A stretch of 64,000 nt of DNA, from positions 4,092,001 through 4,156,000 of the forward strand of contig JAZGTN010000094.1 of NCBI GenBank assembly GCA_037783415.1, read 5' to 3'. The position numbers were made by a program, and so were the translations under genes. Source of the DNA: Leptasterias polaris. Its lineage: Eukaryota; Echinodermata; Asteroidea; Forcipulatida; Asteriidae. A model generated the notes under the pieces. It made no database searches. It worked only from the letters and a program-made list of their open reading frames with translations, and had not been told where the DNA came from. Position 1 is the stretch's first letter; each line of letters opens with the position of its first letter. This document shows, in pieces, positions 1 to 64,000 of the stretch.

Positions 1-652
1 TAGTTTTTGAAGGCTTACGCCTTGCATCAATAGCTCCCATACACATTTATTGCTTGGGGACTTTTTTGATTGTCAGTGTCGTCATGACGAAAGTCAACAA
101 GAAATGTACATTGAATGCATGAAATACCAGCAGCCCCACCACCAGCAATTGTTTTCATAAACTCATGAAACCAACACAAGCACATAGCGTGTTGTTGGTA
201 TTAGAGCATATTGTTTCACATTATACCTAATAAGCGTTAACAAGTCAACTGTAGATGGATGGACTCACTGAGCTGCGAACATGATAAACGCCTGCCATAA
301 AGATTCACCTAACTTGTAACAGTTAATTAATTTTTAATTTAATTGTTTATTTATTTTCATTCCGAACAGAAGATGCTGAGCGTTTCCTCGTGACCAGGTG
401 TTGAAGTGTTTCGCCTGGAGGCTCAGTGACTGTACGGTTAACACTGTAACAGAGGTGGGTAGTTTATTAAGTCTTTAAGCAACGGACGCGTTATTATAAA
501 AATAAGTAAATAAAAATTAGTTGGTTAACACAATTTTTGTTAATATTCTTTAATGGCATGTTTGCCCATGCCTTTTCCGCATTCTCTGCTCATAGGACAC
601 TGGATCGTACGGTTGTTCATAATATTTAACCCATTCTTGGGGCACATTCATT
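1..652. other. No gene seen
   Basis: Moderately AT-rich sequence without a supported gene, RNA or recognisable repeat. Confidence 0.5.
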
Positions 653-1178
653 GGGTGCGTTCGATTAGCTTCCCCGGGTCGACCCAGGTCTGACCCCAGT
701 GCGTTCGATTAGCTCTGACGTCATTGCTGTGGCTCACCCGGGTGAGACCCAAGTGCCCTGCTTTTGGAGTAGGCTGCTATACTTGGGGCTGACCCTGGTT
801 CATGACGTCACGGCGATTTTGTTTTCAATGGCCACCATTTTGTTTGTAATTCAGCGGGACATTTTCACCATTAAAGCAGCGTTTTTGTGAGCAATAATTA
901 TTTTTTAATTAGAAGCCGGTTACTTTTGTATCACTGTGGGCTTGTAAAATTATTTAACGTTGCAGTTTTACCTTGAGAATAATTATTTTACGATCTTTTT
1001 GTGAATCCACGAAAAGTTTCGGACGTAATGCACATAATAAAACTAGTTCCGGTCGGCTGTCCCAAGATGCATCGGTGTGACTGCTGGGGGAAGTTGGCGT
1101 TCGATTAGCTCATGTCAGGGGCTCACCCGGATGAGCACACCACCGGGGTCGACCCGGGGAAGCTAATCAAACACACCC
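653..1178. mobile_element. MITE with 33-bp terminal inverted repeats
   Basis: The left end GGGTGCGTTCGATTAGCTTC continues to ...GGGTCGACCC. The right end is its reverse complement with two mismatches. Length is 526 bp and there is no coding capacity. Internal sub-copies of 'cgttcgattagct' and TGACGTCA palindromes occur. A target duplication is not clear (att/ata). Confidence 0.85.
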
Positions 1179-1322
1179 ATAGTATGTGATCACTATTTGA
1201 CCCACGGATAACTTGGGGGAAGCTACCCGAATTGACCCTACGATTTGCCGCATTCCGACGTCATGCATGGACGCTAGCTCGATTCGGTTTCAAATACAGA
1301 TTCAAACACGACAGTCTTTATT

Positions 1323-4300
1323 CGAAAAGTTTAATCTATAATATAAATAATATCCAATAACGACACAAAGTCGCCCTTTATAATTTGTGTTTATCCTAAA
1401 GTATTGTGAAATTGTGAAGTCATCTGTCAGACACAAATGTAGGTCGGGTTTCGTTTCTCAATTTTCCAAAATGGTATTCATCATTCTACCCAAATGGCGA
1501 CACGGTATATTAAAGACATATTGTGTGGTCTGTGTGACACACACAGAAAATCTTTGAACCATGAAAAAAAAAAAAAAAGGGCTTTTTGAGCGTCACAAAT
1601 TTTTTTAAAACGGTACAAAGACTATAGTGGGTTAGTGTTAGAAAATTGCACGAATGCATTGCTACAAAAGTGTGTCTGAAGCTAACTTGAAGAAGGGGGA
1701 TGGAAACATAAAATATGATCCCTGACTATTGGCACATTTCGCCCATGACTGGCCAAGATCGTCTGTATGTTTCCACGAAGTGTTTTAAAGGGTCTGACGT
1801 TTGGTAATGACTTTGAAAATTAATAGTGGCAATAAAAACTTACGTGGTAAGAAGTACAGCAGTTTCGATAGTATAAAGCATTTTGAGAATCATTTCACTT
1901 TGAAGTAATGTGGTTATGGAAAATAACATCAGGTTTTATGCTCCAAAATTTGAATCTGAGAAACGTTTCTGTCAGAAACGTTTCTCAGATTGTGTATTCC
2001 TGTTAGGGATTATTCTTCCTGCGTGGACATATTCGCTCCGGTTTTTCGGCAATATCTCAAAAACGCGACCACCTTTTGAAGTGAAATTTTCACAGGTTAG
2101 TTTTGTTGTATAAATCTACATTTATATAAAAATAGGATTCAAACAATCGAACGGTTCCAAAAACCAAATGTATGCTTTGCCTTTAAGTGCTTACTGAAAA
2201 TGTTATAATTCGCAAAGGTATTTTATGCTTTTATTAAACTGGGGAAGAAGAATGCCATTAAAACCCTCAAAACGAACACTGTCGGCACATGCTGACATAT
2301 TTTAATATTTACGTTGTCTTAACTACGTCGTACACATTCGTCAGCTCATTATGCAATGATATCCTAAGCTGGACCATTCCACCCATTTTAGAGGGATGTC
2401 AATCAACGTGGGACAGTGGTTTGGTTGGGAGGGGGCAGGACGAATTCTGCAAGTATCCCTTTTTGTACACAATTGGTCTGTCAATTGTCCATGGTAGATG
2501 ATCCAAAACAATAAATAATATTTAATTAAGCAAACAAATTAGCTTACATTTACCGAGACATTAACCGAACATGTATACAACAAACTTAGTAAAATTAAAA
2601 TAAAAAAATCGTTCGGAACATTCAAAACAAACTCTAAAGAAAACTCTTGTTAGCACGTGCAAGAATAAATAATAACAATAAAAGGCATTTGCAATGTGCC
2701 GAATAAATCTAGATGTTCAAGGCGCAGAGAAGCAGACATTGAAAACGAAAACGATATATATATCTAGTCAAAAGAGAGCAAACAACAGTTAGGGAAAAAC
2801 ATACAATAAATAACGATGGATAACAACAAATGAATTAAAGAGATACATCTTGAAAAGGTGAGATTTTAGAGTAACTTTAAAAGCGTGGACATCGGAAGTA
2901 TTACGGACATTTTGGGGAAAATCATTACAGAAAGATTAATATCCAGAATGTACAAATATGAGCGATCCCGGGGGGGGGGGGGGGGGGGGTGGTCAAACTT
3001 TTCTCAAAATCAGTACGAAAAGTTTAATTAATCTATTATATAAAAAATATCCAATAACGACACAAAGTCGCCCTTTATAATTTGTGTTTATCCTAAAGTA
3101 TTGTGAAATTGTGAAGTCATCTGTCAGACACAAATGTAGGTCGGGTTTCGTTTCTCAATTTTCCAAAATGGTATTCATAATTCTACCCAAATGGCGACAC
3201 GGTATATTAAAGACTTATTGTGAGGTCTGTGTGACACACACAGAAAATCTTTGAACCATGAAAAAAATAAAAAGGGGGGCTTTTTGAGCGTCACCAAATT
3301 TTTGAAAACGGTACAAAGACTATTAGTGGATTAGTGTTAGAAAATTGCACGAATGCATGACTACAAAAGTGTGTCTGAAGCTAACTTGAAGAAGGGGGAT
3401 GGAAACATAAAATATGATCCCTGACTATTGGCATATTTCGCCCATGACTGGCCAAGATCGTCTGTATGTTTCCACGAAGTGTTTTAAAGGGTCTGACGTT
3501 TGGTAATGACTTTGAAAATTAATAGTGGCAATAAAAACTTACGTGGTAAGAAGTACAGCAGTTTCGATAGTATAAAGCATTTTGAGAATCATTTCACTTT
3601 GAAGTAATGTGGTTATGGAAAATAACATCAGGTTTTATGCTCCAAAATTTGAATCTGAGAAACGTTTCTGTCAGAAACGTTTCTCAGATTGTGTATTCCT
3701 GTTAGGGATTATTCTTCCTGTTAGGGATTATTCTTCCTGCGTGGACATATTCGCTCCGGTTTTTCGGCAATATCTCAAAAACGCGACCACCTTTTGAAGT
3801 GAAATTTTCACAGGTTAGTTTTGTTGTATAAATCTACATTTATATAAAAATAGGATTCAAACAATCGAACGGTTCCAAAAACCAAATGTATGCTTTGCCT
3901 TTAAGTGCTTACTGAAAATGTTATAATTCGCAAAGGTATTTTATGCTTTTATTAAACTGGGGAAGAAGAATGCCATTAAAACCCTCAAAACGAACACTGT
4001 CGGCACATGCTGACATATTTTAATATTTACGTTGTCTTAACTACGTCGTACACATTCGTCAGCTCATTATGCAATGATATCCTAAGCTGGACCATTCCAC
4101 CCATTTTAGAGGGATGTCAATCAACGTGGGACAGTGGTTTGGTTGGGAGGGGGCAGGACGAATTCTGCAAGTATCCCTTTTAGTACACAATTGGTCTGTC
4201 AATTGTCCATGGTAGATGATCCAAAACAATAAATAATATTTAATTAAGCAAACAAATTAGCTTACATTTACCGAGACATTAACCGAACATGTATACAACA

Positions 4301-7300
4301 AACTTAGTAAAATTAAAATAAAAAAATCGTTCGGAACATTCAAAACAAACTCTAAAGAAAACTCTTGTTAGCACGTGCAAGAATAAATAATAACAATAAA
4401 AGGCATTTGCAATGTGCCGAATAAATCTAGATGTTCAAGGCGCAGAGAAGCAGACATTGAAAACGAAAACGATATATATATCTAGTCAAAAGAGAGCAAA
4501 CAACAGTTAGGGAAAAACATACAATAAATAACGATGGATAACAACAAATGAATTAAAGAGATACATCTTGAAAAGGTGAGATTTTAGAGTAACTTTAAAA
4601 GCGTGGACATCGGAAGTATTACGGACATTTTGGGGAAAATCATTACAGAAAGATTAATATCCAGAATGTACAAATATGAGCGATCCCGGGGGGGGGGGGG
4701 GGGGGGTGGTCAAACTTTTCTCAAAATCAGTACGAAAAGTTTAATTAATCTATTATATAAAAAATATCCAATAACGACACAAAGTCGCCCTTTATAATTT
4801 GTGTTTATCCTAAAGTATTGTGAAATTGTGAAGTCATCTGTCAGACACAAATGTAGGTCGGGTTTCGTTTCTCAATTTTCCAAAATGGTATTCATAATTC
4901 TACCCAAATGGCGACACGGTATATTAAAGACTTATTGTGAGGTCTGTGTGACACACACAGAAAATCTTTGAACCATGAAAAAAATAAAAAGGGGGGCTTT
5001 TTGAGCGTCACCAAATTTTTGAAAACGGTACAAAGACTATTAGTGGATTAGTGTTAGAAAATTGCACGAATGCATGACTACAAAAGTGTGTCTGAAGCTA
5101 ACTTGAAGAAGGGGGATGGAAACATAAAATATGATCCCTGACTATTGGCATATTTCGCCCATGACTGGCCAAGATCGTCTGTATGTTTCCACGAAGTGTT
5201 TTAAAGGGTCTGACGTTTGGTAATGACTTTGAAAATTAATAGTGGCAATAAAAACTTACGTGGTAAGAAGTACAGCAGTTTCGATAGTATAAAGCATTTT
5301 GAGAATCATTTCACTTTGAAGTAATGTGGTTATGGAAAATAACATCAGGTTTTATGCTCCAAAATTTGAATCTGAGAAACGTTTCTGTCAGAAACGTTTC
5401 TCAGATTGTGTATTCCTGTTAGGGATTATTCTTCCTGTTAGGGATTATTCTTCCTGCGTGGACATATTCGCTCCGGTTTTTCGGCAATATCTCAAAAACG
5501 CGACCACCTTTTGAAGTGAAATTTTCACAGGTTAGTTTTGTTGTATAAATCTACATTTATATAAAAATAGGATTCAAACAATCGAACGGTTCCAAAAACC
5601 AAATGTATGCTTTGCCTTTAAGTGCTTACTGAAAATGTTATAATTCGCAAAGGTATTTTATGCTTTTATTAAACTGGGGAAGAAGAATGCCATTAAAACC
5701 CTCAAAACGAACACTGTCGGCACATGCTGACATATTTTAATATTTACGTTGTCTTAACTACGTCGTACACATTCGTCAGCTCATTATGCAATGATATCCT
5801 AAGCTGGACCATTCCACCCATTTTAGAGGGATGTCAATCAACGTGGGACAGTGGTTTGGTTGGGAGGGGGCAGGACGAATTCTGCAAGTATCCCTTTTAG
5901 TACACAATTGGTCTGTCAATTGTCCATGGTAGATGATCCAAAACAATAAATAATATTTAATTAAGCAAACAAATTAGCTTACATTTACCGAGACATTAAC
6001 CGAACATGTATACAACAAACTTAGTAAAATTAAAATAAAAAAATCGTTCGGAACATTCAAAACAAACTCTAAAGAAAACTCTTGTTAGCACGTGCAAGAA
6101 TAAATAATAACAATAAAAGGCATTTGCAATGTGCCGAATAAATCTAGATGTTCAAGGCGCAGAGAAGCAGACATTGAAAACGAAAACGATATATATATCT
6201 AGTCAAAAGAGAGCAAACAACAGTTAGGGAAAAACATACAATAAATAACGATGGATAACAACAAATGAATTAAAGAGATACATCTTGAAAAGGTGAGATT
6301 TTAGAGTAACTTTAAAAGCGTGGACATCGGAAGTATTACGGACATTTTGGGGAAAATCATTACAGAAAGATTAATATCCAGAATGTACAAATATGAGCGA
6401 TCCCGCGGGGGGGGGGGGGGGGGGGGTGGTCAAACCTTTCTCAAAATCAGTACGAAAAGTTTAATTAATCTATTATATAAAAAATATCCAATAACGACAC
6501 AAAGTCGCCCTTTATAATTTGTGTTTATCCTAAAGTATTGTGAAATTGTGAAGTCATCTGTCAGACACAAATGTAGGTCGGGTTTCGTTTCTCAATTTTC
6601 CAAAATGGTATTCATAATTCTACCCAAATGGCGACACGGTATATTAAAGACATATTGTGAGGTCTGTGTGACACACACAGAAAATCTTTGAACCATGAAA
6701 AAAAAAAAAAAGGGGGGCTTTTTGAGCGTCACCAAATTTTTGAAAACGGTACAAAGACTATTAGTGGATTAGTGTTAGAAAATTGCACGAATGCATGACT
6801 ACAAAAGTGTGTCTGAAGCTAACTTGAAGAAGGGGGATGGAAACATAAAATATGATCCCTGACTATTGGCATATTTCGCCCATGACTGGCCAAGATCGTC
6901 TGTATGTTTCCACGAAGTGTTTTAAAGGGTCTGACGTTTGGTAATGACTTTGAAAATTAATAGTGGCAATAAAAACTTACGTGGTAAGAAGTACAGCAGT
7001 TTCGATAGTATAAAGCATTTTGAGAATCATTTCACTTTGAAGTAATGTGGTTATGGAAAATAACATCAGGTTTTATGCTCCAAAATTTGAATCTGAGAAA
7101 CGTTTCTGTCAGAAACGTTTCTCAGATTGTGTATTCCTGTTAGGGATTATTCTTCCTGCGTGGACATATTCGCTCCGGTTTTTCGGCAATATCTCAAAAA
7201 CGCGACCACCTTTTGAAGTGAAATTTTCACAGGTTAGTTTTGTTGTATAAATCTACATTTATATAAAAATAGGATTCAAACAATCGAACGGTTCCAAAAA

Positions 7301-8155
7301 CCAAATGTATGCTTTGCCTTTAAGTGCTTACTGAAAATGTTATAATTCGCAAAGGTATTTTATGCTTTTATTAAACTGGGGAAGAAGAATGCCATTAAAA
7401 CCCTCAAAACGAACACTGTCGGCACATGCTGACATATTTTAATATTTACGTTGTCTTAACTACGTCGTACACATTCGTCAGCTCATTATGCAATGATATC
7501 CTAAGCTGGACCATTCCACCCATTTTAGAGGGATGTCAATCAACGTGGGACAGTGGTTTGGTTGGGAGGGGGCAGGACGAATTCTGCAAGTATCCCTTTT
7601 TGTACACAATTGGTCTGTCAATTGTCCATGGTAGATGATCCAAAACAATAAATAATATTTAATTAAGCAAACAAATTAGCTTACATTTACCGAGACATTA
7701 ACCGAACATGTAAACAACAAACTTAGTAAAATAAAATAAAAAAAATCGTTCGGAACATTCAAAACAAACTCTAAAGAAAACTCTTGTTAGCACGTGTAAG
7801 AATAAATAATAACAATAAAAGGCATTTGCAATGTGCCGAATAAATCTAGATGTTCAAGGCGCAGAGAAGCAGACATTGAAAACGAAAACGATAATTATAT
7901 ATATCTAGTCAAAAGAGAGCATACAACAGTTTGGGAAAAACATACAATAAATAACGATGGATAACAACAAATGAATTAAAGAGATACATCTTGAAAAGGT
8001 GAGATTTTAGAGTAACTTTAAAAGCGTGGACATCGGAAGTATTACGGACATTTTGGGGAAAATCATTACAGAAAGATTAATATCCAGAATGTACAAATAT
8101 GAGCGATCCCGGGGGGCGGGGGGGGGGGGGGGTCAAACTTTTCTCAAAACCAGTA
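1323..8155. repeat. Four tandem copies of a 1.7-kb unit
   Basis: Anchored on 'cgaaaagttt', units begin at 1323, 3016, 4733 and 6453 (spacings 1693, 1717 and 1720) and the last ends about 8155. Each ends in a poly-G tract after 'gagcgatcccg'. Each also contains a MITE-like 'tttggtaatgactttgaaaa' module with a perfect 'gaaacgtttctg' palindrome. Units 2 and 3 share a 19-bp internal duplication absent from units 1 and 4. Small open frames in each unit are repeat artefacts. Confidence 0.97.
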
Positions 8156-8169
8156 CCACTCGATCCTAC

Positions 8170-8257
8170 CTATTCCATTGACAAAGTTGTCAGGACAGAC
8201 CACCATCAGAGCCACCATGAACACGAAACCATTTCTCGCTGTAAAGATCACCTCCAT
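8170..8257 (-). CDS. Possible first exon encoding a signal peptide
   Basis: ATG at 8257 opens MEVIFTARNGFVFMVALMVV then CPDNFVNGI, followed by a donor G|GTAGGA at 8169. The short basic start, hydrophobic core (FVFMVALMVV) and small or polar residues after it look like a secretion signal. No downstream exon was identified. The putative intron runs into the 1.7-kb repeat array. Confidence 0.33.
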
Positions 8258-8589
8258 GTTTGTGTCTTGAACCGTCTCCTTTCGTATGTAAAATGCGACT
8301 GTTTTTTGCTGATTTCGAGCAGATTTTGTTCTCTAGTTTTCCCAAAGCACTGTTCGTTTTTGTTTGACGGCTTTGGTGGAACATCGTTTTGATGGATTGT
8401 TGTACTCTTTCGACGGTCATCACGGCCGCCGTCACAGTCTGCTGATTTACGAGGTCAGTGATCGTAATGGTTTGATGAAGATGTTTTGTGTCAGGGATAG
8501 TGGTGAGAAAATATGTAAACTTTTAAACCTCGAACTCTATAATATAGGAATTTCAGTGCAACACTCCTAATTTCTTTACCATATACCAA

Positions 8590-10310
8590 CCCCAGCCTCG
8601 CTTCCAATTTAGTCACAGAAACAAAACCAAAACGAGAAGAGAGTCCTTGGTACGGGCTTTCCTTTACTGAGGGTGATTTGACCGTCTTTGATCTATATTT
8701 CTATTTGTGACAGCTCTGTGTACAATAATTCCAATCGAGATGCTTTTGAGGAGCATTCAGAGTATCCCAACATGGTGTTCATTTCCGGTCTGAATGAAGT
8801 CGGCGCAACTTGGCCCCAAAAGTCTGAATTTGGGATGTGGGAATACCTAAGGCACACTCGGGTACAAATTGCGTCACTCTGGCATGCCTATTTCAGGAAT
8901 TATTCTTAACTTAAGCGCAGAGTTGATTTCTAACTTTTTTCGGCCGGCAATTTCTTGCTGTTGGTTAATTGTTGGTGGTAGTAGCCCTACTCCGTGGCCG
9001 CTGGCCTCTCCTACAAAATCGTCAGAGAAACGAAATTAACACGAGGAGAGAGCCCATAGGTAGGGCTTTCGAATGGTATAAAACTTATGCAAATCCAGAA
9101 TTATTCTGAGGGTGAATTGCCCTTCTTTAGTTTTTAATTCCCCTCGGTGACAGCTCTGTGTAAACAAATCTCATTGGAGATGCTTTTGAGGAGCATTCGT
9201 CGGAGTATACCTACTTGCTGGTCATTTCCGATACGAAGATGGCGGCAAGTGGAACTAAAGGTCAAATTTTCGGATGCAGGAGTACCTAAGGCACAGTCAG
9301 GTACACATTACGTCTCTCTAGCATGCCTAGTTCAGGAGTTATTCTCAAACTTAACATATAATTAATTTCAAACTTTTTTCGGCCGGCAATTTCTTGCCGG
9401 TGTTGCTAGGCAGCCCTAGTTGGGTAATTTGCTGGTGGTTGTAGCCCTACTGGTTGTTCACTCGCCTCTCCTACAAATAAGTCCCAGAAACAAAACCAAG
9501 ACGAGGAGAGAGCCATCGAGACGGGCTTTCCAATGGTAGAAAACTCTTTCAAATACAGTAATTCTTTTAGGGTGTTGACCGTATAATGTCTTATATTTCT
9601 GTCTGTGACAGCTCTGTGTACAAAAATCCAATTAGTAATGTTTTAGAGGAGCATTCGGCGTATCCCCACATGGTGGTCATTTCATGTCGGAAGATGGCGC
9701 AACGTTACCCTAAAAGTATGGTTTTCGAATGCAGGAATACCTAAGGCACAGTCGGGTACAAATTGCGTAACTATAGCATGCCTAGTTCAGGAGTTATTCT
9801 CAAACTTAGCGCAGAATTTATGTCAAACCATTTTTCGGCCGGCACTTTCTTGCTGGTGTTGATACGCAGCCCAAGTCGGTTAATTTGCTGGTGGTTGTAG
9901 CCCTACACCCTGGTAGTTCGCCTCTCCTACAAATTAGTCACATTAAAACCAACACGAGGAGAGAGCCATTGAGGCGGGCTTTTCAATGGTAGCAAACTTG
10001 TGCAAATCCAGTAGTATTTTGAGGGTGATATGACCGTCTTTGATTTATATTTGTTATCTGTGACAGCTCTGTGTACACAAATTCCGTTAGCAATGCTTCT
10101 GAGGAGCATTCAGAGTATCCCCACATTGTGGTCATTTCCGGTCTCAAGATGGCGGAAAGATGTCCTGAAAGTCTAATTTCCAGATGCAAAAGTACCTAAG
10201 GCACAGTCACGTACAAATTGCGTAACTCTAGCATGCCTATTTCAATAGTTATCTAAAACTTAGCGCAGAATTTATTTCAAACCATGCCATTTTTCGGCCG
10301 GTGTGGCAGG
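8590..10310. repeat. Four diverged tandem copies of a 450-bp unit
   Basis: The anchor 'gacagctctgtgta' occurs near 8709, 9149, 9607 and 10062. Shared blocks include 'gaggagcattc', 'gtacctaaggcaca', 'ttcggccggcaatttcttgc' and 'gaggagagagcc'. Three copies carry AAGATGGCG(G), a YY1-like core, for example 9236-9246. Confidence 0.92.
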
Positions 10311-10470
10311 AGATTCTGTCCCCCGGAGATTCTGTCCCCCCATATGGAGAACTGTGTACAAACTGCTTTTGATAGCGCCCTCTTTTGAATCCTCCTCCTC
10401 CATCCCACGTTAATTTCCCATATGGGGGACAGAATCTCCGGGGACAGATTTCCCTATGACACCGGCACTC
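10305..10470. mobile_element. Palindromic MITE-like element (GGAGATTCTGTCCCCC)
   Basis: Direct copies of 'ggagattctgtccccc' at about 10309-10345 face 'gggggacagaatctcc' at about 10424-10440 across a short spacer with 'ccatatgg' edges. The same motif recurs inverted at 13337-13371. Confidence 0.6.
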
Positions 10471-10489
10471 CGCTCCCCGCTGCGTCGGA

Positions 10490-10527
10490 GCGAGGGGGGG
10501 GGGGGGGGGGGGGGGGGGGAGGGGGAG
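10490..10527. repeat. Poly-G tract
   Basis: A near-pure run of G of about 25 bases, one of about ten G/C homopolymer tracts in the window. The length in an assembly is unreliable. Confidence 0.9.
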
Positions 10528-10689
10528 TAACATTCGTGTTTATCACAAGAGGGCGCAAAATCGAAACTAGCGAGTCTCTACCTGCGCACGCACATTTTTT
10601 AGACTAGTCCAGATTTTAAAAAGGTAAACATCAAGTGGCATTTTTAAGTTTACCTAATTTGGGCTGCGGAATCCGAAAATGATAGATAC

Positions 10690-10905
10690 CGAGCCTTATT
10701 TTTAGTCCTTGTCCCTGAAAAAATATTATTCAAACAGCCGCAGAAAACCTAGCAGACGACGACAGTACTTAAAACATGCGAAATAGTCAGGTTCTGCTTA
10801 TGGGATGAATGCTTGTGCTTCACAAACTATCCTCATTCAAAGAAAGGCCCCAATTATTGGAGTTGATGAACCCTAGCCCTGTGCTCTTGGGAAGTTTGTT
10901 ATAAC
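10690..10905 (+). mobile_element. Diverged LINE-like fragment
   Basis: Similar to 13375-13580 ('agaaaacctag', 'aggttctgct', 'cacaaactatcctca', 'ttcaaagaaagg'). It is too decayed to read a continuous frame. Confidence 0.3.
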
Positions 10906-11289
10906 TTGAATTGTCTGCATCATGAGACAGATTGCTGCAGCTACAGCTGTACAAAATGCACACCAGCCATAGCCATTCAGTTCGACCTATGCTGACAACT
11001 CCATTATGATAGGCAGTGTGCAACCTGATCCAACACATCCATTCTGCATCATGAACTCTCCTTTGCCTTTCACCAAAACCCACAGACAGAAGCTTCATGC
11101 ACACGACAATCAGAACTTAGAACAACCTCACAGAAGCTGTAGTTGGGAGTATTTCCGACATTCTTTAAGTTTTAAGACTAGAGTTCGCGAGGGATCTTCT
11201 GTCTAGTGCAATTAAGAGAAGTTTGCTATTACTGGTGAAGAATGACAAAATAAAGAAACCAATCTACGAAATAAAGTCCGTAGCCTCCT

Positions 11290-11660
11290 CCCTAGAGGGT
11301 TTAAGGCCCTGTACACTATTGGTAAGATCGAAAAACACAAATGTTCACAGATTCACACATAACTCACATGATTTAAAGTAAGTAATGGTAGAAAGGGTTC
11401 CTTAAAATATTTCTGCCTAAAATGCTATCGTTTCTGAGAAATGAGTAAAACAATAGTTTTTATGACGCGCGATAATAAACTCGATGTTTGAAAAACAGAA
11501 AACACATAAGGTCTCTTTTCACTATTTTCTCGTGACCTCGATGACCAATTGAGCTCAAATTTTCACAGGTTTGTTTATTTCATGTATGTGGTTGATTACA
11601 CAAAACATGAACACTGTCTGTGATTATTTTGTCAGCTCTACCAATCCTGTATAATACCTT
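11290..11660 (+). repeat. MITE-like dispersed repeat
   Basis: Contains 'ggccctgtacactattggt', 'gacctcgatgaccaattgag' and 'aaattttcacaggtttgtt'. These also appear at 44.75-45.02 kb, at 46.99-47.30 kb and within the 1.7-kb tandem units. Confidence 0.7.
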
Positions 11661-12149
11661 TTAAACTACGTCACCACTTATGTGAACAATATCTACGTTA
11701 TTTGATGACGGCCTGCTGACTTATCAAGGCTTGGCACGTTGTACGTGGCACATGGAAAGGATTTTTAACACTCTATAATTAAAGCAAGTTTGCTAATAGT
11801 TCTAAAATACCCAAAAGCCTCGCTATTCTGCCGATTGAAACAGTTCAGGGTCCCGACTGCAATTTGCTGAGCTGATTTTCGTCAGTCGTATTCTCTTGTC
11901 TTTTAGAATTCTTTTTCATAAAGTCTCTTCAATTTGTCGCTCACATGGTCAGCCTTTTTAGCGAACATGTCTTGGTAGAGGTTCGCACTGCAAAGCTTGC
12001 CTTTTTAGTCTCTAGTATGGTTTTCATAGTGGTTGTTGGTGGTTGTCCAAGGTCGTCGTGTTTATACAGAAATAACCGGACAGCAGTAAACTCGATAAGA
12101 GGTGTCTGAATTCTGACTGTGTGCCACAATAGACTGTGCAAGTCTCACG
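11660..12149. other. No gene confirmed
   Basis: Contains only a short minus-strand open segment (KADHVSDKLKRLYEKEF then TAA at 11903-11905) after a TTTGCAG acceptor-like site at 11988. It could be a small terminal exon but has no further support. Confidence 0.3.
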
Positions 12150-12380
12150 CGCATTCGAACTTCCGGGACCATAGTGGTCCTAACCACTATATGGAGTTTT
12201 ACGTGGGCGAGATTTTGTTTCGTCAATTATTTTAATTTAACGTAGTTTATGACCTAGAAAATTATACATGTACGGTAGGGAATATAACACTAAGTGATAA
12301 CAAAATATGAAAGTAAAACCAACTCAACAATATAACGAAGAAAACCCGAGAATTAACCTTGACCTCAGCTTCCGGTTATT
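12150..12380. promoter_or_regulatory. Possible promoter with two CTTCCGG motifs
   Basis: ACTTCCGGG at 12159-12167 and CTTCCGG at 12369-12375 match the core of ETS/GABP-type sites common in metazoan promoters. They lie directly upstream of the plus-strand candidate exon at 12488. Motif-level evidence only. Confidence 0.25.
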
Positions 12381-12487
12381 GCAAAAAATTAAGAATTTTG
12401 TGCTCGCCTCCGATCATAAAACTTATGTAAACGCTTGTTTTGGATGCGCGATTATAATTGCAAAGCGAACCCTTTTCATTGCAGTCT

Positions 12488-12652
12488 ATGGTTGTTGAAG
12501 CGTCAGCATCCTCTTTAAACTGCGATACGGGTCATTTTAAAACCCGTTTGGCCAAAAGAATGGCCCCTGAACATGAGTGGATTATTTCCAAAATTTACGG
12601 CGAAAGAAAAATCACAAATTCTGATGATTACTACCCTTTTTCTTCGTTAAAG
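12488..12652 (+). CDS. Candidate gene, exon 1 (unknown protein)
   Basis: ATG at 12488 opens 55 codons (MVVEASASSLNCDTGHF, then RMAPEHEWIISKIYGE and SDDYYPFSSLK) up to a donor AAG|GTATTT in phase 0. A CTTCCGG (ETS-like) site lies about 120 bases upstream. I do not recognise the family. The reading continues with matching phase into the exons at 12884, 14618 and 18333, giving a predicted 147-residue soluble protein. Composition looks protein-like, but there is no homology support. Confidence 0.45.
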
Positions 12653-12667
12653 GTATTTATTAATGGC

Positions 12668-12827
12668 AATAACAGTGTGGGTAGCCGGTCTTCACTGCGT
12701 GGTAATGACCTTGGTTGGTGGCTGGCCGCTGTTAATGGACCTCGCCTTCGGCTCGGTCCATTAACAGCGGCCAGCCACCACCCCGGTCATTACCACGCAG
12801 TGAAGACCGGCTACCCACACTGTTATT
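12668..12827. repeat. Near-perfect 160-bp inverted repeat (hairpin)
   Basis: Two 73-74-base arms (left starting 'aataacagtgtgggtag', right ending 'ctacccacactgttatt') differ at only a few positions near 'gaccttggttgg / gaccggggtgg'. The short loop is about 'tcgccttcggctc' and contains C(TTCG)G at its tip. It occupies most of the candidate intron 12653-12883. It could be a fold-back MITE or the source of a hairpin RNA. Confidence 0.9.
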
Positions 12828-12883
12828 CCCTAATTAGTGCAGAATTCGGTGGTAATGAAGCAGAGCCATGAAATTGGGCCCAG

Positions 12884-12995
12884 ATGGTTGACCGTACTCT
12901 TATGGATGGAAGAAGAAGATGTTTTGCTATTTACATACAGAAAGAACCACACTGTATAAAAGTGGACTTTCCCCCACTGCCATATTCCCAAAAGG
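12884..12995 (+). CDS. Candidate gene, exon 2 (unknown protein)
   Basis: Acceptor GGGCCCAG|ATGG (weak pyrimidine tract). Reads MVDRTLMDGRRRCFAIYIQK and CIKVDFPPLPYSQK to a donor G|GTAATT, phase 1. An alternative acceptor at 12841-12842 (TTAGTGCAG) gives another frame that stops about 39 codons later. Which one is used cannot be decided from sequence alone. Confidence 0.4.
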
Positions 12996-13374
12996 GTAAT
13001 TTATTATTTATTTATTTTAAATGTTCGGACATAAGTACAAAGCATAGGCTCCCCCTACATTCAAAATTGTTCGGTCAAGACTAAAGTTTAAAGAACTGTC
13101 ATCATAGATGTGTCAGACCCGCTTGCCGGTCAAGAAAGCCAATCTGCAAGGCAAATATTTGTTAAAATGTCCTCTAAAAGTTGAAGCAGAGAACCTTATT
13201 TTCCCCAAAAGTTTGTGGATTATGGAAACAAGTTTGGCGGGGTGGGGATGCCTGACCATCAAACTCGTACCCAGCGGGTAATTTGAATGAGGTCGCCATC
13301 GGACGAAATTTCTACACATTTTGCCGTATGGTTTGGGACAGGACAGAATCTCCGGGGGACAGAATCTCCTGAAA

Positions 13375-13582
13375 GTGAAAAAAATAAAATTCAAAAAGCA
13401 CAGAAAACCTAGAAAACGACGACACCATGCAACAATAAAAGTTAGGTTCTGCTGGTTATATCTTGGATGGATGCTTCACAAACTATCCTCAGTCAACTTG
13501 ACTCCATTCAAAGAAAGGCTCTCAACTTTATTAGAGTTGATGAAGCCTATAATTATGCTCTTGAGAATTAATATTTTTTAAA
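13375..13582 (+). mobile_element. LINE reverse-transcriptase C-terminal remnant
   Basis: One frame reads IQRKALNFIRVDEAYNYALE, resembling the (I/V)QKRALRII..SYxEAL segment near the C-terminus of CR1/Jockey-type LINE proteins. It is short and isolated. Confidence 0.4.
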
Positions 13583-14160
13583 CTACCCCCCATGTTTGAC
13601 TCCAAGCAGTGGCAGTTCATTTTCCCAAGAAACTCATAATGCCAGATGCGTGAAGCGCGCCCCACAGCACAGGGAAGAACAGCCACGGCCGGGAAGACAT
13701 CGGTTATTACAGTAGTTGTGTGTGGCGACCTTTAACTGCTTATTTTGATCAATATAGCGCACAGTAAACAACTTGTTTCAGATCCAAACATAATTATCGG
13801 TTACGAAAACTCGATTGAAAACGGGGTGTAGTTTGGCCCCAACCGGGATCCTCTCATATATTGTATGTAGGGCAACTCATGTTAAAGTCGTTATGATTCC
13901 ACAAGCGAGGCTTCATAATGTATGGGTCAAGGGTCAATTCAAGCAAACAAATGTTAAGTTTATAGTGCCCTAATGTTTAAAATTATTCGATCCACACAAT
14001 AAATTGCAATTTTGTAACCAAAGAGGTTTTGTTTAATTCTTCAAATTAATTTCTTCTCATAAATTTGATTTATAACATCTGACAGTCAAATTTGATGTTG
14101 TTTATACTATTTTTTACAAATTGTTTTCTTTCAAAAGGTAACTAGCATGCCCCTTTAAAT
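13583..14160. other. Intron-like sequence, nothing recognised
   Basis: Lies in the candidate intron 12996-14617. No exon, RNA or defined repeat seen. Confidence 0.4.
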
Positions 14161-14162
14161 TA

Positions 14163-14510
14163 AGCTCTGGTGTTTTCAGCAGCAGAGTGTGGGTTCGATA
14201 CCCGGTCATGACACTTGTGCCCCTGAGCAAGGCACTTAACCATAATTGCTTCGAAAAAGTTGGGAAGGTAGTGCATTCTGCTCTACCAGACAGGCTCCTA
14301 GTGGATGATACCCATGCCTACATCCTTAAGGACTGTGAAGGGGGTAACCCTGTTTCAGCCCCAGGAAGTAGGAGGCAACGTGGTTGCCTGGTGTCAATTG
14401 ATTTGGGTCGATAGCCCAAATCAGTTATGTGTAGCCCTCACCTTGAGTGGCCGTCCGTGGCCTTGTGAGTTGGGCGATATCTCATTAAAAAAAATATAAA
14501 AAAAATAAAA
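14163..14510 (+). mobile_element. tRNA-headed SINE
   Basis: A B-box-like 'gggttcgatacccgg' is followed by 'tcatgacacttgtgcccctg' and 'gcacttaaccataattgctt', and a body ending in an A-rich tail. The matching inverse copy at about 57640-57975 is almost identical. The open frames here are non-genic. Confidence 0.85.
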
Positions 14511-14617
14511 ATAGTCTAATTAGTTTGTTTATGAAGTGCGCCCTCTCTAGGTTATAATAATACAGTTTTACATGCGGGAGTCTCGATTTCAATTTCTTTT
14601 CCCAAATTTCTACTTAG

Positions 14618-14703
14618 AAATGTCGCATTTGATACAAACTATAACGCTGTACGGGTTACCTGGCTGTCCATCAAAGGCAGGAGAATCACTGGATGTTATA
14701 AAG
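14618..14703 (+). CDS. Candidate gene, exon 3 (unknown protein)
   Basis: Good acceptor (TTTCCCAAATTTCTACTTAG) and donor AAG|GTACGT. Two bases complete the previous codon to Glu, then 28 codons read MSHLIQTITLYGLPGCPSKA and GESLDVIK. Phase fits exons 2 and 4. Confidence 0.42.
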
Positions 14704-15948
14704 GTACGTTTTATATTGATATATAGGCAGATTTGTCGGGTTTTCATGGACTACATGTATGTCCGTAGACGTTGACGTTGGTCATGTTGGTTGGTAAAGA
14801 GTATATCGTAGGACGCCCTGCCTGAAATCGAGGCAAATCTTTTACCTCTCTGCACGCGATGTAAACAGTCCCTAGATACAATTTTTGTGGTTTCACTTGC
14901 CAAGCAAAGAGTCTCCTCTCATTTGACCAAAACTTAGAAACATGTAAGGCTCCACTGGTTAGTTGCACTTGTAAATGCAAAAAGTTGTGGTATTTTAGGC
15001 ATTTCTGCAAGGTACAAAAATATGTCATACTGTCGGGGCCATAACAAAAAAAATTCCCACCGAAAAAGTGTCATCAAACACTTTTTCAATTCACAATTCA
15101 CGATGATCAAATCATGTGACTGAACATTCTGCTGAGCATTCTGTGGAAAAAAATACAGAGGCTTAAAGAAGCCATGTGCCTTATCATTTTCTAATAGTCT
15201 GGAAATTTTTTTTTGTAACACTTTCATTTTTGTTATTAATATTAAAATTTAAACATCAGCTTTGTGATTCGATTATCACTGTTTATTTATATGCTTTATT
15301 ATAAATGTTAAGAAACATAAAAAGACACAAAACTAAATAAAAATAAGATTTGAAAGCCAAGAATTATATTTACATTTAATTTTTTAATTTTTTAAATAAG
15401 TTTTTGAAAAATACCATGGTTATTTTTAAAACTAAATAAAAAATATGTTGAATAAAATGAAGAAAACTGCTGGCTATAGAGTCATACACTAAGTCTCACA
15501 GAACACTTGTAGTCACTGCAGATGTTTCTTCCACGTACATGTATGGCTTCACCTGGACACCATACTTTCTTGTTTGCATCGAAAACAGGTCAAACTCAAA
15601 ACAAATGGGACGCTATTGAAGTCATCGAAGATCGGTGCGTGGTGTGAAAGTTTCAATGTCCATCACGTTTTAATATATGTTTGCATATTTCTTATAAACA
15701 AAGGAAGGTAATTAGGGCATCGGTTGATTATGGAATTTTTTATATATTTTTTCAATTCAAAGAAAAAGGCATACATGTACTACATCAAAACCGGACAGGG
15801 GAGGATACGTTTTATAACATAGCTTTCAGGAGTTAACTCAAACTATCAAATGTCAATGTTATTTGTAAACATACGCGTTGATTTGTATAGATTTGTTTTG
15901 TGTTGTGTTTGATCTTTTGCCTGCCCCCCCCCCCATCCAACCCCAAAC
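14704..15948. other. Intron-like sequence
   Basis: Between candidate exons at 14703 and 18333. AT-rich with a poly-C tract at about 15925. No gene seen. Confidence 0.4.
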
Positions 15949-16854
15949 CAGTGTTGTAGTCGAGTCACCTGTGTCGAGTCCGAGTCCGAGTCTCAAGTCA
16001 CTTGGGTCGAGTCCGAGTCCGAGTCCCGAGTCACTTGGTCCGAGTCCGAGTCACAAGTCACTTGGTCCGAGTCCGAGTCCGAGTCACGAGTCACTTGTTT
16101 AAATATTGATTGCAAACCAAATGTAGTAAAATAAGAATTGGAAATGACAAAATAAAACACATTTATTTTAAACAAAGTTAAAGTTTTTTGTTAAAGTTGG
16201 TATAACCAAAATAAAACAATACGGGGCGGAACGGCAGATGCCATGATTAAAAAAATGTTTTTCTACTTTTTACTAGTGACGTGACCAAACTTGACGTCGT
16301 GTTTGTGTGTCGACCATGTGTAGAAACTGGTGCAAACAACACACAGCCATCACAGTGAAATATGCAGGCTGTGTTTTACAGGTACCAGACATGCCATTTC
16401 CCTGGCATCAAGCACAAGCAGTGGCTATGATGTTAACGTTGACAGAATGTGTCGTGCATCCCAGTGTTAATATGCGTACTGAACATACGAATCGAACATA
16501 CGAATCGAACATACACGCGCTGTACTTAGATGGCCATCTACACAATAATCACGATACTTGCAACACCATCAGTACTTATTTATTGTGCTAGACGTTAACT
16601 CTATGACATGTGCACTCCGGGAATGACGATCGGATCGTCGGAATTGTTTTTAATATTTAAAAAAGGTATAATTGTTTGTAAAAAATACGTGACTCGAGTC
16701 ACGAGTCCTCGGGGACAAGTCCGAGTCATGATAGTCGAGTCCGAGTCCGAGTCCGAGTCTTTTGCAGACGTGACTCGAGTCAAGTCCGAGTCACCAAAAT
16801 TGTGACTCGAGACGGACTCGAGTCCGAGTCCTGGACTCGAGTCATACAACACTG
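15949..16854. mobile_element. Non-autonomous hAT-like element with GAGTCC minisatellite ends
   Basis: Ends are CAGTGTTGTAGTCGAGTC and the inverse of CAGTGTTGTATGACTCGAGT. An exact 8-bp target duplication CCCCAAAC flanks it at 15941-15948 and 16855-16862. Both subterminal regions are arrays of 'gagtccgagtcc'. There is no transposase frame. Confidence 0.9.
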
Positions 16855-17043
16855 CCCCAAACTGATGATGCCTGCAGCATGTTTCTTTCATCCATGCCCT
16901 GGACTCAGATCATCTGAGCCATCGAGCCATCCATAGGGGCCTATAGAAAAAATAGTTGTAATTGATCAACGTACATCACATGCATCCTGACAGTGACATA
17001 AAACCCAGTAACTGACAGAGTGACTTGGTGGAGTAGACCCACA

Positions 17044-17146
17044 ACTGGGGCGCTGTACTCCGGATTTTGTCTTGAAATTTTGACATCTGCGGTTGTATGT
17101 CAAAATTTCAAGAAAAAAATCAAGTACAGCGCCCCAGTTACTGGGT
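17044..17146. repeat. Short inverted repeat around GGGGCGCTGTACT
   Basis: 'actggggcgctgtact' at about 17045 pairs with 'agtacagcgccccagt' at about 17127. An inner 'ttgaaattttgacat/atgtcaaaatttcaa' stem gives a hairpin of about 100 bp. Confidence 0.8.
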
Positions 17147-17179
17147 CTAAACTGGGAGTGGGACTGGGGTACTGTTAGT

Positions 17180-18099
17180 CCACCTTGTTGGGCTGTAATG
17201 GCTCTCTTTTAACATCGGTCTCATAACACTCACCATTACAGCCCACCATCCATACATGTCTTAAACGCGAAGTTTTTAAAGTACGAGCAAGTCGTACCTC
17301 TTTGATCGCAATTTTCTCCCATTTATAAACATCCCTGGATACTAATCCAACCTACCTTACTTTGTTCCTTACATCTGAGGAATTTTTATGATACATTCCA
17401 TGGCTCACCAAATGGTGGCTTCATTTAAATATGATTTTTTGAAAATAGCAAAAAAAAACGGTGTACAAAAAACGCATTGAAGTTTGTCGTGCCTGGGGGC
17501 CGCCATCTTACTTATAGTTCGCTGCCTGTAATTGTGAGAAAGTCAGGGCGACCGGCTGATCTGCCAAGTCATAGTATGAGGTGACGTCGCGCGGTACTGT
17601 AGCTTGAGACTTGCCCATCTAATGAATGCAAGAATCCGTGACGCTGCATGTAGCTTCACAAGTTGCATGTTCATTGGGTGAGCGACATAAGTTATACCGC
17701 GACGTCAAATGCATATTAATGACTTGGTAGATCAGCCGGGTGCCCTGACTTTCTCATGATTAACAGACAGCGAATCATAAGTAAGATGGCGGCCCCCAGG
17801 CATGACGAATTTTTGAATGCGATTTTTGTACACCGTTTTTTTTTGCCATTTTCAAAAAATCATATTTAAATGAAGCCATCATTTGGTGAGCCATGGAATG
17901 TATCATAAAAATTCCTCGGATGTAAGGAACAAAGTAAGGTAGGTTGGAGTAGTATGGGATGTTTATAAATGGGAGAAAGAGGTACGACTTGCTCGTACTT
18001 TTAAAACTTCGCGTTTAAGACATGTATGGATGGTGGGCTGTAATGGTGAGTGTTATGAGACCGATGTTAAAAGAGAGCCATTACAGCCCAACAAGGTGG
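17180..18099. mobile_element. 920-bp palindromic (fold-back-like) element
   Basis: The left arm starting CCACCTTGTTGGGCTGTAAT is the inverse of the right arm ending ATTACAGCCCAACAAGGTGG. Pairing continues for about 400 bases per arm through 'ggcggcccccaggca' and 'cagccgg'. A related partial copy is at 20450-20890. No coding frame. Confidence 0.9.
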
Positions 18100-18332
18100 G
18101 CTAGGGTACTGTGCGCAGTACTCCTTTTAACAACATTTTGTTACCGTCGATTGTACTATTATTAACGCCCCAGGAAAATTCTCACTCCAACAACACAATC
18201 GACAATTTGCTATGATTTTCCGAACAATAGACACAAAATTATGCCTCAACAATTTAAAATAAAAAAGCTGGAAAATTGCTCACTAGATATTCTTCATACG
18301 TTAAAGATACATATTTTTTTTTTTTTTTCTAG

Positions 18333-18413
18333 GTCCAAATTGGAGAAACGATGTCATTAGTCTGCCCTTCTCATAGCGCTATCACTGGAGCCCTGCCGTC
18401 GCATCGTCAGTGA
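18333..18413 (+). CDS. Candidate gene, terminal exon (unknown protein)
   Basis: Strong acceptor: a long T tract then CTAG. Reads VQIGETMSLVCPSHSAIT to GALPSHRQ and a TGA stop at 18411-18413. Phase 0 agrees with the previous donor. No polyadenylation signal was pinned down. Confidence 0.4.
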   Translation, partial: VQIGETMSLVCPSHSAITGALPSHRQ

Positions 18414-18940
18414 GGTAGGTGAGATGTCAGTGGTGGATGTAAATCATCGACTGTTTAACGACACACTGGTTACAGGCGCTGCAGCAAGTGCGCATGTGAA
18501 TCATGAGCAGCGTAACTTCTGCGAGGAGAGTTGTGTGAAAGAATGGTCTAATAGGAATCATAGAATGTTTGCTCATTATTAAACGTGCACATCCGCTGCA
18601 GCGCCTGTAACTAGTGTGCCGTTATCAGTCGTCGATTTACATCCACCATCTGAAAAAGTGATTACACTGACCGCGACTAGAAGTTCACCACACTAGGCTA
18701 TCTGAACTTGAGTCCGATGCGCTACACTGCTCGGTCAATAATTTCATCCAGTGCTTTTGTTATTTTTAGTGATGTTTTACTTGGGCATAGTATTCTTCCT
18801 AGTTAAATCTGATTTTACTAGTTCTTTTTCTGTTTTTGCCTTAGGCCTATCAAAATATCAGTAAGACAATTAAAAAGCCTGTGAAAGTCCATCCCAAATT
18901 TTGATCAGTGCTTCCGCCAAATTTATTGGTCAGACATTGC
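18414..18940. repeat. Inverted-repeat segment and unassigned sequence
   Basis: 'tggtggatgtaaatcatcga' and 'ggcgctgcagc' near 18431-18486 pair loosely with 'gctgcagcgcc' and 'tcgatttacatccacca' near 18595-18651, giving a 220-bp hairpin. The rest is unassigned. Confidence 0.65.
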
Positions 18941-20060
18941 ACCCCATGTTAGTCAACCCTTGCACCCCAAGTTGGTCAGCACTTTCACCCCATGTGTTTG
19001 TCAGCACCCTTAGTACTTTGGTCTTGCCCTTTCACCCCAAGTTGATCAGCCCTTTCACCCCATGTGTTTGTCAACACCCTTAGTACTTTGGTCATGCCCT
19101 TTCACCCCAAGTTGGTCAGCCTTTTCACCCCAAGTTGGTCAGCCCTTTCACCCCATGTGTTTATGAGCACCCTTAGTACTTTGGTCTTGCCCTTTCACCC
19201 TAAGTTGGTCAGCCCTTTCACCCCATGTGTTTAACCCCCTGTGTTTGTCAGCAATCTTAGTACTTTAGTCTTGCCCTTTCTCCCCAAGGGTTTGTCAGCA
19301 CTCTTAGTACTTTGGACTTGCCCTTGCACCCCAAGTTGGTCAGCCCTTTCACCCCAAGGGTTTGTGAGCACCCTTAGTACTTTGGTCTTGCCCTTTCACC
19401 CCAAGTTGGTCAGACCTTTCACCCCATGTGTTTGTCAGCACCCTTAGTACTTTGGTCATCCCTTTCACCTCAAGTTGGTCAGCCCTGTCACCTCAAGTTT
19501 GTCAGCCCTTTCACCCCATGTGTTTGGCAGCACCCTTAGTACTTTGGTCATGCCCTTTCACCCCAAGTTGGTCAGCCCTTTCACCCCAAGTTGGTCAGCC
19601 CTTCCCCCCTGTGTTTGTCAGCAATCTTAGTACTTTAGTCTTGCCCTTTCTCCCCAAGTTGGTCAGCCCTTTGCACCTCATGTGTTTGTCAGCACCCTTA
19701 GTAATTTGGTCTTGTCCTTTCACCCCAAGTTGGTCAGCCTTTTCACCCCAAGTTGGTCAGCCCTTTCACCTCAAGTTGGTCAGCCCTTTCACCCCATGTG
19801 TTTGTCAGCACCCTTAGTACTTTGGTCTTGCCCTTGCACCCCAAGTTGGTCAGCCTTTTCACCCCATGTGATTGTCAGCACCCTTAGTACTTTGGTCTTG
19901 CCCTTGCACCCCAAGAAGTTGGTCAGCCCTTTCACCCCATGTGTTTGTCAGCACCCTTAGTACTTTGATCTTGCCCTTTCACCCCATGTTGGTCAGCCCT
20001 TTCACCCCATGTGTTTGTCAGCACCCTTAGCACTTTGGTCATCCCTTTCACCCCAAGTTG

Positions 20061-20990
20061 CAGCGTTGTCACTACGCCGGTTGGTGCCGGTCGGACCTTC
20101 CGGGACTCGGAGCTACCTGACAGGGACTTAGCCTTGCTAAAGCTTTTACTGACCGGCACTAAATTCGACCAAACTGCTGAATATTAAATTATTTTGTAAT
20201 CAGAAGCCAACAATAAATTCCAGTATTTACAACAAAATACATCGGGTTTTGTTTTAGTATTCATTCCTTACAATATCTGACCAAATTTGCATGTGTCGTA
20301 ATTAATTTTATTTTGTCCCATTCTGTTTGTACCGTATTGTGGCTTTGCGCACAACATTGATGATCACAAAATTTGGCCTGCATGCCGGAGAGACCCAAAA
20401 ATCATGCTACGCGCAGCGTCCACGATAACTAACGATCTTTCTTCAGGGCGCCCGCCTGATCTGCCAAGTAATAAATATGCATAAGGTGACGTCGCGCGGT
20501 AACTTACGTAACTCAACCAATGAACATGCAACTTGTGAAGCTATATGCAACGTCACGGGTGCTTGCATATTCATTAGATGGACAAGTCTCAAGCTACAGT
20601 ATATCGCGCGGCGTCACCTCATACATATTTATGACTTAGCAGATCAGCCGGGTGCCCTGACTTTCTCACGATCAACAGGCAGCAAATCATAAATAAGATG
20701 GCGGCCCCCAAGCACGACGGACTTCAATGTATTTTTTTTACCCAGTTTTTTTTGGCCATTTTCAAACCATATTATCTGGACGAAGGGAAAAAAATAATGT
20801 AGGTTGGAGTAGTATGGGATGTTTATAAGTGGGAAAAATTGATCGTACTTTTAAACTTAGCTGTAAATGGCGACTGTGATGAGACCGAGTTTGGGCTCTG
20901 GACCCCCGGCCATGAGGCGCAATACTCCGCGATACTACGTTCCCGTGCAGAAAATTAGCCGGCACTAAACTTAGGCTAGTGACAACACTG
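20061..20990. mobile_element. Non-autonomous hAT-like element in the satellite (long form)
   Basis: Ends CAGCGTTGTCACTA and TAGTGACAACACTG are inverted repeats with one mismatch. The 8-bp target duplication CCAAGTTG is at 20053-20060 and 20991-20998. It holds a segment related to the 17180-18099 palindrome. Confidence 0.9.
20450..20890 (+). repeat. Partial copy of the 920-bp palindromic element
   Basis: Shares 'ctgatctgccaagta', 'ggtgacgtcgcgcggta', 'atcagccgggtgccctgact', 'aagatggcggcccccaagca' and 'aggttggagtagtatgggat' with 17180-18099. It sits inside the hAT-like element. Confidence 0.85.
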
Positions 20991-22055
20991 CCAAGTTGGC
21001 AGCCCTTTCACCCCAAGTTGGTCAGCCCTTTCACCCCATGTGTTTGTTAGCACCCTTAGTACTTTGGTCATCCCTTTCACCCCATGTGTTTGTCAGCACC
21101 CTTAGTACTTTGGTCAGCCCTTTCACCCTAAGTTGGTCAGCCCTTTCACCCCATGTGTTTGTCAGCACCCCTAGTACTTTAGTCTTGCCCTTTCACCCCA
21201 AGTTGGTCAGCCCTTTCACCCCATGTGTTTGTCAGCACCCTTAGTACTTTGGTCAGCCATTTCACCCCAAGTTGGTCAGCCCTTTAACCCCATGTGTTTG
21301 TGAGCACCCTTAGTACTTTGGTCTTGCCCTTTCACCTCAAGTTGGTAAGCCCTTTCACCCCATGTGTTTGTCAGCACCCTTAGTACTTTGGTCAACCCTT
21401 TCACCTCAAGTTGGTCAGCCCTTTCACCTCAAGTTTGTCAGCCCTTTCACCCCATGTGTTTGTCAGCACCCCATGTGTTTGTCAGCACCCTTAGTACTTT
21501 GGTCAGCCCTTTCACCCTAAGTTGGTCAGCCCTTTCACCCCATGTGTTTGGCAGCACCCTTGGTACTTTGGTCTTGCCCTTTCACCCCAAGTTGGTCAGC
21601 CTTTTCACCCCAAGTTGGTCATCCCTTTCACCCCAAGTTTGTCAGCCCTTTCACCCCATGTGTTTGTCAGCACCCTTAGTATTTTGGTCTTGCCCTTTCA
21701 CCCCAAGTTGGTCAGCCCTCTCACCCCAAGTTGGTCAGCCCTTTCACCCCATGTGTTTGTCAGCACCCTTAGTACTTTGGTCTTGCCCTTTCACCTCAAG
21801 TTGGTAATCCCTTTCACCTCAAGTTGGTCAGCCCTTTCACCCCATGTGTTTGTCAGCACCCTTAGTACTTTGGTCATCCCTTTCACCTCAAGTTGGTCAG
21901 CCCTTTCACCTCAAGTTTGTCAGCCCTTTCACCCCATGTGTTTGTCAGCACCCATAGTACTTTGGTCAGCTCTTTCACCCCAAGTTGGTCAGCCCTTTCA
22001 TCCCATGTGTTTGTCAGCACCCTTAGTACTTTGGTCATCCCTTTCACCTCAAGTG

Positions 22056-22314
22056 TAATGCACGTAAAGAACCCAGTGCACTTATCGAAAAGAGAAGGGG
22101 TTTGCCCCGGTGTTCCTGGTTTGATCGGCTGCATATTGCGCCACAGCACCTTGTAAACCATTACATGGTGCTATGTAAAGAAATAGGCCTCAAAATTCAA
22201 AAAGTAGCTCCACATATATACCTTGCAGGAAAATATTGACTGTTGAAGCGCCTTGAGCGTCACTGAGTGACGGATATGAGCGCTATATAAGAAGCCATTA
22301 TTATTATTATTATT
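22056..22314 (+). mobile_element. SINE/LINE 3' tail inserted in the satellite
   Basis: Contains 'aaagaacccagtgca', 'ttgaagcgccttgagcgtca', 'gagcgctatataagaa' and an (ATT)n end. A related inverse copy is at 54560-54780. Confidence 0.75.
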
Positions 22315-23836
22315 AAGTTGGTCAGCCTTTTCACCCCATGTGTATATCAGCACCCTTAGTACTTTGGTCAGCCCTTTCACCCCAAGTTGGTCAGCCCTTT
22401 CACCCCATGTGTTTGTCAGCACCTTTAATACTTTGGTCTTGTCCTTTCACCACAAGTTGGTCAGCCCTTTCACCCCAAGTTGGTCAGCCCTTTCTCCCCA
22501 AGTTGGTCAGCCCTTTGCACCCCATGTGTTTGTCAGCACCCTTAGTACTTTGGTCAGCCCTTTCACCCCAAGTTGGTCAGCCCTTTCACCTCAAGTTGGT
22601 CAGCCCTTTCACCTCAAGTTGGTCAGCCCTTTCACCCCATGTGTTTGTCAGCACCCTTAGTACTTTGGTCTTGCCCTTGCACCCCAAGTTGGTCAGCCTT
22701 TTCACCCCATGTGATTGTCACCACCCTTAGTACTTTGGTCTTGCCCTTGCACCCCAAGAAGTTGGTCAGCCCTTTCACCCCATGTGTTTGTCAGCACCCT
22801 TAGTACTTTGGTCTTGCCCTTTCACCCCATGTTGGTCAGCCCTTTCACCCCATGTGTTTGTCAGCACCCTTAGTACTTTGGTCTTGCCCTTTCACCCCAA
22901 GTTGGTCAGCCTTTTCACCCCAAATTGGTCAGCCCTTTCACCCCATGTGTTTGTCAGCACCCTTAGTACTTTGGTCATCTCTTTCACCCCATGTTGGTCA
23001 GCCCTTTCACCCCAAGTTGGGTTGGTCTTGCCCTTTCACCCCAAGTTGGTCAGCCCTTTCACCACCTGTGTTTGTCAGCACCCTTAGTATTTTGGTCTTT
23101 CCCTTTCTCCCCAAGTTGGTCAGCCCTCTCAGCTCAAGTTGGTCAACCCTTTCACCCCAAGTTGGTCAACCCTTTCACCCCAAGGGTTTGTCAGCACTCT
23201 TAGTACTTTGGACTTGCCCTTGCACCCCAAGTTGGTCAGCCCTTTCACCCCAAGGGTTTGTCAGCACTCTTAGCACTTTGGTCTTGCCCTTGCACCCCAA
23301 GTTGGTCAGCCCTTTCACCCCATGTGTTTGTCAGCACCCTTAGTACTTTGGTCTTGCCCTTGCACCTCAAGTTGGTCAGCCTTTTCACCCCAAGTTGGTC
23401 AGCCTTTTCACCCCAAGTTGGTCAGCCCTTTCACCCCAATTTGGTCAGCCCTTTCACCCCATGTGTTTGTGAGCACCCTTAGTACTTTGGTCATCCCTTT
23501 CACCCCAAGTTTGTCAGCCCTTTCACCCCATGTGTTTGTGAGCACCCTTAGTACTTTGGTCAGCCCTTTCACCCCAAGTTGGTCAGCCCTTTCACCCCAT
23601 GTGTTTGTCAGCACCTTTAGTACTTTGGTCTTGCCCTTTCACCACAAGCTGGTCAGCCATTTCACCCCAAGTTGGTCAGCCCTTTCACCCCATGTGTTTG
23701 TCAGCACCAATAGTACTTTGGTCTTGCCCTTTCACCCCAAGTTGGTCAGCCCTTTCACCCCATGTGTTTGTCAGCACCCTTAGTACTTTGGTCATCCCTT
23801 TCACCTCAAGTTGGTCATCCCTTTCACCCCAAGTTG

Positions 23837-24081
23837 CAGCGTTGTCACTACGCCGGTTGGTGCCGGTCGGACCTGCCAGGACTCGGAGCTACCTGACTGG
23901 GACTTAGCCTTGCTAAAGCTTTTACTGACCGGCACTAAATTCGACCAAACTGCTGAATATTAAATTATACTTAAACCGAGTTTGGGCTCTGGACCCCCAG
24001 CCATGAGGCGCAATACTCCGCGATACTACGTTCCTGTGCAGAAAATTAGCCGGCACTAAACTTATGCTAGTGACAACACTG
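23837..24081. mobile_element. Non-autonomous hAT-like element (short form)
   Basis: Same ends as 20061-20990 and the same flanking CCAAGTTG (23829-23836, 24082-24089), but only 245 bp. The middle about 690 bp is missing and the remaining ends are nearly identical to the long form. Confidence 0.9.
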
Positions 24082-24189
24082 CCAAGTTGGTCGGCCCTTT
24101 CACCTCAAGTTGGTCAGCCCTTTCACCCCAAGTTGGTCAGCCCTTTCACCACATGTGTTTGTCAGCCGACAAACACATGGGGTGATCAT

Positions 24190-24538
24190 GGGGTGACCGA
24201 TCTTTCTCACATGCTGCCCCATGCCTATGGAACAAATTGCCAGCACTAGTAAAATCATCTGTTTCTTTAACCCAATTTAAAACAAACCTTAAGACACATC
24301 TTTTCAATCAAGTATTTGAGTAAATGGTTTGATTTTTACCGTCAATGTTTTCTTAGATATTGCATTTGTATTGTATTTCTCTACCACATGTTCTGGATTT
24401 CTTCTTAGCTTAGGCTTTAATACGTTTCTATTTTGGTTATTGTACATGTGTATGTTATTGTTTGTATTTAGCACCATGAGCACTTTGATGGATTTGTGCG
24501 CTTTATAAGTTTTCATTATTATTATTATTATTATTATG
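24190..24538 (+). mobile_element. 5'-truncated LINE with ORF2 C-terminus
   Basis: 24201-24323 reads SFSHAAPCLWNKLPALVKSS, then FKTNLKTHLFNQVFE and stop, the typical C-terminal tail of CR1/L2-type LINE proteins (xLWNxLP...FKxxLKTHLF). A 3' region with 'tgcgctttataagtt' and (ATT)n follows. 'atgtgtttgtcag' on both sides could be a target duplication, but it is also satellite sequence. Confidence 0.8.
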
Positions 24539-27439
24539 TGTTTGTCAGCACCCTTAGTACTTTGGTCAGCCCTTTCACCCCTTTCACCCCAAGTTGGTCA
24601 GCCCTTTCACCCCATGTGTTTGGCAGCACCCTTGGTACTTTGGTCTTGCCCTTTCACCCCAAGTTGGTCAGCCCTTTCACCCCAAGTTGGTCAGCCCTTT
24701 CACCCCATGTGTTTGGCAGCACCCTTGGTACTTTGGTCTTGCCCTTTCACCCCAAGTTGGTCAGCCCTTTCATCCCATGTGTTTGTCAGCACCCTTAGTT
24801 CTTTGGTCTTGCCTTTTCTCCCCAAGTTGGTCAGCCCTTTCACCCCATGTGTTTGTGAGCACCCTTAGTACTTTGGTCAGCCCTTTCACCCCAAGTTGGT
24901 CAGCCCTTTCACCCCAAGTTGGTCAGCCCTTTCATCCCATGTGTTTGTCAGCACCCTTAGTACTTTGGTCAGCCCTTTCATCCCAAGTTGGTCAGCCCTT
25001 TCACCCCATGTGTTTGTCAGCACCCTTAGTACTTTGGTCAGCCATTTCACCCCAAGTTGGTCAGCCCTTTCCCCCCATGTGTTTGTGAGCACCCTTAGTA
25101 CTTTGGTCTTGCCCTTTCACCTCAAGTTGGTAAGCCCTTTCACCCCAAGTTGGTCAGCCCTTTCACCCCATGTGTTTGGCAGCACCCTTGGTACTTTGGT
25201 CTTGCCCTTTCACCCCAAGTTGGTAAGCCCTTTCACCCCAAGTTGGTCAGCCCTTTCACCCCATGTGTTTGGCAGCACCCTTGGTACTTTGGTCTTGCCC
25301 TTTCACCCCAAGTTGGTCAGCCCTTTCACCCCAAGTTGGTCAGCCCTTTCACCCCATGTGTTTGGCAGCACCCTTGGTACTTTGGTCTTGCCCTTTCACC
25401 CCAAGTTGGTCAGCCCTTTCACCCCATGTGTTTGGCAGCACCCTTGGTACTTTGGTCTTGCCCTTTCACCCCAAGTTGGTCAGCCCTTTCATCCCATGTG
25501 TTTGTCAGCACCCTTAGTACTTTGGTCAGCCCTTTCATCCCAAGTTGGTCAGCCCTTTCACCCCATGTGTTTGTCAGCACCCTTAGTACTTTGGTCAGCC
25601 ATTTCACCCCAAGTTGGTCAGCCCTTTCCCCCCATGTGTTTGTGAGCACCCTTAGTACTTTGGTCTTGCCCTTTCACCTCAAGTTGGTAAGCCCTTTCAC
25701 CCCAAGTTGGTCAGCCCTTTCACCCCATGTGTTTGGCAGCACCCTTGGTACTTTGGTCTTGCCCTTTCACCCCAAGTTGGTCAGCCCTTTCACCCCAAGT
25801 TGGTCAGCCCTTTCACCCCATGTGTTTGGCAGCACCCTTGGTACTTTGGTCTTGCCCTTTCACCCCAAGTTGGTCAGCCCTTTCATCCCATGTGTTTGTC
25901 AGCACCCTTAGTTCTTTGGTCTTGCCTTTTCTCCCCAAGTTGGTCAGCCCTTTCACCCCATGTGTTTGTGAGCACCCTTAGTACTTTGGTCAGCCCTTTC
26001 ACCCCAAGTTGGTCAGCCCTTTCACCCCAAGTTGGTCAGCCCTTTCATCCCATGTGTTTGTCAGCACCCTTAGTACTTTGGTCAGCCCTTTCATCCCAAG
26101 TTGGTCAGCCCTTTCACCCCATGTGTTTGTCAGCACCCTTAGTACTTTGGTCAGCCATTTCACCCCAAGTTGGTCAGCCCTTTCCCCCCATGTGTTTGTG
26201 AGCACCCTTAGTACTTTGGTCTTGCCCTTTCACCTCAAGTTGGTAAGCCCTTTCACCCCAAGTTGGTCAGCCCTTTCACCCCATGTGTTTGTCAGCACCC
26301 TTAGTACTTTGGTCATCCCTTTCACCTCAAGTTGGTCATCCCTTTCACCCCATGTGTGTGTCAGCACCCCATGTGTGTGTCAGCACCCTTAATACTTTGG
26401 TCTTGCCTTTTCAACCCAAGTTGGTCAGCCTTTTCACCCCAAGTTGGTCAGCCCTTTCACCCCATGTGTTTGTCAGCACCCTTAGTACTTTGGTCTTGCC
26501 CTTTCACCCCAAGTTGGTCATCCCTTTCACCCCATGTGTGTGTCAGCACCCTTAATACTTTGGTCTTGCCTTTTCAACCCAAGTTGGTCAGCCTTTTCAC
26601 CCCAAGTTGGTCAGCCCTTTCACCCCAAGTTGGTCAGCCCTTTCACCCCATGTGTTTGTCAGCACCCTTAGTACTTTGGTCTTGCCCTTTCACCCCAAGT
26701 TGGTCAGCCCTTTCACCCCATGTGTTTGTCAGCACCCTTAGTACTTTGGTCTTGCCCTTTCACCCCAAGTTGGTCAGCCCTTTCACCCCATGTGTTTGTC
26801 AGCACCCTTAGTACTTTGGTCATCCCTTTCACCTCAAGTTGGTCATCCCTTTCACCCCATGTGTGTGTCAGCACCCTTAATACTTTGGTCTTGCCTTTTC
26901 AACCCAAGTTGGTCAGCCTTTTCACCCCAAGTTGGTCAGCCTTTTCACCCCAAGTTGGTCAGCCCTTTCACCCCATGTGTTTGTCAGCACCCTTAGTACT
27001 TTGGTCTTGCCCTTTCACCCCAAGTTGGTCATCCCTTTCACCCCATGTGTGTGTCAGCACCCTTAATACTTTGGTCTTGCCTTTTCAACCCAAGTTGGTC
27101 AGCCTTTTCACCCCAAGTTGGTCAGCCCTTTCACCCCATGTGTTTGTCAGCACCCTTAGTACTTTGGTCTTGCCCTTTCACCCCAAGTTGGTCAGCCCTT
27201 TCACCCCAAGTTTGTCAGCCCTTTCACCCCATGTGTTTGTCAGCACCCTTAGTACTTTGGTCTTGCCCTTTCACCCCAAGTTGGTCAGCCCTCTCACCTC
27301 AAGTTGGTCAGCCCTTTCACCCCATGTGTTTGTAAGCACCAATAGTACTTTGGTCTTGCCCTTGCACCCCAAGTTGGTCAGCCCTTTCACCCCTTGTGTT
27401 GGTCAGCCCTTGCATCCCAAGTTGGTCAGCCCTTTGACC

Positions 27440-28150
27440 CACCATGATGGTCAGCCCTTGAAGTCAATAAGATTGTCCTATGTTTTTTCCCCAAGAGTTA
27501 AATGTATCCTGACTTTTCTTTCTGGATTGTTAGCCTTCAGATGCAAGGTCAACCCCACACAGCCTCCATCGTCAGCATCTGTGAGGAGTCAGCCTTCGGG
27601 GCAGTCTTCAAGCCCTGAATGACCGTCATGGACCATCAATATGAGGACCCCGTCATTTAAGTGGTCGGTGAAGGTTACCAGGGTAAGATAACACTGGATA
27701 ACATACACAGCATACGTACCAGCCGAGGAGAACGTAGAGGCACTGCTGGAATATGACAATCAAGCCTCAGGTAGGTCATCAAGGTTCAAATGTCACGGTT
27801 CATTTCTGTCCACACAAAGCAAAACCAAATAACTGCACAATCTTCACTGAAACTGCAACCTTTAGGCAAACACCACAAAAATTCAGTTCAAGACCAAATT
27901 TCATAAAGTAATACATTTCTTTGCTAAGCAAAAAAGTAAGTGGGGCACCAGTGGCAAAAATGTCAACTGTAAGGAATGTTAACTGGTTGGTTTCCTGTTT
28001 CTGCTAAGCAAAGGTTGCTTGTGCTTAGCATGTTTTGTGCTTACAGGCTTTATGAAGTTGGGTCAATTCTCATGAAGCTGGTAAGCAGAAGCTAGCGGCC
28101 CTAAGCACAGGTTCAATTTCATTACATTACCATGAGCAAAGAAAAAGGGC
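27440..28150 (+). repeat. Segmental duplicate of HYDIN exon plus flanking introns
   Basis: Aligns by eye with the minus strand of about 62640-61855. Shared blocks run from the last satellite unit through 'agtcaataagatt', the pseudo-exon, 'ccaccac/ggggcaccagtggca' and 'gcttacaggcttta', to 'ggttcaattt'. Similarity fades near 28150. The two copies are in inverted orientation, about 34 kb apart. Confidence 0.88.
27541..27770 (+). pseudogene. Decayed copy of a HYDIN exon
   Basis: The sequence matches the HYDIN exon at 62253-62525 (minus), with many substitutions, an internal deletion of about 40 bases and an early stop. Both splice dinucleotides survive (CCTTCAG before, CAG|GTAGGTCATCAAGG after). 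Intron sequence continues to match on both sides. It is therefore a DNA-level duplicate, not a processed mRNA copy. It cannot encode the original peptide. Confidence 0.93.
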
Positions 28151-28735
28151 CTTAAGTTTTGTGTTGTGTTGGTAGTTTGGAGTTCAATTTATAATGGGTT
28201 CATCCAGGATTTATATCATTTTGGAAGAGGTGGTGACTCTGAAAAGATGCAGAAAGTTTGTCCTGCAGGTTTTGACTAGTTGCCTTCTCAATTGTCTTCC
28301 AATCTCACAAAGTTCAAAACTTCAACAGATCAGCAGTACATCAATCCCATCATGCATCACTACATCCTGAATAGGTACAAGCTCATCAGCCCATCTCAGC
28401 CGTCTTGGATGAGACCAGAAGACCAAATATTTCTAACTTCCATTGTTGCTCTTATCTCGTTTCAGCTGAACATGCAAGAAACTCATGAATTTGTCTACCT
28501 CCTGGTGCATTGAAGCTTGGAGGTAGAAATAGACATCCATGATTGAAGCAACCTAGATTGAAGATGTTGTCACTGCTCATGTAATGAACTCATCGCACGT
28601 CCTGAGTGGAGTTGTACACACTAAGCTAGCAGAGTACCGGTATTTGATGGTTAGTATTCTTGATTACCAGTCAATTTAAACCTGTTTGTGTAACTGAAGG
28701 GTTTGTCCAAAGGGAAGTCATTGTTTTTTTGTGGC
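28150..28735. other. Unassigned sequence
   Basis: Beyond the HYDIN duplicate. Holds only the weak open frame at 28280-28513. Confidence 0.4.
28280..28513 (+). other. Open frame of unknown status
   Basis: A 77-codon frame includes LTKFKTSTDQQYINPIMHHY and SWMRPEDQIFLTS. It starts after a stop and has no clear acceptor. A GTACAAG donor-like site sits inside it. It may be a former exon. There is no family match. Confidence 0.2.
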
Positions 28736-29215
28736 GTGTCATTGCTGAGCGGTCTACTGCATCGGACTCAAGTACTGATGGTTGTTATCAGGGTGTGGGT
28801 GCCATTCCCGGTCATGACACTTGTGTCCTTGAGCACGGCACTTCACCATAATTGCTTTCCTTAACCCAGGTGTATAAATGGGAACTGAGACATCCCCTAA
28901 AGTTGATCCATCGAAGTACTATTGGTTGAATTATCAGGGTGTGGGTGCCATTCCCTGTCATGACACTTGTGTCCTTGAGCACGGCACTTAACCATAATTG
29001 CTTTCCTTAACCCAGATGTATAAATGGGAACTGAGACATCCCCTAAAGTTGATCCATCGAAGTACTATTGGTTGAATTATCAGGGTGTGGGTGCCATTCC
29101 TGGTCATGACACTTGTGTCCTTGAGCACGGCACTTAACCATAATTGCTTTCCTTAACCCAGATGTATAAATGGGAACTGAGACATCCCCTAAAGTTGATC
29201 CAATTCTCCTGCTGC
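28735..29215 (+). mobile_element. tRNA-headed SINE with body repeated every 146 bp
   Basis: The head 'tgctgagcggtctactgcat' leads to 'gtgtgggtgccattcc' at 28794, 28940 and 29086. Each is followed by 'gtcatgacacttgtgtcctt' and 'cccagrtgtataaatgggaa'. Spacing is exactly 146 bp between anchors. Confidence 0.85.
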
Positions 29216-29295
29216 TTCCCAGGTTGTATCGTAAACTTGGGTACTTACGGCAGTTACAGGTTGAATGGATCTGATTGGCATCTTGAAAAAGAAAA
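29200..29295 (+). mobile_element. Fragment of tRNA-module repeat (ccaggttgtat family)
   Basis: 'ctgctgcttcccaggttgta' and 'ttgaatggatctgattggca' match the 5' part of the repeats at 49400-49640 and 51030-51260. Confidence 0.65.
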
Positions 29296-29483
29296 GTTGC
29301 CCTTACCCTTACAAACTATCAGGCCTCTTGCTTTTTGCAAGAGCTTAGTGTACTATGTTGTGAATAACAGTTGGAATGGTGTCCTATAAACGTTATGGTT
29401 GATGTTTCTTTAAAATGTTCTGATCCCCTCTGGTATATTCCACAGAGCTTGTTGTCCCCCCCCCCCCCCCCCCATCTAGCTGG

Positions 29484-29591
29484 ATGGAACGTCTTGCTCC
29501 CCAGAACCATGAGGCAATCCAGAAGAAGATCAAACGCTTCAAGACTGGGGAGATGATGCTGGCTGGGTTGCCTGATGTACCAGCCAAATGA
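29484..29591 (+). CDS. Exon-like segment ending in a stop, unknown protein
   Basis: Just after a poly-C tract and CATCTAG, an open frame reads MERLAPQNHEAIQKKIKRFK then TGEMMLAGLPDVPAK and TGA. The charged, protein-like composition suggests a real or former terminal exon. It has no recognised family. Confidence 0.25.
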   Translation: MERLAPQNHEAIQKKIKRFKTGEMMLAGLPDVPAK

Positions 29592-29689
29592 CAACAGTGA
29601 GTTACCAGTACCTTAAAGGGATCCTATACTCTTGGTTTTTCGGAAGAGTAAATTCATTCTGTAATTCCTCCAGGTTTCAATAAACACAG

Positions 29690-30134
29690 CAGTGTTGTAG
29701 TACTCATACTCAGTACTTGTACTTGAGTAGTAATCAAGAACCGTTTTGATCGTACTTGGCAAGCAAAGTACTCATACTAGAAGTCCATACTTGATACTCG
29801 ACTGCAAAATAATATGTACTCGAAAGTCATGTACTCGATACTCGATTGAAAATGCACTGAGACTCTGAGCTAGAAATTAGTATATTAACAAATCAGTAAA
29901 TGTTTTTTTACCTCATTTTGCAGTATTTTGTTTATAAAGTACTTTTATTCGTACTCAGAGATCCAAGTACTTGGTACTTGGCTGTTTGTCTCAGTAGTCA
30001 GATATCATAACTTGGTACTGGGACACTTGAACTTTGTACTCGATGGCTCATGTTCTCAAACTCAAGTACTACTCAACAATCCTAATACTCAACATTTCTT
30101 TAAACTCGGCTGAAAAGTACTGGACTACAAAACC
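29690..30134. mobile_element. Degenerate hAT-like element (AGTACT-rich)
   Basis: Left end CAGTGTTGTAGTACTCATAC resembles the hAT-like ends above. The right end is decayed (agtactggactacaaaacc). Imperfect 8-bp flanks AAACACAG/AAACACAC. The interior is rich in 'gtactcgatact'-type repeats. Confidence 0.6.
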
Positions 30135-30435
30135 AAACACACCACACAACCAACCTGTGAGGATTTCATCCAATCAGGCAGTCAAGTTTTATTTGAAACA
30201 ACTTGTCAAGTAAAAACGTTTAAAGTTTTGCAACAAGAGTCAAGGATTGAGGACTCAACTACAAGTCCTGTCTACATTTTACCTTAAAATTAGGGTCTTA
30301 AATTGTATTTAAAATACAAGCATAAAATTATTCTGCTTTCTACAAACTATGAAGTATGACATGCAAGATTATTTGTTTGAACTTGATTTAAAAAAAGCAA
30401 TCCTTGTCTATTTTTCCATTCCACCACATCATCAG

Positions 30436-30651
30436 CAATTAAGCTCAGCAATGAAGGGTTCCTGAAACACTTTCTAGCCAGTGGACTACCCAGTAGCACA
30501 GAGGATATGTGCCCCATGGTTGTAGGAGCAGCAAACAGACCCAGTGGGTTGACAGCATCAAGGCATGTTTGCTCATCGATCTGGACTGACATCAACTCAA
30601 GAAGGCGACATTCCAGGATGCCCAGAAATTCACCAGCTCCCCAGGAATCCT
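30436..30651 (+). CDS. Exon-like segment, unknown protein
   Basis: Acceptor CACATCATCAG and donor CCT|GTAAGTG flank an open frame (IKLSNEGFLKHFLASGLPSS, TEDMCPMVVGAANRPSG). It ends in phase 1, which matches the 2-base start of the segment at 31646. Family not recognised. The minus-strand frame here is probably a shadow. Confidence 0.35.
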
Positions 30652-31645
30652 GTAAGTGTAAAGTCTGCCGTAGAAAGGCCAGCTGTTTACAGGGTTTGTC
30701 CCTGACCTTTCCAATAATACTTGGTTCTTATATAGAGCACTTATTCAAGTAGCTAGATCAAGGCACTTTACAGCCCTTGCTGTGTTGTTGGCTAACACCC
30801 TCTGCACCTTTAATTGGTCAGCCCTTGCACTTCATTTCTTGATCAGCAGCTCTTGTACCACAAGTTTGTAAGCCCTTGCTGTGTTGGTCAGCACCCTTAG
30901 CACGGGTAGTTATTGTAGGATCGTTTGGGAAACCTCAATTTGCTTCCCCTCACCAAGACACCAAAAAAACCTCAGAATGACAAAAATACCCAACAAAATA
31001 GCTTTAGAAACGCCTACTGGCTTCTTGATATGTCTAAGAATGGATGCAATATCAGGCATTTTATTTTACTCACGTTCATGTTTTGTGCTCCAAATTGACA
31101 TTTTTTTAAGTCAATCTGAGAAACCTTCCATCACGAGCCACATCTTGCATGTCTCGACAGATGCCCTGCCTCAACCGCGTAGTCGTAACGGTTGAGGCAG
31201 AGCACCCGTCAGGAAACTCTGTGGCATCTGTGATTGCAAAGCCTACATGGTCCCTTCTGAAATGTCCCTGACCTCCAGAACAAGCTGACTATGGGTCAGT
31301 TTTTGAGGCTGGGGACGCAATATCTATAATTATCTCTGATGAGTTTTGCGACACGAAAGAGGTACCTGACATTAAGTTTGTGTGGACATGCCCTCTTCCG
31401 CTGTTACTACAAGTTTTTCTGTCATGCCGCGCCTACCCTCAAATATTCGTCAATCTATGGGACCCAAGTGGTTTCTACCAGTACACAGGATATGCCACCA
31501 ATGATCCCTAAGAAAGGATAAGAATTTATTTGATTTGTTTATCAAGTAAAAGACAATGGTGGCTGTAAAAACTAAAAACTGTGAATTTGCACATTGCAAT
31601 TTTGTTCTTGTCTAACATTTGTTATCCTTAAACTTTACCTTTCAG
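30652..31645. other. Intron-like sequence with satellite remnant and small hairpin
   Basis: 30775-30900 contains degenerate satellite-like 'ttggtcagcccttgcac' and 'gtcagcacccttagcac'. 'tgcctcaaccg...cggttgaggca' (31168-31199) forms a short perfect stem. No gene seen. Confidence 0.6.
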
Positions 31646-31743
31646 ATGCCAGAGACAAAGCTAGTAGTTACCAGAAATCAAGTGCAAATGGAATCATCTC
31701 TACTGACATCTTGAATGCTACAGGGTATAAGGGAGAGCAACAT
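31646..31743 (+). CDS. Exon-like segment, copy 1 of a tandem duplication
   Basis: Acceptor CCTTTCAG and donor CAT|GTATGT flank ARDKASSYQKSSANGIISTD and ILNATGYKGEQH. A similar segment with flanking intron recurs about 550 bases downstream (32194). Phase matches the segment ending at 30651. Confidence 0.35.
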
Positions 31744-32193
31744 GTATGTAAACTTCAGTATCATCAAAACATCTCAGCTGTTCATCTAGCAATCATGAAT
31801 GAACAACCAAGCCATCTGTTGTCTGCAACTGTAAGATATTGTAGATGTGTTTATAGTTCGATGTTTTGATGTTTTCTGTTATCATCGAATAGTGGGCTGT
31901 TTTTGCAGCACTATACATTTAACGTCTTGTAAATAAGTACACCATTGCAAGCCCACCCCCCTCCCCCCAGAATATTTCACCCATACCTTCCCTTAAAGAT
32001 ATTAGAAAGAAGAAAACTAATGTTAGTATCTTTAAAAGAAAAATACATGTTGAACTTTCTCACAGACTGGCTATGTCTAAGGTTAAAAAATCAAGTGAAA
32101 AACAATGATACTGTAAAAAGAAAAAACTGGGATTTTCCCCATTGCAATTTTTGGCTTGTGTTAACAGTTATGTCTGTAAACTTGACCTTTCAG

Positions 32194-32292
32194 TTGCCAG
32201 AGATGAAGCTAACAGTTCCCTGAAATCAAGTGCAAATGGAATCATCTATACTGACACCTTGAAGGCTACATGGTACATGTATAAAGCAATAT
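32194..32292 (+). pseudogene. Tandem duplicate of the exon-like segment (diverged)
   Basis: Reads ARDEANSSLKSSANGIIYTD and TLKATWYMYKAI between CCTTTCAG and a GTATGT donor. It is one base longer than copy 1, so the donor phase differs. The frame itself is open, so it could be an alternative exon, but decay is more likely. Confidence 0.3.
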
Positions 32293-32519
32293 GTATGTAA
32301 ACATCAGCATCTTCAAGTCATCTCAGCTGTTCATCAATAGCAATCATGAAAGAACAACCGAGCCATCTGCTGTTTTTAATTGTAAGATAATGTAGATGTG
32401 TTAGTTTGATGTTTTAATGTTTTCTGTTATCATCTTATTATGGGCTGTTATTGCAGCACTATACAGTTAACCTCTTGTAAATAAGTACACCATTGCAAGC
32501 AAGCACATATGCGTTTTTG

Positions 32520-33030
32520 GAGCTATTTAGTTGCAGACTTTAGAGCCTTGGTGGTGCCTCGATCCGATATGCTGTGCCTCGATCCGTTATGTTGTGCCTC
32601 GATCCGAGATTCGGAATAAATGGTGGAATAAACACGGAAAATTCCGAATAATTAAAGGGACCTGGACACTTGCACGTGGCATGTGGGGTCCTACTCCTGG
32701 CCGGGGTAACAGTCGGTGGTTGATCCTAAAGATGCTCCGAGCTCCACCGCGGCGTTGGATGGTTCCGGTGTGATCACACATGGTTGACCGAACAGGAGTA
32801 GTCCCTAGTCTTTGGCCGTGGGGGCTAGTGGACCGCGTTACTACAGTAGGGGACTGCCTTAGGGACTGGTTCGCCAACCTTGGGGTGGCGTACCGGACCC
32901 TTCCTAATCAGGAGGTGCAATGGCCCTAGCGATCTGGAATGCGTGTTGGGGCTGGTATCCTGGGACCTGCACGTGGTGGCCCTGCTTTGACTAAGCTTAC
33001 CAGGATGATCTCAGCTTAAAAAGCTGACTG
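32520..33030. other. GC-rich unassigned block
   Basis: Begins with three copies of 'gtgcctcgatccg' at about 21-bp spacing, then about 400 bp clearly richer in GC than its surroundings. There is no long frame and no convincing structural RNA match. Confidence 0.5.
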
Positions 33031-33189
33031 AATTAAAATGCTTGCGATGGTGTATTTATAAATTGTTAGTTATTTTTCAATATAAGATTATGAGTCCAAT
33101 TTGAGATGACTGTTGATCAATCACTTCATATTCCTAAACCAACTCTAATCAAGATCTCCTTGTTCTGCATTACTATTTCAGATGTTTAA

Positions 33190-33660
33190 CTTTATCATCA
33201 GTGGTATATACAGTTACTTTCATGTGTTAGTTTTTGACCCAAAATGAGTATAAGATTGTTTGTAATTTTTTTAATAAATGGAGTACAGAATCGAGGCTGT
33301 TGCCGATGGGTTGGAGTGTGAGTCAAGGGGACATAAAGTCTCCTTGCATTGAAAATTTTGTGGCCAGCATGAGGTTTTTTTGTCTGGTATAAATATGGGA
33401 CTCTAATGCCTTTCCACAAAACCCTTGAAAATACGCTGGAATGTGTTCATATTATGCATTTATTCCTCTGTAAATCCTTGACCCAAAATAAGTATGAGAT
33501 TGTCTTTAATTTTGTTAATAAATAGGATTTTTTGAAGAACGGAATCGAGGCTGCTGCCGATGGGTTAGAATGTGATTTGGGCGGACTTAAAGTCTCTGTG
33601 TGTTGACAATGTTGCGACCAGTATGAGAGTTTTCATCTCATATAAAAAGAGGAAATTCTT
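33190..33660. repeat. Tandem pair of a 250-bp repeat
   Basis: 'gacccaaaatgagtataaga' / 'gacccaaaataagtatgaga' and 'cgaggctgttgccgatgggt' / 'cgaggctgctgccgatgggt' are about 250 bp apart. A third diverged copy is near 35575-35700. Confidence 0.8.
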
Positions 33661-36360
33661 GTTTTCCAGAATTGGACTTTTAAAAATGCACTGGAATGTT
33701 TTACTCCTCCATTGTTCACAGACCAAAATAAACATACACAGCTGTATGCGTATGTAAAAAGAGTAGGACATAAAGGCACAGAATTGTATAACTATAAGTA
33801 TGTGAGATTAAAAACAAATAAATAAATTTTGAACCAAAATACAAAACAAAATTATTGAGAAGGCTGTATAGACTCTGGGAGAAATCAATTTTCCTGTATC
33901 CCAAAAATTACAACGTTGGGGGATCAAACAAGGAGTTAAAAATAATCCAATGTTTTTATGTAAACCATTCATATTATTATTTTGTATTTAATGATTTCTT
34001 GGTAAGGCTTTGTTGACAACAAGGTTGGTTATATAAAACAACTGATGATTTATTTACTAAAACTCAATTAAGTTAGGCCTACAAGTATCATTGGTATTTA
34101 ATCAGAAAAATTTACAAAAAATAGTTAAACATAAATGATAATACATAAAAATTATTTACACTACACTATAAAAATGAATCCATTCACATCGCCATGTATT
34201 ACTGATGTACGTCCTTACAACAACAAAATTCAATATAAAAGTTTTAGTTTTGTGCATGTTGGTTCATGAATTTGAAAATAACTATATGATTAAGTGTCAC
34301 CTACTAACATTCCATGATTAAATAAGATTTTGAATCCGAATTCATCATCTTTGTTTAAAGGCATTAAACATTGAACATATCTTACAACGATATAATATCA
34401 AAATTGTTATCTCCCAAATACATAAATGATAAATCAAAAACAAAAAAAAAGTTTTACAAGTTTTTAACAAATCCTTTCATTGTGTCACTTCAGTTAAATT
34501 AATGATGACATTGTTAAATATTTATAAATTGACCAACTTTTATAAGAAATATATACCAATTATATCAACATTAATCTAACTCTAAGAATTGTTTGCTTCA
34601 AATTTGAATAACTATACATTTTACAATACTAATTAAAATGAAACATGTTTAGGTTTTTAGAACTAACTTTAAACATTGATATGAAAAATAACAATAATTT
34701 ACTATGGGCTTTAAAAACCTAGAAATAGTTTTACTGTATACATTATAACAATCCAATGACATCAATTCAAATCTATATGTTGGAAAATGGGGTCTGCTTC
34801 AAGGCCTATGAAGACTGCCCATTTTTATTACATACAATGACAGTACAACATAACAAATTAATAGTAAATATATGTATGTTATTTATTTACAATTATTTGG
34901 ACAGGTTACACCATTAAGATGTGTGTGTGGTGGGGGGGGGGGGGTTGAAGCCCTCTTACATAAGCAACTCTATATGTACCTGATGTAGATGAACACTTTT
35001 TGACAACTAGGGCCTATGATTTTTATCATTAACAAAACAATTACAGTTAAACAAATTATACATTTACATTAACAAAAACAGTTACTTTACACAAACTTTA
35101 TACAGTGACTCACACCCTCTTAATTTCAGCTACATTGAATAAGTTAGACCTACACGTACATAGACATGCAGATTTACCATTTTTTGTTAAAAGGCCTAGT
35201 AATAAAACTAATAAAACTACTACTAATGAATTACTTTTCTAAATTCTCAGTGAAACAAATACGTCTAATTCTCAACAGTCGAAACTAGCCGATACATATA
35301 TTCTGTAAATATTTTTCTTTCAAGATAGTTGATTATTTGTATTATTATTATTATTAAGCCTATAATATCTATTGTATTACAACCTTGCAGCTTGATTTAG
35401 ACTCAAACCTCAAGTGTTTTTTTAATTTTGATTACCTATTAAAATAAATATCAAACATAAATGAAATATTTACCATAAACTTTTTCAGTCAAGAACTTTC
35501 TTTGAAAAAAAAAAAAAATGTTGGAAATTAACTGTACAATATTATCTATGTTATTTTATGCACCACTAACCAGAATTTGAAATTTTGTCGTTGTTAATAT
35601 GATGAGTTGGAGTGTGAGTCGAGCAGACATAAAGTCATCGCGCGTTGAAGATAATGTGACCAATATCAGAGTTGCCGTTTTGTATAGGACCCTGGTATGT
35701 GTTATTATCTTATTTCTCAATAATTCATAGACATTTGACAACTTTTTTCAAAGTGATAAGAGTATGACAATACATGTTTATCAAGCCTATATATATAGAA
35801 AACTAGTTGGGGAGATGGCCTTAGCTTTTGATCCACACTGGACCTTCGTCAGAGGTATTAACAAGCACAAACAAAAACATATATTTCTAATTTTCTAATT
35901 TGTTTCAACTAACCTCAGAAAAAATATGATTATAGAGGAGGGAAACTAACTTTCCTGTAACCAAAAGAGTTGTGTGGTGACACAAGGAATTAATAATAAC
36001 AAATATATAAGAACTATTAAATAAATAAAATATAAAGATTATTTGTAGCTAGGAGAAAACATATTATTTTGGTTAACTCATTACAGATCAATTAAATTTC
36101 ACCAATAAAAACTGCAAATTAATATCTTTTGGAGTTACTAAACAAAAATAAAACATACAATAAATGGTTCAGTCAGACATTGTCTTTGACGCCTGTCCCC
36201 CTTTAACATCAGTTTTCAATGTATGCACCACATTTTAATTAACATTTAGAAAGTTATGCAATAATTATAAATTACTATGAAGCATTTAATTAACTTATTA
36301 AATACTATGAAACTGATAAGGGAAACTATGGGCTACGACTTACAAGTATATTTAAATCTC
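33660..36360. other. AT-rich region, no gene seen
   Basis: Very AT-rich with a poly-G tract near 34931 and an (ATT)n tract near 35338. There is no supported exon. It may be intronic or untranslated sequence of a gene not identified here. Confidence 0.5.
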
Positions 36361-36364
36361 ATGT

Positions 36365-37140
36365 GACGTCGATGAAATAAACAAATGTGTTTTGGTTTTC
36401 GTAAACAAAGATTGAGCGTTAATTTGCAGTGTATACGTGAAAAAGGCAGCCTCGCTTCAGAGGTATAACAGATCAGAATGGTCCCACCATTTACTTGGTA
36501 GTAATATAATTGAAGTAAACTTTAATATTATAAAACCACTTTGTAATTTTTAAGAAATATTACTTAGCTTTAATTATTAACATAAAATATGTGTGTTGGA
36601 GTGCAATCAAGAATGACTAACACGAGAGGCAGCTAGATAGTGGTAGCGCCCTCTTATTTACTTTGCGATGATAGCCAATCATTATGAAGAATCTTTGTGA
36701 AAATGAAAAGTTAAAATATCGGCCATGACTTGTACGTTCGTAAAGATCTTGACTCTTTTTGAGTAACATCGATGAAATAAACAATCGTGTATCGATTTTG
36801 TAAACGGGCGCTGCAGAGATTGATCATCGATGCATCGATTAATCCATGAAAAAGCAGCCTCGCTTTAGAATAGTATCATTTAATACTGGAACTGTGATAA
36901 TAAAATAAAGAAATAATTATCTCAGTTGCAATAAATTTAATTTAATCAGTGTGTTCAAACATTAGATTGATACCCAATTCTACTTGGTAGTAGGTAAATA
37001 AATTTAATTTAATGTAAACTTTGTTATTATAAAAACCACTTTATCACACCTAAGAAATTTAATTTGATTGTTAATTTATTAAAGATGCGTGTGTCTGAGT
37101 GCAATTTTATTGAGGGCGGCTAGAAACTTTAAAACAAACA
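36365..37140. repeat. Diverged tandem duplication of about 400 bp
   Basis: 'tgatgaaataaacaa', 'gcagcctcgctt' and 'ttataaa(a)accactt' recur in order about 400-480 bp apart (36370 and following; 36770 and following). Confidence 0.7.
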
Positions 37141-37624
37141 CATGATTGCTATAAATATTAGAGTGTAATAGTTAATAGAAAGCACTTACATTGCAAGCAC
37201 TGTGTTTTACAAGTGTTTTCATTTTACTACAGTTGAAATTCTTTTTAAAACCACACAATGATTTGAATCTGTTTTACAGGGAATAATGTCGCAACTAAAG
37301 TCAACTAGAGACAATAATTATGCATTTTAGTTTATCTTAATACTTAAAGGTGTATTACCTAATTTCTTAATTAATTTTTAGCGTAAACACATCTTGTAAT
37401 TATTTTTGAACTATCCATCCTATGGTTTATACATTAGTTCCGAGCAGTTATTGTCAAGCGGTGATTTGTCGCAGTGGGCTAGCTCACAGCTAAAACCCTC
37501 TATAGGGATAAATGTTTGTAATCTCATCTCAAGACAGGAATTGGCAGTATTACTGTACAAAACCCCTCGCTAATTTACCAGTAAATTATATATATATATT
37601 TGTTTATTCTTGTAAATTGTAATT

Positions 37625-38885
37625 GAATGAATACATGTACGCTTGTGTTATTTTAAAAGAAATTTTAACAATGCCTTGAAGGAATAAATTGACACGGGTA
37701 AAAAAAAAAATATCTTGTTATGTGTGATAAAGTTTCATTAAATTTCTCTGCACGCTTGTTTTTTTTAAAAGAAATTTTAACAATGCCATAAAGGAATAAA
37801 TGTACGCGGGTAAAAAAAGGTCTTGTTATCTGACCTTACGTTTCATTAAATTTCTCTGCACGCTTGTGTTTTTTTTAAAGACATATTTAACAATGCCTTA
37901 AAGGAATAAATGTACGCGGGTAAAAAAAAGTCTTGTTATCTGACCTTACGTTTCATTAAATTTCTCTGCACGCTTGTTTTTTTTAAATGAAATTTTAACA
38001 ATGCCTTAAAGGAATAAATGTACGCGGGTAAAAAAAAGTCTTGTTATCTGACCTTACGTTTCATAAAATTTCTCTGCACGCTTGTTTTTTTTAAAAGAAA
38101 TTTTAACAATGCCTTAAAGGAATAAATGTACGCGGGTAAAAAAAAGTCTTGTTATCTGACCTTACGTTTCATAACATTTCTCTGCACGCTTGTTTTTTTT
38201 AAAAGAAATTTTAACAATGCCTTAAAGGAATAAATGTACGCGGGTAAAAAAAAGTCTTGTTATCTGACCTTACGTTTCATAAATTTCTCTGCACGCTTGT
38301 GTTTTTTAAAAGAAATTTTAACAATGCCATAAAGGAATAAATGTACGCGGGTAAAAAAAGGTCTTGTTATCTGACCTTACGTTTCATTAAATTTCTCTGC
38401 ACGCTTGTGTTTTTTTTAAAGACATATTTAACAATGCCTTAAAGGAATAAATGTACGCGGGTAAAAAAAAGTCTTGTTATCTGACCTTACGTTTCATAAA
38501 ATTTCTCTGCACGCTTGTTTTTTTTTAAAGAAATTTTAACAATGCCTTAAAGGAATAAATGTACGCGGGTAAAAAAAAGTCTTGTTATCTGACCTTACGT
38601 TTCATAAAATTTCTCTGCACGCTTGTTTTTTTTTAAAGAAATTTTAACAATGCCTTAAAGGAATAAATGTACGCGGGTAAAAAAAAGTCTTGTTATCTGA
38701 CCTTACGTTTCATAAATTTCTCTGCACGCTTGTGTTTTTTAAAAGAAATTTTAACAATGCCTTAAAGGAATGTACGCGGGTAAAAAAAAGTCTTGTTATC
38801 TGACCTAACGTTTCATTAAATTTCTCTGCACGCTTGTTTTTTTTAAAAGAAATTTTAACAATGTATTGAATAAGTATTTGGCATG
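37625..38885. repeat. 108-bp tandem array with a 5-unit higher-order period
   Basis: Twelve occurrences of 'cgcttgt' from about 37640 to 38831 at 104-113 bp spacing. The unit contains 'tttaacaatgccttaaagga', 'gtacgcgggtaaaaaaa' and 'ttatctgaccttacgtttca'. Variants such as 'aaagacatatttaac' (37876, 38417) recur about 541 bp apart. Confidence 0.95.
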
Positions 38886-39865
38886 GTTGAAAAAAAGTCT
38901 TGTTATGTGGTAAGTATTGTTATGTGTTTTACGGAAACTTTAACATTGTTAATTTTTTACTTGCAAAAGACTGAGCACAATTCTATTCAAGAAGGGTGTT
39001 TCTTCTTTTATTATTTTCTTGCAACTTCAATGGCTTTTGGTGCAGGGTATAGGCTCAAATCAGATCTCTATGTCTTCCTAAATACTTGTAACCATAACAC
39101 AAAGTAAGGGGAATGAACAAATTTCTTGCTACATGTATCATTTTATTTGATAACTCCACATAAACAATATAATTCCAACATTACTGGTATCAGAGCATTA
39201 TTTTTAATTTCAAATTAAATAAGTCTAAAGAAATAAAAACTTAAAATCATTGGAAGAATTGATATTTTCTGCACTTCCTGTACACATTTCTTTTTGAAGA
39301 CTGTCTGATTTATTAGAAGCTAAGCTAGTGAAACTTCTTCATTAATTGGGCATGTTTTATCACAATCACATTTAATGTGCAAAGATTGAAGGCTTTCAAA
39401 GTTTTGGCCAATAAGCACCCCAAGTTAACGGTAGTCTTGAGACTGTTGTCTAGCAAAGTTGGTTAGTGTACAACAAAAGAAACAATTGGGGCTCAAGACA
39501 ATTAATTCAATCTATTCAAAAAACAATTTCAACTTAGAAAAAAAAAGTCAAAAGGAATAGAAAGGCAGCTTTAAAGTACAACTGCACTAGCCTTTTAATA
39601 ATAAAAGACCAATAACAAACTTTTTGTTCAATGGTTTTAGCGAGTTTGATTTGGGGGTAGAACCTTCATATTACATAATTGTTTGAAAGAAAGTTTTTAT
39701 TCAAAAAGATCTCATAATTTCAGAGTATGAATTTATCGCAAGTCAAGTTGAACCCAGTCAAAAGGTTCTGTCAATTTCTGGGCTATTATAATATTATAAG
39801 GGGTGAGAAACTCATGTCCAAAACCAATTTTGGGAGATAGTTATTTTGTTTTTTCATAAAATGTC
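38886..39865. other. AT-rich, no gene seen
   Basis: No supported exon. A short plus-strand frame at 38883-39107 has low-complexity composition and is not called. Confidence 0.5.
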
Positions 39866-39867
39866 AC

Positions 39868-39887
39868 CCCCCCCCCCCCCCCCCCCC
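39868..39887. repeat. Poly-C tract
   Basis: About 20 consecutive C, part of the window-wide set of G/C homopolymers. Confidence 0.9.
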
Positions 39888-40117
39888 GTATAATCGCCTC
39901 CTTGGTCCCCAGCCGGGTAGCAGAACAAATCGAAACCTTGGAGGACCTCCCAAAATAGCTTTGAACCCCAACGAACCACTGTTACACTACAGAGAATGGG
40001 GGTGCAGACTCAAGGATGAATTTCCAAGATTTGCACTCGCATGTCACCCTCACTTGTCAGAAGTGATCTGACGACCCTTGCAAAATCACCATTATCACTA
40101 TCAAACTAGGAACTCAC

Positions 40118-40217
40118 CATCACGCTTTTGTGGTAGTTGTGTCGTGTCCTTGGAACTCGGGGAAAAACGTGAACTTCGATGAAGAGTACAGCGCGGAGAC
40201 GTGTTGACAGCAACCAT
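40118..40217 (-). CDS. Possible first coding exon, unknown protein
   Basis: ATG at 40217 opens 33 codons (MVAVNTSPRCTLHRSSRFSP, then SKDTTQLPQKRD) ending at a consensus donor G|GTGAGT, phase 1. A TCATGTGAC motif (M-box/E-box-like) lies about 35 bases upstream. No following exon was recognised in the AT-rich sequence to the left. Confidence 0.38.
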
Positions 40218-40489
40218 GTTTGTGTTTATTATGATCTGCTCGTGTCACATGATCAAACAACACGGCATTAAACTCATTTGAATAACAAAGCAGTTTCGTT
40301 CTATTTGAAGAATCATCATTTTGGTTGGTCGTGGACAGGTTTCTTGCATCTAAGTTACAACCATATAAAAAAATGTCTCAAGTGAATTGCGGCATGACAT
40401 GTAGCTTCAAATTGCAGAGACAAAAAACTAAAGAGCAAAATTTGTATTGGGGTGCATCTATTTCCAATTCCTTGGTGGTATTCTCTGTT

Positions 40490-41320
40490 CGCCCATATCC
40501 TGGGTCAAAACGGCAATTTTCTTATTACTGAGGGGGGGGGGTTTTCTCGTTTGTTTCAAAAGTGACTTTGACGGACGGTGGTTGTGTTTTTGAAAACTTA
40601 TGACAAACTGAACTGTGGTGGTTGGTGGAAGGGAACCCTACAATTTTGACAAAAATAAAGTATTAAAATCAAAGAGTTTTAAATAAAATTAAATTATTAC
40701 TTTCAAAATTAAATTGTTTTTTCTTTAAATGTGTTTCAAGAGCCTTACCAAAAAGCATTACTTTCGTGTTTTCGCAATAAAAAAAAAACATCTTCAAAGT
40801 TTACAAATAAGTGTAATAAGCTTTAATTACATTAAAAACGGCTTTTCGGTACTCATCCATCCCGAAAAAACATAAATTTTAACAGTTTTCCAAATATCGC
40901 CAAACCCCCCTCCATATGAAAATTGCCGTTTTGACCCAGGATATGAGCGATTTCCTACACGGATATTTTGTACACAGTTTATGGAGCCATGTGGACCCGT
41001 GATATGGCCATATTCCTGTGCCCATTGCTTGTGCACAGTCTATGGAGCCTTGTGGACCCGTGATATGGCCATATTCCTGTGCCCATTGCTTGTGCACAGT
41101 CTATGGAGCCTTGTGGACCCGTGATATGGCCATATTCCTGTGCCCATAGCTTGTGCACAGTGTATGGGGACACGGCGTCTAAGAATATTTCCATATCGTG
41201 GATCCACCAGGCTCCATAGGCCGTGTACAAAATAACTGCATAGGATTTCGCTCATATCCTGGGTCAAAACGTGATTTTTCTTGTGATGGGGGTTTTTCTC
41301 GTTTGTTTCAAAAGTGACTT
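40490..41320. repeat. Repeat cluster with a 61-bp tandem and inverted flanks
   Basis: 'atatcctgggtcaaaacg' occurs at about 40495 and 41255 in direct orientation and inverted near 40930. Between them, 'tggagccttgtggacccgtg' repeats at 40982, 41043 and 41104 (61-bp period), with a degenerate partial copy on each side. Confidence 0.9.
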
Positions 41321-42530
41321 TTGGGGTTCAAAATTAACAGAAAACGAGTTTTTTGATGTTTTAACCTGCCCCGAGATCTTAAACTCAGAGTATTTTATGG
41401 TTTTTAATTTTGTTTTGAGTTTTTTTTATCTGCCATTATTTTTTGCAACCAAGGAAGGAGGTTGGTTCTCTGGTTGTGTTTTTCAAACTATGATGACAAA
41501 CTGAATGAACTTGGAACCTTACAAACTTGCTCCTTAGGCCGTGCACATTTTGAATTTTAGATTAAAACAAGTGTTTTTAGATGAATTGAAAAGGGTTTAA
41601 AAAGGCTTTTTGGAGGTTCATTAGACTTTGTTATATTTTTATGTAAGAACTTTGAAAATAAATCAATGTTTTATTATTTTGTGTATTGTTCATCACTTGT
41701 GGTTTTTTTTTCTTGCAAACAATTTGGGTCCCACCAGTTGTCAAATTTTGAGATCGATATTTGAGATGATTCTGCATTGTATTTGATTTTGTTTTTCTAC
41801 TAACTTTGTCAATGATAAAAACTCATCACTAATGGAAAACAGATTCATCTCGCTTGATTCCATCTTTTTGCAAACTATTCGATGACACTAAACTTTCCCA
41901 AACCAAAGCCTTCACCGTGTACACCCCAAAGTTCAACTCGTAACCCAAGTTTCAACCTAGTTTGACCTACCCCCCTAGGTCTTCCTTCTCTCGTACCCAG
42001 TGGGCAATGCATTCAAACCAGACGGTTTGTTGGGGGATTTTTTTATGGGGGGGGGGGGGGCAAGGCAAAGTCATAACTGGGGGCTACTTTTTTGAACCAA
42101 ACTACTCATTTGTGCACATTGTTTAAAATATAATTTTTAGGGGGATTGGGAAAGGTTCTAAGCAGGGGGCTTTTCGCCACCTTGCTCCCTCCCTTGTTAA
42201 ACCACTGCTCGTAGTCGTACTCTGACATGGTGTCATTTACTGGAATGAACTGGACATTGGGTTAAAAGACAGTACTAGTCTGTTTTTATTTGCTAGAAAT
42301 CTGAAAAAAATCCATTATCAACAGTTACGTGTAAGAATTCACCTTGTATCTTATTTTATAATTTATTTAAGTGAATCAATACATTGTGCCTAGTCTCACT
42401 TTTTGTTTGTGTTGTCCTGTCCTAGTCCGCCGTCTGTTGTTGTTTTTGTAGTGTTGTCCTGTTTTTTAGGGAAAGGTACAAAAGCCATGCTTCACCTCGT
42501 TTCCTACATGTTGACATTGAATTGAATTGA
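41320..42530. other. No gene seen
   Basis: Unassigned sequence with a poly-G tract near 42047. No exon or defined element. Confidence 0.5.
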
Positions 42531-42560
42531 ATTGAATTGAATTGAAAATTGAATTGATGC
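42518..42560. repeat. (ATTGA)n microsatellite
   Basis: About six ATTGA units followed by an imperfect extension. Confidence 0.9.
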
Positions 42561-42604
42561 TTATACTGCTTAACCGTGAATGCTTTATATTTCAGTGCTG
42601 CACA

Positions 42605-42885
42605 TGTGGCCTAAAATACAGGGGTTATCAACAAGGATCACCCTGTACCCAAATGCTTATCAACCTGGTGGCAGCCCGAGGGTCTCTCCTTGTAAAATGT
42701 GTTGTACCCCAGGGCTTCCGCTCCCCTTTATACCCAAAAGATAAACCACCCTGTACCCAAAGTCTTACTTATCCGGCACCCCGAGCCTCACCCCGTACCC
42801 CAAGTTTCAGTACCCTGTATCCAAAAACTCAAGCCATTTGTACCAAAGACGAACCCTTTACTCAAAAGCTAATACCATTATGATA
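42605..42885. repeat. Degenerate 'ccctgtacccaaa' minisatellite
   Basis: Irregular recurrences of 'ccctgtacccaaa' and 'accccgtaccccaagt' explain the open frame here. No gene is called. Confidence 0.6.
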
Positions 42886-43189
42886 TGATATACCTATAAT
42901 GCTATTATAACATTATACACCCTCACTCAAATGCTGTCCATAAGCGTTACTTTTGAGGCACAAATGTTCCCTCCAATTGGTGCATATTTCCAAGCAGAGA
43001 TTATTTTATTTGACACATCAATAGAAACAATTAGGATCTATAAAAGTCAATATATTAAAACGGAGAATAAAAAATGAATTGATAGGAAACTATTTGCAAG
43101 GTCTTTTACCTTTTGTTATTTTAGGTCTAAACTTTTAAGTGTTCCGTTGTATTGTTTGTAATGTTTATTAAGAGAGAAACTCTACCTTA

Positions 43190-43485
43190 GCGGCTTCCTT
43201 AATCTTAAATGTTTCGGTGGTCAGCCTCTACATATATTTTGCACGGTAAATGTGCCACCATCGACCTGGTTTCTCCTGTCAGGATGTTTGAGCGTGAAAT
43301 CAGGCTTTCTGCTTCATCATCCATACACTCTCGCTTAGCTGCTGAGATGTAGAACAAAGAGCCATTCCAACAGCTTTATTCCACGCACTGCATCTCTTTG
43401 GTACTCCTTGCCTGGTGCATGTTTCCCTCTATCCTACACTCTATACTGTTTAAAGAGGAATATTAATTCCTACCTTCAGCTCCCC
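43190..43485 (+). mobile_element. LINE ORF2 C-terminal remnant
   Basis: One frame reads SFIPRTASLWYSLPGACFPL and LKRNINSYLQL (about 43370-43480), matching the FIPRTAxLWNSLP...FKxxINxxL tail of CR1/L2-type LINE proteins. Upstream decayed sequence resembles the preceding 'YFHGKC' region. Confidence 0.7.
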
Positions 43486-43671
43486 GAATTATATTCATTT
43501 TAAATGTTTGCTTCTTGTAGCCCCTTACCAAGAGTGGCTTTTAGTATATTTCTACCTCCATGGTTTTGGGCATAAACAATAGTATGTATAAAAACAATAT
43601 CCATGACACACTCAGCTCTTAATATAATATGACTCAAAAAGATTTTGGGGCAACAGGAATCTCCACTAAAG

Positions 43672-43880
43672 GCAGGGCCTAATTTCATAGAGCCGCTTTA
43701 GCACAAAAAGTAGCTAAGCACAACAAAATAATGCTTACCAGGATAAGGAAACCAGCCAAATTACCTTTCCACGTCTACGATTTGTGATTGGTATCCTGCT
43801 CATTAACTTATGCTATAAAGCAGAAAATGTGTAAGCAATATTTGCTGCAGCAGCTTGGGCCTAGGTGATATGTTTGATGA
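43672..43880. mobile_element. MITE-like repeat (aatttcatagagc family)
   Basis: 'taatttcatagagccgcttt', 'gctaagcac', 'aaaccagcc' and 'aagcagaaaatg' match other copies at 54050-54225, 56696-56880 and 61900-62125 (and its duplicate at 27880-28130). Confidence 0.7.
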
Positions 43881-44159
43881 TGATCAAAAAGGCTGGAAAT
43901 GAATTAAAATATTTATCTGAATTCTTGCATATTTGAAATTAATTCAAAACACAACTCGGTTATGGTTCATGTGATAAAACCAATGCACTCATTTTTATTA
44001 CTCAAATCACACAATGTTTACAAGTTTGTACTTCAAAAATACATCACAAAAGTGGTATAAGTAATAGTCAATAATATATTTACAGGAAAACAGGTGGAAT
44101 GAAAAATACTTGGACGGATATTTATAATCAAAATCTGATCTAAACTCTCAATATTACAA

Positions 44160-44490
44160 TATTCTTATTAAAAAGTTAATTATTTGTTTCCATTAGTTAT
44201 AAACTTAGCATGAAAGTGAAGTACTTCATTGGACGGATGGTAAAGGCTGTAACTGAATGAAGCGACAATATTACATCATTATATGGGATTTGAGGCATGG
44301 CATGGTGAAGTATCAATGTATATTTGGTTTGCGGTAACACCATGTGTATATCTACTTGCTAGGTAGATATTACATTATTCTTCATAAAAAGTTGATTATT
44401 TGTTTCCATTAGCTATAAACTTAACATGTAAGTGAAGTACCTCATTGGACGGATGGTAAATGCTGTGTCTGAATGAAGCAACTTTGGCTC
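44160..44490. repeat. Local duplication of about 100 bp
   Basis: 'tatttgtttccattag', 'gtgaagtac', 'cattggacggatggtaaa' and 'ctgaatgaagc' recur about 222 bp apart. Confidence 0.8.
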
Positions 44491-44749
44491 CAGCTTTGGC
44501 TCCAGCTGTGGTAGTCAGAAGTGACAACATTGAAGGTTCTACGATCTTGACAAAGCAACAGCCAAAACTATTGATTCGGACTAGGCCTAAAGTTCTACTG
44601 AGTCATACTTTACTTTAATACATACAAATCAAGGTTACCAATTTCATTACTTTTAAAGCACATGTACAACATTGGTAATTGTCAAAGACCTGTATCCACA
44701 CTTTATGTGAACCCAATATATACATGAAATAAAAAACTTGTGAAAGTTT

Positions 44750-45030
44750 TAGCTAAATTGGTCTCTGGCGTCATGAGAAAACAGTGCACAAAAAACATTA
44801 TATATTTTCATTGTTTTCAAACATCAGATTTTATCACGCGTGATAAAGACTAATTGTTTCACTAATTTTCTTAAAAACTACAGCATTTCAAGCGAAACTA
44901 CTTCAAGGGAAGTTTTCCATGACCATCTCTATACCATGTAAGTTATGTGCAAATCTGTGAACATTTATATTTTCAGTCTTACCAATGTTGTACACACCCT
45001 TTAAGGTAGGGACATACTTTGGTAATGACC
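44750..45030. repeat. MITE-like dispersed repeat (inverse copy)
   Basis: Inverse relative of 11290-11660 ('caaatctgtgaacattt', 'accaatgttgtacacaccct', 'ttatcacgcgtgataaag'). Confidence 0.55.
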
Positions 45031-46668
45031 CCGAAAATATATGGTGTGATTTTTATCCAAAAGCTTACTTATTATAAAGATGGTAACGGTAGAAAGCATC
45101 CTGTGAACTTATTTTGTCTGAAATGCCCCTGTTGATTTGATAATCAACAAAAGTTTGTGAAAACATGCGAGTCTCCAAAGATAGCCAGTAAGTGACTATG
45201 AAATTTGCGTGGTGTCTGTTTGAATGCTGCCCTCAATGTGGCCAGAGATGCAGTTGGTACTCGCTGTCACCTCGCTAAATGTCAATGGATTCAATGTTAT
45301 TGATGAAAATGCAGTGACAGTTTTTTGCTGTTTTCTCAACAAGTGGACACTGTATTCAGCTAAAACTTTAACAGGTGACTTTTATTGTATCTTTCTTGAT
45401 AATTTGGCCTATAAATCAGCATTGTGGTGACAAAAAACAAGAGATGACTCTAGCTTTAAATGAGAACATTCCTACAGTATGAATAAAGGAAAAGTTAAGT
45501 TAAATTTATCATAAAATTCCAACTATTAAAATACCAACACAGATCATTCCAAATTATAATATCTTTACAAAGAGAAATGATATAGTTTACATAATACATC
45601 AATACCAGTATTCATGGAGCAATATTGTCCATTGAAATAGATAGATTATTTTCAATAACTGGTCCCAAACTTTGAAACACTATATTCCCATCAACATCGG
45701 GGGCGCCCCATCCCTCACCATTATCATGGAACGTCTTATAGACACATCTCATTCACGACACCCTGGTAATTCTCCTATTCTTGTACAGCACTTTGATCGC
45801 TAGCGTAAAGCGCTTTAAATATTCAAGTTCTGTCTTGTGATTGGTTGAGAGTGCATATGATAACGTTCTTATTCAAAAGTGTGACATAATTTTGCTGTAA
45901 GCCACGCCCACTTCAAACAAACTGGTTCCAGCGATAGCAAGAAGTGGTTAAAAGAAATGCATCGGTCTAGTTGACATTTTGTGCAGAATAATAATGATAA
46001 TTTTTGGACTTGTTTTTCTTATATGTTTTGCATTGATGTTACAACAGAATGGTCAGTTCCCATTGAATAAATGCCTTTAAACGCTGGCAATTTGTGAAAT
46101 TAGACAGATAAACTTGAGGCAGCTTTGAAGTAGCAAAACTTTGCGAATCACCCCAGGGTTAAATACTTTTTCTAATATATTAAAGAAAATTTACAGAGGA
46201 AAATATTTGTTATGTGAACTCCAAACTCAATTAGACGAAACTATGTTTAGGGAAGACAGTTTTGGGGCTGCCTTCATATTTGGCCGTGTCAGTCCAATGT
46301 TTCATCTCCTAAAAGAGCATTTACATTACACACAAGTTTGAAAGTTTCAAAACGTTGTATCTCTCTTCCAATAAATCCAGATGCACACACAAAATCAATT
46401 GGTGCTGAGATATGTTTTTGCACGGAGAATTTTCGTGCAAGACTTGACGTTGTTGGACAATCGAGATACAATGTTTCAGCACTGACAAGGCGATTTATAA
46501 CATCTTAGATTTGACAGTTGGAGTGGTTGGTGTTCAAGGGGTGATACCCTTTAGATAGAAGGTCCAGGCTACGTTAGCGTTCCCTCCAGCTGATCTAGGA
46601 CAAGTTACAACCATCGACTCCGATGATCTAGACCGCCTGGCCACAACAATCTAAGGTTGATTGTTTAC
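45030..46668. other. Intron or intergenic sequence left of the last HYDIN exon found
   Basis: Scanned on the minus strand for the expected HYDIN C-terminal exons. None recognised. A LINE-like 3' end ('gtaaagcgctttaaatattc') occurs near 45807. Confidence 0.5.
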
Positions 46669-46893
46669 CTTGCATGTGTACTCTGTCTTGAGCTTGGCAA
46701 AGTTGACAAAGTGCGCCGACTGCTGCTGCCCGCTGCCCAGCGGGGCCCTGAAGTACACCGCCTTCTCCGGTCCCGCTGCAGTCGCTGTGAGCTGAAGGTC
46801 GTACTGGAACATGCCAAGCTCTGCACTGCTCAGCTGCAACTTGCTGTTGGCGACTCCGGTCTTCAAGGGTAGGAACTCAAAGCTCAGTGATCC
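46669..46893 (-). CDS. HYDIN: HYDIN exon (last one found)
   Basis: Acceptor TTTATTTCACAG, 75 codons in phase 0. Encodes GSLSFEFLPLKTGVANSKLQ, LGMFQYDLQLTATAAGPEKA and FVNFAKLKTEYTCK, donor AAG|GTAAAC. A donor rather than a stop codon follows, so at least one more exon is expected to the left. None was recognised between 39 and 46.6 kb. Confidence 0.95.
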
Positions 46894-49800
46894 CTGTGAA
46901 ATAAAAGAACAGGAAGTAGTGTTGTTAATCAAGAGAGACTTTGGATTCATTTGATTTATCTAGGATTGCGGAAACATCTTCAGACTCTCTCTGCACCTTT
47001 TTGGTAATTACTCTACAAGTTAATGACCATAAAAACTTATTTGGTAAAGAGCACTGAAGAGCTGTTGGTATTATAAAACATTGTGAGAAACCACTCCCTC
47101 TGAAGTAATGTAGTTTTAGAGAAAGGGGTACTTTTTACTCCAACATTTCGAGTCTGAGAAAGGGTCCAGGTATGAAGCCTTTCTGTGCAACAAGGCTGTT
47201 TTTTCTTTCATTATTTTCTGGCAACTTCGATGACCAATTGAGCCCAATTGTTTACAGGTTTGTTATTTTATGCATAATGCTGGGATACACCAAGTACCAA
47301 AAGCGTACCCTGCCTTTAAATGATCCCATTTTCATAAAAATAGCTGGAAAGTTGTGTCAATTGTTGTTCATTAGCTTTGCTTAGCAATAAGACAGAGCTA
47401 CAATCAGAGTCCAACAAAGTTTTATTAATACATTTCTCAGGAAAGGAGACCAATCCATCCAGCTACCCCCCCCCCCCCCCATCTCCAATGATGTATTGAC
47501 TTTGCTTGGTTTGTAATGCAAGAGACTTTGGATTAAAATCCATGAGGATTTTTTGTCAAATTGGCCGCAAGACAGATAGCAAGTGAGAAATCAATAGCTG
47601 GGAAAATAAGAGAAAATTTCAGGGGCGCCTTCAATAGAGTGTGCTATCATACTAGCAGAAATTATTGCCCTGGAAGGAGGGGGGGGGGGGGGCGGGGAAG
47701 GGGTCAGCGTGCATCCTTAACAACCCTATGCTTGGTTTGTCATGCAAGAGTATTTCAATAAAATTCTGCTAGGAATTTTTTGTCAAATTGGCCGCAAAGC
47801 TGACAGAAACAGAGGCCTTGAGAAGGCTGAGATAAGAGACTATTTCAGGTGGGCCTTCAATCCAGTGTGCTATCATACAAGCAGGAATGGACTTATGCAT
47901 TGATGTAAAAGATGTAAAAGGATGACAGAACAATGGAAAACGCACATCATGTATGCGCAGTGCAGAGGGTCAGCCAATGGGCAACCTCCATTTGACCTCT
48001 AGTTGAGGGAGCCCTACACAAATTACATCCTGTGCATAAGGTCTATTCTTGCCGTGGAAGGGAGGGAGGGGGTGAGTGTGCCTCTGAACCACTTAGGAGA
48101 AGTTTCTGTTTGATTAGTTCTTACCTCTGACTGAGGAGGCACCAGAAGTTGAGGCGGGAGCATGATGTCAGGGACAGGACAGTTGGTGGTGAACGTCACC
48201 GGTAGGTTGAGAGGGTTGTCCAGGGAGATGGTATGAGACGTGCTGAGCCGTACGGGCGTGGTCATCTCAATGGTGTCGATCACGCCGGGCGCGGTGCTCT
48301 TGAATGTCGCGTAGTAAAATTGGAACTCACCGGTTACCTCGTTGCGGAAGATAACCTGTAGGAAAAATAGATAAATAACATTAATTTTGTTGTGTTTAGC
48401 TACTTTATCAAATTGAGCCCAGGTGGAGAAGTTGCTATGGAGTGAAAAGCAAGGAGCAGAGAGCAGACAGAAGATGCAGAATATAAAACAAGAGAAGTCA
48501 TCCAAAAGAGATTGTCTTAATTAGGATAAAGAGTTTAAGAACCAACTTTGAACTTTATGAAGTTCATCGATCACATGGCATTAGCAAGGCCTTAGCAAGG
48601 CCACTCAAGGTGAAGCTTAAAAATAGAATAAAACATAGATTGGGAAGACAAAGAAACAGAGAGATTCACACGGAAGAAAACCAAAACTATTGATGCTGCA
48701 TTTGAGCAAAATCAAATTGAAGAAAAAGTCCCCTTGAGCAAAAGCTACAAGAATGCCGTCCAATACCTGGTACAATTGTCAGTCCTTACCTTAGCTGAGT
48801 ATGAAGCTTCTTTATGACAGAAGAAGTTCAGTTTGTACTCTCTCTTACTCAGGCCAGGTACGTCAATGTAATCCAGACCCTTGAGCGTCGTGGCTGTATC
48901 CAGCTTGTCTGGTTTGATCATCTCAATGATGACTTTGAATCTGCGAGGGAAACGAAACACAACATGGGATAGAATTACTGGACAATACGTCGCAGCGGTG
49001 CAACAAGGTCTTATCTCGATTGTGCATTAACATCAAATCTCGCATGAAAACACTCTGAGCAAAAACATTGAATTATTATCAGTATTTAATATTATATATT
49101 TCTGGTAACAAACTAAGGATGCCTCAAAAGTGAACTTAATTTAACTGTAGCTTGCAAGCCTGAGGAAACCTGCAAACAAGGGTGCTTGCTACGGAACCAG
49201 AAACACTGAGCTTATGAAAATGGCAGAAACGTTCACATGCATTGTGGGGAGTTGCGTTCTGCAGCGTGCAAGGGCTCAATACAAAATGCCATTGACGATG
49301 GTAAACACTAAATACGCAGGGCATATGAAAATGACCTCAAGCGGATTGGTCTATAAAGACTTTCAATTTCTTTGAAAAGTCAAATCCCCTTAAGGTGAAC
49401 CCTAGCTGCTGCTTTCCAGGTTGTATCATAAACTTGGGTGTGATCCCTGGCTATACAGCAGTTTATGGTTGAATGGCTTCTGACTGGCACCCCCCGAACA
49501 AAGATATTGACAAAATAGGGAGACTGTCAACATAGGGCTAGATAGCTCAGTTGGTAGAGCGCCGGCAAGTTAATCCGGAGGACGTTGGTTCAAATCCCGC
49601 TCTAGTCAATTTTTCTTTGTTTGACCCAACTTTTAATGAAACTAAGAAAAAGAAAAAGAAGATATCAAGTTGCATTTCTGGGGCAACAAAAATGCGAATG
49701 TAGAGACCGTCAACCTACCTCTGTGGTCTCTTTAGCCAGTTGGAGACGGATAGTTGCTCTGTGTACTGTGTCTTACTGGGTACTTCCCTAGTGATGCTAC

Positions 49801-52800
49801 CTGCAGCCTTGGGTGCTTCAGATACGCCGGTCAGGTTGTACAGGAGGCCTGAGCCATCAGGCAGTGCAAAGAACACCGTGCCCTGCAAAGAGGTCACAAT
49901 ACAAACAAATTTATCGCTTTGTTGCAGGAAGAACTTCTGAAGCTGTACATGATTCTTTAATTGTATAACGGTGATTGGTTACAAACAAAACACAACAAAA
50001 TCTGCATTTTTGTCGATGCCTTGTGAATCTTTCAAAGCTTCGGTAAAGATGAATCTTTGTAGGAGCATCAAGAAAATAAGATGTCTTCTCTTTATCAACT
50101 TGAAATAAACCAAGGCCAAACTACCTTCTTACTTTTGGCGGTAACGTAGCACTCTCTCGTCACCCAGTGCTTTACAATGCAACACTCGTATATTCAACAC
50201 AAGTATTTCCCACTTTAACTACGAACAGCTGGGGATATTTCTTATTTTCTGCAGGCTCAAACTGAAAGGACTCAGTATAAAAGTCTCTCATCAGCGCAAA
50301 AACTTTGCATCTACATTTGGTTAAATTTTGTAACTTTCACAAGAGGTTCCCTGCATTGTATCTTGGCACCATAATATGGTTTGTGTTTACATCTTGGATA
50401 GATTGAGCAATATTGATGTTTGTGCATTTTCTACACACGTGGCCCATAAAGGTTATTATTTGAGGTATGTTTTTGTACCGACACAACATAATATTTTCAA
50501 CTATTTATCTGATAATGATAAGAGAATTCTTGTACCGTATGCTTCTTGCTCTCAGCTGTCATGATGAGCGGTCTGTAGGTCATCTCGTACGGCTTGCTCT
50601 GCTGCGGCTCCAGCACTATGGAGTCCGCTCCAGCCCAGTGCTCGCCCTCAATCACCGGTCGTAGCTCCCAGCGTAGGTTGGTGCGATTGTGCAATGTCAG
50701 GCTGCGCGTGTCCTTCACCCGGGCGTGCGTGTTGAAGTGGAGGACCTCCTTCTGGGGCTGACTGCCGACACACATCCCCGTCAGGACAAGGCATAGAGGG
50801 CGCCCTCCTTCAATGTTACAGCGTAGTTTCTGTGAAGAAACCCCAAACAAATCATCAGCAAAGGTGTCCGGCAATAAAAAGGCAGAAAGGTTTTGTGCAC
50901 TGATTTGAAGGGCCATCAAATGCATTTTTCCCAACTGTATTTCAGATGGAAGTGATTCTCTGAAATAATTGTTGCTGGAATGAACTTTAAAACAGCAAGT
51001 TTTCAGACAGAATTTGTTAAAGTTTTATTTATAACAACTTGGGGTTGAACAAAGAAAAATAGCCTAGAGCGGGATTTGAACCAACAACCTCCGAATTAGT
51101 GTGCCGGCGCTCTACCAACTGATCTATCTAGTCCTATGTTGGCAGTCTCCCTATTTTGTCAATATCTTTGTTCGGGGGGTGGCAGTCAGAATTAGCCATT
51201 CAACCATAAACTGCCGTGTAGCAAGGGATCACACCCAAGTTTATAATACAACCCGGGAAGCTGTTTTATTTATAACAATTAACCAATACTGTACTTTGTC
51301 TTTTAGTGAACCCTGTACCTGTTTGTCTTGTCTCCATGTTTGTAGTTTGTCTGTCTAGGCTGTCTTCTACAAGCCTCGGCTTAATCTGACAGCCTCATTC
51401 TCTCTTTTAATTTGGTATACATAGATTAACTCTTTCCCCGATCTTCTGTGCTTATTATTTCGCTTATCTATGTATTATTCTGTATACAGGTTACTTGAAA
51501 TCTAGAAGACTTACGTCATATCGGATATCCTGACTGAGCTCCTTGGGGAAGAACGTGACTTCAAGCGGTACAGTCATACCGGGCGAGATGTAACCTTCCG
51601 TTGGACTGATTGCAAAGTCTGGACCAAACTTAGCGCTGTTCCACTTGAAACTAAAAAACAAAAGATACAATGAATCAGAAGTTCGTTCAAGTCTCATACA
51701 ACAGGCATGATATTTGGTCAATGGAAAAAAGTAAGAACATTTTATTGAGCACAAGGGCTGACCTATATGTACTCAACTTTAATAGACGGCTTTAAGGATG
51801 TTTCATTACCTGATTTTTTTAAGGGCAAAAAACAAATCGGAAATCAGACTAAAGTAGGAAGAGTATCACGCTTGATACAAATAACAATGTTGAAAGAACT
51901 ACTTAGGATATGGTGAAGAACTGGTGGACCAGTGGAATGACAAACTAGTTGGATCCGCTCGCTCATCTTTGTAAGAATAAGGGTAAACCTTGTCAGTTGT
52001 AAGAATAATAATAATAGTTTGTGGGGCTAATCATTCTTACGTCGAGCCAGTGGCATGTAAAGGCGCCTTTTTGCAGCCAGCCATATCCACCAATATATGA
52101 CCACGGAGCACAGGCAGAGATCAAAAGTGTTTGAGTTTTCCACAGAGTGGAAAACCGGAGGGCCCAGAGAAAAACCCTTGTGGCACAGGAGAGAACCAAC
52201 GCAATTCTACTCACATATGGCCCTAGCCGGGAATCAAACCAGGGCCACAAGGCTGAGAGGCGAGCGCTAGCCGCCCATGGCACCATGAATTGTGAATGAG
52301 TTGAACCATATTTTCCAATTTAGGATATTTCCAGTTTCAATGATGGATTTTGTTGCATTTTATAACAATGCATTAAAAGGAACCTTGGAGTTCCAGGCTG
52401 AACTTAACAAAACTTTTTCTGGACATTTTTGGACAGGAAATGTAAACCTACCCTGCTCCAATGTCTTCTGTGTTATACATGAGGAGTTTGCGTGTAGTGC
52501 TGCTTCGTTGTACGACGGCACCAAACGGTATAGACTCCTGATCAAGGCTGATGTCAATTCCCTGACAGGATCCGGTCACTACAAACAATGGTTGGGATAA
52601 ACCAGCACATTCTAACATCACCTGGGAACAAGAACAAGATGGCAAAAAAGGCTGAGTACAGTGTATATTAAACAAATTTTCTTGCATTTAGAACAACAAC
52701 TTATTGACATTGATTCAAGCAAAACTATAAAAGTACGCAGTTCTCATAAAGTGCTTTATCTTTGCCTGATGGGCCTCTTAAGGCTCATTATTTTTGCCAC

Positions 52801-55800
52801 AGGCATGCAGAGCGTTGTTTGCATTATGAGACCCATTTATATAACACCTTGTGAGGGTGTACAAAGGTGATACAGCGCACCCAACCATGTCAGAAACACC
52901 AAGGGAAATTCTTCAAAAGGAAAGTTTGCAAACTATATTTGATCACCCCAGACTTTAATATTTGTCTCTACCTGTTTAGGTTCCAATAAATTTAGCTTCC
53001 TAATAAAACATTTTTTATTTTTAAGACATTGATGGGAAACATGAATAATAATGCAGGGACATTAAAACTTCTTCGCTGTTCAAGCCGCCAGTAAAAGATT
53101 GACCCAAAGTTCAAAGTTCAAAGTTCAACCTAAGTTTTTCTCCCTTCCAAATTTCTTTGCTGGCTCTTATACTTTTGGTTATTTTGATTCAAACAATCCA
53201 TAACTATCATTAATAAGTTGAAAGGAAAAATCTTACACACATCCCTAATTCCCTACCTTAAAAGAGAAGACAAAAAACTTAAATAAAACTAGCACTAATG
53301 CATGAAACCGAAATGGTGCGAGGTAATAGAGTTTTTGAAATTCATACTCGGATAAAAAAACAAAATCTGGATTTTACCTCCTCTGTGAATTGTGGAATAC
53401 GGCACTTTGGCGTGAAGACAAGATCCAGGTTGCAAGTGCCTCCCTTGGGCTTGAGATAGATCTCCTTGGTAGGGGACAGAGAGAGGACGTTAGGCAGCTG
53501 CTGCAGGATGGAGCTGAGTGGGGTGATGACCACAGTGAAGGTAAGTGGGGCTGGGCTGTTGTTGATCACTGGGACAGTGCGCTTGATCGACTCGCCGATG
53601 CGGAGGGCGCCAAAGTTAACCAGTCTGTCCTTGGGGTTGGCTACTTCAACCCTCATCTCTGTTCCCTCTCCGAGAATTTCAACCTGGACAAACAACAAAG
53701 AGATGTATTGAAAAATGTCTATTAAAAAATGAGGTAAGTGTTAAGAACATGATGAACTGTTTTTACTTTCAATAACTGAGATAGTTAAGTAAAATATTAA
53801 AGACAAATTCTCAAAAGATTTCCGATGAAGTTTCTGAGGATTTCTGACAGCATCATCAATAACAGGATGGATTGAAAGTCATTTATAAAAAAATTGATTT
53901 AGTGTTGACAATACGAACAAGTTTTTCTGGGTTTTTTTGCTTTTATTATGGAACCAGTGGGGTCAAACTTGACATCTGATTAAGTTTTGAAACTTGGTAG
54001 AGCTGAAGCAGCCATACTTCACTTGCTCGGTGAAATTGAGAACTGCTGGACCAAATTTCATAGAGCTGCTTCAGCAGAAAATATCGCCTAACAGTTTGTT
54101 GCTAAGCAGAAATGAGCAGAATACCAGTCACAAATTGTACACGTGACACGGTAGTTTGGCTGGTAACCTTATTCTGGTAAGCATTATCTTGTTGTGCTTA
54201 TGCAGCTCTTTGATGAAATAAGGCCCTGGTCTGGATAAAACTCTGTGGGCTGATAAAACTAACATACCTGAGTACGAGATAGTCCGTTGAGCTCAAAGAT
54301 GACCAGCTCTCTGTATTTGATGGCTTCCCGTGGGTAGAAGGTGAGGTGGACATCCCGGCTGTCTCCTGGCTGCAACACACACGCTGAGAACTGCACCTCT
54401 AGATGGGATGTACTCGTATACAGACAATCAATGCTAAAATTACAAATGAAAATGAACATTTCTTGAACTTGATGTTTAGCTTACAAGTGGTACTAGTTTG
54501 TACTGCAGATGTGACGCTCCATGCCAAAACTACTCATTTGTTTATCTGCTCATAAAAACGATGAGGGGAAAATAATTATAATAGTGGCTTCTTATATAGC
54601 GCTCAAATTTGTCACTCAGTGACGCTCAAGGCGCTTCAACAGTCAGTATTTTTCTTGCACTGCATGTGGAGCTACGTTTTGAAGTATAAGACCCTTGGGA
54701 CGTAAAGCTGTAGGTCCTGTGTGTTGTATAATTGTAAAAGAACCCAGTGCATTATCGTGAAGAGAAGTTGGAGAGAAAATTATAAATGATGGAATAAAAA
54801 ATTTGATGAAGAAGCTACATACCTGATGGCCTTATTATCCCTGTTGGTGGCTGTCAGCAGGTTGGACAAGGTTGGCATTCCAGCTCGATGGATGAAGCAC
54901 GGCCCAAAGTCAAACTTGGTGAAGGAGAAGTGAAGACCTGGGGCTACTCCTTGACCAGCTAGGCTGATCTGGTAGCTGGGACCGTTGGTGACCTAGTCAG
55001 GATGGGTGATGGAAAGTAAGTCAGAGGTTTGGACACAGAGGGACTTTTGAAGGAGGGCCAACTCTAATTTTGCTTTCTCATAGAGGAACTTTTGAAGATT
55101 TGGGAAGAAATTTGAGGGCCAACTCTAATTTTGCTTCCTCGCATTTACAAATTATTAGAATTTTATTAATGCTTGAGAGAATGCCAAGAGGTGACATATG
55201 TAGTTTACAAAATTCTTTTGAAGAGCCAAGTCAGCTATCTTTACCAGACTCTTTATATTCTATGCTGAACTATAATTGCTTCTCTTCACCCAGGAGTAAA
55301 TGTGTACCTGTGAGGGCAGAGATGGTTCTTGTGATTGATTTAACTTTGTGCGCTATATACTTGGCAGCATAGTCTGGTTACTCCGCAGGGAGCTGAGATA
55401 GTTTAGGGAATGACATACATGGCCCAAGAGAGTCACAATTGGGGGTTACCGAATAATATTAGGCTACTTTGCTGTGTAGATTGTTCTTGCTAGAACTTGT
55501 CTTGCTACTGCAGAGTAGATTTCGGAACTCGGGGGACTTCTTAGCTCTGAAATGAATTATCCTCCTAATGAGGTCTTACCCAGAGGGTTGGAAACCAGCC
55601 TGGACTATTACTTAGCTTAGTGGATCAAGGTGACTTCTTGTGACATACTTCACTGCCACGGAGTGAGTAGTTATTGATTTCAAAACGAACTTGCAACTTC
55701 AAATATCTGGATAACTTTGTTTATACAAGCTTTTTAGTCAATAAAAAAAATACAAAAGTGATCAACAGCCATGTTATTGTACCTTCAGCAGGAATTCACA

Positions 55801-58800
55801 TCCCCGTATCGACGTCTTGTGGGGTGGTTTAAACGCCAGGACACATCGTTTGCGGTCGCTGCAGGGAACAGACTCAGTCTCTGGGGAGATGCTGACCATC
55901 TTCATTGCCTTGCCCGAACGCTCCTTCATCGACCACTCATAGTCAAAGTTGAACTTCCCAGCATTGACGATGAAAATTGAACGAACGGCCTTCTCATTTA
56001 CTTCCACCTGAATACAAGTAAATAACCAATTTAAATAACACTAGTTCTCCCCTCATGGTCATCAAAATAAATTTGAGTTCTTATAGAACACACAAATCAT
56101 AGCAGCTAGATGAAAGTGATGTACAATCAAAACAGACAAGTATTAGATTCAAAGATCTAAATAGTTAGTTTTGTTGTTTAATGAAGACATGTACTGAAGT
56201 TGGGGGCGGCGTTAGACACGGAGGTTATTCCAAAGTCTTCAACTAGTACAGCCCCGAGCAGATTTTGTTAAACTTGGCTTGCAAAGTCTTTTGTCATCTT
56301 TTATTTTAGAAGACCAAAGGTTTTATTTTACCTCTCCAAAGTTGATCTCGTTGACTCCACGAGAAGACAGCTCTACGTTCTTGCCGGTGGAATCTTCGCA
56401 GAGGACCTTAGCGTTCATGGAATACCCTTCTGCCTTGACGTTCAGGTATATCGGCAGCGTCTCTTCTTCTTGATGTTGATCTCCACATTGAAGTTGACCA
56501 CCTTCTCTTCGTGAGGGGTGAAGGAAACGTCGATCGGAATCCTGAGAAGAGGGGGGAGAAAGTTTCCTTTTTACTTGATGAATAAACAGATTTCATTAAT
56601 GAAAGGTAAAATGAATTATTATATTGCTCAGTTTCATTTGTAAAGAGTTGCCTTTTGGTAGCCGTGAGTATAAACTATTTTGGCTGCTAGTCTTGGGTCC
56701 AATTTCAGTGAGCTGCTTAAGGAGACATTACTGCTTAAATGATTTCTGCTAAGCAAAATTAAGCAGGAAACCAGTTGCAAATGTTACACATGACAAGGTA
56801 CTTTGGCTGGTAATCTTTATTTCTGGTAGGCACAATTGTTTTGTGCTTAGCTAATTTTGCCACTGGATAAGTTTTGGTTAAAGTCGTCAAAACATACTCC
56901 TGTTCAAATACTTGAAATGATGGCGTAGCATTGACAATAAAGTCATGCTGTTCTCCATCGGTGCCTACTTTTATATTTACTTGGAAAATGAACTGGGCTT
57001 TAGTTTGGCAAACTTCAGGCACAGTTACACCAAATTGTTATTATAAAATATCACTTCTTTCTTCAGACTTTCACTAAAATGTCTTACAAACAACAAGTAT
57101 TGATTTCCCAGTTCCATCATATATGGATAGTTTTTCTTTGTGAACTCACCTTCCAAACGGCGGGATGATACCCTCCTTGGGGGTGACATTTAATTCAGAT
57201 GAGAATGCCTCAGAGTGACAGGAGGCTTCAGAGATGTCAAAGGTGAAAGGTCGACTCTCATTGTTGATCAGCTGAATCCTCTCACTAGCTTGGTTACCTG
57301 GTTGGGAAAGTAAAAGTCAAACTAGGATTCTCAGACAAATGAAAAGTGTTTCCGATCGTTCCAGACTGTTTTCTCAATCCTGAAATCTCTAGTTTTGATC
57401 TTTTTTCATCTTTAATAATGATAATAATAACTACTTTTTATATAGCGCTTTATCTACGGGCGTCTCAAACCATTCCTCATTTCTATTTCAAGGCGGGTTA
57501 TGAGTTTTGAGTTATGAGAGCCATTTATGTAGCACCTTATATGGGTTTACAAGGTGCTGCGGTGCAGCAACTACTGCCAGAACCACCAAAGCAAACCCTT
57601 TCGCTTAGCGATAAGTGTAACTGGGTTCTTTTACGAGCATTTTTTTTTTTTTTATGAGATATCGCCCAACTCACAACGCCACGGACGGCCACTCAAGGTG
57701 AGGGCTACACATAACTGATTTGGGCTATCGACCCAAATCAATTGACACCAGGGGCACGTTGCCTCCTACTCCTGGGGCTGAAACAGGGTTACCCCCTTCA
57801 CAGTCCTTAAGGATGTAGGCATGGGTATCATCCACTAGGAGCCTGTCTGGTAGAGCAGAATGCACTACCTTCCCAACTTTTTCAAAGCAATTATGGTTAA
57901 GTGCCTTGCTCAGGGGCACAAGTGTCATGACCGGGTATCGAACCCACACTCTGCTGCTGAAAACACCAGAGCTTAGGTCCGGTGACCTAGACCGCTCGGC
58001 CACGACACAGCACACAGAACCTACGGCTTTACGTCCCATCTGAAGGACTAAGTAATAATGGTTAAGTGTCTTGCTTAAGGACACAAGTGTCAAGACTGGG
58101 ACTCCAACCCACTCTCTGCTGATCAGAAACACCAGAGCTTGAGTCCAGTGTGCTTGGGTTTATTGTCTGTTTATGATTTTACAGGAAAGATGGTCTGTAC
58201 AGGATTAAAGAAAGTAAAGGGACATTAACAACACCATTCCAGTTCTTACCTAGCAGTAATGACTTGAAGTTGATGTGTGATCGGTCAGTGGCTACAGCAG
58301 GTTCCTTAGCATCACCCACCAGGAGGAACGGAACGAGGATGTTCTGCTCTGGGATGGTGAAGCGCCAGAAGGATTCAACGATGCCCAGCTGGGATGGGGT
58401 GAAGTCAAAGCTGATCTGGAACGGCAAAGTCAAAAATTGTGTCAATCTTAAATTGAACATGACAAATTTGTTGGAGAGAACAATTAATTAGGGAGGTTTG
58501 TGGCTGCAAACTAAGGGTAACAGAGAGGGCTTGGGAAAGAATAACAATAGGAATAACTAAGAAGGACAGAGTGAGAGATGAGGACCTAAGAAAGAGATGC
58601 CTGAAGGACATACAAACAGAACATAAGCAGGAACAAGAACGGACAGACAGACAGGTTGAACAAAGACAGAAATGATGAAAATAATAGTAATAATAATAAT
58701 AATAAGTTAAGTAATGTAGCTGACTACTTAGCAATAGTAAAAAGAGGACATTTGCAAACAAGCCATCGTGAGAATAAACTACATCAGGAACTGGGAGAGG

Positions 58801-61800
58801 AGAGCTCATTTGTAAGTGCTTTTAAATCAATTAAGCGCTTTTTAGATCAATTTAGGTTTTGTTTATAACCTTTTTACAGTAATTTTGTTCACGAAGAGTA
58901 ACAACTTTTAGGGTCAGTCACAGTTTTAGGACGGGTTGGTTAAGGCCAAACACACAAATACTTTTCAAGTCTTGTGATTAAAGAAGAAGGATGCTTACCT
59001 CAGTCTTTTTACCCGGTGCAACGAACCCTTTTGTCGTCACACAACTAAACTGCTTAACTATCTTAGGGTCCTCCTCATCCTCACAGTTCCAGATGAAGGA
59101 ATACTGAGTGTTGGTCGGGTTTATGATGTAGAAACTCCTTCGGTTCTTCACCTGGATGCCGACCGAGGCGAACTCGATCACCCGGGTGTTGGGGTCAAGG
59201 GTAGCCCCTGGCGGGGCACCGCCTGGACCGTGGAGCTCCGGGTTTCGACGGGAACCGGTGATGTAGTCGGAGTCCTCCAGTTCAAAGTGGCAGTAGGGCA
59301 TGAGGCTGGGGCCGCGGAGGGAGATCACTGGTCCCTGTTTACCCTCTTCAAGATTTGGAACCCTGGATAAGTATCCAAGCATGAAAGTTAATTTGTGTAA
59401 ACAATCTTATTTAATTTCTCATCCAATTACCAAAAATTCTGCGCTTACCTGCGCTATGGGCTGCAGCAGGGTGTATTTAGAATTCCACGGTAAGCAGTGC
59501 TATGAAATTAGGGGTCTGAACTATTCTTGACAATTCATTTGAAAAATAACGTCTTGCATACCTGCAGATGAGACGTCCCTCATAGTCTTGCATATCCAGT
59601 GGGGCAAACTTGACGGTGAAGTTCTGCTTCTTGCCGACTCCGACGGTTCCCATCTCGGGAACCACTGTGAACGGGTAGACATCAGCGAGATCCGAGCTCG
59701 TGGCTGCTGTGCTGCAGCGTGACGGCAGTCTCATCTGGTCCTCGTCGGCGAAGCTGACCGACTTACGGCGCAGAATCTCGTCTTCCATTACCACCTGCCA
59801 GTTGTAAGCGAGCTGGACTGTGCCCTTGTTGGTCAGCTGGAAGCTGTAGGGATGGACAATGAAGGTAAGGTTGAGTTAAGAGGGATTAAAAAGCTGAGCA
59901 AGGAATAACTTCTGAGGAAATATCTATATTAAACCATATTGGCGTGACTGGTCACAGTGATTCCTAAGCCCAAGTATCACTCATTGCTTCATTAGAATAT
60001 CAGGCATAATACCTAAACCACAAGAATCTGTTGCAGCAAACTGAACAAAAATGTCACTTACACAAACTGTCTTGTTTGGAACATGAGAGTGTCTTTGAAG
60101 TGAACAACGTCAGTCTTGCATTTGTACTTGGCGTAGTCTGCATTGGCGCTGACGCGGAGTTCAACGTCGCGTGTTGTGTCTTCCAATGGTGTGTTGGTCG
60201 GCTCGGGCTCAGTCTCAACAACCTTAATTAAAGAACCACAACAATAACAATAACAACACAAAATATAATAATTTATAGTGCCACATGTCTGTCAGATTTG
60301 ACACTACAGAGGCCGATTTCACAAAAAGGTAACATTGACCCTAACAGCGAATCACTCTTAATTGCTATTGCAAAGTGTGGTGCCACAATACACATATATA
60401 CAATTGACGACACAAATAAAATGAAAGAGAAAAGTTAGTTTCTTGTTTAGAAATTGGGATACTATGTCAACATACTAACATCGGAAAATTTCATATGTAG
60501 GCTATGACCTTTACTTTGACCTCTTTATGTAAATAATAGTGAGCTAACATTTGCGGCCTTTTGCGGCCGCTATGGCCGTTTTGGTACAAGCTGCTTGTGG
60601 CCGCTCTGATCTCTAAAGGGTTAAGGAAAGCACCATTACCTTTTTCTTGGCAGGCTTGGGGACCTCAACGACTATCTCGCCCGCCGCTATCTTCCGTCTC
60701 AACTCTTCCTCTGTCTTCTCCTTATCCATCTGCTCCATGGCCGCCTCCTTAGCAGCCTCCTTGTCCTTGGCCCCGCCCTTCCTGTGCTCTTTCTTGGCTT
60801 CCTTCTCCTCCTTCTTGGCATCCTGGTTGGACTTGGGGCGGTTCCCCGGGGTGTCGCCCGAGGTCGGAGGGCGTAGGGCAGCCACAGGGATGTCCACCCA
60901 CTTGACTGTGCGCAATCTGTCATCCCAATCAGGTACCTAGGTTTGAGAAGGAGGATGATTTTGAATGCTTAGTCAAAATTCATAGACAAATTGGTAAACA
61001 AATTCACAAACAACTTGGTAAACAAATTCACAGACAATGCAGTAAACAAATTCTAAGACAACTTGGTAAACAAATTCAAAGACAACTTGGTACACAAATT
61101 CACAGACAATTTGGTAAACAAGTTCACAAAAAATGTGGTAAACAAATTCTAAGACAACTTGGTAAACAAATTCACAAACAAATTGGTCAAACAATTCAGA
61201 CAACTTGGTTAACAAATTCACAGACAATGTGGTCAAAAAATTCACAGACAATTTGGTTAAGACTTGATCATGACAAGCCTTTGAGTGTGGATGTCCAAAC
61301 CCTGAGTTTCATTTTTAGTGATGAACCTAAAAGTGGGCACACAGGTTGCTAATCATTCACACCACATCATATTTACCTGATCCACCGGCTTATCAAACGT
61401 GATCTTGCAGACTTTACAGTTGATCACCGTATCCTGAAGACTGACGGCCGAATCCGTCTTGAAGGTGACTGCAATATCCTTCGCCAGGCCGCCGTGGAGG
61501 TGCCCCACCGATGGAGAGAATTTTAGCTGGGGGTGCTCCGGCCACTGGAAGCGCACAGTATCTACCGTGTTGTGATTGGTCATCGTGAAGGTCAGCTGAT
61601 AGGACTCCCCAATGTGGCAGTGGCCAAAGTGGATATGATTGGATGCTACAGCTGTGGGGAAGATTTGTACCAAAATCGTTCAAAATAATTTCCAGAATTC
61701 CTTCAGATTAGCATCTTAATTGTTGTGCTCACTACAGCAGAAAAACTTGCGTTTAGTAAACAAATATTTCATAAACGATCAAGTCGATTTGACAGCACGT

Positions 61801-62940
61801 GTATGCGTTGACAATGTGTTTATTGTTGCATCATTTATTTGTTAACTCGAACCCCTAGGGTATTTTGCTTGTGGTAATCTAATAAAATTGAACCACTGCT
61901 TAGGGCCGCTCCATAAGCAAAAACATTTTGCTTACAGGCTTCAAGACTTTTGGCCCTAGGCCCGATTTTATAAAGCCTGTAAGTACAAAAACTTGCTAAG
62001 AACAAACAATTATTGCTGAGCAGAAACAGGCAACCAGCCAACATTCCATGAAGTTGACATTGTTGCCACTGGTGCCCCACTCATTGCTTTGCTTAGCAAA
62101 GGAATTTGTTACTTTATAAAATTTGGTCTTGAACTGAATTTCTGTGGTGATTGCCTACATACAGGTTGCAGCTTCAGGGAAGATTGTGCGATTATTTGAT
62201 TTTTATTGTGTGGAAAGAAACGAACCGTGCCCTTTGATCCTTGATGACCTACCTGAGACTTGATTGTCATTTTCCAGCAGTGCCTCTACGTTCTCCTCGT
62301 CTGGTATGCTGTGTATATTATCCAGTGTAATCTCATCCTGGTACCCTTCACCGACCATTTGAATGACTCGGTCCTCATATTGATTGTCCATTACAGTTAC
62401 TCGGATGGACCCCTCAAAGCGGCGGGCCACCTCTGGCTTGAAGACTGCCTGGAAGGTTGATTCCTCACCGACGCCGACGATGATGGAGGCTGTGTGGGGA
62501 TGACGAATGGGTTCTTCACCCTCATCTGAAGGTAACAATCAAGAAAGATTCATATTCAAGAAATCAGGCGTCATATAACTCTTGGAAAGAAGTAGGAAAA
62601 TCTTATTGACTACAAGGGCTGACCAATTTAGGGTGCAAAGGCTGCTGGCCAACATATGGGTTGAAAGGGCTGACCAACTTGGGATGCAAGGGCTGACCAA
62701 CTTGGGGTGCAAGGGCTGACCAACTTGGGGTGCAAGGGCTGACCAACTTGGGGTGTAAGGGCTGACCAACTTGGGGTGCAAGGGCTGACCAACTTGGGGT
62801 GCAAGGGCTGATCAACTTGGGGTGCAAGGGCTGACCAACTTGGGGTGCAAGGGCTGACCAACTTTTACTGACCGTCTAGATAGGTCTGGATATTTCCCTG
62901 CATGGGATAGATGAGTTTGGTCTCTGGTGAACTCTGCAGG
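46669..62940 (-). CDS. HYDIN: HYDIN, axonemal central pair apparatus protein, C-terminal portion (21 exons placed)
   Basis: HYDIN is a giant protein (about 5,100 residues in vertebrates, from memory) built of repeated ASH/MSP/PapD-like immunoglobulin-fold domains. It sits on a projection of the C2 microtubule of the ciliary central pair and is needed for normal ciliary beating. Twenty-one exons spell about 1,490 residues colinear with the C-terminal third of vertebrate HYDIN. Diagnostic stretches include VPDWDDRLRTVKWVD, DSDYITGSRRNPEL, LDPNTRVIEFASVGI, EGEHWAGADSIVLEP and GLDYIDVPGLSKREYKLNFF. All introns have GT/AG ends and codon phase agrees across every junction. One exon (56332-56541) lacks one base relative to the conserved frame. 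The upstream part is outside the window. The final exons after residues KLKTEYTCK were not found. The first listed exon has an uncertain 5' edge. Confidence 0.96.
46985..47390 (+). mobile_element. MITE-like dispersed repeat in HYDIN intron
   Basis: 'actttggtaatgac'-type module: 'attataaaacattgtgagaa', 'ctctgaagtaatgtagtttt', 'caacttcgatgaccaattga' and 'tgctgggatacaccaagta'. Related to a segment of each 1.7-kb unit (for example 1805-2105). Confidence 0.75.
47460..47900. repeat. Poly-C/poly-G tracts and a local 230-bp duplication
   Basis: 'tttttgtcaaattggccgca' occurs at about 47550 and 47779, with 'ccttcaat' and 'gtgtgctatcata' following each. A C run at about 47466 and a G run at about 47680 flank them. 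Confidence 0.7.
48125..48355 (-). CDS. HYDIN: HYDIN exon (TIEMTTPVRLSTSHTISLDN)
   Basis: Acceptor TTTTTCCTACAG, 77 codons in phase 0. Encodes VIFRNEVTGEFQFYYATF, TIEMTTPVRLSTSHTISLDN and CPVPDIMLPPQLLVPPQSE, donor GAG|GTAAGA. Confidence 0.95.
48790..48940 (-). CDS. HYDIN: HYDIN exon (GLDYIDVPGLSKREYKLNFF)
   Basis: Acceptor TTTCCCTCGCAG. Encodes FKVIIEMIKPDKLDTATT, GLDYIDVPGLSKREYKLNFF and HKEASYSAK, donor AAG|GTAAGG, phase 0. Confidence 0.96.
49400..49650 (+). mobile_element. Repeat carrying a tRNA-Asn-like module
   Basis: 49536-49607 folds as a tRNA: 7-bp acceptor stem (ggctaga/tctagtc), D-stem gctc/gagc, A-box 'tagctcagttgg', B-box-like 'ggttcaaatcc', loop aagttaa with a GTT anticodon. 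The base before the anticodon is A instead of U, and the anticodon and T stems have mismatches. It is tRNA-derived rather than a functional gene. The inverse sister copy is at 51030-51260. Confidence 0.75.
49719..49882 (-). CDS. HYDIN: HYDIN exon (FFALPDGSGLLYNLTG)
   Basis: Acceptor CTCTTTGCAG. Encodes GTVFFALPDGSGLLYNLTG, EVPSKTQYTEQLSVSNWLK and RPQ, donor AG|GTAGGT, phase 2. Confidence 0.95.
50536..50829 (-). CDS. HYDIN: HYDIN exon (EGEHWAGADSIVLEP)
   Basis: Acceptor GTTTCTTCACAG, 98 codons in phase 0. Encodes KLRCNIEGGRPLCLVLTGMC, LHNRTNLRWELRPVIEGEHW and KPYEMTYRPL, donor ACG|GTACAA. Confidence 0.96.
51030..51260 (-). mobile_element. Repeat carrying a tRNA-like module (inverse copy)
   Basis: Minus-strand copy of the 49400-49650 element ('gatcagttggtagagcgccg', 'ttggttcaaatcccgctcta', 'ccgaacaaagatattgaca'). 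The anticodon loop is degenerate. It lies in a HYDIN intron. Confidence 0.75.
51515..51650 (-). CDS. HYDIN: HYDIN exon (FAISPTEGYISPGM)
   Basis: Acceptor TTTTTTAG. Encodes FKWNSAKFGPDFAISPTEGY and LEVTFFPKELSQDIRYD, donor GAC|GTAAGT, phase 0. Confidence 0.95.
51995..52285 (-). mobile_element. tRNA-headed SINE ending in (ATT)n
   Basis: On the minus strand 'tggccctggtttgattcccg' acts as a B-box-like head and the element ends in 'tattattattcttac'. It sits in a HYDIN intron. Confidence 0.75.
52452..52621 (-). CDS. HYDIN: HYDIN exon (DISLDQESIPFGAVV)
   Basis: Acceptor CTTGTTCCCAG. Encodes VMLECAGLSQPLFVVTGSC, IDISLDQESIPFGAVVQ and KLLMYNTEDIGA, donor CAGG|GTAGGT, phase 2. Confidence 0.95.
52740..52905. 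mobile_element. SINE-like fragment
   Basis: 'acccatttatataacacctt' and 'gggtgtacaaaggtg' resemble the 'gtagcaccttatatgggttt' part of the element at 57420-57640. Confidence 0.45.
53378..53683 (-). CDS. HYDIN: HYDIN exon (VEILGEGTEMRVEV)
   Basis: Acceptor TTTGTCCAG, 102 codons in phase 0. Encodes VEILGEGTEMRVEV, LVNFGALRIGESIKRTVPV and CNLDLVFTPKCRIPQFTEE, donor GAG|GTAAAA. Confidence 0.96.
54050..54225. mobile_element. MITE-like repeat (aatttcatagagc family)
   Basis: 'accaaatttcatagagctgc', 'gctaagcagaaatgagca', 'tagtttggctggtaacct' and an inverted end 'gcagctctttgatgaaat'. Confidence 0.75.
54268..54433 (-). CDS. HYDIN: HYDIN exon (IDCLYTSTSHLEV)
   Basis: Acceptor AATTTTAG. Encodes SIDCLYTSTSHLEVQF, LTFYPREAIKYRELV and FELNGLSRTQ, donor CAG|GTATGT, phase 0. 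Confidence 0.95.
54560..54780 (-). mobile_element. SINE/LINE tail, minus strand
   Basis: 'cttcttatatagcgctcaaa' and 'gtgacgctcaaggcgcttca' are the inverse of the tail at 22056-22314. In a HYDIN intron. Confidence 0.7.
54823..54992 (-). CDS. HYDIN: HYDIN exon (HFSFTKFDFGPCFIHRAGMP)
   Basis: Acceptor CCTGACTAG. Encodes VTNGPSYQISLAGQGVAPG, then FTKFDFGPCFIHRAGMP and LLTATNRDNKAI, donor TCAG|GTATGT, phase 2. The FDFG(x)CF start of an ASH-like domain is clear. Confidence 0.95.
55040..55400 (+). mobile_element. Repeat and SINE 3' part
   Basis: 'gagggccaactctaattttg' is duplicated (55056, 55113). 'cacccaggagtaaatgtgta', 'cctgtgagggcagagatggt' and 'tgcgctatatac' match SINE bodies of the 28735 type. 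The open frame here is not a gene. Confidence 0.6.
55783..56007 (-). CDS. HYDIN: HYDIN exon (VEVNEKAVRSIFIVNAGKF)
   Basis: Acceptor TTGTATTCAG, 75 codons in phase 0. Encodes VEVNEKAVRSIFIVNAGKF, DYEWSMKERSGKAMKMV and CVLAFKPPHKTSIRG, donor AAG|GTACAA. Confidence 0.95.
56332..56541 (-). CDS. HYDIN: HYDIN exon carrying an internal frameshift
   Basis: Acceptor CCCTCTTCTCAG, donor GAGAG|GTAAAA. The first part reads IPIDVSFTPHEEKVVNFNV and INIKKK. The frame then meets a TGA a few codons later, near 56448. From about 56471 the conserved continuation (LPIYLNVKAEGYSMNA, then VNEINFGE) resumes in a different frame, as if one base were missing in the AAGAAGAAGAGACG stretch. Splice phases of the neighbours fit only if the frame is restored. 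It is either an assembly or consensus error, or a real lesion. Confidence 0.9.
56696..56880. mobile_element. MITE-like repeat (aatttcatagagc family)
   Basis: 'ccaatttcagtgagctgctt', 'tctgctaagcaaaatt' and 'ctttggctggtaatcttta' match the other copies. In a HYDIN intron. Confidence 0.7.
57150..57297 (-). CDS. HYDIN: HYDIN exon (IQLINNESRPFTFDI)
   Basis: Acceptor CCCAACCAG. Encodes NQASERIQLINNESRPFTF and NVTPKEGIIPPFG, donor GAAG|GTGAGT, phase 2. It completes the domain begun in the preceding exon. Confidence 0.94.
57415..58170 (-). mobile_element. Cluster of SINEs, minus strand
   Basis: 57420-57640: '(aat)n...tatatagcgctttat' tail plus 'gtagcaccttatatgggttt'. 57640-57975: almost identical inverse of the SINE at 14163-14510. 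57990-58170: a second head with 'gacacaagtgtcaagac'. All are between HYDIN exons 57150-57297 and 58250-58415. Confidence 0.8.
58250..58415 (-). CDS. HYDIN: HYDIN exon (FTPSQLGIVESFWRFTIPEQ)
   Basis: Acceptor CCGTTCCAG. Encodes ISFDFTPSQLGIVESFW, ILVPFLLVGDAKEP and SHINFKSLLL, donor CTAG|GTAAGA, phase 1. Confidence 0.95.
58999..59362 (-). CDS. HYDIN: HYDIN exon (DSDYITGSRRNPEL)
   Basis: Largest exon found (364 nt). It contains PNLEEGKQGPVISLRGPS, YCHFELEDSDYITGSRRNPE, LDPNTRVIEFASVGI and INPTNTQYSFIW, and ends GKKTE|GTAAGC in phase 0. This is one of the most conserved HYDIN segments. Confidence 0.97.
59562..59843 (-). CDS. HYDIN: HYDIN exon (FQLTNKGTVQLAYNW)
   Basis: Acceptor CCCTACAG. Reads FQLTNKGTVQLAYNW, a Ser/Arg-rich linker (RRKSVSFADEDQMRLPS), then FTVKFAPLDMQDYEGRLIC. 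Donor GCAG|GTATGC, phase 2. Confidence 0.95.
60062..60222 (-). CDS. HYDIN: HYDIN exon (VVETEPEPTNTPLED)
   Basis: Begins VVETEPEPTNTPLED and includes ELRVSANADYAKYKCKT and LMFQTRQF, ending phase 2 at TTTGT|GTAAGT. It joins C of the next exon to complete Val. Confidence 0.94.
60640..60936 (-). CDS. HYDIN: HYDIN exon with Lys/Glu-rich linker
   Basis: Starts VPDWDDRLRTVKWVDIP, the HYDIN-specific motif. It then enters a highly charged Lys/Glu/Ala-rich stretch of about 60 residues, probably coiled coil or disordered, and ends EVPKPAKKK|GTAATG. It is 99 codons in phase 0. As I recall it, vertebrate HYDIN lacks most of this charged insert. Confidence 0.92.
60975..61258. repeat. 24-bp minisatellite in HYDIN intron
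   Basis: About eleven copies of 'aagacaacttggtaaacaaa'+'ttca'. As 24 is a multiple of 3, the minus strand reads an 8-residue periodic frame (EFVYQVVx). It lies outside the phase-matched exons, so it is treated as intronic. Confidence 0.9.
61377..61651 (-). CDS. HYDIN: HYDIN exon (ASH-like domain, FGHCHIGESYQLTF)
   Basis: Acceptor TCTTCCCCACAG. Encodes VASNHIHFGHCHIGESY and FTMTNHNTVDTVRFQWP, ending DKPVDQ|GTAAAT in phase 0. The FG(x)nG start and the MTNHN strand are typical of the ASH/PapD-like fold. Confidence 0.95.
61855..62125. mobile_element. MITE-like repeat shared with the 28-kb duplicate
   Basis: 'ttttataaagcctgtaagta', 'gctgagcagaaacaggca', 'accagcc' and 'tgctttgcttagcaaa'. The matching copy at 27880-28130 belongs to the segmental duplication. 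Confidence 0.75.
62253..62525 (-). CDS. HYDIN: HYDIN exon (GEGYQDEITLDNIHS)
   Basis: Encodes EGEEPIRHPHTASI through VGEGYQDEITLDNIHS to a Ser codon at the donor CAG|GTAGGT. The acceptor is CCTTCAG. It is the end of one ASH-like domain plus a linker. A decayed copy of this exon lies on the plus strand at 27541-27770. Confidence 0.93.
62608..62866 (-). repeat. 23-bp minisatellite in HYDIN intron
   Basis: About ten nearly identical copies of 'gggctgaccaacttggggtg'+'caa' as read on the plus strand. The unit is the reverse complement of the satellite unit at 18.9-27.45 kb. Open frames across it are artefacts of the stop-free unit. Confidence 0.96.
62873..62940 (-). CDS. HYDIN: HYDIN exon (5'-most seen, uncertain start)
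   Basis: Reads SPETKLIYPMQGNIQTYLD then donor G|GTCAGT, leaving one base that joins AT of the next exon to give Asp. An acceptor TTCAG precedes 62940. An alternative acceptor at 62985-62986 would extend the exon to 62984, but that extension resembles a neighbouring SINE-associated repeat, so the shorter exon is preferred. Confidence 0.6.
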
Positions 62941-62949
62941 CTGAACACT

Positions 62950-63110
62950 CCATTCGTGTTAATCACTGTATACTGGGTACTTTCCTGGACATACTGGCTT
63001 ATTACTCAGTTGGGATTCGAATCCATGACCTTTGACATGAGTGGATGTCTTACCCCTAGACCACTGAGCTTGCCCAGTAGCTAGAGGCAGTTTGAAATGC
63101 AGTTTGAATT
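62950..63110 (-). mobile_element. tRNA-headed SINE next to a HYDIN exon
   Basis: Minus strand: 'gctcagtggtctaggggtaa' (A-box-like) and 'ggattcgaatccc' (B-box). A tail 'ggaaagtacccagtataca' resembles the neighbouring 'gggaaagatccacgtatcca' and 'gggaaagttctgagtataca' at 63185-63245. Confidence 0.65.
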
Positions 63111-63249
63111 TGAATGGATGTAAATTTGCATCAGGGATGATGAATATTGTTAGTGTTTTACCCATGGATCCATGTGTGTTATAAACTGGATACGTGGATC
63201 TTTCCCAATTTAAAGCAATGTATACTCAGAACTTTCCCAAATCCCCCGG

Positions 63250-64000
63250 CATATTACTCAGCTTTGACGTACCTTTGTTGTAAGCCTCTCATACCTAAAC
63301 TGTGATGAGTATGTGACAGTAGTTCTTTTTTGCAATTGTATTTATTTAGTCCCAAAACAAAAAGGTTGGCACATTGACTATGTAAAGATAGAAAATGAGA
63401 CAAGAAATAATATGTTAATAATCAATAACAATAGCTACTTAATAATCACTCTTAAAGAAGATAACAAATACAAATCATTATAAAAGAAACACCAAATTCT
63501 ATAAAGAAAGTGTAAGGCTTCTCAATAGATTAAGAATGGACTTAGTTAAAGTTTCTTCAGTCTTCATACCAATTATAATCCTTTCATGTTTAGATAACTT
63601 AAACTTAACTTCAAATCACTAAAAGAAAACCTCTTTGCTGAACACTGCTTGAATAAGGAATTCTTTGTACTACAAAATACTAAAGGCTAATAACCTGTGT
63701 CTTAAACCACTAACGCAATACGAAGAGTAAATACTTCCAAAGAATATATAGGGGTCATTCAAGGAGTAATAATAAGTCAAAGACTCGCACAAAGAAAAAC
63801 AAAAGCTATACCACCACTTGTGGATACAACAGAGCAAATACATAATGAGTTTACAGAGATGGTATTTCTTGCCTTTCACTCCTATCAAATAAGTAATAAA
63901 CAAAGATCCAAGGGAATAGTAATGGCAATGTAGCGGTGATCACATATCAATTGCTGTACTAACCTCGAATATAACACAGTGCACTAAAATATACTGTATA
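63250..64000. other. AT-rich sequence, no gene seen
   Basis: Presumably HYDIN intron. No exon with matching phase or recognisable HYDIN sequence. Confidence 0.5.

Follow-up and report, generated by a model that had tools for sequence, protein, structure and literature searches.

How did a decayed exon of the cilia gene HYDIN come to lie beside a giant satellite, on the strand opposite to an open copy of the same exon? Both are found in the window, which is the whole 64,000-nucleotide stretch of Leptasterias polaris DNA analysed here (C94:4092001-4156000, part of a 630-Mb genome in 334 contigs). An earlier note on this DNA had read the arrangement as an inverted segmental duplication at the DNA level, in which the exon was carried along from its source at 61855-62640. 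The features on which our own reading rests are collected in Table 1; coordinates are those of the window unless a contig is named, and the same numbering is continued beyond the window where needed.

Table 1. Features of the window that bear on the origin of the decayed HYDIN exon. M, dispersed element; T, high-copy repeat; C240 and C141, other contigs.
Feature	Position	Strand	Basis
Outer left arm; without matches outside the two arms, except for ~120 bp that are dispersed	12833..14158	+	
Left-arm stretch on the far side of the satellite; complete in no place but the two arms, parts of the first ~350 bp recurring elsewhere	18313..18816	+	
Giant 23-bp-based satellite with ~70-bp higher-order units; origin in the HYDIN intron satellite, some interruptions by other sequence	18926..27459	+	
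HYDIN intron, stretch from satellite to exon	27460..27540	+	alignment
Decayed HYDIN exon shortened from 273 to 230 nt, with splice sites preserved	27541..27770	+	alignment, frame reading, HYDIN match of counterpart
HYDIN intron 3' of the exon, outside the core of M	27771..27914	+	alignment
Core of M, with many other places in the genome	27915..28062	+	edges from 20 loci
Tail adjoining M, common to HYDIN introns and to places where the tail abuts T without HYDIN	28063..28140	+	
Start of T, abutting the HYDIN-derived piece; 27460-28769 89% identical to the right arm	28144..28769	+	
Inner left arm; inverted match to 69276-68453 (beyond the window)	29360..30061	+	
Small satellite patch of the arm type, adjoining T; similar patch in C141	30771..30903	+	
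Copy of a 3' part of HYDIN with the sequence downstream of it, located between the inverted arms; identity to C240 mostly 90-99%	31220..62956	-	
HYDIN exon with open frame in the window's copy (9ijj aa 3589-3661)	62253..62525	-	PDB match, open frame
Intron satellite of the window's HYDIN, its start a few bases from the 5' splice site	62613..62864	-	
Truncated upstream HYDIN exon, where the homology to the HYDIN of C240 ends	62865..62956	-	translated search

The decayed exon is real and lies where it had been placed. When 27431-28140 (plus strand) is aligned locally with 62641-61864, taken as reverse complement, the score is 755, whereas 200 shuffles of the letters reach 32 at most, with a mean of 22. 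In blastn the exon copy is 75% identical to the HYDIN of the window over 1048 columns, part of the satellite being counted in. The decayed exon measures 230 nt (27541-27770) as against 273 nt in the window's HYDIN (62525-62253), both have kept the acceptor CAG and the donor GTAGGT, and six stops appear in the former when it is read in the HYDIN frame. The two exons differ by codon position 13, 6 and 10 times. The intact counterpart corresponds to residues 3589-3661 of HYDIN (PDB 9ijj, 9ijj_4G; E = 2.5e-15) and the exons next to it were also matched to HYDIN. A processed (retro)pseudogene is ruled out, as intron sequence and both splice sites remain on both sides. The claim that the flanking introns were copied as well holds in a narrower form: HYDIN-specific sequence is present on both sides, about 80-86 bp at the 5' side and 118-145 bp at the 3' side, and the latter figure is as small as this because some 148 bp (27915-28062) of the apparent match in the 3' intron form the core of a dispersed element (M) and are not specific to HYDIN.

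The giant satellite has its origin in the intron repeat of HYDIN itself. That a satellite stands on the same (5') side of the exon at both places, as the earlier note had pointed out, is so because the satellite is the HYDIN intron there. In the HYDIN of contig C240 and in that of the window the 23-bp repeat starts a few bases past the 5' splice site and stops about 86 bp ahead of the next exon. The arrays range from 0.25 kb in the window's HYDIN through about 1.65 kb in C240 to at least 4.4 kb in C24, and in two HYDIN copies (L004 and L010) 300-350 bp of other sequence precede the array. The consensus pattern of the satellite has 1811 matches genome-wide, and the 100 matches listed lie at the HYDIN loci of C5 (7), C24 (47) and C67 (46). 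The pattern of the higher-order unit of the giant array, in turn, has 73 matches genome-wide, and 73/73 fall inside the array of the window. The repeat is not confined to HYDIN, however: patches of it beside T at 30771-30903 and in C141 show that the satellite also travelled with T.

A search of the genome with 27460-28140 (a 681-bp query; 42 rows, the best 40 of 1890 candidates scored) revealed the exon at ten places among the matches listed, namely the decayed copy of the window (L001), a second decayed copy (L002) and eight HYDIN-type copies (L003-L010, L005 being the window's own). A further 31 of the 42 rows represent the dispersed element of ~148 bp alone, and one is a second piece of L010. 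Among the matches listed the closest relative of the decayed exon copy is L002 (C94:4165028-4165695, minus strand; 89% over the query), which lies beyond the window and has the orientation of the window's HYDIN. The eight HYDIN-type copies are 75-76% identical to the query, and in BLAST comparisons with the satellite counted in (73-75%) the HYDIN of the window is no closer than the other seven. The stretch 61855-62640 is thus not borne out as the source, since L002 is closer and seven other HYDIN-type copies are equally distant.

Moreover, the two decayed copies have decay in common. They share a 14-nt and a 30-nt deletion in the exon and a deletion of 11 columns in the intron, and they are grouped in the tree with a support of 100/100 (the row of L010, being without the M core, is misaligned downstream, and its branch length is meaningless there). 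Summed from the alignment of the tree, 43/655 sites differ between the two decayed copies, 98/666 between the window's decayed copy and its HYDIN, and 15/748 between the latter and the HYDIN of C240. The 43 differences argue against an assembly duplicate. The array of L002 is 0.9 kb long and has a spacing unlike that of the giant array.

The surroundings of the two decayed copies form inverted arms. A comparison of positions 1-31000 with 64001-80000 of C94 in window coordinates, with tandem repeats masked, gave 15 inverted matches (6010 bp) versus 5 direct ones (730 bp), and none in the reversed, uncomplemented control; 11 of the 15 inverted matches are part of one colinear chain. Several pieces of the arms are dispersed repeats, and colinear low-copy matches in opposite orientation, as expected of an inverted duplication, are also present. 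Because 12833-14158 (best 40 of 768 candidates) and 18313-18816 (best 40 of 76 candidates) are found at full length only in the arms, the arm appears to reach at least from 12.8 to 28.8 kb, and colinear matches go on to 30.06 kb. Between the arms sits the partial HYDIN block (31.2-62.96 kb). A segmental duplication in the strict sense covers 1 kb or more at an identity of 90% or more. The HYDIN block of the window falls within this definition when compared to C240, whereas the decayed arms, with 89.1% over 1354 columns for 27460-28769 and a mean of 84.1% along the chain, stay below it; they are an older, diverged duplication. Judged from these colinear inverted arms together with the deletions common to both decayed copies, it is most likely that the fragment left HYDIN and decayed first, and that the inverted duplication was a later, separate event. 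Of the DNA-level inverted segmental duplication proposed earlier, the copying as DNA, the inverted duplication and the joint transport of exon and satellite thus stand, whereas the inversion is not the event by which the exon was copied.

The HYDIN copy of the window is itself truncated and is not the parent, because its homology to C240 goes no further than 62956, a position within the exon that precedes the satellite intron. A break exactly in the satellite was considered and is ruled out, as the translated search found the next exon beyond it. The block of 33.8-62.86 kb matches C240:60001-91197, mostly at 90-99% (for example 97.7% for 51017-57641 and 99.3% for 58005-60975), and leftward the homology can be followed to about 31.2 kb. 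When the other 43 kb of the contig were compared with C240:60-150 kb, L002 was the only match besides dispersed-looking ones of 100-340 bp. Many open frames in C240:93-149 kb are HYDIN-like by eye and the frame at 147.7 kb was matched in PDB, and the HYDIN of C240 is presumably complete.

An early exon of HYDIN (aa 325-393) was found once, at C240:147686-147940, whereas a 3' exon (aa about 3958-4078) has nine loci, at seven of which it is uninterrupted and at two of which it is split and contains stops. The HYDIN loci are distributed over C240 (two), C67 (three), C24, C5, C271 and C94. Since the early exon occurs once and the late exon nine times, the HYDIN block of the window and C240 are taken as paralogues and not as alleles, and the idea that all HYDIN loci are alleles or haplotype duplicates is disfavoured; single pairs, such as L008/L009 (97%) and C94/C240 (mostly 90-99%), could be alleles. 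The 273-nt exon is open in five of the eight HYDIN-type copies and frameshifted in L004, L008 and L009. These copies show few differences among themselves, though the differences are not confined to third codon positions (0, 3 and 1 by position in L003), so the constraint on them may be relaxed too. For annotation this is a warning that nine HYDIN loci in the assembly do not equal nine HYDIN genes.

Sequence downstream of the window's HYDIN (31220-33800) is found at 13 other places at 89-97%. Among these are contigs C244 and C259, in which the exon searches gave no HYDIN exon, so the duplication family is larger than HYDIN. C240 itself holds a second HYDIN copy (L048, C240:1215818-1217144), which contains two copies of the exon preceding the satellite intron; this partial tandem duplication adjoins the satellite.

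Several other repeats were observed in and around the locus. Positions 1323-8156 comprise four direct tandem units of ~1.7 kb (97.6-98.3% identical), and a separate 108-bp satellite of about 11 copies with 94% matches occupies 37639-38863. About 363 bp of the window's HYDIN (57641-58014) are missing at C240:86364/86365 and have relatives of 96-98% at 14161-14505 and, just beyond the window, at 67953-68335 in window coordinates; this is probably a young mobile element. An inverted pair at 49411-49627 and 51042-51261 (89.5%) overlaps two tRNA-like Rfam matches and looks like tRNA-derived repeats inside the HYDIN copy. The end of the contig (C94:4197164-4199042) is a near-perfect tandem array in 106-bp steps, with 99.4-99.6% identity among the matches listed, and could be the reason that the contig stops there.

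The junctions provide a clue to the way in which the piece was copied. HYDIN homology stops at 28140 in both decayed copies, and T, a high-copy repeat (42 rows, the best 40 of 332 candidates scored), begins at 28144. The joint between the tail of M and T also exists without the HYDIN exon, at three relatives of T (twice in C5 and once in C3, there over ~35 tail columns only); the exon is absent from ~200 bp of flank at these three, and none of them is among the exon matches listed. The right junction therefore falls within or at the margin of sequence common to both partners, which is what an exchange mediated by repeats should produce. Within M itself, the edges of which were taken from 20 loci picked for matching its core, most of the HYDIN-specific changes are absent from the decayed copies. 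These states may represent later changes in HYDIN, in which case this pattern would be expected. Over the tail the decayed copy is as near to L010, from which it differs at 3/47 sites, as to the T-linked copies, from which it differs at 3/47 sites plus 2 gap columns. That M is a chimeric element in the decayed copies is at most suggested by these patterns. Leftward, a 57-bp repeat-like match is found in the same orientation near the edge of the satellite in both arms and in L010, with a similar stretch in L004; here the HYDIN homology may end in the satellite or at this match, or it may run slightly further, unless that is due to chance. The translated search with the C240 frames recognised no further HYDIN exon on either side of the decayed copies, and gave short matches of 15-75 residues in the arms that we take for dispersed repeats.

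The alternatives have to be weighed against this evidence. A direct copy of 61855-62640, made in a single inverted segmental duplication of the neighbouring HYDIN, would be in line with the clear alignment, the shared contig, the opposite strand and the distance of about 34 kb. It is nevertheless very improbable, considering that the window's HYDIN is recent (15/748 from C240) while the decayed copy is at 98/666 from it, that the closest relative of the decayed copy lies beyond the window in direct orientation to this HYDIN, and that the translated search recognised no further HYDIN exon in the vicinity of the decayed copies. If, on the other hand, a mobile element such as a Helitron or Helentron had captured the exon with the satellite and spread them, a right junction at the start of the high-copy T would be natural, and satellite-like arrays have indeed been described in oyster Helentrons (PMC7492417). 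Yet such an element should leave many copies with common ends, and among the matches listed there are two copies of the unit, on one contig, in an inverted arm that includes low-copy sequence. The three T-linked relatives lack the exon in ~200 bp of flank, and no Pfam domain was found in five ORFs, two (overlapping) of which lie in T. Capture by an element is thus improbable.

A further alternative is the survival in place of an old, once longer HYDIN paralogue, into an intron of which T was inserted. The splice sites are kept, the divergence exceeds that among the other copies and T could well be an intron insertion, but the M-tails linked to T occur without HYDIN and the translated search recognised no further HYDIN exon on either side, which makes this origin unlikely. 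A broader proposal is that the intron satellite of HYDIN is a recurrent site of breakage or recombination, which sheds 5'-truncated copies and exon fragments, each of them seeding a satellite specific to its locus. In favour of this, the break in the window's HYDIN is 92 bp away from the array, those of the decayed pieces fall within their own arrays or next to them, and L048 has its partial tandem duplication right by the array. However, L003, L004, L006 and L010 continue through the upstream exon, and L007-L009 were followed only to the array, and we regard the proposal as doubtful. If it were true, the birth of new satellites would be tied to the break-up of a single gene.

The explanation that we consider best, and likely to be correct, begins with ectopic recombination or a template switch at repeats and continues with decay, an inverted duplication and expansion of the array. 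An ancestral piece of HYDIN, consisting of the intronic satellite, one 273-nt exon and the start of the next intron, would have been copied as DNA to another place. Copying as DNA agrees with the retained introns and splice sites, the identical right junction in both copies and the repeats at both edges of the piece. The route would have been ectopic recombination, or a template switch during replication, between repeats, one exchange having presumably taken place within the satellite or next to it, and the other within or at the margin of M, which is found both in the intron of HYDIN and, elsewhere, next to T. The copied piece would then have decayed, after which a region of at least about 12.8-28.8 kb would have been duplicated in inverted orientation on the same contig to give the two decayed copies. 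From then on the satellite would have followed its own course in either arm, leading to 8.5 kb and a ~70-bp higher-order unit here, and to about 0.9 kb with another spacing in the second arm. Separately and more recently, 3' parts of HYDIN appear to have been duplicated several times, and one of these copies lies between the arms. The order in this scheme, with the sampled 3' HYDIN copies spreading last, is deduced from the divergence and from the common deletions.

The rearrangement is genuine but of an ordinary kind, and no new mechanism is needed. What is unusual is the clean record of the parent intron, the carried exon, the common decay and the private expansion to 8.5 kb. The locus thereby offers an order for the steps by which an intron repeat, together with the exon next to it, left its gene and expanded into a large satellite of its own: the intron of origin has been identified, the initial decay is seen in two copies, and a single array underwent the later expansion.

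Human HYDIN2, the nearest case known, is here joined by an independent instance in which HYDIN was duplicated repeatedly and incompletely. In a literature search on HYDIN with segmental duplication or echinoderm, of incomplete coverage, the HYDIN duplications recognised were those of human HYDIN/HYDIN2. HYDIN2 is described as an incomplete duplication of 364 kb with 79 internal exons (PMC5345166), and like it the copies described here represent an incomplete DNA-level duplication of HYDIN, introns included, to another place. In contrast to that duplication, the early exon is found here at one locus and the late exon at C240 and eight further loci, and in addition there are two decayed fragments of one exon. 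Tandem repeats and Alu elements have been described at the breakpoints of duplications and copy number variants (PMC4090240), and the moved piece likewise has a tandem repeat at one end and dispersed repeats at the other; the difference is that one old event is deduced here from sequence, instead of from population breakpoints. As in the oyster Helentrons described in PMC7492417, tandem repeats adjoin sequence of a repeat element. Unlike those elements, the unit in the window has two copies among the matches listed, and its array is the intron repeat of the gene from which the exon came.
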